Assembly: GCF_000165425.1 (NCBI RefSeq)
Contig: NW_001798981.1
Location: 190,661-254,660 of the forward strand
Source of the DNA: Paramecium tetraurelia
Taxonomy: Eukaryota > Ciliophora > Oligohymenophorea > Peniculida > Parameciidae
DNA: 64,000 nucleotides
Direction of reading: 5' to 3'
The notes under the pieces were generated by a model. The model was not told the origin of the DNA. It saw only the letters and a list, made by a program, of their open reading frames with translations, and did not search any database. Shown in pieces: positions 1 through 64,000 of this stretch (position 1 is its first letter; every line of letters begins with the position of its first letter). Both the position numbers and the translations under genes were made by a program.

Positions 1-1118
1 TGAATTGTAGCATTGGGCTGTAATTTTCCAATTTATAACATAGCCAAATCTATGTTATAGTCAATTTTCTTATTTTTCATATGATTTTGATTTATAGCAT
101 CGACTTATTACTATTTCAGTTAATCGTTTAAAGACATCAAATTTTGAATACTAGTAGATGCTGTAATTTCTATTATTAAGAACCATTACTTTACGCTGGT
201 CCAACAGGCTGGGCTTAACTTGGAGCCCCAAATTTACTTGTTTAGCCTAATGAATTCAATGCCACAGCTGTGCTTTGTTTTAATTGGAGAGATTAAGAGA
301 ATAAGGACTGAGTTCGTATTTGATTCTCTCTGGAAAGTGTTGGCAATGGAAATTTAGACCAATCCCTTATGCTGTATTCGTTTTTACGTTTGGCTTCAGC
401 AATTGTAGCCTTCAAGTATTGTTCCATGAGATTTCGCTCATCATCAGATTGGCATTTATTAAATGCCCTTTCCACATACTATTTCACAGTAACAGAGGAT
501 TGTTCATTAAATACTTCTCTGGAATTACAAAATCTCGCACCTAAGTGATCAATTAACTTATGTCATACTAATTAAATTAGGCATTTCAACATTTAACTTC
601 CGGTACAGGTATGAGTAAATCTTTATTTCATTCTCCCATCTTGAAGGTTGATCCAACTAGGAAACATCTACAGGTGGTAAAAACTGATTCTACTCTTTCT
701 CGATTCTAGAGGTCATGTCATCCTTTTGTTATTAATCTTAAATCTATTAAATATTTGATTGCTGCTGTGACTAGAGTTGATTCACTTGTTAAAGTGGTTA
801 GGATACTTTTTATTGGGAATTCAAAGCTGGATTAGATTGTTAGATATACTATTACTAGGGTCTTTAAGTGTTAATTTGATTACCCAACAGATTGTTTTGT
901 TCTAACTTAAATAATCAAATACTTTGGGTCTGCAACATTTGATAATTATAGAGATAATATTGATTATATTAATATTGATTGGGCATCATTTGCTAGTACC
1001 CATATGGCATATATTGGTTATATCCATAATAGTTTTAATACGCAGATTACTGAGGATTATAAGAGATCTACTCTGCTCTCATAGCATCTTCTATTGTCTA
1101 TCTTTTATTGTTATTCAT
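1..1118 (-). CDS. LENG8/Thp3-like mRNA-processing factor, N-terminal part, cut by window start
   Basis: Starts at ATG 1118-1116 and reads in the ciliate code toward base 1. The first ~190 residues are rich in Gln, Asn and Tyr. A segment around 480-300 reads YVERAFNKC, then a helix, then DWSKFPLPTLSRE. This matches the conserved block (YVERCF... DWSREPLPGLTRE) that precedes the SAC3/GANP domain in human LENG8 and yeast Thp3, factors that couple splicing, transcription elongation and mRNA export. A 21-nt intron (about 901-921) and a 28-nt intron (about 545-572) remove in-frame TGAs. Below about 130 the splicing is unclear, but an open Gln/Asn/Lys-rich frame continues to base 1, so the SAC3 domain should lie outside the window. 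Family call is fairly firm; the 3' exon structure is not. Confidence 0.68.
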
Positions 1119-1263
1119 TTTTAATTAAAATAATAACGAGTTTTATGTAATACAATTTTCAATAGTATATTGCTGATTTCATAGCAAATAAAGTATTCAA
1201 CTGAATTCAAAATAAGATTTTTTATATATATAATCGAATACCATCTAACAACAATTAAAAAGA

Positions 1264-1791
1264 TCATTGTTTCCTGAGTTATTGACTTATCACATAGTAC
1301 ATAGACCCAATGAAGCCAAAGAAAATGAACAGAAGACAAAATTCGTAAATGTTTTGGTAGACATCCTTGGTGAGATTAACGGGTTTCCTTATGGAATTAC
1401 GTTTTTAACTATTCACTCTGGCCAATTCTACCATTTATTCCAATTATTAAGAAGTTCTTCTTCCTTCTAATTAAGAATTATGAACTCTCTCTGTATAGTT
1501 TTTAATTTAGACCTCCTACACAGCATATTTAAGGCTCTTTTTAGATATATTGGGGGATCTAAACTTAAAAAACATAGATTACGATTCACAATGGTGATTT
1601 AGACGGATTTCATTCCATTAATTTGGCTGGTAATCAAAGTCTGTAGTCTAACAGAATCTCCACTTAATGTTAGTGTAGATCTTGAGTATGTTTAGTGGAG
1701 ATTTTAGTGCTTATTTCTCTAAAATAAGGGTCAATCTAAGAAGTTTGAATTTGGCTGAAATTTCATCAGTAGAATCCTTTGATTTTTACAT
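1264..1791 (-). CDS. Small hypothetical protein with C-terminal membrane segment
   Basis: A single uninterrupted ciliate-code frame of 175 codons, ATG 1791-1789 to TGA 1266-1264. The middle is polar and charged, with a likely helix (residues ~105-145). One hydrophobic stretch of ~20 residues (FCLLFIFFGFIGSMYYVI) sits about 10 residues from the end, which would make it a tail-anchored protein facing the cytosol. I do not recognise a family; the shape recalls SNAREs, but no central arginine or glutamine heptad register could be confirmed. The plus strand is also open here, but that reading is hydrophobic throughout and has no convincing start. Confidence 0.5.
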
Positions 1792-1997
1792 CAAATAAAT
1801 ATAAATTATATATATATAATTAATATGTGAAATTTACAATATGAATAATAAGGAATATTAATAGGGGGGAATATTAATCATAATTTATAATTCTTAATTT
1901 TATTTTTTAAAATGTTTGATCAATAAATATATGGATTAATTTAGATTTGATATTAATATTTCAAATTTATTTATACTATTTTATTTATACTTAAATA

Positions 1998-3028
1998 TCA
2001 TAAATCTGTTAATCTTGATAGCTTCTAGACCCTATTTAGTAAGTAGTCTCCCTATTTAATTAAATTATTGTAGAGTTAGTTTCTATCATCAGCCCTTGAA
2101 GATTCGATGATTCCAGCAACTTTGTCGATTTTACAGTTGATTCTTCTTGATGAGATTAATTCACTCAATTCTCTAATGAATATACTAATTTTTTACCTAT
2201 CTATGAATTATATACTGACTCCAAATGCTTTAGCCATATTGTTCAATGTCACAGTTTTATAGCTTTCCAAAAATTAAGAATAGAAAACTACTCTATATTC
2301 TCTAATCAAGTATTTCCTGTGAATACTCAAGTATTGATCATGAGAGAGGTTTTCATTAACAATTGCTAGAATATGAATAAGAATGCATACCAAACTTCTA
2401 GAAGAGAGTCTTATAATCACATTATAAAAATGATTCCAAGAAGCTTTTCAAAACTTGATTCTCTCTTAATACTCCCACAACCTCTGGGTTTTAATGCACC
2501 TTCTTTTTTAAGGATTACCTGTCCAAACATATGATGCTGGTCAAAACTGTGTAACTAACTATTTCATTGTAGGATATGATTTCAGATGAATTGAATGTGG
2601 CAACAGAGTCTAAGAATAATTTGCATGCTTTTGTGATATCTCTGATCATCAAACAATAAATTCCTTCGTAAACTTTGAGTCTATTCTTTCTTTCCCAATC
2701 ACCTCCTTAATCCAATAATATTTATTATTAATTCAAATGATCCTTGAATTTTTCGAGGTTTCTTTATTTTAAATATATTTGTAAAATTAAGAAATGGACA
2801 TCCATTTTTTTACCAACACCAACCGATTTTGGTAGTGTTTCAATGTAAGTTTTGATTGCCTCAAATATAAACACAATTGTACATCTTCATATTTACTATA
2901 TTTCTATTGCAATGATGCTTTTTCGAGCATTGCATCTCTGACCTCAACATCTCCCAAATTCTCTAGAGAATCTTTTATTTTATTCTCGGCTGCCTCCAAC
3001 TACTCTTCAAAAGTTTTCTCTTATTCCA
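1998..3028 (-). CDS. RPN7: 26S proteasome regulatory subunit RPN7 (PSMD6)
   Basis: A non-ATPase lid subunit of the 26S proteasome. The N-terminal helical repeat begins with ENLGDVEVRDAMLEKA, as in PSMD6. The PCI domain includes MAKAFGVSIQFIDRELSEL followed by INCKIDKVAGIIES, and the protein ends NRVQKLSRLTDL, close to the family ending NRVQKLSRVINM. Two introns are needed: 23 nt at 2860-2882 (ending GAG) and 24 nt at 2173-2196. With these the model is 327 aa and in frame. Human PSMD6 is 389 aa, so about 60 N-terminal residues are missing. A short upstream exon starting near 3123, joined by introns around 3020-3100, is possible but not proven. The start is the weak point; identity is firm. Confidence 0.85.
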
Positions 3029-3258
3029 TTTATTTTAAATTTAATTAATACTAATCTCAATAAATGGTTTAATATCTTCAATTATATTTTGTATTAGAAA
3101 ATACAAAGAAAAGCCTCAAGCATATATAGATAATTATTAATCACACACTTCTTTAAAATAATAAAATCTTATTATAAGTATTATTCAATAAGTTAAATAG
3201 TATTTTTGACATTGTTTATATGCTAAATAAATATAATTATTTGATATAAATACAAATA

Positions 3259-3651
3259 ATGAATAAAATAAATTTATAAAAGAAACAAAAATAAAAATAA
3301 AAGTTTATTCCTTTGGGATTTGTTATCAAATATGATCCTCCAGTTATTGGTATATATAAGTATTAATTAAAATAAGGATTATTATACAAGAGAAGTGTGC
3401 AAGAAACTAAAAAAAAAGTTTATAACATCCATTTATAAAATCTCATTAGATTAGATGATGAGGTTGAAATAACTAAATAATTGTTTGAAGAACATCCTGA
3501 ATTTTTGGATCCTGATATCATTGAGCCTGAATAAGTTCTAGGCTTAGTGTAACGATTGATCGAATATAGACAGATAATGGAATAAGACGATGATAATGAA
3601 TATTAAGACGAGGAGACTGATAGTCACATAATTGATGAAATGTTTGATTGA
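3259..3651 (+). CDS. CEP19-like centriole/basal-body protein
   Basis: An intronless 130-codon frame from ATG 3259 to TGA 3649-3651. After a Lys/Gln-rich start, residues 17-40 read PLGFVIKYDPPVIGIYKYQ, resembling the start of CEP19 (GIRFQPPAIILIYE). Then follow a basic strand, an acidic helix with HPEFL near the position of HKSYL, and a Leu-rich helix. The C-terminus is very acidic (DDDNEYQDEE). CEP19 proteins are small (about 130-170 aa) and act at the mother centriole or basal body in ciliogenesis through CEP350/FOP and RABL2. The similarity is modest and was seen by eye only. A basal-body role would suit a ciliate but is inferred. Confidence 0.5.
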
Positions 3652-3678
3652 TAATTTAATCTTTATCTATTATTTTGA

Positions 3679-5752
3679 TCAATATTCAATTTTGATCTGC
3701 ACTAATACATAACAATTAGCTAATGGTTTAAAGTGAGAATTTAATAATGGGACAATTCTGTAACCTGTTCTTAAATTAAGAGGTGACAAACAATATTGGC
3801 CCAACAATGAATCACCCAATATGGAATAACTATATGCTTAAAAATAGATGACATCCTATTAAGCATGTCTGAGTTATATAGAACATTAATAATTAAAAAT
3901 TGGATGGAATCCATTATCCTAAACAACCTCTGTTCTCCACTTCTCAGATTTGTTGACATCATCGTGGTTACCAGCAACTCTTATTTTAATGTAGGGATCA
4001 ACAATCTCTTCTTGTCTACGCTTCTCTTCCTCCCAAACGAGATTAGTTGCACTGATGATTCTTACATAGATATTCATTTTCACATCCTAATTGGATTTCA
4101 AAACATAAGAACTGTTAAGAAACATTCCGTAATTCTACAACATAAATAAATCTTTTGTTTGAATATTCAAAGCAACCATTTAAGCCCCAGCTGACCAAGA
4201 TGGGAATGGATCATAATTGCTTGAATCAAATCTCAATCCTAAGGGATAAATCCTAACAAAGTAATTTTCAACGTATTCAAAAAATTTGCCATGACTCTTT
4301 TTTATTATATCCTATATTTTATCTTCTGAAACACTAGATACAATCCAAACTAATTCTGGCTTTTTATCTAACTTTAATGTTACTGCATATAATGAAGTAA
4401 TTTCCAATAATTCTCTACATATTTTAGTATGATGTTCATCCAGAGTTTGACTGAATTGCTTGATATTTGCTTAATGTTTATGATCATCAAACTCTTAAGA
4501 TTTATATTACATATCATCATGTGATTATGCAAAGAATAATGTGGATGAATGTAATTATAGTTTCTCTTATAAAAATTGATCGTCTGCCTTATATTTAACT
4601 AAAACCTTCCTTTATAATTATTGTAAAGTAGACATCTTCTCTTATTTATAATCTTTAATGACAAACAACATATCTCCAAGAATGCTTTATAAAATTTCTG
4701 CTATTCTCTTTTATTATTTTAAACAACAATGCATTTCAAGAGATAAAATGGCAGGATTATCATCTTTATAGAAAGCGAAGTCTCTAACCGTAATAATGAC
4801 ATCTTTGAATTTGATATCATTAACCAAGGTATGTCCATGAGTAACCTTTGGTTCTCCATTCTCACCATCCCAGCAATCCAATTCAACACATTTAAACCCC
4901 ATCTTGAAGGCGTCTTAATATGCAAAACAACTTGATTCCCCAGTCAATTAATTTCTCTCCAAATAGGTATTATGCGATGAATTTATTAAGTATTTAGTAA
5001 TTGGCTAGGATTAATCTAACGGTTTTGGTTGAAATATTGAGTTCTCATCATTAAATATGATATTCTAAAAATCATAAAAATTGTATAATTTTCTTTTGGG
5101 TTGATAATCAGCTTAGCCTTGTTCAATTTTGTAAAACTATTACAAGTCCTTATCTGTCATCAACATTGCTTAGAGTGGATCTTCAAACATTCCTTCCTGT
5201 TTGCTGCTATATTTCTAATATAATTCTTTTAATTCATGTCTGCGTGTTATATCCATCAATAATTTATATAAGGTTGCTTCATCTAATTGATTATTCTTTT
5301 GATTTTTCTCAAAGACCTGTATTAGTTTTCTCTCTGGAATCTCAATTTGCAATTCACCTATCAAGAACTGAAACTCCTTAAAATTGAGTTTATTATCCAT
5401 ATCTATATCGGATTGTGTGATCAACTTGAGAGCACTGCTCCAAATTTAATTATAACTATCAAGTTGTTTTTGGATTCTGTTTGCTTCCTTAATCAGATAA
5501 TCTAATCCCTCCCTGAAAGTGATCAATTAAAACGCACTTTGAAAATACAACTTTATATAAGCTCCTTTTGAGTTGATAATCTTTAATTGAGATTCCTCCT
5601 TTTATTAAATGTCAGAGATCTAAGTGAGATCAAAATAAGTGCTGAACGTGCCCTAGGGATCAAGCTAAGATACAGATATCATTGATGATTACCATTTAGA
5701 TCAAGCGAACCTCATTTGGACTTAACAATAAAATCATTTAAGTACGTTTCAT
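3679..5752 (-). CDS. Phosphoinositide-specific phospholipase C (PLC-delta type layout)
   Basis: Cleaves PtdIns(4,5)P2 to IP3 and diacylglycerol. Order of domains: short PH-like N-terminus, EF-hand region with SDIDMDNKLNFKEF, X domain, Y domain and C2 domain. In the X domain SSHNTYLERNQLTG supplies the first catalytic His and VTHGHTL the second; KCVELDCWDGENGEP is the X-domain signature. The C-terminus (GDSLLGQYCLSPLNLRTGYR, then LVQIKIEY) is a C2 domain end. A 28-nt intron near 5663-5690 restores frame and gives 681 codons, a normal size for the delta class. An alternative first exon using a 25-nt intron near 5716-5740 is possible. The stop is 28 bp beyond the convergent stop of the CEP19-like gene. 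Confidence 0.88.
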
Positions 5753-5845
5753 CTTGTGCAATTTCACCTATAAAAGCTATCCATACACTAGCGAATTAAC
5801 ACCGCAATGATTGATTTTATTCATAAATTTTAGTTATATTTTATT

Positions 5846-6873
5846 ATGAAAAGTCCTATTACCAAAATCTCAGCTATTGGAACTGGTGCTACTGGCTTTG
5901 CCCTATTTTCGCTCTTAAGTTAGTGGTATCAATTAAAAAAGAAACATAATCAATACTAGCTAATCAATGAATTTACACCCACCTCCATATTGAATTACTT
6001 TAATTAATCCCAAAAAACAACAATCGAAGCATTTATTGCCGGCGAGTTAGTTTCAGAAAGTCCCATCATTTCAAAAGTCCCACTTATAATGAGGGAAAAG
6101 AAAATCTATTATATATATGAGAATGGCGTGTATGTAATTGACTTTTATATTTTAATAGAAAAAAAATAATTCAAACCTTCCTACATGGTGCCTCTCAATT
6201 AAGTATTGCAGACTATTATAATAAAATCGAAATATGGAGGAACTCAACCCTTAACTACTAATTATCTATGAGTCATATATGGGATAAAGTTATTCCTCAA
6301 TAATTAAGTTTCCTTCAAAGACTAACGAATTTCATTTTAAAAATCATAAATTAACTCAAAATAAGAAAATTATTTTTCAATGGCTTTCCCACTGGATTGC
6401 TTGAAAGGGAATATGGCATCATCGCAAATGAATTTTATGTCATATATGGAGAAATTATACTTGATAAAAAGTTGAACAAGATGTTCCTTTAAAATCCAAA
6501 ATATATTCTCAAAAGTAAGAAACAATTGTTATTTTTAATACAAAAGTAGATTAAATATAAAAGTTCAATGATAGTAATTGTTTTTATTCTATTTGCGATT
6601 TGGTCGTGTATTTTTGGATGCAATATAAAGAATTTCATTATACATCTTTTGAAAGAGAGACAAAAGGCAAAATTGGATAAGTTAAGAGGGTAGAAATACT
6701 TAGAAATTAACAATTATGAATGCCAGGTTTGTTTTGAAAGACCTAGAAATATTATCTTTAAGCCTTGCAAACACCTTAGCATTTGCCATGAATGCTCATA
6801 AAGACTCAAAAAACCATAATGTCCGATATGTAAATAATAGATAGAGGATAAAATTGAAATCTTTTTTACTTGA
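5846..6873 (+). CDS. MUL1-like RING-type E3 ubiquitin ligase, membrane-bound
   Basis: 332 aa in exons 5846-6129 and 6159-6873, with a 29-nt intron between. A hydrophobic segment near the N-terminus (about residues 9-25) and a second long one just before the C-terminus (about 235-260) flank a soluble middle region. This is the arrangement of MUL1/MAPL and plant SP1 ligases of the outer mitochondrial or plastid membrane. The C-terminal RING has all C3HC4 ligands: CQVC, CKHLSICHEC and CPIC. MUL1 is about 350 aa, so the length fits. The middle GIDE-type domain is only weakly recognisable by eye. It could instead be another two-pass RING ligase. Confidence 0.68.
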
Positions 6874-6906
6874 AAATGATAATATATAATTATGATTATG
6901 ATTATG

Positions 6907-7958
6907 TCAACATTCATCTACATCAGAATAAAAAGATTCATCAGCTTATGCGAGATTTTCTAAAATCTCAATTATTCTAGTTTGCTTTAATTTCTCGCAT
7001 TCCTACTCATTTTTAGCTAATAAAGATCCTGTGAATCCTACTGCATTCATTGCTACTCCATTAAATGCTGCTTGCTTTCTAACTACAATCATCATAAACT
7101 CTTAAGTCATTATTAAATTGTGTTTTAACTCCCTAATATCCTCTACTTGACATTTATTTAATAGCTTTTCGTAAGTCTCATTAAGTAGATTCTATTACTG
7201 GCGCTCATCGCAATTTGGACTTTACAATAAATCTTAGTTGAAGAAACAAATGAAATGCTTGGTTTTTTTTAAACACCTGAGCTTTGTGAATTTGTTAGGC
7301 TATCTCACACTCTTCTCGAACCACCATTCCTTAATGTGATTCAAAATATTTGCACTTTAGTATGCTGATTTAGGTACAATTTAAAAATGCTTATGATCTA
7401 AAGAAGCTCCAGCCTCTGGATGGGAATTAAAAAATGCAAATCCCTCGACTGCATTTAGCAAATCATAAGCCAAACTTAAGTATTCCTTGCTGAATTTTTC
7501 AGTTTGATGAATAAATTATGATGGCACTAATAATGCATGATAAGGATTAACAGGGTATTTATTCAATAAAATATTGTAGTTTTGTAATCGCATTACTAAC
7601 TGTCCTGGTTGGAAAGGCTCTATTAATGGATTAATCTAATTTTATAAAATATCACTCACATTTTATTAATGGCCAACTGGCTTCTTGGCTAGAGATTTTA
7701 CTAATTTTATGTGAAACTCTATTCCTTGTTCATTTTTTGAAAAAGTTTGTAAAATATCAAAAGGTTCTACAAATCCTTGATTCTAACTTGCATCGTAACA
7801 TTGTATAATCTATTTTTTCATACTCTCACGAAGTTCTGCTTTTGTAAGCTAATGATATCAAATACTCACTCTACCCCTCTAAATATTCTGTAAACTCCAT
7901 AACTAAATCCTATAGCAACCACTCCAATTAACCCTTTCTATAACATTAATGATTTCAT
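6907..7958 (-). CDS. Ap4A phosphorylase (ATP adenylyltransferase), membrane-anchored form
   Basis: Phosphorolyses diadenosine tetraphosphate to ATP and ADP; a branch of the HIT superfamily related to yeast APA1/APA2. The frame has NPYHALLVPSQF, FFNSHPEAGASLDHKHFQIV with the HxHxQ nucleotidyl-transfer motif, and the C-terminal block MMIVVRKQAAFNGVAMNAV. One 26-nt intron near 7866-7891 gives 341 aa, the usual length. Unlike the soluble yeast enzymes, residues 6-26 (LIGVVAIGFSYGVYRIF) form a predicted membrane segment or non-cleaved signal anchor. ATG 7958-7956 is the first in-frame start. The assignment is by motif and order of blocks, not by search. Confidence 0.8.
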
Positions 7959-8550
7959 TATTATATTAATTTAATTAACTAATATCACTATATAATAAAG
8001 CGAAATAAAGAAACCGAATTTTAGAAAATGATTAATATGAAGTTTTAACTGATAAGATAAAATCAAATATACTCTAGTTATACTAATATTTCAATAAATT
8101 TTAATTTATTATTTAAAATTAAGATCATATTTTTCTATGTAATTTAATTATTTATCAAAGTACATTACATTTTGATAACACTTTAAAAACAATCTAAAAA
8201 TGTTCAGATTTCTAAAATTTTTAAGTCTCTTTCTCCTCATTTTTTTATGAAATCTTTCAATTCTTTGTTTTACAAAAGAATAATCATTTAAGTTTATTTA
8301 TTTTGAAATCATTAATTATCTTACTTACCATAATTATTTATTTGATGGTTCAATACTATTTGTAATAGTCCGAAATGTTTAAATAGTCGATCTCTTCTAG
8401 AATGATCAAATTGATTCTCTTCTTTCGTAATTTAACAATTATTTTATATAGTATAACTTCTAGACATAATTGAATAAATATTTAATAGATTAAACTCTAA
8501 TATTGATATATAGTGATTTTTGAAGTAAAATAGGCAACTTATTTTGAGGG
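7959..8550. other. Intergenic, AT-rich
   Basis: Five- to six-hundred bases after the Ap4A phosphorylase start. I see only short frames in either strand and no recognisable motif. It includes the promoter of the minus-strand gene on its left. Confidence 0.5.
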
Positions 8551-8900
8551 ATTATTATAAGAAATTAAATATACTTTAAATCATTTAATAACTATATTGT
8601 AATTAAATCATTAATCATATTCGATTAGACATTATTAACAGAATTTCCAAAAGAGATAAAGTAGAAGTGTTTGCTAATTTTAGGACAAAAATTTAACTTT
8701 GAATTACCATTCTACACTGAAAATTCCTAAAGTTTTTTATAAGAGGTATCCTCATTCAGCAGGATATTAGGTTAAGAATAAATTTATTCAGTAATCTTTA
8801 TCATTTAAGCACAGCAACAAAACTTTACAGTTAGCAGTAATATATATATGTACATATTTCAAATATTTTAATATATGCGCTTAATATTAGAGCTCCTAGG
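8551..8900 (+). pseudogene. Probable decayed gene fragment
   Basis: A plus-strand ciliate-code frame opens after a TGA at about 8549 and gives a credible protein segment (PKEIKQKCLLILGQKFNFEL, then FYTENSQSFLQEVSSF). It can be continued after a 19-nt candidate intron near 8793. There is no start codon in the frame, and downstream the three frames close quickly. The helical segment followed by LQLAVIYICTYF is faintly reminiscent of a cyclin box, but this is not more than a resemblance. Best read as the remnant of a lost paralogue; Paramecium has many after whole-genome duplication. Confidence 0.35.
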
Positions 8901-9121
8901 CATTTCTGCTTATTCAATAACTTCCAAAGTGAGGTAAAACATGAAATCTAAAATCAGTGAGTTTTTTTTTCTCATCATAAGGTATGTTGTTCAAGCTTTA
9001 TAGATTAATAACTTTAATTATTAAATAAAATGGAAGTTTAATAAAAACTTTTTTTTTTTTTATTAATTAATACAAAATTCTATAAAAATCATAATGTATC
9101 AAAATTCCTCGTAGCTTTAAA

Positions 9122-10369
9122 TCAATTTTGTTAATTATCCGCTTATTAGAATTTTTAATATTGTTTTATTAAATTCTCTAAGTCATATCTTGCTTTAATA
9201 ATTTCCCTCTCTTCTAGACCTTCAGGTTTATAATATTATAAAAAAGCTCTTTTACAAAAATATTTATCAAAGTTCTCTCCTAATGCTTATAAGCTACTAA
9301 CAATTGAGGTATCATTGGAAAAAAAGGTTCCTGTTTGTTTCATTTCTGCAAGCTCAGGTAATACTTAGTAATTAGATGATTTACATTAATAAATCTAAGA
9401 ACTTTAGCCGAAGTAATTATTTAAATTGTTTAGAGCTTAATCTAATTTACCATAAAAAGGGTTCAATTATTTTTATCTAAATAATAAGGCAGTACAAATA
9501 TAATTCGGGGTTGTCGAACATTGATAAAGTTTTTAATCTTTTTTTAGTAGAAGTTAAATGAATTCTCTTTGTTCTAATTCTTTTCTAGCATAATCATTTA
9601 TCAAAGTCATCTTACTATAAGATGGAATTAAAAAATGTAGCCGAGGATGAGGACACAAATTTTTAAAGAATATAGAGTTATCTTCTGAGTTAAATCTTCT
9701 AATTCCAGTATAGGCACTAATTATTTAAGCAACCAAATTATTTAACTATGAATAATCAACAAAATCTAAATCTAATTGACGATCAATAAAATTGTACATT
9801 GACTCATTGTCAAACATTGTTATACTGTTAAAGCTATACATCAAATTTTCCATTGAGAGCACAGCATTATAAATGGCAACAACATTATTTGAAATCTTTG
9901 AGGATGGGAAAATTATAAACCCATTACATCTTACTTTCCGGTAATAAATTTTCAACAAAGAGACTAAGTTACTAAGAAATCCGGATCCAGTTCCTCCACT
10001 GATCGAACTTGTTATCACAAACTCATCTAATCGATCCATCGTTTCTATTTATTTTTGAATACAATCTAATGCTTATTATTCAATCCCTCCCCCAATAGTA
10101 CACAAACCTCGAGCAAAAGTTGATGCATCCTCTGTTCCATGGAAAAATGAATGCTTTTTAAATTTCACTGATTGATTCCTTTAGACTTCGTGTATCATTC
10201 TGTCATCTGTATCGACAAAAAATGCTTATGGATAGTGATTCCCTTCGAATTCATCATAAATATAATTCTTCTGAGTTGTTTCATTGTATTCTTTTTCATA
10301 CAGTTTCCATAACATATCACCCATCTTTATTCCAGCCCCTCCAACATGAATATGAAGTGCAGAAGACAT
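9122..10369 (-). CDS. Divergent alpha-like tubulin
   Basis: An intronless frame of 415 codons. The N-terminus (ALHIHVGGAGIKMGDMLWKLY) matches the tubulin start REVISIHVGQAGIQ, with GQ changed to GG. The nucleotide-binding loop ISGGTGSG is intact, as is the N-site segment (IPSYSK, PHPRLHF). The C-terminal KYFCKRAFLQYYKPEGLEE corresponds to the alpha-tubulin block [20 protein letters not shown]. It is shorter than alpha-tubulin (~450 aa), having lost residues in several loops and the acidic tail; it ends in QKFQQADNQQN. Ciliates carry several divergent tubulins (eta, theta, iota, kappa) linked to basal bodies; this may be kappa or another such class. The helix 8 region lacks the alpha catalytic Glu (see findings). 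Confidence 0.82.
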
Positions 10370-10609
10370 CCAAAGTTAAATAATTATTAAATAGATTTTT
10401 ACATTTAATGAAACAAAAATGAAAAATATCACATAAACTGGTAGATTCCATTTTCAATTCAGTTTTAAAGCTAAATATATAAAAACCTCTATGAGGACAG
10501 GATATCTTCCTTTAAACTTAGATAACCTAATTTTTTAAGTGAATATTAAATTAAGATTATTGATTCAATAAATAATTTGATTTCTTAAATTCAATACTTT
10601 ATACAATTT

Positions 10610-11280
10610 TGACATTGAAAAATACCCCAATGAATATTTAGCTTATCAGTGTATCCGCTGCCAAGATTTTGCTATTAAAAAAATTTGTAATTAAATAAAA
10701 ATCAATTAATCATTTTACACTGTCTCTTTGTGGGTTTAAACTGATTAATTGATTTCTTACAAACAAGAAAAGTGAACATTTATTTTCTTTTAGTATAGGT
10801 AAGTTTAATGTACAATTATTCTTATATTCAAGGTAGTTGTTATCTTACAATCTTTTTATGTGAATTATTCACGGAGGACTAAGATACTATAGTTTATATG
10901 AACAAAAAAGTTTTATGGCAATACACTTTGAATGTTCATTTCTATTGAGTGATAATCAAGTTATTCCTTCGATAATACCTTTTGGAGAGTAATAATATTA
11001 ATTGATTAATATATTTAAATCTAGCATAAAACAAAGAATTCTATTAACTTTATGTTTTAAGTTCTGGGGTGTAAAAACTTTTTTATCTGCATATTACAAG
11101 TTTAAAGCATTAATAAGCTTTAATAAGTCTTTAGGGAAGATTTTTGCAATTAGTTTATAATAAATTAATTCATTTAATTGATGTCTACATTTTGTCCTTT
11201 AAATCATTGGGAGACTTTAATCAAAAATGTATTAAATTTTCTATAGCATTCATATTATTAATGGATTTAATTTACTAATC
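10610..11280 (+). pseudogene. Probable decayed gene, plus strand
   Basis: Between the tubulin start and the kelch stop there are several plus-strand open stretches that look protein-like but lie in different frames separated by TGAs. One (about 10612-10770) reads YQCIRCQDFAIKKIC with a Cys-x2-Cys pair. Another (about 10873-11170) reads RYYSLYEQKSFMAIHFEC. A third (about 11070-11300) reads QLVYNKLIHLIDVYILSF. No set of normal short introns that I tried joins them into one model with a start. I read this as a degraded gene; a heavily intron-split active gene is the alternative. Confidence 0.35.
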
Positions 11281-11306
11281 AATTATTATCACTTTTTTCA
11301 TCTTTC

Positions 11307-13139
11307 TCATTTGCCATCAACAAGAACAGTCAAATTACGATGAGGTCGTCTGTTACCATCTTTTGGGGAATTTTTGTTTGAATTGAGTCCAGAGAGATCT
11401 TTACTTTTTTTTGGCTCTTATCCGAATCTCATAGCATTAATAAGCATAGTGACTCTTCTAGGCATAGGTAAAAAGGAATGGGAATTTTTAAAACTTAATT
11501 TTTCAATTTCTTTTTATCTTTCGTTAGTTTTATCAATAGTATTACTTTTTTCAGGCAACTGACGAAAAGAGACTGCAATTTTTGAATTTCTGGGTTTATC
11601 TTAATTGATTTTATCAGATTAAATTAATTGATGCGAAACATTAGAGTCCAATTCAACAACTAAGACATCACTTTTGACAAAGCCATTATAATTGTACCCA
11701 CCAAAAATAAAAATTTTAGTATCCAGACAAGAAGAGGAGTGTCCACATCTTCCAGGCATTTAGGCTCCTTTTAGTTCTAGTTGTATCCAAGAGGAGTTCC
11801 TTACATCAAACAAATATAAATCATTGAGGAATCCTTCAACAGTATTGTCGTCATTCTTTCCACCATAGACAACAATGGCACCCAAGGCTTCATTGTAATT
11901 CATAGAATGTTGACATCTAGCCACTTAAATTAATAAAATATGCTTACTGGGACTGCTTCCTTTGTAATCCACCAACTCAATTCGAATAGGTTTTTGATAT
12001 ACATCAATACGAATAAATGTGTCTAAATAATTTCCAAATTTGTCTTGACCTCCGAATACATAAACACCTTGATTGGAAAATTTCAGATCAGGATCTTGAC
12101 GATAAATGTCACAAAATTTGTTTTGTGTAACTAAGCTAGACTTATGAAATGCAATTCCATTGGCATATAATTCATGTGAGTCTACATTTAGAGGGATCCA
12201 TTTAGATGACTAGATGTCATAACAAATTAGATCTTTCATATAATTGCCTCTATTATCGATTCCTCCAAAGACCAGTAGGCATCTCCCAACAATTTCGCTG
12301 ATGTGACATTTTCTGGGAGATACTGTTCCTGGTTATTTGATTAATTTAATATCAAAGGATGCTTTATTAAATGACATTATCAATACTTAAAGAAATAGTC
12401 TTGACATCACTTGTACATTCACTAACTATTTTGTTATTCGATTGTTCTATATGAATTTCTCCGCCAAAAAGAATCATAAAATTCTTGTAGATTCCAGCAG
12501 TATGATGAACTCTATACCCATGGATTGATTTTTCATCTAATTTTTGAGGACTCCACTTGTAAAACTCTATGTAAATTATTATTCCATATTACATTTATCA
12601 ATAATAGCCACACACAAATCTTCTTATTAGACAGAACTAGACCCTCCATACAAATAAAGTTTTCTATCGAAGGTGACCATTGTACTTCCGTCCCTTGAAC
12701 AAGGACCCCAGAAGTTATAATCATAATTAAAAGCATAAGCAAATTGCTTTTTAATTTAACTTAATGCAACTTATGATTCAAGTATTCTTTTTTATAATTG
12801 CTAAGCATCAGTGTTTCTTTCTTACAATTACTAAACACCTCCTAATCTTACCTATTTTCTTAGCAACTCTAACTTTTATTAATCTTAATATGCTAAAGAA
12901 GGGTAGACTTTGATTCCATTAGTTTAAGAATGAATTTTTTTTAAAGCTTATTTGACTTGGTTCAATTGACTCTCCTCTTATTATTTGTATTGCTTTCTCA
13001 TTTTGTGAAATGTCTCTCTATTGTGAATTAATTACAATTTTCTAGATGTATTGAATTTTTCTTGATCGACGGTTTCCAATTCCTACTCATCCAAGGATGG
13101 CTCTCCAAAGAGATATTTACTATAATTATTCCAAACCAT
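11307..13139 (-). CDS. Kelch-repeat beta-propeller protein
   Basis: 593 aa after removing a 26-nt and a 25-nt intron (the second ends AAG). Residues 1-150 are a Gln/Lys/Glu-rich helical region that starts MVWNNYSKYLFGEPSLDE. From about residue 160 there are repeated kelch units with Gly-Gly doublets and conserved Arg/Trp spacing: LYLYGGSSS, MILFGGEIH, LLVFGGIDN, VYVFGGQDK, IVVYGGKND and IFIFGGYN, i.e. six blades. The tail after the propeller is basic and unstructured. Kelch propellers serve as protein-binding platforms; no BTB or catalytic domain is visible, so the partner is unknown. Start ATG 13139-13137 is the first in-frame Met. Confidence 0.8.
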
Positions 13140-13503
13140 TTTGGATTGTTAGAAGGATCGTTTTAATTCTGAAACTGCCCCTTGATTCAGTTCTCGAAAG
13201 GAAATAAAACTTTGGACTTCACTATCTGGTTAAATTTGAAGCAATTCACAATTCTCATTTATCGCCATTGGGTAAAACTGATTCAATGACAAAGGACTTA
13301 ATTTGTTGTGAGTCTTTTTATATTTTTCGAATAGAGTTGTTATGTCCATTCTTGCGTTTGAATGAAAAGAAAGAGAATCAACTTTTGGACTGTAGATATC
13401 CATTATATAATTATTATTATTATGTAGAAATCCTGGGAAACCTTATGTAAGAATCTCAGAAGTCCTTTCCTTTAACATTTCTTGGATATTTAAACTCTCA
13501 TCG

Positions 13504-15145
13504 ATGAACTTGCTCAATAAATAGATCAACCTTAAGTATCTCATGAAATCGCAATTCAAATTTAAGAAATGATATCCCAAATCGTTTAGATGTACATTCA
13601 AATACTAAGTTTAGTATAGATATTGAACACTAAAATCTACTCGATGGTTTCGAACAGAGTGTCTTGTTATTTGCATAAATAGATTCAGATGATCGTGTCA
13701 AGTAGTTTGAAACATTAAATCTCATTTAAGAGTTGTTTAATAAACTAGCTCTATCCTATTTCTATAGCGATGATCTCCTGGAGGAGAAGAAGGTTTAAAT
13801 GCCCATAAATGATGGCACTTCGACTTGTTCTGATTTCTCAGATGATAATTTTGAAGTAGAAGACTTTGAAGCTCAAGTAGCTCAAGAGCTCTTTCAATAA
13901 ATTAAAGGCAAACTACAGGAACCAGAAATCGAGTAGAAATGTTACCAATTCTAATTTACAATCTTCTAGGAGGAATTGAACATTATGGACTTTTTTAACG
14001 ATTCACTTGAATTGTAAATTAAGGAGTATGATGTCATTGTGTTTTTAAATTATTCAGGACTCCTCCAGAAATTGATGAATTATAAGTAGGACAATCAATT
14101 GGAATTCTTTGTTGGTCAATTGTATATAATACTAAACAAAATTAAAAATGATGAAGTAGATTCATTGATAGAAACTAATTGTTTTGAACTTAAATACAGT
14201 AGACTCTCACAAAGGAAATTCTTGAGGTGTAAGATCCTCTCTAACTTATACACTAAATTAGTATATGAGAAATTGGATAGATGGAGAAAGACTCAACATA
14301 TTCAAGAAATACAAGGCGAGAATTTAAAAGCCTTGAGACGTTTCATTGTTTAGCATAAGGCTCCTTTAAGTAGATGGGAAGTCAGTATTCTATCTATTCA
14401 AGATGTTCAAATCAATAATGAAAATATTCTTGACAAATTTCAAAAATTAGTCATTGCCCTATCACTCCCTTATGACTTGCTTTTAGAGAATTTCAACATT
14501 TTGGATAAATTGTATGTCAATTTACAATAATTCTAAAAATGGTTTAAATTGAGTTCAATTCCATTTACAGTCTCTGAAATCTCTTCACTATTTAAAGAAG
14601 TCAGTTAAACATATGGTTACTATACTAATTCAGGTATCAAAGTTATTCAAAGGGTTGATTTCTATTAGTTTTTAGAAGCTGTTTACGCTCCTAATTAAAA
14701 CGAAAAGACTGCCAAGGAAAAGCCTGAAGTAAAAAGTGTCAAATATAATGATGAAATTACTATCCAACAGTATAATCGTCACCTATAACTTAAAGTCAAT
14801 GATTTGTAATTATAACTTAATCAAAAAAACGCGACTGTCGATTAACTAAAAAAGGCTCAACAGGAAACACAATAAACAACTAGAATCAAGACCAAATCTA
14901 ATAATGAGATAAAGGATAAGGAATCTGAAATCAAAATTGAACTATTACATTAAGCAGAAATCAACTCCATTAACAATGAAACTTAGTAGCAACTTAAAGT
15001 AGTAGAACTTAAATGGAAAAATAAAACCAAAGACTTGTTGTTTGACTTAGAAAATAAAGATAAATAGATTGATCAATATCGACAGCAAATTGAAGCTTTA
15101 ATGAAAGAACTTGAATGGGTAAAAACAGAAAGAAAGACCAAATGA
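13504..15145 (+). CDS. Hypothetical coiled-coil protein
   Basis: 536 aa in exons 13504-13535 and 13567-15145 with a 31-nt intron. The N-terminal two thirds are helical and acidic in places (SDFSDDNFEVEDFEAQVAQE). The last ~150 residues form a long, highly charged coiled coil of Gln, Lys, Asn and Glu. I do not recognise a family. The 5' end is uncertain: an open frame of another phase (about 13286-13505) precedes the chosen ATG and could be an extra exon. It is divergently placed 364 bp from the kelch gene start, so both probably share a promoter region. Confidence 0.6.
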
Positions 15146-15410
15146 ATCTTATATCACTTTAATATTTATAATATAACAATAATCATATGTCAATTTCAAT
15201 CAGAGATAAATTGAATTCTGAGAAAGGCTAATAAATGGTAAATTATTCATATAAAAGTGCATTATTGTCTCAATATTTGTGTAAAAAGGAATAGAATTGA
15301 TTAGCATTATTGTATTCAACTATTAAATGCTTTAGAAAGTTAAAATGCCTGATTGTATATAGATGCTCTAGTTTCATGATTAATTAATTATTTTAAATTT
15401 CTATTTAATT

Positions 15411-15612
15411 TCAACTAATATTTACTCTCCAATCTTGGCTCATGTATTCGATTACATCAACACATTTACTTATTTCTTCAATAGTTTTAACCCTTTCTTT
15501 TAAATCAACTAGTTGATTCATACCAATCTATTATATCTGCGTAAAAATGAACCTTTCTCGTACATAATTTAAGCCTAAGCCTTAATTTAAGTTGAGATTC
15601 TCTCAAATTCAT
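15411..15612 (-). CDS. Very small hypothetical protein (58 aa)
   Basis: ATG 15612-15610, a 25-nt intron starting GTT (about 15528-15552) and TGA 15413-15411 give 58 codons in frame. The peptide starts MNLRESQLKLRLRLK and continues as one amphipathic helix (NQLVDLKERVKTIEEISKC). It resembles small helical subunits of larger complexes, but no family is recognised. Support is the in-frame splice and the coding-like composition; the opposite strand is less convincing. Confidence 0.45.
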
Positions 15613-15781
15613 TCTATTTAATCACTTACCTCTATAAAAGAGAATTACATTTTCTAAGTCCATAGACAATAAGAATATCTTCAAATCTAATTCATGAAAA
15701 AGGGCTAAATTTTTAGTTAGATATATACTACTCCTAAACAAAAGCATACATTCATTGTAATTAAATAATATAAAACTAATT

Positions 15782-16141
15782 TCATTATATACAATCATTT
15801 TTCATTCTTAGTCTCAAATAATAACTAAATTGTTTTGCATTTTAACTTTAATACTTTTATTACTAATAGCAAGATTGCACTTATTTCTTTAAATTTTCTA
15901 TATACTCTTCAAGGAAATCAAATTTATCAAGTTGCTCCAATATCTCAAAAGGCAAATCCCATTTTACATTGACTTGGCCATAATCATTTATCCATTGAAT
16001 AAGATTCTCGATTCTTGTTTTAGTATTTTGAATAGCGATTGCCCACTTTTTTTGATTCTCTCCAAAATCCTTTCTTCTATTTTAATAAGCATCTTTTAGT
16101 TCCTTGATTTCCTTTTTAATCAATTTTAAGTTGTCTAACAT
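15782..16141 (-). CDS. Small helical hypothetical protein (119 aa)
   Basis: An uninterrupted frame of 119 codons, ATG 16141-16139 to TGA 15784-15782. The N-terminal helix (MLDNLKLIKKEIKELKDAY) is followed by the motif NQKKWAIAIQNTKTRIENL and WDLPFEILEQLDKFDFLEEY; the tail is Gln-rich. No family recognised. It stands 70 bp downstream of the PB1-protein stop on the same strand, with its own short upstream region. Confidence 0.55.
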
Positions 16142-16210
16142 AATTTAGAAATGGTCAAAATGCCCATTGTTATTATTTTATTACATATATTAATATTATT
16201 AATATTTTAT

Positions 16211-17096
16211 TCACTCTGTTTCATCTTCTATTTTATCCAATTCTCCTCTTAATTTTTGTAATTTCTCTCTATGATTTTACAACTTACTACAAGATGTCTC
16301 TGAATACTTCTTAGCCTCTTATTCTTTCAATTCAATTTGATGTCCGACCTTTGCTAAACTTTATTTAGTTTGATTCCATTTCTTATAATTTTCAGAATGC
16401 TGATTTTTTCTTTCCTCATAGATTTAATGGAAGATATCATGAATTTCTTTTTGAACAGTTCTCAATTAGGTTTCAAATCCCTTCTTATCCTATTGTATTA
16501 TTTCAATAATTTACTTCAATGTATAATAATTAATCTTCCTTTTCTTTAATTCTATCGAACAATCTAGCCTCGTTTAAAGAAACTTCAAAATCTGGTAGAG
16601 GATCTGGTTTATAGTGTTCAAGTCTTTATTGCTCCGATTTTAAATACAAAATTTCATCTTAATTTTCTTTTAGTTTGCTGGCAATCTCTTTCTCCAAATT
16701 TGCAATTGTAAGTTCTTCATTATCAATAGCCTGTATAATTAGTATTCATATTACATTTTATTTCTTTTATTGCTACTCTTTAATTTTTTTAAGCTTAATT
16801 TCTTATCTTTTCTTTTCCTTCTCCAACTCCTATTATTTTTGTTCATCTTATCTTGCTTTCATTTGAATTGTTATTTTATCGGGCTCGTTCTAAATGATCA
16901 AATTATATATTATTACAATTGCATACAAGTCACTGGTGTTTGACACTTAAATTATATCACCTTCCTCATCCTAATACGATAATTCAATTTCTTGAATAGT
17001 TTAATATTTTTGTAATATCTCTTGTATAAGTTCCTCATACGTAGAAATAGTATTGTAAATAGAAGTTTCTCCATTGTATTAGATTTAAAAATCCAT
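16211..17096 (-). CDS. PB1-domain coiled-coil protein
   Basis: 269 aa once introns of 27, 24 and 25 nt are removed; the sum is in frame. Residues 1-70 look like a PB1 domain: strand (MDFQIQYNGETSIYNTIS), helix (TYEELIQEILQKYQ) and the acidic OPCA-type loop (SYQDEEGDIIQVSNTSDLY). PB1 domains form front-to-back heterodimers and polymers. The rest is a continuous charged coiled coil (KARQDEQKQQELEKEKKRQE and onward). The combination suggests a scaffold or filament protein. PB1 recognition is by pattern; the first-strand lysine typical of type II PB1 is not obvious, while the acidic cluster of type I is. Confidence 0.62.
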
Positions 17097-17613
17097 TGAT
17101 TTAAAATATTAGTATGTATTTTTAATTTCTTTGATAAATTTCAAAATAAACACATTATAGAATTATGTTAATACCATTACATATCATTCTTTATGGACTA
17201 GAAATTCGAGAATAAAGTGTTTTTTCTGTTCTTAATCAAACAGGAAATGAAATAAAAAGGAAAATGATTGTAACTCAACTGATTTATGTTAATTATATAT
17301 ATAACTAAAATGGTATTCAATATTATATCTATAATTTATGTCCATAATTAATTTAAATTAATTTTGAAGGTAAATACTTCTTTGATCTCATTTATATTAA
17401 AATATAATTTTATTCAAAGAAATAAATAATTTTAACAAAATTATTAATTGGTCAAAACAAACATTAGTAAATTAATCAAATTACTTAAACAGCTATTATT
17501 TAATCAAATAGCTATGATATTCGAGTTATAATAAATCAAATAACTTTAAATGAATTTATAAATAATAATTTTATAATATTACTTTGGTTTAAATTACAAT
17601 AGCAAATAGATTG
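17097..17613. other. Intergenic, very AT-rich
   Basis: About 500 bases of short A/T tracts between two minus-strand genes. No frame of interest, no repeat or hairpin that stands out. Confidence 0.5.
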
Positions 17614-18057
17614 TCATAAAAATTCAAGATTTAGTTTAGTATGCTTTAAATTAGATGATGGTTTTTTTTTGGCGAATTTCTGACAATAACAATTAACTAA
17701 TTCTTTGTATTTGACTTCCTTAATTTATTTGTGTTATGCTACTTTGATTTATAATTTATTCGTGTATTGCTACTTATCCTTATATGAGAATTAATCTTCA
17801 AATGCAAATACAATATCCTTATCTGTTTCAAGTTTATATTTAACTTATATCGGCTCATTTTTTTATTGTTATTTGATTTGATTATAAAATTGCAGAGATT
17901 TTGCTCTTTGAGTTCTTGTAGTTTTATTGAGAATCATTTATAGATATAATTTAGGATCCATATTCATATTGACATCCTGGTCATTATTAAAGATGCTGGG
18001 TAGGAAGATTTTGTTTTTTGTGTTTTCTAAGCTTAGATTTCTTTTCTTTATTGACAT
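17614..18057 (-). CDS. Hypothetical basic protein (147 aa)
   Basis: An intronless 147-codon frame, ATG 18057-18055 to TGA 17616-17614. Basic N-terminus (MSIKKRNLSLENTKNKIF), a helix with NKTTRTQRAKSLQFYNQIKQ, and a Lys-rich C-terminus that includes CYCQKFAKKKPS. No domain recognised. Its start lies 23 bp after the stop of the APC5 gene on the same strand. Confidence 0.55.
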
Positions 18058-18080
18058 TTATTTATATTAATTATTATATA

Positions 18081-20114
18081 TCACAAATTACAACTAAATA
18101 ATGATTGTATATTGTTTAGGAAACGATACAAGTATTCTACGATTCCAATTTCATTTATCTTGAAGAAGATCAAATTCGTATTCTAATTACATTAACTAAT
18201 AAGGGAATCAGCTTTATTAAATTGTTCAGCGCAATAATCTCTCTGGTCGAACTATTCTAAAGAAAAATGAATGCATAAAATTACCTAATTAATCATAAAT
18301 GAAGGCCATCTCATAATAATTTTATTGTATCATAGTGATCCAACCAACTTAAATGGCAAAATTAATGGATGTGGCATAATACTTAATGTTCTTATAAGTA
18401 CGAGCCATAAGATTCCAAAACTTAGCTTGAGTAACGCAATTGGATTATGATAATTCATACAAATTGATATTATTTAATTTATCTTAAGCTTCTTGAATCT
18501 AATCCTATTGGATATTTCTTTCAATTTTATTCAGTTTGTATTCCAGATATTATTGATTCAAATGAAATTGCTTGCATAATTTAATAATCTCCAGATCATT
18601 CTCTCCATCCTTTAATAGTTACTTGACTCTAAGTTTAGGATCTTATCATATGAATATCTTACTCTTAATTGGTACAATTTGCAAGGATTCAGAAATGTAA
18701 GGATCAGGATTCATTTACAATAATTGTATCATAATCTACTTAATGTATTTAATTGAGATTGGTTCATTGATAATTTCAAAGTATTCCAGACATATATTCA
18801 AAATGACTAAGATTGATTATTCACTCAAATTATAGGTGGTTTCAAAACATTATTAGAATTGTGACAATGTGTACAAAGGTTGATGCAAGGCTATTTGACT
18901 CAAGGCTTCTAATTGAAGAGAAAGAGTCTAATCATTTTAATCAAATTGCTGTAATTAATCCAATGCATTTTGAATCATGGTTGAATTGCCGTAATTGTTT
19001 GCACATACCAATTAGTATGCAGTGATGGACTATTCAATGTCTGGACTGTGAGACTGTAAAATCTATTTCAAACTCTAATGTATTATGTCTTTCCAATTGA
19101 TATGCTTCTTCTTCAACAATGAATAATTAATTTATTTGTATCTTACTTGTGACCCGTAGATCAAAGCACTCTATAATCTATGTTATGGACTCAACTATTG
19201 AGCATGATTCACAGCATATTCTAATAATAGAGTAGCCTATAAAAATGAACAATCAGTTTACTTATTTTTGATAATTGTTGCGATATGCGATTTCAAAGAG
19301 ATTGAGCAAACAAAGATTAATACTTTGTTTCATCAGATACAGTCTATGACAATCTCAAACCTTCAGATAAACTATTCAAAGCTTCATCATAGAAATTCAT
19401 CTTCATGTTGAGGTAGATGGAGTTCATAATACAATGATTCACTTTTTTGGGCACAAGAGTGTTCAATGTCATATCGTAATATTTACGAGAGAATTTTATA
19501 GCTCTAAATGGATATCGTAATATGGCATATAAGAGTGCTTTAAGAAAGCTGACTTTACAATTCTCATTCAAATTTGGTTACTCGATTATTTGTTTCAACT
19601 CTTCTAAATTTACATAGCTTGAACTCGCTAGCAAGTAGAATGCATAAGATACTTTGTAATTTAGTGAGTAAGAACTCGATGTATGAATCAGTTAGGAAGG
19701 GATTGTTTTGGAGATGATTGTCTTGACCTTCTCTGAAATCACTCCAAGATTTTAACATTTGATTGAAATCCATTTGATTGAATAGCAATAGCATATTCCT
19801 AAAGAACAAATCAACAACACTGCCTCCTGGAGTTTTCTATTATTATTTTTCACGAAGTGCTGCTATTACAATTAATTCATTACTTTCTCCTATTATCTTA
19901 TGGAATTTATTCATAGAGGTAATCTGTAACAATTCAGGTTCAATGTGGCTGAGGATTGTATTTTGCAATGTTGGATTATTCACAATCTCCATAACATCAT
20001 GAATCTTATGTAATATAAATTATGAGTTACTTTTAAATACTCAGTCAAGAGATCGTAAACTTATTGACTAGGTTTCCTTAATAGGAGGATCAATAAAATG
20101 AGATTGTTGTTCAT
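18081..20114 (-). CDS. APC5: Anaphase-promoting complex subunit 5 (APC5)
   Basis: Structural subunit of the APC/C ubiquitin ligase that drives mitotic exit. Six introns of 21-28 nt give 626 aa in frame. Key match: after an N-terminal helical domain, YLNMKMNFYDEALNSLSEGL corresponds to the APC5 TPR containing FGHYQQAELALQEAI. Further on, HINWKDIIHQSLKQILQ and CANNYGNSTMIQNALDQL match the human LLHWKHSLSEL and RLYGRSTMALQQAQ segment. The C-terminal EQFNKADSLISQC matches ENLNEAKNYFAK. Human APC5 is 755 aa; the Paramecium version lacks some repeats. The fourth splice (GTCATA...AAAG, 28 nt) is the least certain. The call is by alignment by eye. Confidence 0.68.
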
Positions 20115-20334
20115 TAATTTTTCAAATTTAAAATATTTTATCTAATTATTATTATACACTCCCTAGAGTTTCTAGTATATGTGTATTACCATATTTTCAA
20201 GATAGTCTTAAAATACGAACGAGGGCAATATCAAGATAGCATTCCAACATCTTTAAACAATATGTTGAAATACAGTAACTCTATGTTTTTATCTCTTTTT
20301 ATTGGGTTCTATTTATAAATAAATTCAATATCAA

Positions 20335-21614
20335 ATGGGAGGAAAAGAATCAAAAGCTTAAAAAAATAATGACACTTAAAAAATTAGTCAAATATACACT
20401 GAAGAAGTAGAGAAGCCAGAGAAATATCCTCCTTAAGTAAAACCCTTAGAGAAGGTGAGTAACCCCTTTCCAGAAATACCAAATTACATGGATATGTTGA
20501 CTTAGGTGTTACCTGTGAACAAATATCCAAAAGTCCCCAACTATTTGACACATGAATTAATAACCGATCTGAAAATGCTAAAACACCTTTTAACAACAGC
20601 TTCGACTTGCTTGTAGAAATCAAGTAAAATCAATATCGATCAACCTCTGTATTCATCTAGATTGATAGAAGTCAATGATCATCAGAACAAATTAAAATCA
20701 TTTCAATCATCATTGCTCAATGAGATTCAGACTGGACAGCTATCCCAAATAATAGAGAAAGATCAAGAAGAGTTGACCAAGATTAAGTTAAGTCAAGTGA
20801 TAGAGAGTTTGAAATTGATTGCCAAATATGCGTTCTATTGTTAGGGCTTATTGTAGAAGATTCCTGAAACATCGAAAGAGTTTTTGGTTTCACTAAACAA
20901 TCTCATATTGAGTACCAACATGAATTCTATTTTGTTGCAATATATTGGATATTACGATGAGGGCAATTAAGCTATCAGACAAAACGCTTAGACTCTATTC
21001 AAGTAGTTTTTGGAGTCTCAAGAGTTCAGCTAAGTAATTCTGAAATATTTGGACATTGTGAAAGAACAACTAAACAATGTTGTGCCTATTTTATAGAATC
21101 TGAACGATTGTTCGAATATATTCTAGTTTGAGGAGGAAAATGACGAGACTTTCATTTAAATTTATTAGAAAATCCAATCGGAACCAAAAAAATAAGAGTT
21201 CCACATAAAATAACTATTTGAACAAAAGTATTTATTAATTCTATGACAAGACAATTCTAATCGAAGGGATTGGAGAAGGCTGAATAGATTTTGGAAGACT
21301 AGAAATACGAGAACTTTGTATAAACAAAATTGGATGACAGTGAGGGATCGAAGTAGTTCACTTTGTTATTGAGACAGTTCATAGATATTTTGGAGGAGAA
21401 AACTGAGAATTGGGAGAATGTGCTGAGAGTTACTCTCATGGCAACTACTGAGAAGGATAAAATCAGGTTGCTTCTGTGTGAGTTTAGCAAGTTGTAAATC
21501 CAATCGTCTTTGCATTTGGTGCATTTTTGTATCAATGAACTATAATACAAAATGGATTACGGCCATTCATTTGCTCAACTATAGAAGTTTGTTCAGATAA
21601 TAGATAAAATATGA
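20335..21614 (+). CDS. Hypothetical protein with N-myristoylation signal
   Basis: 418 aa, one 23-nt intron near 21221-21243. The start MGGKESKAQ fits the N-myristoyltransferase consensus (Gly2, Ser6, basic residues nearby), so membrane attachment is likely. The body is helical without membrane segments and has Pro-rich stretches early (YPPQVKPLEKVSNPFPEIPN). It ends in a long helix (FAQLQKFVQIIDKI). I do not recognise the family. The next gene's ATG follows 20 bases after its stop. Confidence 0.65.
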
Positions 21615-21633
21615 TATAAATTAAATATATATA

Positions 21634-23027
21634 ATGAATGCTCCATTCCCAGAAAAGATGATAGAGAAATTTGTACAGTTTATTATCTTAACTCTTCATA
21701 GAATAAGCAAATGGAAGTATTTGTTAAACATGAAGAGTTGCTTTTGAAGTAGAGACAGGTTTACGAGTCAAAACTTAATAATGTGTTTGATCGAAATTTG
21801 CAACTGGAAGAGAAGGATAAAAGTGTGCATGAACAAGTACTCATTGATTCAAATAGATCTTATCATCGAGATACCAGAATGAATAGTTGAAAATATAACA
21901 GGAGAGGTTGAAGCATTTCCAGGAATTATAGAAATAAAAGAAAGATAAAAAATAAGCAGCAAATGAATTATGGTAATAAGAACAGAAATAACACGAGAAG
22001 GATATACAATAGAAGTTGTTTGAAATACAATAAAAGATCAAGTATGAAGAATTCAAAAGGAAGACAGATGAGTTGATGAGTCAATTGGACAATAATTTAA
22101 GGAATATCAACTTGCGTTATCTTGAGAAACAAGAGAAGAAGGAGAAATACTTAAATGATTTCATTAACTAGAAACAACAGACTCTGAATACTTCGATGCA
22201 GATTACTGAATCTCATCATCAAAATGTTTATTCTAATTATTAATAATAAATGAAGAGAATTTAGGAAGTAAAAACATTGTTAAAGTTAGATCTGCTAATT
22301 GAAATTGAAAAAATATTAAAGTAAAATTAAACAGATTAATCAATAAAAGCTATCCTAAATCGACTAACTCACTCAGAAGGCACATCAGAGTTCTGAACAT
22401 TAGGAGAGCATCAAATATCGATCATATCAAATCTACCAAACTTAATTGTAAAAATTACAAAACAAGATGAATTACTTCTAAGATAAGATCAATCAAATTG
22501 AAAAGAAGAGACTACAACAGCTTTAAATGAATTATCTACAAGAACAGGACTTGAATCAAAAGCGAAATGATGTCAGAGCCAAATCTGAAAATATTTATAG
22601 GAATAAATCTATTAACATTTTGAACAAATAATTGGAGAAGGAGAAATCCTTTCAATTGGTACAACAATAGAATCAAATGGAATTACAGTAGAAATTGCAG
22701 AGATTAAATGAAAAATGGTAAACCCAACAGAACTAAGTTCAAAAAGCTGATCAGTTGAAACAATCCTATTTTTCATCATTAGAACAGAAGATTACCTAGA
22801 GAGATTAGAGATTGCAAGATTAGATGTACTAGAATTATCATAACTATAGATAAAACAAATTGGACATTCAAAAGAGAAGATTGAAAGTTATTGAAGATAT
22901 GGAGAAACAAAAGCGAGATCTATTACTTAAATTGGATCAAGACAAAGTTCCATTTACAAATACCTCTGAAATGAAGTATCTGTATAGCACTCCCAAATAA
23001 TAGTAATCTAAATTGTTTATTACATGA
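21634..23027 (+). CDS. Hypothetical coiled-coil protein
   Basis: 440 aa after introns of 29, 20 and 22 nt; the exon sum is in frame. Nearly the whole chain is Gln/Lys/Glu/Asn-rich helix, for example EELLLKQRQVYESKLNN, KDKKQAANELWQQEQK and KDLLLKLDQDK-like endings. It resembles ciliary or basal-body coiled-coil proteins in composition only. It is tightly packed between the myristoylated protein (20 bp) and NFS1 (21 bp), all on the plus strand but with no sign of an operon. Confidence 0.62.
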
Positions 23028-23048
23028 TTATAACATATATATAAATAT

Positions 23049-24334
23049 ATGAGAAAAATTATATACAAATTTTCAAGACCCACTTATCTTGATTTCTAAG
23101 CCACGACTCCCACAGACTACAGAGTATTAGATGCGATGTTACCCTATCTAACCAATCAGTATGGTAATCCTCATAGTAAGACACACTCATTCGGATGGGA
23201 AACTGAAAAAGCAGTAGAAAATGCAAGATCCTAAGTTAATTATTATACTAATTATATAGATAGCCAATTTAATTAACACACAACCTTAAAGCATCATTTT
23301 CACATCTGGGGCAACAGAAAGCAACAATGCTGCATTAAAGGGTTTATACGGCTTTTATGGAAAATAGAAGAATCATATCATCACAACTCAAACTGAACAC
23401 AAATGTGTGTTAGACTCTTGTAGATATCTAGAAGAAAAAGGAGTAGAGGTAACATACTTGCCAGTTGATTCCAATGGCTTGATTTCGTTGCAACAATTAT
23501 AGGAATCTATCAAATCCAATACATTGTGTGTGAGTGTTATGCTTGTGAATAATGAAATCGGAGTCATTTAAAACTTGAAAGAGATTAGCAGAATATGTCA
23601 TCAACGAGGAGTCTATGTTCATTCTGATATGGCTTAAGCTATTGCTAAAATCCCAGTTGATGTTTAAGATCTCGATATAGATTTAGGTAGTATTTCAGCT
23701 CATAAACTGTATGGTCCCAAAGGAATTGGAGCATTATATGTGCGAAGAAAACCAAGAGTTAGATTATAGCAAATAATCCATGGAGGTGGATAAGAAAGAG
23801 GGTTAAGAAGTGGTACTCTTGCACCTCATTTATGTGTGGGATTCGGCAAGGCTGCAGAAATTGCATTAACTGAATTACCATATGATATCTAACATGTTGA
23901 TAAATTATACAATAGACTATTGACTGGTATCAAAGAGAAGATTCCTTAAATTCAAATAAATGGCTCATTAGAACATCGCTACAAAGGAAATTTGAATGTG
24001 TCATTTGCTTTTGTGGAAGGGGAATCTTTGATTATGGCTATCAAATAGGTTGCAGTCTCCTCTGGATCAGCTTGCACATCTGCCTCTCTTGAACCGTCAT
24101 ATGTCCTAAGAGCATTAGGAGTCTAAGAAGATATGGCTCATACTAGTTTAAGAATTGGCATAGGGTATTTTCGAATCTCATTTATTTAGACGATTCACTA
24201 CTGAAAAAGAAGTTGATTTTTTACTTGATTAGTTGAGTGGCGCTGTTAGAAAGTTGAGAGAAATGTCTCCTTTATGGGAAATGCATTAGGAGGGAATAGA
24301 TATTAATAAAATTGAATGGACTCAACCACATTGA
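23049..24334 (+). CDS. NFS1: Cysteine desulfurase NFS1 (mitochondrial)
   Basis: PLP enzyme that takes sulfur from cysteine for Fe-S cluster assembly and tRNA thiolation. 411 aa, with 25-nt introns at 23235-23259 (starting GTT) and 24165-24189. Conserved blocks: [55 protein letters not shown], the PLP-lysine block [23 protein letters not shown] and the active-site Cys loop [14 protein letters not shown]. The 10-residue basic start ([10 protein letters not shown]) is a very short leader for mitochondrial import. Length matches the IscS/NFS1 core. Identity is firm. Confidence 0.95.
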
Positions 24335-24492
24335 ATTTATATTTGATTTAATATATGTTTAAATAAACTATGATTATGTGTTTTTTTCATATAAGATAAT
24401 ATTCCTATTATAGATTCTAAGTTTACAAGAGAGAAAAACAATAAAATTAGTGATTCAAATAAAATTTTGGAATTTTAAAATATTTTATATAA

Positions 24493-26153
24493 ATGAGTAA
24501 ACATCGACATTCAAAGGATAAATTATATGTGACTTACAGTGAGCATATGCTTGAAAGAGGTGGCAAGAAGGAGAATAAAGGGACTCCTCTCACTCGATTG
24601 CCGTTTGATCATTGTTCACTATCTCTTGAACCTTTTAAAAATCCAGTTTGCACATCTGAAGGTCATGTGTTTGATATTGTCAACATTGTGCCATTCATCA
24701 GAAAATACAAAAGAAATCCAATCAATGGATAGGCTCTTAGGACAAATGATTTGATTCAATTAAAATTTCATAAAAATGACAAAGGACAATATCACGATCC
24801 CATAAGTTTCAAGGTATTCACCGATCATACCAAATTGGTGGCCATCAAAGTGAGTGGCAATGTATTTACTTCTGACACCATTGAAGAATTGAATCGAAAA
24901 CCTAAATTTTGGAAGGATCTTATAAGTGGTGAACCCTTTACCTATAAAGATATAATAGTTTTGCAGGATCCTAAGAATATTGAATCAAGAACAATTAAAA
25001 ATTTTGATTTTCTTAAAAACAATCTCAAATTAGATCAATCAACAGAAGATGATGTATATGTAAATTTAAATGATAGTGGAAAAAGAATCATGGAAATGGC
25101 ATAAGAATAGAATGTGAATAGACAAAAAGAGTAAAAAGATAGAGAAAAACAATCATTTGAAGAAATTGAATAGATAAAAAAGAAAGTTAAAGAACAAATG
25201 GAATCAAATTAATTAAGCGTAAAAGAATTTTTAGAACTTTCATCTAAATCTGGTGATTTTGTATCTGAGAGATATGCAACTGAACATGATTCTGTTAGTG
25301 TTACTAGTACATAAATGACATTGAAGACTAAACCATTAGGGTAGGTTTAATATAGAAATATGAATGAGGATGAAATCAGAAAATTACTATATGAGAGAAT
25401 ACGTAAATCTGGATAGAAAGGTTACGTATAATTAATCACTAATTATGGAAACATTAATTTTGAATTGCATTGTGATCTGGTTCCAATGACATGTGAGAAT
25501 TTTCTAGAATTATGTGAAAAAGGTTATTACAACCAAACAAAATTTCATAAACTAATTGAAAATGAGTTGTTGGAAGGAGGAGATCCCACAGCAACAGGAT
25601 ATGGTGGTGAATCCATCTTTGGAAAACCTTTTAGAATTGAAATCAATAACTTATTGTCTCATAGCAAAGCTGGAATGGTATCTATGGGTAATCTGGGTGC
25701 CACTCATTAAACATCGCATTTGTACTTATATATGTATTGATAGATAGTTTCATCACCTTAGCTGAATGTAAGAAATACGATAGTAAATATGCTGTCTTCG
25801 GGGAAGTAGTTGGTGGATTCTAAACCTTATATTAAATCAATAAATTACCAACTAATATGTGGTAGAGACCTGAAGTTACAATCAAATTAAAAGAATTAAA
25901 AGTAATTAAGAATCCTTTCAGAGACATGATTAAAATAATGTTATAAGAAAAAGAAGTAGAAAAGGAGTAGAAATTATAAGATAAAGAGAAAGAAAGATGG
26001 TTGGATGACGAAGGATTCTCGCTACCTACAAGAGTTTCAACTGCAACCTAAATAAAAGGCTTGGGATTGGCTTCTAATCTAATCCAGTAATTTAGCACAC
26101 AGGAACAATAAAAAAAATAATTAAAATAATTTTCTTTTGATAGTTGGTTATGA
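24493..26153 (+). CDS. PPIL2: U-box cyclophilin PPIL2 (CYC4 type)
   Basis: 544 aa with one 26-nt intron near 25718-25743. N-terminus MSKHRHSKDKLYVTYSEH and a U-box (RLPFDHCSLSLEPFKNPVCT, EGHVFDIVNIVPFIRKYKRN) are diagnostic of PPIL2, a nuclear cyclophilin and ubiquitin ligase associated with the spliceosome. After a second U-box-like motif and a helical linker comes the cyclophilin fold: YGNINFELHCDLVPMTCENF, KFHKLIENELLEGGDPTATG and SMGNLGATHQTSHFFITLAE. The cyclophilin R-x-x-P-x-F active-site Arg is replaced: the motif reads KLIENEL instead of RxIxNFM, so catalysis may be weak. The length matches human PPIL2 (520 aa). Confidence 0.93.
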
Positions 26154-26431
26154 TAATTAAAGTATGATATATCTTTGCATAATAAGTTACACGAATGTTA
26201 TCAATAGATTTATTAACAATTATTATTATAATATGTAATGACTTCTAATTTTTTGTTTTGCATTTAATTTAGTTTTTATGTGTAGAAGTTAGATTTAATG
26301 CTTCTCTAAGTTCAAAGTAAGTATATTCTTTTAGATATTAATTGCATTACAAATTAATTATTCATATATATATATCACTCAAGTTCATCAAATATTGTAA
26401 ATTTGACTATAATTATTTTTATTTTTTTTCA

Positions 26432-27478
26432 ATGAATTTAGACGATGTTTATAATTGGTAAAGTTAATTTACTATTTCTAATTAGGATTCTGAATCATAA
26501 GAATAACTATCCTGGAAAACACCAAGAATCTCAACCAAGAACTCTTTAATCATACAAGCCTTTAGAAGCAAAAGCATAAGTAATATCTATACTTTATTCT
26601 ACTAGTTTCATATTGTTATTAGAGCTACTGCTGAATATATCAAAGAGAAAATGCTCAACGGAAATGTAATTTTATTTAATAATTTGTAAGGGTGTCAATT
26701 TAAAAGAGTTTGGAGCATTTACAATGGAAATAATATCAGATTACGTTAAACCACTCTAGCATTCTGGTTTTAAAATGACTGAAGATTTAGACATCCAAAG
26801 AGCTGACCGTAAACATGTACACAAAATTAGGTACTTGAATTTCATTATTCAGACCATGCTTTATTCCAGATAATTAATTCAAATACTTCCTATAGAGATA
26901 TCCTGGAAAGGAAGAAGTTTCTAAACCTTAGAGTCAACATTCAATATATTAAAAGGGATTTGGGATGAATTTTTGTAATGCAGGACCCATAGCTGCGTCA
27001 TGGTAATATTATTGAGGATTGATTATATTAGTTATTTAGGTAAGGATGTTGTGCAATCCATACATTACTCTTTAGTAAAGGCTATTCAAGATTTAACCAG
27101 ACTTGGACATGATTTACATATTGATTTTGGATTTATTAAAATAAGTGTCGTAAACAAAGATCTAAAATATAAATATGAATAATCATTTATAAATAGGTTG
27201 AATTAGACTGATTACGAATTGAAAGTAATTTACTAACTCATTGTTTGTAGATGCGTAAGTCAGATATGGCTACATCTCAACATTGGAGGGCAACTTCAGA
27301 GGAGAAGTGGTCTAAAAGTACTCTAAACAATTTACTAACCAGACCTAATCCCACTCAAGTCTAAGAAAATTATGAAAAGTCAATGGCCCTTAAGATTATG
27401 TCATTAGATCTCAATACTGCCGAACAAACAAATTATAGTAAAAATTAGAAAGTTAAGTTGCCAGCATTAAATAAATGA
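26432..27478 (+). CDS. CCDC81-type HU-domain protein
   Basis: 296 aa; six introns of 22-29 nt give an in-frame model, the densest intron load in the window. Around residues 45-100, IVIRATAEYIKEKMLNGNGV followed by NLKEFGAFTMEIISDYV resembles the HU-like fold of CCDC81 proteins (helix pair, then a G-V-x-x-x-x-F-G-x-F strand). A second unit (GKDVVQSIHYSLVKAIQDL, then LHIDFGFIKISVVNK) repeats the pattern, so there are two HU-CCDC81-like domains. CCDC81 is a centrosomal/ciliary protein of ciliated eukaryotes. Identity rests on pattern; the C-terminal tail is unstructured. Confidence 0.6.
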
Positions 27479-27512
27479 ATTAAATTAAGAAAATAAATAA
27501 AATCAAAATATT

Positions 27513-29771
27513 TCATATTTAAATATTGTTCTCTATGCAAGCCATATATAAATGATGTGAAAACTATTATAATTCTTATTTTTATTTTGATACTAATTAA
27601 TATATAACTTAAGTACTTTAATCCAAATTCTTCATGTACTTATTTAATTCTTTTTCATATATCTAATTCCTTTATTCCTATCTAAATAGATTCCTTTTTA
27701 ATTCATCCTTTGTTGGACTCTAATAGAGTCTCTATCTTTTCTTGATTAGAGACTCTTATTTGTTCGATTTTTCAGAATTCATTTTCCATACACTAATTAA
27801 GTTAATGCAAAATATTACTTTTCTTTTTTTTCATCATTTTGGAAGTCACTTAACTTTTCCTATAAATCAAATATAGATTTGTGAAGGAAAAAATTGGCTC
27901 TCTCTAATTCAGTGTATTCTTGTTCTTTTTTATCCAAAAAGTTACGTAATATCATATTCTATTTAGTTTATTCAATCAATTGAGTTTAGAGTGTAGCTTT
28001 TTAAATAGAATTAAATATTTACTTAGAAGAGTTAGAGTTTCCAAATATTGATTTGTTTTTTAGAGACTTTTTTATAGCCATGTTTTTGTTTCTTTTTGAT
28101 TATCATTCTATAAATCCAAATCTTTATTTGATTAAAATTTTAATTTCTTTGCTGGTGTAAATTCCTTATTTTTTTTAATCCCTGAAACCATTTCCTTAAC
28201 ATCTTATATCTCGTATGAGAATTTGTTTTTCATCTCACTAATCTATTGTTTCAATGAAATATTTTCCTATTCTAACACTTTAATTTGTTGATCAGCCTCA
28301 CAACTGTCAGTCTAAGTTATGCATTCAACCATTAGTTTTGGATTCAAGACTCCTTTGGTTTCTACAATATTTCTAAAGTAATTTAAATAATTTGAATTTT
28401 CATTTGATGTAGCAATTAATTCCTAATTGCATCTTTACAATTGGTTAATTTAATCTTAAAGTCGCTACTTATCTATATTTAGTTCGGTAATTGTTTTCAA
28501 TTGATCTTCAATTAAGATATTTTTTTCTATGACTAATTCCTTTATTTATTTGATTGTATTTTATTCATCCAAACTTTAATTCTTATAAAAGTCTAATTAT
28601 TATTGGGCTTCTTATAATTAAGCTTGGTAGGTTTCGACTTGCTCGATCATTTCATTGTAGGCCTCATTTTAAAAATTATTAGATTCTTAAATTTCATTGA
28701 TGTTGACCGTATTTTTCAGAGCACCAGCTGACATCCCAAATCTCATGGTATTAACAGATTCTAAGTAATTTTCATTGTGCTAACTGATAGTTAAGAGCAT
28801 CACAGTTAATGAATTACCATTCAAACTAGGTTTAAGTATCTTAGTTAATTTTGAGTCTCTAAAATTAACAAATTAGTCCTTTTTATTTTCCTTGAGTTTG
28901 GAAACAACATTTTAAAGTGCTAATAAACTTTTATTAATTAGAAATCCTTCCTTTCTTCTCAAACCTTCAGCCTGAGTCTTTGATAATCCTTCAGAACCTG
29001 CCAAATCGACCAGATGTAGATGTGAATTACGAATGATAAATGGAGGACACTTCTGTCTTGTCTCTATGGCAATCTACAATATGACATGTGATCTAGAAGA
29101 ATTGTCGTTCATCTTAGTTTCTCCAAAATGTCTTTATTCTTCACCCAATTTACTAAAATAAATAAGCTATAATTATTACAAAATGTCTTCGAATTAATTT
29201 AAAGAATTGATGGTTTCCCATTTGTATTCATTTGATGTGTTGGGTTTCATTTCTTACAGATCTTTGATCAAAAGATCGTAGATATTTTCATTGTAAATCT
29301 CAATGTACGATATCTTTAAGGTGCAAAATGTATCTGTAATCTATGGTCAAGATGAATTTAAACTTTATTGATGGATTGGAGTAGATAATCAATTGATAAC
29401 TGAATAAGTCCTGGTTCCTTGTTGCTACCTTTCATTGTATAAGTTTTTCCTGAACTTGTCTACCCATATGCACAGATGGAGCCATTATATCCTAAAAGAC
29501 ATTTCTGTACAATTGGCTAGACCATTTTAGTGAAGATATCCTTAGAGGATGCAGATTCATCGAAAACCTATTTTTATTTGGATAATTTAACATTATCAAA
29601 TGAAAAGCGCTCATTAGATTTTTTAACTATGACAGATTTCTCGTTGACAATATTACATATTTTCTCATTGGAATCTGTGGGTCTTAATCTCAAACCAACT
29701 AATACATTCTCGACATGTGGTTCATGATATTTAGACTTGGTTTATTATTCTACACCTTTTATGTTGCTCAT
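27513..29771 (-). CDS. N-terminal kinesin motor protein
   Basis: Motor domain at the N-terminus with P-loop YGQTSSGKTYTMKG, switch I NDNSSRSHVI, switch II LVDLAGSEGLSK and the neck-side block FVNFRDSKLTKILKPSLNG. A coiled-coil stalk follows and the protein ends in a Gln/Lys-rich helix. At least two introns are visible (23 nt in the motor near 29340-29362, 26 nt near 27789-27814). The exon sum needs one more, so the stalk model is approximate. Start MSNIKGVEQQTKSKYHE. The class was not decided; the NVLVGLRLRP beginning and short linker fit CENP-E/kinesin-7-like or orphan ciliate kinesins. The stop is 34 bp from the convergent stop of the CCDC81-like gene. Confidence 0.88.
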
Positions 29772-30158
29772 TTTAAATTTAAATTATATAAACACACATT
29801 CAAAATAATTTACTTTACCTTCAATTAAAAAATAAAAATTAAGCGCATCAGAAATACTATCAGATTCTTAACATCTAATCTAAGAACATTAAGAAATTTG
29901 ATTTCCATGCTGACAACTTAATGTTTGCTGTTTAATAGATAAAAGATTTCAATAATCATCAAATAACTATTTCATCTAAAATTATTGACAAACATCTAAG
30001 AAATCAATAATAAAATGATCAAATTTATTATAATCCAAAGATCTTAACTGTTCACAATGATTTTCGGTAATCGAAAATAAACAACCATTACTTAATGTGT
30101 TTATAAATTAAAATATCAATCCCCTTATCAGATATATACTTAAATAGTTCCCTTGTGA
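29772..30158. other. Intergenic with a possible short coding stretch
   Basis: Upstream region shared by the kinesin (minus) and the next gene (plus). A plus-strand frame starting ATG 29921 stays open to about 30190 with protein-like content (FAVQQIKDFNNHQIT), overlapping the next gene's start out of phase. It may be a tiny gene or an extra 5' exon; I could not join it by an intron. Confidence 0.3.
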
Positions 30159-30500
30159 ATGGCTGGATTCAAGAAAACAGCTGCATTTTACTACACTGAA
30201 TGCTAAGATTTAGAACTACTATATTCTGAAGACTTGGTTGTGTTACCCACTATGGAATTGCAGTAAAGGGTTTTAGAAGTTGAATCAGAGCAGTTCTTAT
30301 CCTAAGAGCAAGAAGTAGAATTAAGGAGAATTCTGACATCATTTTTATTGCTTCAGAGATAATTGTTGATTCAACTAAAATCTTTAGTATTGATTTATCA
30401 AGATAAATTGCAATATTCACAGAATCTAGTAATGAAAGAGATAAAGAGTATAAGTTATCAGTTAAAAAAAGAATCGATGATTTATTTTCATTTCATTTGA
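30159..30500 (+). CDS. Small helical hypothetical protein (113 aa)
   Basis: An intronless frame of 113 codons. It starts MAGFKKTAAFYYTECQDLEL, then has an acidic helix and a Leu/Gln-rich helix (LRRILTSFLLLQRQLLIQLK). No family recognised. Its stop lies 43 bp from the convergent stop of the giant coiled-coil gene. Confidence 0.5.
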
Positions 30501-30543
30501 TTTTTTTATAATAATTTCTTTATATAAAGATTAGTTATTTATT

Positions 30544-33500
30544 TCAATGATTTTGTGAATCATTACTGAGATAACTTACATTTAAGTTGTCCTTCAATTA
30601 GTCATTAAGTCTACAATTCTCCTCCATTAATGCTGAATTACTTTTTGTTAATCTATCAATTTATTCATCTAATTATTTAACTAAATTTATTAATTGAAAA
30701 TACTTTATTTTTAGAATTCAAACATTTCTGTTCTTTTTTATTCTAGTTCATTTTACAATTGAACAATAACCTCATCCTTATTTTAAGTAACCAAACCTCC
30801 TTGACCCTTCAATTAATCTTATAACAGCTAAATCTACTCTTCTAACTTCTTTGTTTTTCTATTATTCTAGTTCACTTAGCTATCCTTAAGTGATATTTAT
30901 TAAGATTTTTTTTAGATCTCGTTTTCAAGAGTCTCTATCTTACTTTAATATTCAGATATCTATTATTAATATTTTTAGTTTTATCCTTTGAGTATAAGAG
31001 TTTCATTTTATAATTATTACGTAAGCTAATTAAGTTCTCCCTCTTTCTATGCCTCAGAAGAATCTGAATTTTGAATTTTCATCTTTTATAAACTTCTGAT
31101 TAATTCTTCTTGTTCTTTAATCTAGTTACTCAATTACTAATTTTATTATCGCAATCCTTCCAGCTATTACTACAATTCCACCACTTTGGTTATTTATATT
31201 TTAATTTCATTGTTTAATCTCTAATTTGATTATTCAACACCTTATTTTCTCAACAATTCTTCTTCCAATCTATCAATTTATTATTAATATTCATTTCTCA
31301 AATTTTAAGAAGGCATATTTTAATGTTTTTTCTCTTCTTAACTTAGTTTTTCAAGTTTGGTATTTAATTCTTATATTTAAAGAGAATTAGAAGTAGACAT
31401 ATTTTAAATTTACTTTTCATAATCATTCTTTTATTATTGAATAAACTACTTTAACTAGTCGATTTCTAATTTCAAACTCTTATTTTCTTGAACACTTTCT
31501 TATAAGGTTTATTCAAATTATTAATATTAAGATTATCTTTTCCTATCACTTTCGTAAATATCTTAGGATTAATATTAATGTTACAAAATTAAATCATTGT
31601 CTGCATTGTATTTTGAATTGAAGCTTTTATTTATTAGATAAGTTTCTGAACTTCTATCTAGAGAAAACGACTTATCCTATAGATCTCTCAAATCATCATT
31701 CAACTTATTAATTTAATGTAATAGTCCATTATTCTATTAAGTCAATATTTTGAGTTTTTCTAGTTGTTGCTCTATTATTTGATTTTTTTAATTAATAATT
31801 TATTCTTATTAGGTTATTTTTTCATTTAAACTCTGATCGAAAGGTTTGCATTATGAATTAGACTTTGACTTAAGAGGGGACTTTTCTCTAGTCATACTGA
31901 GAATTTATTATTCCATTTATACAAACTGCTCTTATAAACTTTTATGCAATTAATTTTTCTCTAGGGTTTCCTAATCGATTTATTAATTCAATTTAGGAAT
32001 GATTTCATTTGTATATTTATTATTTTCTTATTTTAATTAAGATATTTAATTATTTAAAGTGCTAATTTATTGATCCTTTTTCAAAATTTACTCTTCCAGA
32101 TTCTTAAGTTTATTAATCTATTATTATAACTCATTATCTTTGTTTTAAATTTAAACTGTCAACTCATTAACTTTCTTTTTCTGAGTTGTATGTTTTTATT
32201 ATTCAGTATCAAGTTCTTTACTCAAATAATAACTTTCTTATTAGAGTTGCTTGATTTTTTGATCCTATTCTTTTAGTGATATTTGTAATTCTTGTTTGTA
32301 TTGTTCTGTGGAGTGCAATTTAATTTCAAATTCATCCTTTTTGTTCTATGAGATCTCTAAAGTACTTTTTAAATTATCTATAAGCTGTTGTTATTATTCA
32401 CATGAAATGATTAATTTAGCTTTATCTTATTCCATTGATTATAATTTTCTTATTAATTCATTTAGTTCTTAATCTCTTCCCATCTATTTTTGACTAGATA
32501 ACTCTTGTATTTTAATGATCAATTGTTAGTTTTCTCTTTATAGTTTTTCACCTTCCAACTATAATTACATCTTCAATTTTGTAATTGTTTGATTACTTTC
32601 AATGTATTCATTCAAATCTTATTACAATTCATCTATTTGTTATTGTTAATTTTAAATGGTAATTGACTGATCAGAGTTTTCTTAAATTAATTATTAATTA
32701 GTTCTTTTTATTTAAACTAATTCATTTTCTTAAGTAGATAGTTTTTCAGATTACTTTTATGATAGCTCCTTTCTCATTTTTTCTATTTGTTATTAACTTT
32801 ATGTAAATTCTCTCTTATAAAACTCAGAATCCTCCAATGTAATTTATAATTTATTTTTGATCAATGAAATTTCTCTCTAGTAATGTACAATTTCATCTTC
32901 TAATTTAATCAGTTTAGAATTGTCTAATTATTTAGTTGATTATGATTCAAGAGTTTAAATTTAATTTCTTAGTATTTATATTTCACTTTATAGTTCCTGA
33001 TTCTCGTTCTCCCTAACATCAATATGAGATTTAGAAAATGAATGAGAAAGACTAGCCATCCTTAACTCCTACAATTCAAAATTCAAATTATTTAGTTGTA
33101 ATGCTAGTCCTTTATTTTACTGTATTAATTGTTCCACTTAATTTGATTTTATAAATAAATCATCTTCTTGTTATTTGGCTATTTATTCCTTCCTTCTTAA
33201 TTCGTCTTATATTTTATTAATATTTTAATCCTTCTCTCTTAATTATTCAACTAACTTATTAACCTATGCTTCAAGTCTAGATTTGATTGAATTGTGCACT
33301 TCATTCATATTTTTATTTTCTAATCCTAATTTACTAATCACTTATTATAATTCTTCCATAGAATTTTGACTATTGGTTTAGATGACCTTTAATTAATGTG
33401 TTTTATCTGCTAATTGATTTTTCAATTACACAATTTCACTTTCTTAACTTGAATATTATTTCTTTTCGGTTTAATTGAATACTACTGATTCAGAATACTA

Positions 33501-36493
33501 TTTAGAATAGGTGACCTCTCTTGAGAGTTTATTGTTTTCGAATTAAAGATCTGATAATTAAGTCTATTATCTCCTAATTTCAGTGTCATACTGCAATTAT
33601 AATTTTTAAATCTATACATTTAACTATTTATTTTCATTTTCCAATCTCAAAATATCCTATTATTTCTAAGCATAATCATCTACTTTGTTATCATTAATAA
33701 TCACTCTGTATCTACTTTCACTTAAAGATACATTTTATAATTGTTAATTTAACTTATCAATCTGGTTTTGTAATGTGATTATTTATCTTGAATGCTATTC
33801 TTTATTGGATATCAATTATTAATTCAAAATATCCCTCTCATTTTAAAGAGCTTTAATTTGCTCTTAAAATTTGATTTGATCTTCAGACTTCTAATACTCT
33901 GATCGTATTTCCAATTTCAATTATTAGTTTTCAGTAAATAACAACTCTTTCTAGTTTTCTAATAATTTGTACTCTTTTGCATCATAGATTTTTGAACCTA
34001 AAACACTTTCACTGATTGATAGGTTACTTTGATTCAAATCTTTAAAGGCATTTTATTGCGATTGCAACCTTACTATTTCTTCCGTTAAATTTTTATTTTA
34101 TAATTGTAATTGTTGAATTTAGACACTGAATTGCCTCTCAGCACTTTATGGAAACAATTTAAGTGTTCTATTTTCTTCTTGCAATTACATCTACTTTTAT
34201 TTTAATTCAAATATAGAGTTTTCTAGTTATTTAATTTTTCCATTTAGGTATTCTTTGTCTTACAATAGAGTAGCATAATCATCTCTTAATTGAATGTTCT
34301 CTCTCATCAGATTATCTTTGGCTTTTTGGTAGTCATCAATTTAATTTTAAAGGAGCTTAACTTCATTGCTTACTGAATTATTATATTCTATTTCTCTTAT
34401 TTAATTTTTGTATTTTGCTATTTCTTACTCCAATTATTTGATCTTATCTTATTGTTAAGTATCTCTTTACAATTGTATATCCAGTTTAGATTGTATTTCT
34501 TCATTCTTCCTTTTAAGAACAACCAATTATTATTCTAATTCCTTATATTAATCACTGTTGAATATTTTAGAATTAAACATGTTATCAGAAAAAGACTTAG
34601 ATAAATTAATATCAGCTAAATTCTTAATTTGTTCAGTCAAATGCATATTCTCTTCAACCAATCGCTTATTTTACTTTATCAATTATTCAAATTATTTTTT
34701 AACTTGATTAGCATCTTACAAATCATTTGTTAGTTTTTCTATTTTCTTTTTCATCTTCTAAATCTCTAAATTATGTATTTATTGCATTCTTTCAATCTGT
34801 TGCTCCAATTAATGATTGACAACATTTTCTTATATTTATGAATCCTTCATTGAATTCTGTAACACAGATGAATAATCAAATTTCTCTCTTAACTATCTGA
34901 TCTCTTCAAATAACTTCAAGTTTTCTTCCAAATAACGTTTATTAGCTTCAGTTAACTTCTATATTTGCAAATCTCTATCTGGCTACTGTTTTTATGGTTT
35001 TGGTTGTTTTTTCTTTGACAATTCCTCTTCTAAAATAGATATTTTTTTTTATAAGTATTGATTCTCTTGCTCTAATTATTCAATTTTAGTTTTCATAACA
35101 GGATCCTCAATCATAGACATAGACATGCTGATTCTACTCATATTTTTCATCATTTCTAATTCCAATTATAATTCTTTAATCTTATTTGTGGATGTTGCTA
35201 TTTCTTACATCAATTTCTAATTCACTTATAATAACCTCTCCTTCTCTCCATCAATATTTTAACTAGTTCTTGAAGACGAACCAAACTTTTAATATTTATT
35301 CAATTCCTCTTACAACCTTACTTTCTCGTTATTGCACTCCAACAACATATCTTAATATTGTTTCACTTTCATTTCATCCAAGAATTAAGATTGAGATAGG
35401 GATTTATCATTCTTTTCATTTAAAGCCAACGTCAATCTGCCATTCTAATTCATTAGATCAGTTTCTCTCTATTTCAAAGAGTAGACTTCGTTCTTCAATG
35501 ATTGAATCAATCGATCCATACTGTCCAATTAGTCCCTTGATGCCGTATTCGATTTACTATTAATTTCTATCATAGAATTCTATTTATACCTAATTCTTTA
35601 TTTTCCTTAAATAGCTTATCAATTTACTACTAAAGTTTTTGTTTCTCACTCTAAAGTTGTGCAACTTCCTATTTGAGTTGTGTTATTTAAATTTGATTGT
35701 TGGTTCTGAAGTCCTAACTTGTGGCCATCATAACATTATTTTGGATGGGTTCAAACTTCTTAATTGGCATTACTGATTTCTCATTTATTAATTGCAATAA
35801 TTGAGCATTCAGTAATGATTAAAAATTAACTTATTTCTAATTCAATTTCCCAATGTTATAAGCTATAAATTTCAAATGCACTCTCCTCAAAGATTACATT
35901 GAAATAAAGAAAGCACAGAACGCATCTAGTATTTACATGTCTAATACCTTTGTCATCTTTGCATTTAAATTTCATGATTTGATTGTTAAATTAAACTTAA
36001 AGTTGATTCTAATTCGACAGAATACATTAATCTGAATATTAGATCTTTTATTAGGTTGTACTATTTTCTAAATACTCCAATGAAAATATCCAATTCTAAT
36101 CATTACAATTGATCTATTATCTAATATAATCATCTCTTAAATTACTTCATATTATTGTGATATAATTGGGAGAGTTTATTTTCTAATGAGGCAGAAATTT
36201 GAATTTTTTAGAATTCTATAAGTAGCCTAACCTTCATAGCCTTATTCGAATGGCTGTACGATTGCCTCAATCTTATAACCAATATCGAATATGCTGCAAG
36301 GATAAATATTGCCCTAAGTCTCAATCTTTATGCGCTCATTATCTGATTTCTTGAACCATTAAAACTTGCATCCTAATGGGATTTAGTTAATTTTTGATGA
36401 GAACGCATTGATCGTGATATTTGTGGTTTCATTTAATTATGCTGCCTAGATTTCCAAGTGATAGTTAAAGTTCCCCTTAATTTAATAATTCAT
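30544..36493 (-). CDS. Giant coiled-coil protein with beta-rich N-terminal domain (~1950 aa)
   Basis: Starts ATG 36493-36491. The first ~150 residues are a beta-type domain: PLGCKFQWFKKSDNERIKIE, then YPCSIFDIGYKIEAIVQPFE. The pattern resembles Ig-like A9 repeats of AIR9-type proteins (W/F-x-R/K, DIGY-x-I-x-A/C-V-x-P). A 32-nt and a 22-nt intron follow, then MPIKKFEPIQNNVMMATSQ and over 1700 residues of almost pure coiled coil rich in Gln, Lys, Glu, Asn and Leu. A 23-nt intron lies near the 3' end (about 30691-30713), and the chain ends in NLNVSYLSNDSQNH. I checked the frame at both ends and at several points inside, not at every codon; more short introns must exist. Could be a cytoskeletal or basal-body scaffold. 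Confidence 0.65.
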
Positions 36494-36502
36494 ATTAAAT
36501 AA

Positions 36503-36997
36503 ATGTTATTTTAAGACGATTCAGATTTTTTCATTAAACCAAATGCCTTCCTCAAACTGCTGAAGTAAGGAAAACCGAAAACTACAGAGATGAGTCGAAG
36601 AAAACCGTAAAATGTAGTAGCGAATAAAAAATAATTGAACATATTGCACTTCTCCAAACCTATTTTCCTATTGCAGATTCCGGAAGAGTCAAAAAGCAAT
36701 CGAAACATCAGTAACAACACTTGCCGTAGTTGGAATACTCAATCTCATACACCAGATAGAAGAAAGATACTATTGACTTCACCAAAAGAGTCTCGTCTCG
36801 GTTACAAAGTATAAAATAAACAAGATCCAGAAGTACCTTATGAAATCCACACTCAAATGCCTACTTCCCAGATCAACCCAAAATATGTGATTCAATAAAA
36901 ATAAGGTTGTGGATTGAGTAGACTTCCCAATTTTAAATTATAAATAATCAATCAATTCCCAAATCTAAGATAATTAATGCTGATGAAATAATAATGA
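36503..36997 (+). CDS. Hypothetical basic protein (164 aa)
   Basis: An uninterrupted frame of 164 codons. Basic and Ser/Pro-rich, with segments such as MSRRKPQNVVANKKQ, HTPDRRKILLTSPKESRLGY and YEIHTQMPTSQINPKY; probably largely disordered. No family recognised. Its ATG is only 9 bases from the ATG of the divergent giant coiled-coil gene, and its stop is 20 bases from the stop of COX11. Confidence 0.55.
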
Positions 36998-37017
36998 TTA
37001 TATATATATAATTAGCA

Positions 37018-37959
37018 TCAATTTTTTGATTCCTCCTCTTTTTATGCTTCAGCAGCCTCCAAAGGATTGTCATATGCCCATTCATCAAAGTCCTCGATTT
37101 CCTTATCTGTAAATTTAGTACTCTAAATTCCGATTAATATCATACTTTTATTTTATTCAAATCACCTTCACTAACAGCTCCTGTTTTTTTAGCATCCCTT
37201 AACTTCTATAAGATCATTTTATTTTTCTTAACAGTCTTGTATTCATTCTCAGCCAATTATGCAAGTTCCTGGTTTTTGGCTTTATAGAATCTGTACATGA
37301 CTTTGATCTAAGAATAAGTATGAGACTAATAATTTTACATTTTCACACTTCTTTAAAAGAGGATCCTCATTGATTTCTGGTTCGAAATAGAAGTAAATGG
37401 GTAATTAGAGTTCTTCCTTTGGATTAAGTAGTTGTTAATTGAAGCAAAAACATTGGATTTTGGCAAAATAAAGGCCTGCATCTTCAGGGAATATTTAGTA
37501 AGTAGCAAAACCTTAAATAATTATTATATAAAAAACCTACTACTGCTTTGTCATTTCTATTGTAAGCTCTATAAAAGACTAAGGCAGTTTCTCCAGCATG
37601 AACAGTGACATTCTATTGGACAGGGAGAAATTCCCAGTTGGCTTCAGGATCAGTTTCTGCTCCAAATTCAATATGATATTTTCTGAAGACATCCACTAGT
37701 AATGAAAAGGATGCGAATTACATTTTTTGCCTTTCATTGAATAGTCCTTCTTATCAAGGTCTCCTTCCAAACCAAAATGCTCACACCACAATCTGTAAAA
37801 TGGGACTGCACCAAATGCACATCCAAACGCTGCTCCATATAAACCAATATTATAGAGTAATTCTTATCGTCTTTTCTTTTTAAATGATGATAGATTATGT
37901 TAAATGTTAGATCTACTGGAATGTTTGAATGAGTAAAACAATTTGGATAGTTTGAACAT
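37018..37959 (-). CDS. COX11: Cytochrome c oxidase assembly protein COX11, extended C-terminus
   Basis: Copper chaperone that inserts CuB into COX1 at the mitochondrial inner membrane. Four introns (26, 25, 31, 23 nt) give 278 aa in frame. A basic leader (MFKLSKLFYSFKHSSRS) precedes one membrane segment (LYNIGLYGAAFGCAFGAVPF). The copper domain follows: NWEFLPVQQNVTVHAGETAL, VGFATYQIFPEDAG, the copper-ligand motif IQCFCF and LPIYFYFEPEINEDP. Normal COX11 ends soon after this strand. Here about 90 more residues follow: a Lys-rich helix and an acidic end (DEWAYDNPLEAAEAQKEEES). Identity is firm; the extension is unusual. Confidence 0.9.
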
Positions 37960-38045
37960 TATTAATATAAATTTGGAATAAAATTGTATTATCATGTTTA
38001 TTCTCAATTCTTATAAAACGAAGATAACAAAAGAATTATTAGATT

Positions 38046-38338
38046 GTTCTTAACTTTGATATGGTAGTGTTATCATTCAAGTATTGCACGTATTGTAATT
38101 TGCCTGACTGTGCTTATTATAAATCTAAAATCGAAATTATGTTTCTTCTCATTAAACTTCTTTTACTAAACAATTTAAAGCAAAACACTGCCATTTTCAA
38201 TCTGCTCATCTTTTCTATTTCATACTTGCTAATATTTACCATTCATGCCACTTATAATTTATATCTGTACATTTATTATTTTAATTGTTTATTCAAAAAT
38301 TGCATATATTATTTATCTAATTACTATGAAACATCCAT
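38046..38338 (-). CDS. Possible small gene, structure unresolved
   Basis: A minus-strand ATG at 38338 opens a coding-like start (MDVSQQLDKQYMQFLNKQLK). It meets a TGA after 33 codons that could be removed by a 20-nt plus a 25-nt intron, continuing as NEKMSRLKMAVFCFKLFSK. The opposite strand is also open, as a hydrophobic frame. I give this low weight; it lies directly upstream of COX11. Confidence 0.3.
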
Positions 38339-38465
38339 AAATTAATATAAAATATCTATATCAGAAAAATAGAGAATTATAATTACAAAAGGAAAGGTTG
38401 TGCATATTAAATCATAACCAAATAGCTATTTAAATTTTAATTATATTTCAATATAAATATTAAAT

Positions 38466-39170
38466 TCAAGTGTTAATATTTTTAGAGTTTTGAATAGATT
38501 AATATTCTGAAATATGTGCTAATTAAGTATTTATATTTCCAATTTAATTTTACAGAGATTAAATCGCCTATTGTTAGAGTAGCTAATTATTGTTACTCAT
38601 CTTTTGTTGCATTTACAAAATCTAAGTCTCTAATTTATTGATCTTTAAGGTTTTTTCTTCATTTTAAGTTTTATTTTACATCAATTGATTGTTTAATTAT
38701 TACACTTGAAGTGATAAGTCATTATTTTATTGTGATAGATCCTAATATTATTCTTATAGTTTTTGTAATTTCTTATCTTATTTTTCTTAATTCTCTTTTA
38801 ACTATCTGAGAAGCCCAGACATTGTTTCGTTTGATATTTTCAATAATCTAATTTCTTCAATTTGATTTACTTAATAATTATTGGGTTATTGAAGTTAGTT
38901 GTTTCTTGCAAAATTCGATTTCATTTCTTCCAACATTTTTTTTTATTAGTCCATTTCTTCATGCATTTCATGAATCTAAACTGCAATTTCAGGATCCAGG
39001 TCCTTCTCATCCATTTGATGTAGTTCGTATTATATTTATTGAATGTTTGTGATAAAATAATCCAAATGGCTAACATCATAACCATATCTTTTAATATTCT
39101 CAACTTATAGTTTGAAATTACTGAAATCTATTTTTATTTTGCTAATCACATATTATTATTAAACTTACAT
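38466..39170 (-). CDS. Hypothetical coiled-coil protein (234 aa)
   Basis: An uninterrupted ciliate-code frame from ATG 39170-39168 to TGA 38468-38466. The first 60 residues are mixed (NFKLQVENIKRYGYDVSHLD); the remainder is a Gln-rich coiled coil (QIHEMHEEMDQQKKMLEEMK, KLQEQYQDLSQQNNDLSL). No family recognised. An intron near the 3' end is possible. Confidence 0.55.
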
Positions 39171-39882
39171 AAAATAAATTTTGTTTATGATTAATTCATT
39201 TTAATTAACATTATAATAGCGAATATAATAAATAATCTTTCTTAGTTAGATCTTATATTTGATTTATTGTTTGATTATGTAAATGTTCCTCAAATTACAT
39301 TTAATAATCAAGAAATATTAAATACTCATACTGCTTTATAGAATAATAATATCTCTTAATGCAAATTTACTAAATAATCTCATACTTCTCGATCCTTAAT
39401 TTATATTAGAGAATAATTCATTCATAGTGAGGAATGGCTATTAGTCGATAAAATATCTTAATATTAAATGGATTGTTATAAAACACTCCTAGATATATAT
39501 AACCAATTAAAAATAATTTTGAATTAAAATAAATTTGACTTATCTAAATATCAAATCTCATTTAGTTAATAAATTATAGAATTTATTATCATAGTTTTGC
39601 ACAACCTCTTAATAATCCTTCAAAATATTCTAATCAGTTCTTAAAATAATTTCTTTAATTTAATCGAGAATCAGACGAATTGATATTAAGTTATTTATTA
39701 TCATGATAATATTATCATCCTTTGAAATATGATTATTTCTAAATATTAAATTGAAAATGAATTTTAGTTAAATGCAGTTTTATGACATTTTCATAAGAAT
39801 TGAATTTTAGTAAAGAGAATTTATCAATTAGTTAATTCTATTTTAGAACATAAATAAATTATGATATCAATATTATCTTAAT
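39171..39882. other. Intergenic, AT-rich
   Basis: About 700 bases between two minus-strand genes. Short frames only; no motif or repeat recognised apart from A/T tracts. Confidence 0.45.
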
Positions 39883-40513
39883 TCATTTAAGTATTTTTTT
39901 AACAATATCTATGTATAAGAATTTCCCTTCATTTTTTGGATCAATGAATTTCATATACTCATCTGCCTCATCTTCAGTAAATCTATAGCCCATAGTCATT
40001 AACAATTCTTTGAAATACTCACTTTAAATATACCCAGTGTTTTCTAAATCCACAGATTTAAAAGCTAGGATAATAATACTAAGAATTATACCTTCAATTA
40101 GTTATTCTTCTCTATCTTATTCCCTTTTCTTTTTGCTAACTAGAATGAATAGAGCATCGGATCTGATTCCTTATCCCTCTGAATCTTCAAGTTCCTTGTA
40201 TAACTCACTCAATTCCTATTCTTCATAGATGTATCCAATGGATGTCAACAATTCTTGCAATTCAGTAAAGCTTATTCTTTCATCGCCATCTCTATCAAAT
40301 AATTAAAAGTTTTCTCGATATTTCTTATCTTCTGCATCTGAGAATAATCTATCTTCATTTTCGTAACTGATACTTTTTAAAGTTGTCATCAGAGTACAAA
40401 TGGCTTTTAAGTTCTTCAATGACTATTCTTGGTTCAATCTTAGGCAATCCGTCATTCAAGGCTACCTTTTCTTTTTGTCTCACCTGAGATAAATTAGTTT
40501 ATGTTTAATTCAT
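39883..40513 (-). CDS. Calmodulin-like EF-hand protein
   Basis: 192 aa after introns of 25 and 27 nt. A ~60-residue N-terminal extension precedes a calmodulin-like pair of lobes. EF-hand 1 has a full Ca-binding loop, DRDGDERISFTE, followed by LQELLTSIGYIYEEQELSEL. The later hands are degenerate: EDSEGQGIRSDA, DLENTGYIQSEY (a loop starting with Asp, with Glu at position 3 and Gly at 6), and a last one, DPKNEGKFLYID. Probably one or two functional Ca sites. Similar to the many calmodulin-like or centrin-like proteins of Paramecium, but not a centrin by sequence. Its ATG lies 24 bases downstream of the stop of the same-strand gene upstream. Confidence 0.75.
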
Positions 40514-40537
40514 ATTAATTAAATATAATATTCATAA

Positions 40538-42240
40538 TCACCCATTCAGAACATAATCTAAGTTTTTGTATATCTTAATATATAATAAATTAGGACCTAA
40601 AATAGAAATGCTAATAATACAGGCATCGAAAGAGAATTAAGTAGTAATTTCTGCCTTGGGTCCCACTATTTATAAACCTTTATATATCATTTAAATAATA
40701 AATGTATTTTAACGTAAGAACTCTAATGAGATGAACCCCTCAATATAAAAGTTTAGAGCAATACACGAATCGGCTTCGAGATTGCTCAATTCTACCTTGA
40801 TATGTCTATGATATTTTTAGATGAGAAATAAATATAAAAGATTGGAGAATATAAATTAGATGATATGTTATATTGATGTAACAACAAAGTGATCTGACTA
40901 ATCAGATTCGAATTAAATAGATTTGTTCTCTACATCAGCCACAGTATTCATAATCATTAAAGATTGATAAATTAGATTCTTTAAAGAAAATGTTTCTAAA
41001 TCTAAATTGTTGATTTTGAAATAGTAGATCTAAAATGCATCCAAGATCATTTTGATCTTTGTGTTCGAAATAATCTGCCCACTTATTAAAGATTCACTGA
41101 CTTTTAAATAATACCTATCATCAGAATTCTATTATAATTAACATAATTAGAATAATTGTTTGTTTGTTCTTAAATTAATCTTATCTAATTTGCTGGATAA
41201 TAGTTTAATTTCCTTATCTTTTTATTTCAATTTATCATCATCTTGTAAAATATCCTGTCTCTATTCCATCAACATCAATATTTCCCTATTCTCATTCTAA
41301 TACGCATACAATTTAATATTGTATAATTATTTGGAACTATTTTTTTGAATAATAGCTTCAAGTTTTTTTAAAGGAGTCTACTCGATAATCATCTTTTCAT
41401 ATAAAAATTGTCCTATTAATTTGGATTCCATAGCCAAACTACGCTGATTTTGATTAATTTTAGAAGTGGCTATTGAATCATAAATTGAGTATTGATGTAA
41501 GAAATCCCTAAAATCTTGGTTGTTCGAGATTCCTAATTTTTGCTCAGCATATTGGTTAGCGTACTTTAATTCAAATTAAAATGATTTTTTATCAAATTTA
41601 AATTAGATATATATATTTTGGATTATTTCATTTAATATGTTTCCTAGATAATGACTATAAAAATACTTATTTCTTTTTCATTCTGATATTAAATGAATAA
41701 TGTTCGCTTTATGTATGATTTCCTGTAGAGAAGCATGAATAAATATAGCGATAAAACTATGTAAAGTATAGCCATTCCATCGAAGGTAAAATAAAATAGA
41801 ATATATATGAAACGGGCTGTTGTTATTGCCATTAAAGAGAACGCATTCCACACAAAATCGTAATGCTCCAATAATGTAATATTGATGATTATTATCCCAC
41901 ATCCCGATACATATGAATTATCATATGCAGGTGTATTCACATCCACTAAAATCTGTATGGCAGTCATAATCAGATTATTTATCACAAATACACTGCATAT
42001 ACTCTTTCCTTTACGATATTTAACTATAAATGGAATTTGTAAAATGAAAAATATAGTTATGATTGATTCCAATAGCCCATTTACTATCTATCCACCTTTG
42101 AGTTGGATTATGGTCACACTTAAATTGATGATTATTAAGATTGGTTGATAATGTTTAAAATGAAATAAGCATGATTCTCTTGTAAACTCTTCATATTTAC
42201 TCTCCATTTATGGTGGAAACCTTAGTGTAAATTTATTCAT
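40538..42240 (-). CDS. Membrane protein with degenerate histidine-kinase-like domain
   Basis: 559 aa with one 23-nt intron near 41657-41679. Residues ~30-195 hold five to six hydrophobic segments (for example LESIITIFFILQIPFIV, GIIIINITLL, MAILYIVLSLYLFML). After a linker comes a Lys/Gln/Leu coiled coil. Then follows a region laid out like the dimerisation and ATPase modules of ciliate hybrid histidine kinases: KINNLDLETFSLKNLIYQSL (the segment before the N box), ending LQIVGPKAEITTQFSF (compare the family's LGGxIxVxSxxGxGTxFxF). The phospho-acceptor His, the N box Asn and the G-x-G boxes are not seen, so it should be inactive as a kinase. Such degenerate kinase-like proteins are common in Paramecium. 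Confidence 0.55.
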
Positions 42241-42479
42241 TTAAAAATTAAAATTATCAATAGGTCAATCCTTTATACATTTAATGTACACATACATATC
42301 CACAAATAGTTCGCTCTTTTTCACTGTAAATCTGGTTTGTACTCATTTCCATTGTAATGATATGTCAATTACCATAAAAAAAAAAAACCTACTATTTTTA
42401 GATCAATTATTTTATTGGCTACATTATAGTTTACCATACACTTGTTTTATCCTAGATTAATTTTGATTGATAAAAAGTT

Positions 42480-43560
42480 ATTTAATGGTTACGCCCTTTT
42501 CAATAGACCAAATAAATTTAATAGACCCAGCAACAATATAATCTGTATCTGATCATAAATCCTATCTATCGAAAATAATGCCTAAATAAAGGCATTCTTT
42601 TTGATATATATAAAATAATTGAAACTAAGTAATGATGGAGAAGATAAACAACTTATAGACTTGGATCAGGCGAAAATTAGTACTAATAGAAAGTAATAGA
42701 GGAACTTCTCGATGTATTAGTAGGCCTATTTAAAAAGCTATCATTTTCTTGATGCCTCAAAATTATAATGATAAGAGTTTAGTTGAACAAATAGTTAACA
42801 ACCATTGAAAACTCTTGGAATTAAGAATGATTCATCCAACAGGAATTTCAGCCAGAATTTTTATAATACTATCTGAATAGCTCATCTGCTTTGAACAAAT
42901 CAATAAAATTTCAATTTCTAACGTCAACAACATCAATATTTTAAAAGAAGGAGTGTGCATTAGGATTGGAACAACTTAAAGATAAAAAAAACAACAAGTT
43001 ATGCTCCTTTGAATAGAGTCCTATATTCAACTTGCAAAAGTATTTCACCAATAAAATAAAAATTCAGAGTAAAGTCCAAGCATTTTTGCTACATCTTTGA
43101 TGCTTTTTTTTCTGCCTCAATAGAGGAGCAAAAAGAAATTGATAAAATAAGTCATATTTTACAAATAACAGAAGAAATCATATTTTGAGTTATCTGCAAT
43201 AATCTGCTCCAACCCTTAATTAGTAGAAACTATTAATCAAAGATCTAATGGAAACCAGACAAGATCGTTCTTTAATAGAGGTTTGAAATTATTCTTAAAG
43301 TTCATCTAATAATTAAACTCTGAAGGAAATATTCTCAATTGCATTGCTTGTGATACGCAATTATAATTGGGAACTAATTGAAGGTAGGCTATTTGAAACT
43401 TGTTTTGTCAAATTTAAATATATGATTCAAGAAATTTCTTAAATAATGAAGAAATGAAGCGAGAACTTATGGTATCCATTGTTATTTATACATTAGATAT
43501 ATAAATTCTGAATTTCTGTTAGAGAACTTTAAAATAAAGACGTACTCAATTACAATTAAT
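42480..43560 (+). pseudogene. Decayed gene, plus strand
   Basis: Protein-like pieces occur in different frames broken by TGA: about 42613-42808 (MMEKINNLQTWIRRKLVLIE), 42812-43010 (MIHPTGISARIFIILSEQ) and 43085-43375 (YFELSAIICSNPQLVETINQ, NCIACDTQLQLGTN). No set of short introns that I tried joins them. The middle piece (LKEGVCIRIGTTQRQ) is reminiscent of the G box end of a kinase ATPase domain, which would make it a dead relative of the neighbouring histidine-kinase-like gene, but this is a guess. Confidence 0.4.
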
Positions 43561-43651
43561 GAATAATCTAATTCTGGATTACTCTGATAACATTTATATA
43601 TATTTGTGTTATTAATATATTAGTTTAATAAATTTTTATTGTTAATTTAAT

Positions 43652-44716
43652 ATGGCAACTAACAATCTTCCAACATTTTACCCAGGATAATAATCAATGA
43701 CAAATGTTTAACCATCAATATTCTAATAACAAGGAGGTGAAGAATATTATTTATCAGAGTAGGACCTATCTATTAAGGCAATCAAGGTATTCTATAAGGA
43801 TTAGGGTCACCTTCAGTAATGTAGTAAAATTAATAGATACCATATGGAAATCGTATGAAATGCTTAAAATATTAGAATACGGATTAAATGGAAGTAATTA
43901 TGGGGTTCCATCATACTAATCTCCTCAAAGAATCGTGTCCTAAAGAATGATGTAATAATCTCCATAAGTTATTACATCTCCTATAATTCAACAATAAGCT
44001 CCTCCTTTTTAATAATAAGTGCAATCGAGTGTGCAATAACCATCAGTCAGTATCAGAATAACGATAACATTAAATAGTTCACAATGTTGAGCATGTCCCA
44101 GTCATTCATGAACTTCATCATGTGAATCGTCCAATAAATGTCATTTCAGTGGATGAGATTGAAGGGCCTTGGAGAAGCAAAGTATTGTTGTTGGAGAAAC
44201 AATTAATTGAATTATAATTGATGTTAAAGAAGGGTCCAGTTAAGTAGGTGCAAGCAAAGCAAATAGTAGTGGAAGACGAAGGAAAAGTATGTTGAATAAA
44301 TACTATCAATTAAATAGATCAGATAACTGTAAAGTGAGGTGGAAAGACTCCAAGCCATCCTAAGAGAGAATCAGAAAGAGATAGATGAATTGTAATAACT
44401 CATAAATGATGCTACATTCAATCTAGAAAATGCTGAGGAGTAGGCATCCTCTCAAGTGGAAGCTCAATAAGCCGAATTGGCCAAATGGAAGAAGAAGTTT
44501 TCAGAGTTGAATAAGAAGTTCCATGATATTGAAGAAGATATCACTATGACTGAGGCTTAAATAGAGAGTATTCAGAAAAGAAAATTGGTCACTCAAACTA
44601 CATCTACTGTTAAGACTACTGCCAAAACTTCAGGAGTATTTCTCCATATTTATAATTAGGGTACATATGGGGATGGAGATGTCAGAAAGAGCGGTTTTAG
44701 CAATAGGAATTATTGA
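43652..44716 (+). CDS. Gln/Pro-rich protein with VPV motif and coiled coil
   Basis: 310 aa after five introns (26, 23, 28, 31, 24 nt), in frame. Residues 1-115 are low complexity (GILQGLGSPSVMQQNQQIPY, IIQQQAPPFQQQVQSS). Then comes a short hydrophilic beta-like stretch, IHNVEHVPVIHELHHVNRPI and VISVDEIEGPWRSKVLLLE. A coiled coil (~150 residues: QLQSEVERLQAILRENQKEI and on) is followed by a Thr-rich tail ending VRKSGFSNRNY. The VPVIHELHHVNRPI piece recalls the Val/Pro repeats of alveolins and articulins that build the ciliate epiplasm, but there is only one copy, so this is a suggestion only. Confidence 0.6.
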
Positions 44717-44740
44717 TTTATTCAAAAATTATAAACATTT

Positions 44741-45775
44741 ATGCTAAATACAAATTCAAATTAATTTGTTCATTCCAAATTAATCTACGCGTGTGCCATA
44801 TCTCCTAAAAGTACTATAGATAATTAGAGAATTATATTGGGAACTATTGGCTCAGGAGGATAATAAATTATATGTAACCAATCAATTAATCTATTTTATA
44901 GAATTGCAATCTGCACAAGAAGGCTATAAAATTAAAACCTATCATTTGCATAATGCATTCAGTGCTAAATTATTATTTCTCAATCAAAATGAAGGAAACG
45001 AAAGATTTGTCTCTGCCGGCGAAAAACTTTAAATATTTAAATCAGAAGACTAAAAAATCAGTCATATTTGTGACCTAATGCCTTTAAGCAAGGAGTATGT
45101 CGGCCCTACATTCGCCTTAGATTTTCATTATGAATAGCAAAATAGATTAAGTATAGATTTTCACATATCTCACTTTTAGTCTCTGGTTCTCTGGATCCTA
45201 CAATAAGAATTTGGGATCTCGAAAAGAGAAAGTGCTAATATCAGTTTATTGCATATGACATATCCAAAGAGCCTGATCAATACACTTTGGATTTGAATAT
45301 AGGTCGTGATACAAACATCTTGGCATTCCTGAATAATTATAACCAAATTGGAATCTACGATATCAGAACTAAAATGGGTCTGCACAAAATCAAAGGCAAA
45401 TTGTAGTATAATCAAGTGATCTGGAATAAAAAATAAGATAATAATTTGATTGCCATAGATTATGAGGCGGGTCTTATTGATTTTTATGATACCCGAGATT
45501 TTAAAAATAAATATAAGAGAATCAGAACTGACCATAGATAAATTGTCAAAGCTGAATGGTTTCAGGATAGAAAGTAATTAAGCATTATAATGATTAGTTC
45601 TTTGATTACTGCAGGACTGGATAGATAAATTATTCTTTACGAGGGTGACAAGTATCTGGAACCATGCTTTGGGTTAACTAAGAATTATGATATAGACAAT
45701 TTCTGTTGTCAAAACAATCTATTTGGAGTTGTCTCTGAATATTCTTTCGAAGTTTTTAGTTTTGAAACCTAATGA
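44741..45775 (+). CDS. DCAF7/HAN11 (TTG1)-like WD40 protein
   Basis: 325 aa after introns of 28 and 29 nt. WD-type repeats: KLIYACAISPKS, ERFVSAGEKLQIF, RLISGSLDPTIRIWDLEKRK, LAFLNNYNQIGIYDIRTK, VIWNKKQDNNLIAIDYEAG and SLITAGLDRQIILYEGDK, ending VSEYSFEVFSFET. Order and details match DCAF7: the SLDPTIRIWDLE repeat corresponds to SIDTTCTIWGLE, and VIWNKKQDNNLIA to LCWNKQDPNYLA. DCAF7 is a highly conserved scaffold for DYRK/HIPK kinases and DDB1 ligases, about 340 aa. This copy is divergent. The match is by eye. Confidence 0.6.
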
Positions 45776-45796
45776 ATTTTTTATTAAAAATTATTT

Positions 45797-47043
45797 ATGA
45801 TAAAAAAATTCATTTTTAATTGCCATCTCAATCGATTCTAATTCAGCAATACTTTAAACAATATAAGCAAAACCTTATACTTGATAAATTAAAGATTAGG
45901 TGAATTAAATACTGAATATGAAACGTATTAAGATCAAACAATTAAGTAATTGCACTTCATTAATATCTAAGAGGAGACATGAACGAAATCAAAAGAAGAA
46001 GAATGAATGAACTACAACCTAAAATACACATCTATAAATAAATCTAAGCAAGTGTGTCTGTTATTGAAGATGCCAAATAATTAATTGGTATGGGAGGTTC
46101 CTCTGATGAAATATCAATGTTAAATGAAGAAATTTAAGTACATTCAATATAATAAATTTAGTCTTAAATTGAATATTTAAAGAAATATTAAGATGATGCT
46201 CTATCATAATTAATTGAAGAAGATGAGTACGATCACATTAGATAACTCAATGTTGAAGTGAGAGCAGGTGTTGGAGGCAGTGAAGGTTCATTATTTGCTG
46301 AAGATATAATTGGAATGATCTAGAATTATGCTAGTCTCTAAAATTGGGATTGCAGAGTAATTATAATTAATATTTTAAAGGTAATATCAATACAAAAAGA
46401 CAACCAAATTGGTAAAGGTTGTAAAACAGGTATTCTATAAATCAATGGTGAGAATGTTTATTAACACTTAAAGTGTGAATCTGGAGTACACAAAGTTATT
46501 AGAGTTCCAGAAACAGAAGCTAAGGGAAGATTGCATTCAAGCACAGCCTCCATGATTGTACTTCCAAAAGTAACTGATAGCTTTCATTTAAGTGACAAAG
46601 ATTTGAGATATGAATATATGAGAGCAAGTGGACCAGGTGGTCAACATGTTAATAAAACTGAAAGTGCTTGTAGAATTACCCATGTTCCCACTGGAATTCA
46701 AGTTGTAAATATGGAAGACAGAAGTTAAGAGAGAAATAAACAAAGAGCATATCAGATTTTAAGGGATAAATTATTTGCAATTCATGTGTAAGAGAAATAG
46801 GAAAGAATGGCTCAAACTAGGAAAAGTTAAGTTACTGGGTCTGATAGAAGCGATAAGATTAGAACCTACAATTTTCCTTAAGAACGAATTACTGATCATA
46901 GAACTAATTTAACTTTGTATGGCATGGAAAAAATGTTATCTGGGGAATTGTTAGGCGAATTCATCTAGAAGTATTAGGAGAAAATTCATAATGCCAAATT
47001 ACAAGATTTATTAGATGAATTATAAAATGAAAATAAGAAATGA
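45797..47043 (+). CDS. Mitochondrial peptide chain release factor 1
   Basis: 398 aa after introns of 26 and 24 nt. Contains the catalytic motif [19 protein letters not shown] and the preceding block [17 protein letters not shown] with [19 protein letters not shown]. The RF1-type tripeptide PxT is present as PET, which in RF1 reads UAA and UAG. A long N-terminal region (helical, about 140 aa) and a basic start ([20 protein letters not shown]) suit mitochondrial import. The C-terminus ([31 protein letters not shown]) is canonical. Bacterial-type length (~360) plus leader. Firm identity. Confidence 0.93.
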
Positions 47044-47361
47044 TAATTTTATGTGCGTATTTATAATAATATTATTTATCTACTATCATCATTAATTCAA
47101 TAGTATATAAACTTTAATTATTATAATATAAAATATTGAATAAGATGTGGGTCAATTTATGATATCAATAAATTATGGGTAATAATAAGATTTTTATATA
47201 GGTTTGTGATATCTTAATTAGTGAAATTATTTTGATAGTTTTATAGTTAATAAAATAAACTTAAATATAAAAAGGTTGATAAATAACATGTTATTATTAA
47301 ACTAAATCAGTTATGAATTAATACAAAAACCATCTCTATTAAAATCAATTTAATCAACAAT
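47044..47361. other. Intergenic, AT-rich
   Basis: Convergent spacer of about 300 bases between release factor 1 (plus) and the next gene (minus). It includes an AT dinucleotide run at about 47378-47393. Nothing else seen. Confidence 0.45.
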
Positions 47362-48073
47362 ATCATTAATATAATTAAATATATATATATATATTAAAAA
47401 ACTCGTGGTTTCAACTTAGGTATAATATCTTTATTCCTTTCTCCTATCAGATTAACTCTTGTATAATAATTTTCATTTTCAAAATATACTTTTTTTGAAG
47501 AGAAATATATTTAACTATTTTAATTAAATTCATCACAATTGATATTAGTATTTTTTTCGCTAAATTTTCTCTTCATTTAGGGAATGATCCTGTCATCATC
47601 CTAATTAAGGTTAAAAATTATTATCAAAGATTCATACTCTCAACTCTGGTCTATGGTAATATACTTTAAAAATAAAATAGATTATTGAATATACTAAATA
47701 TTTCATCCTCCTCTTCATCATTTAGGGCTACTAGGGCATATGATTTGATCTATAACTTTTTATTTTGAAATTTCTAATGTGAATTTGAAACAGGTTTCCT
47801 TCTTCTTAAAACAAGGACTATCTATGTAATATCTCTTAAATATAAACGTCACTTCCGAAATGTTAAGATCTATGCTTTTTAAACAATTTTGCATAAGTTA
47901 ATTTATCAGTGTCTAATTATATTTGATTAAGTCTTAGGACTTAAATCGATTGAATGAGAGAAAAAGATATTAGTATTTGATTTAGTTTATTTGGAAGAAT
48001 GAAAGAAATAGTTTGTTAGAGTATCACTAATTTTTTAATTTATAGTTATTTAAACTCTATTAATGCGTATCAT
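47362..48073 (-). CDS. Hypothetical protein, intron structure unresolved
   Basis: Strong coding signal in pieces: DTLTNYFFHSSKQTKSNTNI near 48000, LVALNDEEEDEIFSIFNN near 47720, and a C-terminal part with DDDRIIPQMKRKFSEKNTNI and RVNLIGERNKDIIPKLKPRV. A 31-nt intron near 47821-47851 and one or two more near 47600-47700 are needed to join them; I could not settle on a model that is in frame throughout. The first possible ATG (48073-48071) is only two bases after the stop of the dCMP deaminase, so the true start may be ATG 47893. No family recognised. Confidence 0.45.
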
Positions 48074-48075
48074 AA

Positions 48076-49228
48076 TCAATGTACATAATGACTAGAATCA
48101 ATTTATTCGACTTTAACATATTTATGAAGTTCACTTTTGGCTGCACTTTTATCGTAATCTTCTTCATAATATATCTTATCAATTTTTGTTGACAAAATGA
48201 TCTTTGTACATTGCAAACATGGAAATAGGGTAGTATACATAACCATATTTTTAGACTTTTTGGTACCTATTTCCAATATGGCACTCTCTTCAGCATGAAA
48301 ACAAAAACATTTTTCTAGATCTACTCCTTGTTTTGTATTTTGATTGCACCTGTCACATCCCTTTTCCCAACAATTCTATTTGCCATAAGGAGTGCCATTA
48401 TAACCAGTTGCAACAATTCTGCTGTCTTTTACAATAACAACACCGACTGCCCTTTTCATACAATTTGATCTCTATTTAACAACATTTGCTAGATGCATGA
48501 AGTATTAATTCCAATTAGGTCTGATTGGTCTGAAGATATCTTAATACTTCTTATAGAAACTAATGAGTAGATCTTTTTAGTCTCCCACATTGCCTATTTA
48601 GACTTTTGCTTTATGCATGAATTCTGAGATGTTGTCAGATATAACATCGTCAATAATGCAGAATAAATCAAGAGGGATGTTTAATTAATATTTCTTCATA
48701 AAGTTTTCATACCTTTTAATTATAGGTGCCTCTACTGCTATCAGATGAAAGTAGTTTCTTTGATACAATAATTCTAATTCATATTTATCAGTTATGGGAT
48801 AAAGAATTTGATGTCTAGGATTATAAGTCAAACAACTTTCCAACTTTTGTTTTGTCGAATGTGGATGGAAATGTTGATCCCTAGTTTCCTTTAATAATTT
48901 TTCTAATTCCTCCAATTGATTAGTATTATAACAACTAAGATCTAAACCCATTTATTTCTCTTGCATCATTTTTAGAGTATCATCTAAGAATTCTCTAATA
49001 TTCATGGTCTCAGTGATTGAAATCACTTGACATTCCGTACCTTAGTATTTACTGATGATTTATGCTACTTCTTCTTTACCAGATCTAAATCAAATTGATA
49101 ATTACCCTAGTCTTCCACACAAACCAATTATTAACCCTTAATTATTATTACTATGCATAAATAAAAATTTGTATATTATTTAACTTAAAATAATTAGACT
49201 TCACCACATCAATGTTTTCCAATGCCAT
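48076..49228 (-). CDS. Deoxycytidylate (dCMP) deaminase with N-terminal P-loop domain
   Basis: Converts dCMP to dUMP for thymidylate synthesis. 365 aa after introns of 34 and 21 nt. The N-terminal ~150 residues have a P-loop (GLCGRLGSGKEEV) and a nucleotide-kinase-like layout, an arrangement also seen in yeast DCD1 but not in human DCTD. The C-terminal deaminase domain starts [20 protein letters not shown] and has the zinc ligands FHAEESAIL and [12 protein letters not shown], plus [20 protein letters not shown], typical of dCMP deaminases. It ends [14 protein letters not shown]. Start ATG 49228-49226 is the first in-frame Met. Confidence 0.9.
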
Positions 49229-49495
49229 TTTTAATCCATTTCAAATTAAATAGATTCAAGCATTACTCTGCGTTATATTACTTTTTTTTTCAATAAAATT
49301 AATCTAATTCTATTAGATGTAATTAAACCAACCTTGATGATCAACGAACTTGAAATTTATTCATGTCCACAATAGATTAGATTTTCAATCCCTGGCCAAT
49401 CTAAGAAACTGTGTATAGAAAACCATGAATTTAGTGTGATTGACCATCATTATTTATAATAAAGACCTTTATCAATATATTAAATAATTTAATAC

Positions 49496-51093
49496 TCATC
49501 TCCTTGTTTTATAGATCAAACAATTATCTGGTTCTGCACCATAGAGAAACCTGATACCAAACTTAAGTTAAACATCTGGGTTAAGACTAACTTAGAACTT
49601 TCTAATGATATGACATAAAATGATTTTTAATTCCATTTAAGCCATATGTTGACCAATGCAATTTCTTCCTCCTGCTCCAAATGGAATATGAACAAAACCA
49701 TTATCTGATTGAATAGCTCCTTGACCAGTCAACCATCTCTTGTAATCGAATACTTCAGGATTACTAAAATGCTCATTTCTAATAACAGGAATATCATGTC
49801 TTTGGACTACCATCCATCCTATGATGTATTAATTAGATCATACCTTTTTTAAGTTTGATATCAAGAAATTGCATATCCTATTAAACCAACCTTACAAAAG
49901 GGGAAAAAGCTGGATTCCTTAATCTGAAGACTTCCTAAAAGATTATAGGATATTTTACATTTATAAATGCGTTCATTTTCACAAGCTTTGGAAGATGAGT
50001 ATCCTAAACATCTGAATCTTACATTAAATCTTTAATCTCCTCCAATAATTCATTTTGGACATCTGGATATTTTGCCAAATAAACCAGACAAGTTACAGTC
50101 ATAGTTGCAGTTGTATCAGTTCCAGCAAAAAACAATGTCAAAAACTATTAAAGTACTGGTTCGAAATCTATGTTCTTTTTACTTCCTTCATTTTACTATT
50201 TCAATAATTCACATAAATAAATATCTAAAAAACATTAATCTTTATCTTTCTCTTTCCTTGCTTCAGTTTCTCCTTTTAACTATTGTATCCTTGTTTCAAT
50301 TAGTTGCTTTACAGTGTTTCTAAGCGTATCCACCCTATTATTTATATCTTTTTCCTTTTTAGTTGCCAATATTCTCCATCCTTTATTACCTAGTATCATT
50401 AATTTAATTTAAGTGTAAGCATTTTTAAATCGTTACAACATTATATCGGCAACTAGCTTTACTATTTCTACTTGTCCAGGTTTCCCATTTATAGTTAATC
50501 CTTTGGCAATTTCACCAAAAAAACTATGAATGACTACTTCTCCTGTTATCCATGAAATGAAATCAAAAGAATTAGTTTTTGGATCCAAAATACATCTTTC
50601 TTTTACAGTTTAATTAATCATAGGAATTCTTGATTTCAATTTCTCAAAAGTAAAGGCTAATCCTAATAGAGTTCTCTAAAATCTCCATTCTTCACCTTCT
50701 GTCATTAACAATCCTTTATCAATCAAGTTGCTATCTACAATTCATATTATACTCATATCTAAGAAGATTAAACTTTGGGAAATTTTAATATTCCAAATAC
50801 ATTTTCTTAATATATTCGCTATCCACAAAATTTATGAATGGTGTATCCAAAAAATTTGTCAACAAGATCTTTACTTGGGGATTTTCCCTCATCCTCTTTC
50901 TTAGATCATCAAAAAAATCACCATTTTATTTTAATGATCTAAAATTGTATTTCAACAAGCCCCAAATTGGTGCGTACCACAAATAAGCCTCCTTTCCAAA
51001 TTAAAGCTTCAATATCAATAATGGTATCAATGGTTTCAAAACTATTCTATAAAGGACATAAAAAACAAATATGATTATAATATAAAAAATCAT
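49496..51093 (-). CDS. Cytochrome P450 (ciliate type)
   Basis: Monooxygenase. The N-terminus is a membrane anchor (MIFYIIIIFVFYVLYRIVL) followed by a Pro-containing linker. The haem-binding Cys motif is HIPFGAGGRNCIGQHMA, the expected FxxGxRxCxG signature, and the C-terminal block ends DVQLKFGIRFLYGAEPDN. The I-helix Ala/Gly-x-x-Thr region lies near 50100-50130 (MTVTCLVYL to LTLFFAGTDTTATM when read on the minus strand). Length is about 510 aa, normal for microsomal P450s. The total length is not a multiple of three, so at least one short intron is present (likely near 50740). Substrate unknown. Confidence 0.9.
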
Positions 51094-51560
51094 TAATTTT
51101 AATATAATAATAAAAATAAAATAAATATCAGATAAATCTCTAAGAATTTTTAAATACTGACGATTGATGATTTAATTAATGTTATCAATTTAAACAAATC
51201 TGTTATCAATAAATTAATATTTTTCAAAATAAATTTCGATTTTTGTATATTCGGATAACCCTTAAAGTTTATGAAATTGATCATTAATTCTCTTTCTCAA
51301 AAAACCAAGAAATTTTGTTTTGAATTATTTCAAACTATATATTATTTATCCATTCTAAAATAATTTTACAGAAAAGGGAAATTATAATTCTATAACTAGA
51401 CTTTTAGAGTATTTTTAAATTCTTTCTATTTAAGCTTATAAATGATAACTTTAGTGCGCATTATTGTTAATAGAATAAGAAATTGGGGTTTATAACCTGA
51501 CCAGGGTTGATTAAATTTCCATATAATTTTTATCTGACTATAATATAAAATTCAGAATAG
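51094..51560. other. Intergenic, AT-rich
   Basis: Divergent spacer between the P450 start and the next plus-strand gene. It probably holds the first exon of that gene, for which no start codon is visible in frame, for instance around the ATG at 51442. Nothing else recognised. Confidence 0.4.
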
Positions 51561-52028
51561 GCTTAAAGCCTAATTCCATCAGTACCGATCTATACTTCAA
51601 CTCCTTAAATACTACAAGAAGTCTATTTGCCAACTCTTGGTTACCAATAATTTAGAGCAAATATATTAGATGAATACGATCAATACTTTGATTTTGATGA
51701 CTTCAATCAAATCAATCGATATGATGACATCATTCAATTAAGTTAGATTGGAGAATTGAGATTTGGGAACCCATTTAGTTATTCTTATGTTTCTCCATGG
51801 GAAGAACTTAGATAATTAAGTTTTGTGAATTATTAGGTTTAAGAAAAGAGTGCAAGTTTAATTTGGAGTAAAAGTTTATAGAGAGTATTTGAATAGAATG
51901 ATTTTAATGAATTAGACACTCTTCAGAATGTTTTTAAAGAATTGAACACTCTGCATAATGTTTTTAAAGAATTAAAATCTCTTCCACATTATAGCGATAA
52001 AAATGTAAGGAGGAAATCAATACGATGA
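51561..52028 (+). CDS. Hypothetical protein with internal heptad-like repeat, 5' end not found
   Basis: A clear ciliate-code frame without any Met, so the start must lie in an upstream exon. Residues read PSVPIYTSTPQILQEVYLPT, an acidic aromatic segment (LDEYDQYFDFDDFNQINRYD), FGNPFSYSYVSPWEELRQ and a repeated unit near the end: LDTLQNVFKE, LNTLHNVFKE, LKSLPHYSD. Ends VRRKSIR at TGA 52026-52028. No family recognised. Confidence 0.5.
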
Positions 52029-52068
52029 TTGGAATCCATCTTATCTTAACCGATAGGATGGATTCCAA
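52029..52068. repeat. Perfect 12-bp inverted repeat (hairpin) directly after the stop codon
   Basis: Left arm TTGGAATCCATC (52029-52040) and right arm GATGGATTCCAA (52057-52068). The inner bases (TTATC and GATAG) add four more pairs with one mismatch around the loop TTAACC. It begins at the base after the TGA of the preceding gene. Its GC content is well above that of the surrounding DNA. A role in 3'-end formation is possible but unproven. Confidence 0.7.
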
Positions 52069-52787
52069 TAGAGAATAATTACATTTACATTTATGAAATG
52101 AAATGAAATGAAAACCATTTATTTATATAAACATATATCTATAGCCTTTCTAAAATATGAAAGTTTAATTGAATTATAATGAAAACTTTAATTCTATTAA
52201 CTTTTTTTTGCTATCCCAAAGAAATTCATAAGAACAAAATAGTAATTGTTTTGATTTTATCGATATGATGAAATCAAGGGTTATTGTACACATAGTCAGA
52301 ATTTGATGGAATAAATAAGTAATATTGTAATAATGTTATATTAATTTTTAATAAAATTATTAATTATTCTCTTTGATTCTAATTAATTATGTTTTGATTA
52401 ACGTCAATAGCATATATTATGTGGATCTGATGAGCGATTATAATTACTGTAATTAATTAGGAAAACACTTCATCATAATGGTAATTATTTTCATTTAGAG
52501 AGCGATTTTCATTGCATATGTCGTTTAAGTTAGATATGGAATTTTAAACACTATATTCTTTTGGTTATAAAGGTGTAGTAATTAATATTTAATTCTATAA
52601 TTTATTAAAATAAATTCAAATTTGATTGTTATTATAGCATTAATTAATAATATAAATGAAGATTTATTATTGTAATTATTTATGATTATTATAAAATTTA
52701 GTATATCTTATTTAGCAATTCATTAGGCTAAAGTATTTAGCAATAAATTATCATATCTTATTATATTTTTTACTTATGTAAACAACA
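52069..52787. other. Intergenic, very AT-rich
   Basis: About 700 bases between two plus-strand genes. Runs of A/T with short frames only. It contains a short GAAAT tandem at about 52097-52111. Nothing recognisable as a gene. Confidence 0.45.
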
Positions 52788-54500
52788 ATGGACAAATTGT
52801 ATATTGGTATACGAGCTGAAGACAAATCATACATGGAGAGAAGAACACCCATTCCCCCTCATGATTGCAAGTATATTATGGAAAAAGTATATAATTCAAA
52901 ATATTTGTAGCATAATCAAATTTAAATAATTGTATAGCCTTCAACGAAGAGAATATTCACCGACGATCAATACTTAGAAGTGGGATGCTTGGTTTAGGAC
53001 GATTTATCGATCTGCAGAGCAATCATATGTATTAAGGAAATTCCCATTGAAAAATACATAGAAGGAATGACATATTTAAATTGGTCTCACACTTTAGAGG
53101 GGGAACCATATAATATGCCAGCTCTGGATGTGATGCTTAAGAAAAATATTAGGCATTTGGAGTACGAACGAATTTACGACGATAACGTAATCACTTATTA
53201 TACTAGAATAGGGTGTTAACATAACCTCGTTCCCTTACGCTGGTATCGCAGGAATCATCACGTTCTTGAATGAATACGGCAAGTACTTACTCAAAAGAGA
53301 CATGAATACACCATTTTTGCAAATCGGTCCAACTTTCTAATATTATAATAAAAAAGACGCTTATGAAGCCTTATAAAAGGCAGGCTAAGCTATTTAAGAA
53401 AGAGGACTCCCTCCTAAGCTAGGGTTGCCACTAATAATTGGAGTAATGGGTTCAACTGGTTCATGTGGTAAAGGTTCTTTGGAAGCCTTGTCTCAACTTC
53501 AGATTACACTGGTAAATCCAGAAGATTTGAAAGAACTAGTTAGGAACTCAAATGATAAAAAACATAGGAACACCGTTTATGTTTGTCCTTTTAAAACTAC
53601 TGATTTGGTTAGGCATAAACATGATGTTCACAAAGAATTCACATCTCAAGATTATTATGAAAATCCATTAGATTATGAACCTATCTTCCATCAGAAATAC
53701 CTACCCTATCTAACGATTCTCGTTAACGATATTTATTGGGAATACAAGTTTCCTCGATATGTTACTGATTCCTAAATTAAAGTAAGAAATATATTCTATA
53801 ACTTAGGAATTATTTGAATCTGGTAATAGTAGATTGCAGGCTGTATGTGATGTTACATGTGATCTAGAAGGCTCCATCTAATTCTTAAAGAAGTTCACTA
53901 ACCCTGATCATCCAGTTTACTATTATAATCCAATATCTCAATAAGTTCACGATGAATTCGATTTCGAATCTCAAAAGGACATCATGTATATGTCAATTGA
54001 TTTCTTGCCATCCTAAATGCCATATGAAGCCAGCATGGATTTCGGAAAAGCTCTAAGGAATATTGTTCCATACTTGGCCTACTCAGACCCAACAAAACCT
54101 TTAGAAGAGAGTGGGCTACCTGAATTTTTGTAAAATGCAACTGTCACTCTACATGGTTAACTTACTTAGAAATTTGAATACATCAATGAATTAAGAAAAC
54201 TTAATGAAACAGAAACTGACCATTAAAAGTTCAGAATGATAACGTCATACTATTCAAACAAAATTAATACAATTAAAGATAACACCTCAATAGACAATAA
54301 GTCACTATCTTAATAATAACTGTAACTTAATATCTTATTATATTAGATCAACTGATTCTGATGCATAGGATGATAGATTCTAATCAGAGGATTAATCTAG
54401 AAAGCTGCATACTTCTTCTAGTATTAGTGAGACTAATATCGATGAGGGTAGATCAGTTAATAATCAACGAACTTTGGAAGAACAAATCTAAATTTCATGA
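52788..54500 (+). CDS. Lysine-ketoglutarate reductase (LKR half of AASS), stand-alone
   Basis: First enzyme of lysine breakdown by the saccharopine route. 545 aa with three 25-nt introns near 53192, 53783 and 54326. Blocks: YIGIRAEDKSYMERRTPIPP, IIVQPSTKRIFTDDQYLEVG, NITSFPYAGIAGIITFLNEY, the nucleotide-binding loop IIGVMGSTGSCGKGSLEALS, the substrate-side block CDVTCDLEGSIQFLKKFT, YYYNPISQQ and MSIDFLPSQMPYEAS. This corresponds to the LKR portion of the animal bifunctional enzyme. The saccharopine dehydrogenase half is absent; instead a ~100-residue Ser/Asp/Gln-rich tail follows (TDSDAQDDRFQSEDQSRKLH). Identity of the domain is firm. Confidence 0.88.
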
Positions 54501-55689
54501 TTATTATTAATTTAGCTTTATTATTATTTTGAAATTTATATTTATAGTTAAATTTCTAATTAAGTCAAATAATAAATGGAATATCATTTATTACAAAATA
54601 AACTTTGGAATTTGATTTAGCAAATCAGATTATTTTAATGTGAATTTCCAAAGTCATGATTTCCTTATTATAATTTTAGAAATGAGTAAGTATTTATTGT
54701 ATTCTTAAATACTCATAAGAAATATTATGTCAAACTAATTCTTTTTTTGAAATAAATGTTTATCTCCTAATTATTTTATGATTGTATTGATATGATTTAC
54801 TATAATTTAGTGAGTACTTGGTTACAAAATTGTCTCTTAATGATCAAATAGAAGTAAGATATTGGATTTACAAATTGTATAAAGTTTCTCAAGATCATTT
54901 ATTAAAATCCACTTTTGTTTAGAATTGTTTGTATTTGAATATGGAGAGCAAAACTTAAGAATTATAATAGTTGTTTATTTTGATTATTTAAATATTATAG
55001 TAAATTCCTATGTTGATTTAATGAATAAATAATCTCTTTTATATTTATATTGTTTCACATCTACATTATTTATTCCTTTTTTCTATACATTTATAATATA
55101 AAATTGTAAAACAATTAAATTTATGTAAAGCTTTTCGAATTACTTGATAAGCTATTCACAATTCACAACACTAAAAATTTATAAAAACCTAATGTAAATG
55201 GATGCTTTTATATTCTATTTTGCAGTTAGATCTTGCAAACAAATCAACATCTTGTTAGGAATAGCAGATATCATACACTTCATCTTATTTTTCCCTATCG
55301 CATGTCAAGACCATTCTGAAAATACTATTCAATTGATTCAAACCTTTACTTTCATTTTCATTTATAAGATAATGATATACTTTTCCCTTCATAAAATATG
55401 AGTTACTTCATATTGACTAAAAAAAAATTCTTTAATGATTATGAATGATTTTGAAAATTTATTTATCATTATATTACTATCATCATACGATAAATTGATC
55501 TAAAAAATGAAATTGATAATTACATCAATCATTAATGATTATCTAAAATTAAATTATTCTAAAATTTACCATTAAATTAGGTTTATTGAATTGATATCAA
55601 ATCAGAATGTTTAGAACTACTTATCAAAGAATTTACAAAGTAAGGCATTTTAATTATTATTGTAATCTAAATAACATCATAAGTTCAAG
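54501..55689. other. Gene-poor AT-rich stretch
   Basis: Over 1 kb with no convincing frame. A 67-codon hydrophobic plus-strand frame at 55198-55401 has no supporting features and its composition is what AT-rich random DNA gives. I see no tRNA, repeat or hairpin. Confidence 0.4.
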
Positions 55690-57025
55690 AAAATAATTAG
55701 AAATAAAGGATTTTTCTAATTTAATAATGATATAATTGAATTTAAGAGAAATCTCTTAATATTTAGAACATAATAGTCGTTTTTTATTTGGATTCTATTC
55801 ATACGCTGATCTCTGTCCGATAATATTCTTTAAATAAAATTGGTGTTAATTTAATACAAAATCTGATGAAAAATTTAAGAAAAAACATTGATAAATAAAT
55901 TTAAAAGGTATATATTTATGAATGATGAGATTTTTATATTTAAATATAGATAAACATGCAATAACACTCTTTCTTAATCTTCAAATCTGTGTGATCTTAT
56001 CAAGTGATTAAATGCAATGAGTGCTAAAATCGTTTTTTATTGTATCTCTTGTCAGATTTCAAATTATTTAAGACGACATTTAGATTTCTTTAACTATAAA
56101 TAAATTTCCTTTTCATTATTAATTTCAAAAGGTGTTGAATGAGAAAAGTTGTTAAGGGAAAGACATCGAGTAATTAGATTATTGCCAAATTGCTTTTTAA
56201 TAGCTTTATAAGGATGACATAAATAGTCTTAAGAAATAAAATCGAACCTTCTTTGTTTCATTTAGTTTTTATTAAAACCCTTCTTTTAATCAAAGCAATT
56301 TAAGAAATATAATTAATCTCATCAATTCAATAGGAGGAAAACAGAAAAGAATATATACAGATTTCATTATTCTCCGTTTTATCAAAATTTTCATTAAATT
56401 CAATTTGGTACAATAAAGATGAGCTAATATTTTATCTATTATTATTTTATGGAGTAATTCATTTTTTAGTTGTAATTGTTGCATACTTAGATTAGTAAGG
56501 GAAAATAGTATTTGTAAATGTCTTTTTTAAATATTGTTAAATTGTATTCCACAATATCATATTCTTACCATCATTGAATATATTTATTAATTTTGCACTT
56601 TCATAAAACAATCTAGCATTATCACTAATCGGAATACTACTGACGATATTACTAGAATTATTATTTTGTTTTTTCAATCCTAAGATTGCTCTTTTTGAAA
56701 TCGAAGGATGTTTCTCAATTAGATCAACTAATGGATTTTATTTACTAATGCAATTTATTATTTGCTTTGTTGTTTAAGGCAAATAATCGAACACTGTGGC
56801 GGCTATTTTATTATTATTAGCAAAATTAGCAGTAATAAAACAATAAATACATAATAATGATTACAATAGCTGGTATAATTTGTCTATTTCAAATTTTGTT
56901 ATTTCTTATATTTTAGTGTTTTTGACAAATTAGTTTTGGAAAGATTTGGTTCTTATATATATTTTATTGAATACTCTCTTGAAATGTCTCAGATAAACAA
57001 AATGTGAAACAGAAGCATTTTAAAA
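55690..57025 (-). pseudogene. Decayed large gene, minus strand
   Basis: Long stretches are protein-like on the minus strand. From 57025 down: YLRHFKRVFNKIYIRTKSFQ, DKLYQLLQSLLCIYCFITAN, ATVFDYLPQTTKQIINC, NPLVDLIEKHPSISKRAIL, SDNARLFYESAKLINIF. Later, in other phases: NETKKVRFYFLRLF, FEINNEKEIYLQLKKS and TILALIAFNHLIRSHRFEDQ. TGAs break the frame repeatedly, no start codon is in frame at the 5' end, and its upstream edge abuts the start of the next plus-strand gene. The helical repeat style (LLQSLLCIYCFITANFANNN) is like armadillo or RIH domains of large channel or scaffold proteins, but the family is not certain. Confidence 0.45.
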
Positions 57026-57071
57026 CAAAAATCTAACTTTTTATCAATATACAATATTAAAACATCCTCAA

Positions 57072-60000
57072 ATGAGATCTAGTTTGAAAGACTTTTCACT
57101 ATTTTATAGGACCCTATCTGAAAACAGAAAATCTAACTATTAAGAGTAAATGATAAAAGAAGGATAATTTGAAGAAAGATTTGCTATTATAAATCACGTC
57201 TATCAATTTAATCAAATCTAATTATATTTAAATTTGATCAAAATTAATTCAGATTAACTAAATTGGTTTTAAAAAACAAAACTTGAAGCAAACCTTCTTA
57301 ATACTATATAATCCTCTTAAAAAGCAATGACATCTTCTTTAAATGTTCGATAATTCATTCAAGCACTTGATGTGGAATAATAAAACTTATGGCTTTTAAT
57401 TAATTTAATTGATGTAAAATGCCAGTTTTATAATTTTTTAATTAAAGAGTAACCTCTTTATTAATATTTATAAAATTTCAAAAAACAATTTGATAAATTA
57501 ATATATGCCCTTGAAAAATTTAAGGGTATTTTCGAAGGCTAATATGATCTTGAATCTGGAAAAATGAAAACTTCCAACACTTTCGATTATATTTCCATAT
57601 ATATCATATCTTCTTTTGAATATATTTTTTATGGTAATTATTTCAAAGTAATTTAACAATTGGTAATTTTAGGCAAAAGAACTTGAAAAAAAATAGAATG
57701 AAGTATCTGCATTAGATAAAATTATGAACTTGAAATTCTAAAGAAGTATTATATTAATAAATATAATAGATGAGGCTTTCCTTGTGTCTACAAGTGTTAT
57801 TAGGAACTCCTATACAATTTTAAATTCTAAGAATAAGAGACTAATGTTAGTGTTAGAATAAGAAAGTGAACCAAAGTTGATTAGTGATTTTCTACCTCCA
57901 TTTTCAAATACGATTTACAATAATCTTGTAAGTAATTACCTTTAGACAGGGTTTAATATAAAATAGCCTTGTTCTCTATATTTTTTGAGATTTGACTACT
58001 TAGTTGAGTGTGATTTTTATATAAATGCCCAAATGAGCAAGGACGACATAGTATTGTAAAATTATTTTGTTTTGAAAAATTAACCTAATCATTTACTTGT
58101 ATTTGATAATGAAGGTAAAATATTAGGGATAACTTATGACATTTTTGGTTATTTAATTTAAAAATCAGACAATACCTATACAAAGAATTTATCAGTTTCA
58201 CAATTTTTACATTGTGGAATGATTCAATATTATTTGCCAGAAATCTATAAGTTTATTTAAGATTTGGCAGGCTAACCTTCATCTGTTAGTAACCAACAGA
58301 TTCTAAATATCGCATCGAGATGGGATTTTCCAATTAACCATAAAAAATGCTTAGATTCTACTTAAAATCTACTACACTAATCAGATGAATAGAGTCACAA
58401 ATCAGTAAAAAAAAAGCCTTTGTATCACTAAACTTGGAAGAAATAATAAAGTTAGGTGTTGTTGGATGAAAATATTATAATTTAAAATGTATTGGTAAAA
58501 CTAATGTAAAAGCAACTAATCTAATAAATACAAAATCTTGTTGTACCTTCTTCTAGGATGAAAAGCATTGAGTTTGAGGGTTCGTTGGAATTTGTAAAGG
58601 TTAAATAGATGGAAGGTGATTCATGTTATTTTATATTGAGATTTAAACAAATAGAAGATTATTCATAAGATAAAGTTTAGAAGATTGTTTAAGAATATTA
58701 ATTTTATTCATCGTTGGCGATTGATGAATAACAATATGAAGATTTACAAATAGATTACGAATTTATTAGAAAAATAATCAATTATAAAACTTTCAATAAT
58801 TCACTTAAATACAATATTATAATACTGCTATTCATGATAATCATTACGATTCTTGCTTTAATTATCAATTATACTTAAAATTATGAATAGATGATCTATT
58901 ACTAGCATTTAGTTAATTTTCTTACTACTCCTTAGGCAATGACTTATAATATAGGAGCCGCATTTATATTGATGTGGAATCAATATTGTATTTAAAATAA
59001 ATTGTATTTAACAAGTCCTTATTTAGAGTAGAGAAGAGAAACTTAACTAGTTGGTTTATTCGAATTTTGGAATTAAGTCCAAGAAGAATATACTATGAAA
59101 CTAAGTATGAAGAGCATAGAATTAGGGATGAATAATATAAGTTTAATCTCGTTTGAGAACAATATTAAATCTACTGCTGATATAGATTTCTATTCATTTT
59201 ATGCAATAATGCGAGAATCTATGGTAAGATAGTTTAAAAATACTGATTTTAATGATAGTACTACTTTTGATCCTGGAATATTGTAAACAAATGGAACAAT
59301 TAGACAAAATATGCTATAAATATTTAAGTTTCATCACAAAGTATAAGATGAAGTAATAGAATAGACAGAAATATCCTTTTCATAATTCGAGGACCAAACC
59401 TTTAAGCTTTGTATTTATTCTTCTGCTGTAATATTACTCTTTCTAGTAATTTTTATAATAATTAATTGTTCTTTGTTATAAAAGTAAGCTAAACTCATTA
59501 GATTGCTTTAATACTTGAACATCAACATAATTTTTGATTAAGTCGAGATTTTGAATTTCTAAAAAGAATAATTGTAAAAATTATTAATAGTGTAGAATAT
59601 TCAAAAATCTAATCCTCTGACTTCATAACAAAACGAAAAGGCTCCTTTAATTTAGACCAAACTTAATCCTTTGAGTAAATTAGATAATTATGATGAGAAG
59701 TATCATTTGTTGATAATATTATCTTTGATCATAGGAGTTTAACTCATATTTTTCATTTTTGGATCTTAGATAATAGCTCAATTGTATAATAGAGATCACT
59801 AAGATAGTTTAATCTTAACAATGAAATATCTTAAATTAAAAACTCGATTAGATTCAACTATAATTGTTGGGGAAATAATAAAAACTGAGCATCTTTTGAA
59901 AAATAATAGTAATATTAATTTCATTAATGAGACTGAACACATCTAGTTCTTTTTTGACAATGTTGATCAGTTAAACAATTTATCAAATAATATCAACAAT

Positions 60001-60648
60001 GACCTTCTAACAGTTTCATCCTACAACTCCTCCTTTTAAGAGAAACTCTTAGACATATTTAACAAAGATTTATGTCTGCATTACACATTTTTATTAAGTT
60101 TTTGTATAATTGACAATATCAGAATTGATTATTACGAGAACGAAAACTATTTAACATTAATAGATAAGGGGATATTTGGAATATTGCAAGATTTAGATAA
60201 ATTAGCCAAGTAGGATTACAATTATGAGTATATCAATTAAAAATATGAATACAACCAAAGCCATTCAGATTACTTTCTAAGCTAGCCAATTCATAATCAC
60301 TTATTTTAATAATACTTTATCGAAATCTAAACTTGTATTTATCTGTGTTTTCTTGATATTTTTGCTGAAACCAAAGTTTTAAGTGACAGATTATCAAGTT
60401 CGATTCTCCTCTACTTAGTCACATCTTCTGTCGTGTAATTTATTTATCAATATATAGTTTCTTGTTATTAACATGGTCGATTGCTGGATTTTGGATTTAT
60501 AAATAATATAAAAGATGTAACCAATTAAAGTTAATAGCTACTTTATTTCCTCCTGCTTTATTAAAGTAGAATAGCTTCAATAAATTGTTGCATTTTTAAT
60601 TACTGTAAAATAAGTGATTGTTAATTTGACATAAATATTTACAAATGA
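57072..60648 (+). CDS. Large multi-pass membrane protein with PAS-like region, ciliate expanded family
   Basis: 1183 aa; one 25-nt intron near 57649-57673 makes the whole frame divisible by three. N-terminal ~200 residues are a helical bundle (for example NVRQFIQALDVEQQNLWLL). Residues ~215-440 contain INIIDEAFLVSTSVIRNSYT and a PAS-like segment (LLVFDNEGKILGITYDIFGY, HCGMIQYYLPEIYKFI). Then come membrane segments around 57.6 kb-equivalent residue 580 (IIILLFMIIITILALIIN), 770 (VILLFLVIFIIINC), 860 (LIILSLIIGVQLIFFIF) and near the end. This layout is that of the many PAS/multi-pass proteins of Paramecium and Tetrahymena often named after tiny macrocysts. Function unknown. It is the last gene before the telomere, 716 bp away, transcribed toward it. 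Confidence 0.72.
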
Positions 60649-61363
60649 ATTAAATTTGATATAATTATCTTAATCTTTTTTTAAATTGCTCCTTTTTTGA
60701 TGGTTGTAACCTTAGAGAAGGGAGTATAATATTTATTCCAATATTTATAAATTAGAATGAATTAATTTATAAAAATATTTATCAAAATTTTGTTTTACCT
60801 AATTTTTAGCTAATATAAAAATATCAAAAAATAATAATCCCATAAAGCATTTATTTTAGCACCACAAACATATTTTACAAAATTTAAACCTTCAAAAATT
60901 GCAAATAATATTCTCCCTGAAAGTGGTTTTTATTTTTCACCTTTTTAGCTACCATTAATATTAAAACTTTAAGAATTACCTAAATCTCAATTTAGAAGCT
61001 AAGGAGACATTTACCACATATTAAGGCTGTGTAGAGGAATCATTTTATGAATCATCTGAGGGCACATTCATATCTATCCTTGTCCTTTTGTTGCCCTTTT
61101 GCTTAACTTATTCTGGTTACAAAAACCAGGTTAATTATTCTAACTTAAACTTAGATCTCACCTCTTCTGCTTCACTAAAAGACTTAGATTATCTTCTCTT
61201 TCTACTTGCTTACTGTTATTATCCTGCTTGTTTTTAACTATTTTTTATCACTTATCTTTCTGGATTCTCCTAATTCCCATTTTTTTACCTAAGAATCTAA
61301 CCAAGGCTAGATTTATTAAGTTGACCAGTTAATTAGACCAATCTTAGAAAGCTACCTCTTGAA
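60649..61363. other. Subtelomeric non-coding region, left chromosome
   Basis: About 700 bases between the last gene and the telomere repeats. From about 61060 the plus strand becomes rich in CT (polypyrimidine, e.g. around 61160-61250). No frame or known repeat. Confidence 0.55.
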
Positions 61364-61424
61364 GGGGTTGGGGTTGGGGTTGGGTTTGGGGTTGGGTTTG
61401 GGGTTGGGGTTGGGTTTGGTTTTT
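61364..61424 (+). repeat. Telomere array, G strand (T2G4/T3G3 mix): right end of a chromosome
   Basis: About 60 bases of GGGGTT and GGGTTT units in mixed order, starting right after CTCTTGAA. The mixture of T2G4 and T3G3 is the known Paramecium telomere. The orientation (G-rich strand reading rightward) means the chromosome to the left ends here. The last bases before the gap, TTTTTCC, are not regular telomere. Confidence 0.93.
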
Positions 61425-61426
61425 CC

Positions 61427-61576
61427 NNNNNNNNNNNNNNNNNNNNNNNNNNNNNNNNNNNNNNNNNNNNNNNNNNNNNNNNNNNNNNNNNNNNNNNNNN
61501 NNNNNNNNNNNNNNNNNNNNNNNNNNNNNNNNNNNNNNNNNNNNNNNNNNNNNNNNNNNNNNNNNNNNNNNNNNNN
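61427..61576. other. Assembly gap, 150 N
   Basis: Unknown sequence between two telomere arrays facing each other. Its size is presumably an estimate from paired reads. Confidence 0.99.
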
Positions 61577-61597
61577 GGTAATGCACACCGAAAGATA

Positions 61598-61856
61598 CCC
61601 AAACCCCAACCCCAACCCCAAACCCCAAACCCAACCTCAACCCCAACCCCAACCCCAACCCCAACCCAAACCCAACCTCAACCCCAACCCCAACCCCAAA
61701 CCCAACCCCAAACCCAAAGCCAACCCCAAACCCAAACCCAAACCCAAACTAAACCCAAACCCAAACCCAAACCCAAACCCAAACCCAAACCCAAACCGAA
61801 ACCCAAACCCCAACCCCAAAACCCAAACCCAAAACCCAAACCCAAAACCCAAACCC
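61598..61856 (-). repeat. Telomere array, C strand: left end of the next chromosome
   Basis: About 260 bases of CCCCAA and CCCAAA units. Toward the inner side the array is mostly CCCAAA with variants (AAACTAAACCC, CCGAAACCC, CCCAAAACCC, AAAGCC) and ends at TTTAAAAAC. The orientation means a chromosome begins here and runs to the right. It is about four times longer than the array on the left of the gap. A non-telomeric 21-base piece (61577-61597) lies between the gap and the array. Confidence 0.93.
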
Positions 61857-62993
61857 TTTAAAAACAAAATTTAGTTTTTTGAATTTGTGGGTATTCGATA
61901 AAAGGTTCCCGAAATGCGCCAGTCTTCTTGGCTAGGTATGAAACTTATTCGATTATATTCTTTTATTCTTTAATGTTAGTGACATGTGGTATGTATATTG
62001 GTGTACAGCCGTCTAATTATCTGAGGCCTAGCCCAGACAAAGTTATTTCTTCACCAAAGGTAGATAATGTAATGGTTACGCTTGTTATTGTATCTTGAGA
62101 CATGATAGATGCTTCCTTCCCTCTTTGCATATGAGAATAATATCTTGATTTCCCCTTTATTTTCTATTGGCAAAGCAAGCATAACTCCATAAATTGATAA
62201 CCATAATTCAAATTGAAAATTATTATAAATTTAATAAAAATAATACACACATGAACTTAATCTGATTTAAGGTCTTTAAACATTTTTTCAATAAATCAAG
62301 GAAACTGAAAAGGTAACCTTTTAATTTAGCAAGTATTAAATTCGCAGCTCATAAAAATATAAAACTTCTTTTTTTTTGTTTAATTTTTGATTCAATTATT
62401 GTAAACCCTTGACAGATTTGATTTTAAACATTTTAAGGCTTGGATACTGGAAATTTACATAAATGCAATAAAATATCAATAAAACAACTTGATAATTTTT
62501 ATTTTATTCTATTCAGGGATTTATTATTACTTAGTAATTATATAAAATTAACTTTTATAACTCAATCATTCTATATTCGCCATCCCTTACAACATTTTTT
62601 ATTTCTTTTAACAATTCTGCAAAACAGTTAACCTAAAATACTACTCTAGAACCCATTTAATTTTTATTTGCAAGAGAATATTTCACTTTTACGAAAAACG
62701 TAAGGTCAATCATGGTTCTATTGACTTTAAGAATATGATCTTCTTTTATTTTTAAAAAAGTTCTCAATTTAGAATTCGGTAATGGTTTTTGCTACTTTAG
62801 CGAGAATTAGATCACCATTTACTTACAATCATGTGTGTAATCAATTTTTGGCTTCACAAAAGTGTAACCTCACCTTATCCTTAACTAATTGATGTCAATA
62901 TATCATTTCGTAATTAATTATAAATTTTTATTGTAAATAATACCCTTAAAATATATTTAATAAATTTCACCTTTTAACATATCACAAGGTTTC
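61857..62993. other. Subtelomeric non-coding region, right chromosome
   Basis: About 1.1 kb from the telomere array to the first gene. The first 250 bases are less AT-rich than the rest (CCGAAATGCGCCAG, GAGGCCTAGCCCAG). No convincing frame; the 63-codon frame near 62440-62631 is of random AT-rich composition. Confidence 0.5.
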
Positions 62994-64000
62994 TCAAGTG
63001 CTAGTATTTGTGAGCAGCAATTAATTGACACATTTAATGAGTTTATTCTCTAACAAATCCAGTCCTAAGCATTCGAAAACTAATGGATTTAATCCTCTTC
63101 ATTTATGAAAATTCTAAAGGTCAAAAAAAACTACAAAATATCTGCTAGCACAATACAATCCATTTGATTTACATTTGAAAGTGCTACTTTCCATAAAACA
63201 TTATTGTTTTTTGGAAATTTTGGCATATTTTCTTCCTTCTTTATAATTTCTGTATCACAGCATTATATACTTATTTTGATCCATACTTTAGTAGGCTTTA
63301 ACATTTATTTGTTATACTCTTACTTTATAGTGTATCGAATAAATTTTCTAAATGATTTATTTACTAGCTTTGATTTTTGTCAAACCTTCTCTTACTTTTG
63401 ATAAAGTTGTTTATCAATCATAGTCGAATCATATGTATTGTTTGTATATTTAGTTAGACATCTTTAAAAGATTTACCATATATTAAAAAAAGTACATCTT
63501 TCTCTCTCCATATCATATTTATTTTTAAAATGTGGGATTCTTTTGTTATAATTATTACTGAATTCTGAATGACTGTTATTGGAGCTGAGCATTTGTATTA
63601 AAGACATAGTTTTATTTATTTTATCCTCTTTTACTTTTCTTTCATTTGCATGTATTACTAGCAGAAATTGGAGTAAGCCTTGCTAATTTATTGATATGCA
63701 ATTGCTGGGATGGATATTTTCTTGTTGGTTAACATTTTTATGATTACCACAACAAATGTAAACTCAGGATTAATTGACCTTAATTTATTTCTTAAATGTT
63801 CCACCATTAAGATTGCTAGATAAAATGATTGTTTATTGAATCCAACAGCAATAGCATTTGTAAATAATGGTAGAAGCACTTTTAAACCATCTAAAATCTG
63901 TCTTTAGAACACAATTATTGAACCAGCTAGAATATAGTTAAAGCGATAGCTGAAGAATCACGTTCTTGTAAATACATACTTATTAGGAAAATAAACATTC
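62994..64000 (-). CDS. Membrane-type helical protein, cut by window end; possible internal stop
   Basis: Reads from the right edge: ISMYLQERDSSAIALTIFQL, then DRFQMVQKCFYHYLQMLLLL and NIQEINQGQLILSLHLLW. Introns of 25 (about 63645-63669), 32 (about 63372-63403) and 21 nt join further exons: NKTMSLIQMLSSNNSHSEF, KNKYDMERERCTFFNIWQIF, VQQINVKAYQSMDQNKY and CFMESSTFKCKSNGLYCAS. An in-frame TGA at 63101-63099 is followed by a further good stretch (RGLNPLVFECLGLDLLENKL) up to TGA 62996-62994. Either the gene ends at 63099 or it carries a nonsense mutation. The style is like the expanded ciliate multi-pass membrane families. Transcribed toward the telomere. Confidence 0.5.

Follow-up and report, generated by a model that had tools for sequence, protein, structure and literature searches.

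Facing telomere arrays across a 150-N gap in a Paramecium tetraurelia scaffold: two probable healed ends placed in one contig

When two telomere arrays face each other inside one scaffold, does the scaffold join ends from unrelated places, or does it record a site where the same germline locus is fragmented in some copies and joined in others? We addressed this question in a 64,000-nucleotide stretch of Paramecium tetraurelia DNA (C28:190661-254660, hereafter the window), which belongs to a contig of 273,579 bases in a genome assembly of 231 contigs and 69,072,372 bases. A preliminary description had framed the junction as either a scaffolding chimera or an alternative fragmentation site, and we found this to be the right alternative to pose. 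Its background statement, that imprecise fragmentation in Paramecium is followed by telomere addition or by joining, is also sound: passages of PMC3408717 and PMC7599177 treat imprecise elimination leading to telomere addition or imprecise joining as established, and credit the founding work to Le Mouel 2003, Amar 1994, and Caron 1992. Since this outcome is already established, the junction would add no more than another locus to a known kind. The traits of Paramecium are present here, including long frames under code 6, mixed G4T2/G3T3 arrays, and a Paramecium_SA Pfam domain in the piece to the right of the gap.

Geometry of the junction

TRF returned 11 rows for the window, only two of which are telomere-type. 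The left array consists of GGGGTT/GGGTTT repeats with the G strand on the plus strand at 61364-61419 (9.3 copies, score 91), while the right array is a minus-strand ACCCAA array at 61597-61856, with its C strand on the plus strand (42.7 copies, score 319). The gap at 61427-61576 is exactly 150 N long and is the sole N run of the window. Sequence, TRF, and the N-run count all bear out the coordinates first given for the G-strand array, the gap, and the facing C-strand array. Both arrays have the form of telomeres, with mixed G4T2/G3T3 repeats and the G strand pointing outward, and their orientation supports the earlier proposal that one molecule ends here and another begins. Two details of that account needed adjustment. 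The arrays had been said to run into the gap and to leave it; they do face each other, but they are not in contact with the gap, since non-telomeric tails of 7 bases (61420-61426) and 20 bases (61577-61596) lie between. Furthermore, the right side begins with a capped end as proposed, but calling it another chromosome may be too strong for a gene-poor piece that has no right telomere.

We searched for the right tail elsewhere and found no other occurrence in the genome of its 21-base form (61577-61596 and the next base) with up to 2 mismatches allowed, nor an exact match in genome_contigs; a 25-base piece of another contig-end tail was likewise absent from genome_contigs. A bacterial or vector origin of such tails gained no support from searches of one collection per tail: two tails of other contig ends had no match in E. 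coli genomes, and one tail of another contig end gave a single chance-level match to plasmids. Since tails of at least 10 bases, some of them partly telomere-like, were seen at 21 of 42 parsed arrays, both junction arrays included, tails are ordinary in this assembly.

To place the junction among other arrays, we used a 24-base telomere pattern, which had 231 genome-wide matches (146 + 85) in 69 Mb, and analyzed 43 arrays, comprising the junction pair and 41 others from listed places, a set that is not a full census. A contig end lies within 100 bases of 31 of these 43, the junction pair not being among them. Because there are 231 matches in 69 Mb and 31 of 43 arrays sit at contig ends, arrays this long are not due to chance. 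Six of the 43 have an N run on their contig-start side (C3, C28, C40, C101, C120, and C221), with C40, C101, C120, and C221 inspected at bases 1-300 and in the stretch beside the array. C3:1-1372, C28:1-4660, and the starts of the other four contigs are N from the first base, and the array comes directly after the N run; such N may stand for gaps or for sequence that was withheld. The array of C174 is followed by N. Three of the 43 lie at 150-N gaps, namely the junction pair and one array at 16.4 kb of C51. At C51:16431-16700, an array is followed by a GC-rich tail, exactly 150 N, and then array-free sequence, a one-sided join of the same type.

The length of the junction gap is probably a placeholder, because the gap adjoining the C51 telomere is also exactly 150 N; this reading draws on the two telomere-adjoining gaps with both sides readable, each of 150 N. 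A placeholder would be expected where read pairs leave two arrays no room. For context, published passages count 861 gaps in the Sanger assembly of P. tetraurelia, 442 of which were later filled, and a passage of PMC3464196 places 96% of 72 Mb in large scaffolds.

Truncated repeats and repeat polarity

If the arrays are genuine ends made by de novo telomere addition, they should cut off sequence abruptly, and homologous copies of that sequence should be free of telomeres. This is what we found on both sides. To the left, a 105-bp repeat on the plus strand at 61253-61357 matches C57:230750-230852 at 75% and ends 6 bases before the left array, while the C57 copy continues beyond the match end with no telomere, 4.8 kb from the end of its contig. 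To the right, a 210-bp repeat fragment at 61857-62066 is truncated exactly at the array and matches C217:122378-122585 at 77% and C83:13794-13997 at 70%. The longer copies on C217 and C83 resemble each other over about 0.9 kb at 68% and remain similar until about 500 bp past the cut point, again with no telomere. Since each array truncates a repeat that continues elsewhere without a telomere, both are most likely genuine healed ends. An interstitial array belonging to the repeat family itself was ruled out, as the C217, C83, and C57 loci that we fetched hold no telomeric array.

The order of repeat variants within the arrays points the same way. In each half of the right array, 15 units were typed; G4T2 accounts for 1 of those in the proximal half and for 11 of those in the half nearer the gap (permutation p 0.00045), so that the array is rich in G3T3/G3T4 beside unique sequence and rich in G4T2 towards the gap. 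When the 36 arrays that have six or more typed units are taken together, 72 of 207 units in proximal halves and 117 of 207 in distal halves are G4T2, with the share rising from proximal to distal in 22 arrays, staying equal in 5, and falling in 9 (Wilcoxon p 0.022). A permutation test gave p 0.0002 for all 36 and p 0.0006 for the 34 that remain without the junction pair. The 17 arrays at right-hand contig ends (p 0.0004) and nine inner or N-adjacent arrays (p 0.0036) showed polarity clearly, but it was not seen at left-hand contig ends (8 arrays, mean difference -0.036, p 0.64); sequencing or consensus effects may lie behind it. The right junction array is the longest analyzed and among the clearest cases, and since its polarity runs in the same direction as that of the other arrays together, its outward end is at the gap. 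It is conceivable, if rather doubtful, that arrays record the order of synthesis, with first repeats mostly G3T3 (sometimes G3T4) and later ones mostly G4T2, and with telomerase making more errors, or being supplied differently, when it adds telomeres de novo than when it maintains them in vegetative cells. Among the paper titles listed in a literature search on repeat variants, none dealt with repeat-variant polarity.

These observations also bear on whether two telomeres truly fused head to head in macronuclear DNA at the junction, or whether it holds a telomeric repeat that has long been interstitial. The arrays are indeed inverted and facing, and gapless interstitial arrays do occur in the assembly (C1:1214 and C165:66236), but at the junction the arrays are separated by tails and a gap, the homologous repeat copies that were fetched have no array, and the polarity agrees with outward growth of a telomere towards the gap. 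We therefore regard fusion or an interstitial repeat as very improbable and continue with two healed ends.

The pieces on either side of the gap

The left piece measures about 247 kb. Its contig is N up to position 4660. Next to this N run, at about C28:4666-4684, the far end has a C-strand array that counts just three units (18 bases); among the arrays listed on C28, the one that follows is the left array of the junction, at C28:252024. Since there is a telomere-type array at both ends, the left piece is probably a nearly whole macronuclear chromosome, and its size fits the range of about 150 kb to 1 Mb that a passage of PMC3464196 gives for telomere-capped P. tetraurelia scaffolds. The last 10 kb (51364-61363) has a coding-like fraction of 0.351, and the last frame of more than 1000 aa is on the plus strand at 57568-60648.

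By sequence comparison, C19 is the likely partner of the left piece from a recent duplication. We searched two stretches, window 5001-14000 and window 41364-61363. Parts of the first match C19:218188-233076 at 76-85%. In the second, the counterpart of parts of 41.5-48.0 kb is C19:275973-285601 (74-81%) and that of 53.2-54.5 kb is C19:287116-288272 (73-83%), the last colinear match ending at 54544. Colinearity with C19 thus stops 6.8 kb short of the left array, and C19 itself ends at 293,094. The final 4.8 kb of C19 resembles neither the right piece nor the closing 6.8 kb of the left one, and it holds no telomere. That C19 and the left piece end in the same neighborhood argues that the left array is a regular chromosome end. 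On the other hand, since C19 ends without the right piece, synteny gives no bridge across the junction and cannot tell what lay beyond it.

The right piece occupies 61857-64000 of the window and continues as L009 and L010 (C28:254661-273579). It is 21.3 kb long, with 21,063 bases from the right array to the contig end and no second array. With a codon model, its coding-like share was 0.098, compared to 0.290-0.587 across the left piece (91 sliding windows of 21 kb), although the model is simple, was trained on most of the left piece, and calls only 0.449 of it coding. The right piece fell below all 91 windows at each of four settings, with a contrast that shrinks as settings loosen (0.220 against a left minimum of 0.438 at looser settings, and 0.398 against 0.510 at the loosest). 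Since the last 21 kb of the left piece, which lay outside the training stretch, gave 0.392, and the first 21 kb of C28, also held out, gave only 0.267, part of the drop in coding is a general effect of ends.

We identified one MORN-repeat frame in the right piece, one tubulin-like frame of 447 aa, and a region that matches antigen loci of other contigs. Surface-antigen genes are long single frames. In the antigen region, the longest minus-strand frame is 255 aa, and of eight frame pieces, one scored above the Paramecium_SA cut-off, one scored below it in another frame, and six gave nothing. Since the frames are short and broken where antigen genes are normally long and single, the region is probably a pseudogene. 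With the MORN gene excluded, the L009 section matches eight other loci, six of which lie within 4 kb of a contig start (C115, C153, C163, C164, C177, and C178), the remaining two being on C15 (16.5 kb from the contig end) and at 26.7 kb of C52. In sequence content, the right piece is subtelomeric in character. The repeat at L009:7178-7389 recurs near the starts of C164, C178, and C115 and may represent a subtelomeric family.

No partner block for the right piece appeared among the matches listed. Its best long matches there are to a tubulin-like paralogue on C28 and to antigen loci on C179, C51, and C10. The paralogue, at window 9262-10494 on the plus strand, is 81% identical to the tubulin-like gene of the right piece (C28:265282-266527) and is that gene's best match among those listed; the slot on C19 that corresponds to window 9262-10494 holds no tubulin-like paralogue.

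The content of the right piece raises another arrangement, in which it would extend the left chromosome as a longer, alternative end and was scaffolded in the wrong orientation, such that the right array is the distal addition site and C28:273579 joins 61363. Alternative telomere sites 2-13 kb apart are described in a passage of PMC7599177, a passage of PMC9788069 mentions a low-copy P. primaurelia chromosome with a surface-antigen pseudogene as a possible alternative end, and the right piece is subtelomeric in what it contains. This arrangement is unlikely all the same: the right piece would have to be misoriented in the scaffold, its 21 kb is more than the distances quoted, and the matches listed place a continuation of the left end on no other contig.

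Germline adjacency and related loci

Taken together, we favor with considerable confidence an explanation in which two genuine de novo telomeres, one at the regular end of the left piece and one at the start of a gene-poor right fragment, were scaffolded over a placeholder gap. The geometry, the low coding share of the right piece, the repeats that are cut off, the polarity, and the far-end array all speak for it, with de novo addition as the inferred step. During development of the somatic nucleus, broken ends would have been capped de novo by telomere addition at both arrays. The left array would cap a chromosome of about 247 kb at its regular end, and the right array would cap a gene-poor, subtelomeric-looking fragment, probably of the MAC-variable kind; the assembler would then have placed both pieces in one scaffold. 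In a further step, some macronuclear copies may have lost the DNA between the flanks and had the flanks joined, which would yield bridging read pairs, while in other copies both ends would have been healed by telomerase.

Whether the flanks are germline neighbors, joined in some copies and capped in others, is in our judgment about evenly balanced. Against this stands a plain scaffolding chimera, in which real telomeres from unrelated germline places were joined by chimeric clones or mis-mapped pairs; it is compatible with our favored explanation, and we give it slightly less than an even chance. The right piece is short and lacks a right telomere of its own, the gap is of placeholder size, and a passage of PMC8354472 reports a handful of chimeric scaffolds in the assemblies of three sister species. 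Furthermore, no homologous locus was seen with the flanks together, and past the left end neither the C19 nor the C57 locus carries any of the right piece. On the other hand, the head-to-head order would be expected from clones that bridge left to right, and a chimera would require clones joining both ends, beyond stray telomere reads, which would be expected to align to the opposite strand. Linkage is also mildly favored because, among the matches listed, the best one for the right piece's tubulin-like gene lies on C28 itself, an outcome to which length alone gives odds of about 273 kb in 69 Mb; this is a single observation made post hoc. Window 60001-61363 and 61857-64000 have no second near-identical, uncapped copy among the matches listed in 231 contigs, so no uncapped version of either flank is available.

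Among described systems, three resemble the junction most closely. Sites of imprecise elimination, as the passages cited above describe them, share the ends with mixed G4T2/G3T3 repeats at repeat-containing sites and have fragmentation and joining as alternatives, whereas our junction is known from its capped ends in the assembly. MAC-variable regions are described in passages of Sellis 2021 (PMC8354472) as assembly extremities kept in few copies, and they share with our locus scaffold-end sequence that has telomere-addition sites. They are defined there by low depth, whereas the right piece is poor in coding sequence, which we took as an accompanying trait, and lies beyond a capped end. The right piece is probably a MAC-variable fragment, that is, an imprecisely eliminated one of inferred low copy number. 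A third likeness is to a P. primaurelia chromosome that is under-amplified and bears a G surface-antigen pseudogene (Dubrana and Amar 2000, cited in a passage of PMC9788069), which also has a broken surface-antigen gene and a possible alternative end; that chromosome is another locus, probably of another species than the right piece, and the likeness comes from sequence.

If the flanks are germline neighbors, the junction adds one more locus at which fragmentation and joining compete, with its breakpoints mapped, and the right piece becomes a candidate under-amplified segment with a surface-antigen pseudogene. If they are unrelated, the junction is an assembly join, and the reference should be corrected by splitting it. 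In both cases, the order of genes and their distance over 61.4-61.9 kb of the window are not to be relied on.

Lastly, two of the 43 arrays lie gapless inside contigs. The one at C1:1214-1261 is a C-strand array, AT-rich on both flanks, 1.2 kb from the contig start. The other begins at C165:66236 (L023:335-384), and its flanks are colinear with C185:367683-368676 (89% over the whole match), where the counterpart of the array is about 60 bases of ordinary sequence. From this comparison, the array looks like capped copies overlaid on continuous copies in the consensus, or like a small insertion. If it is a consensus overlay, this assembly would directly show that a single locus can exist in both capped and continuous form.
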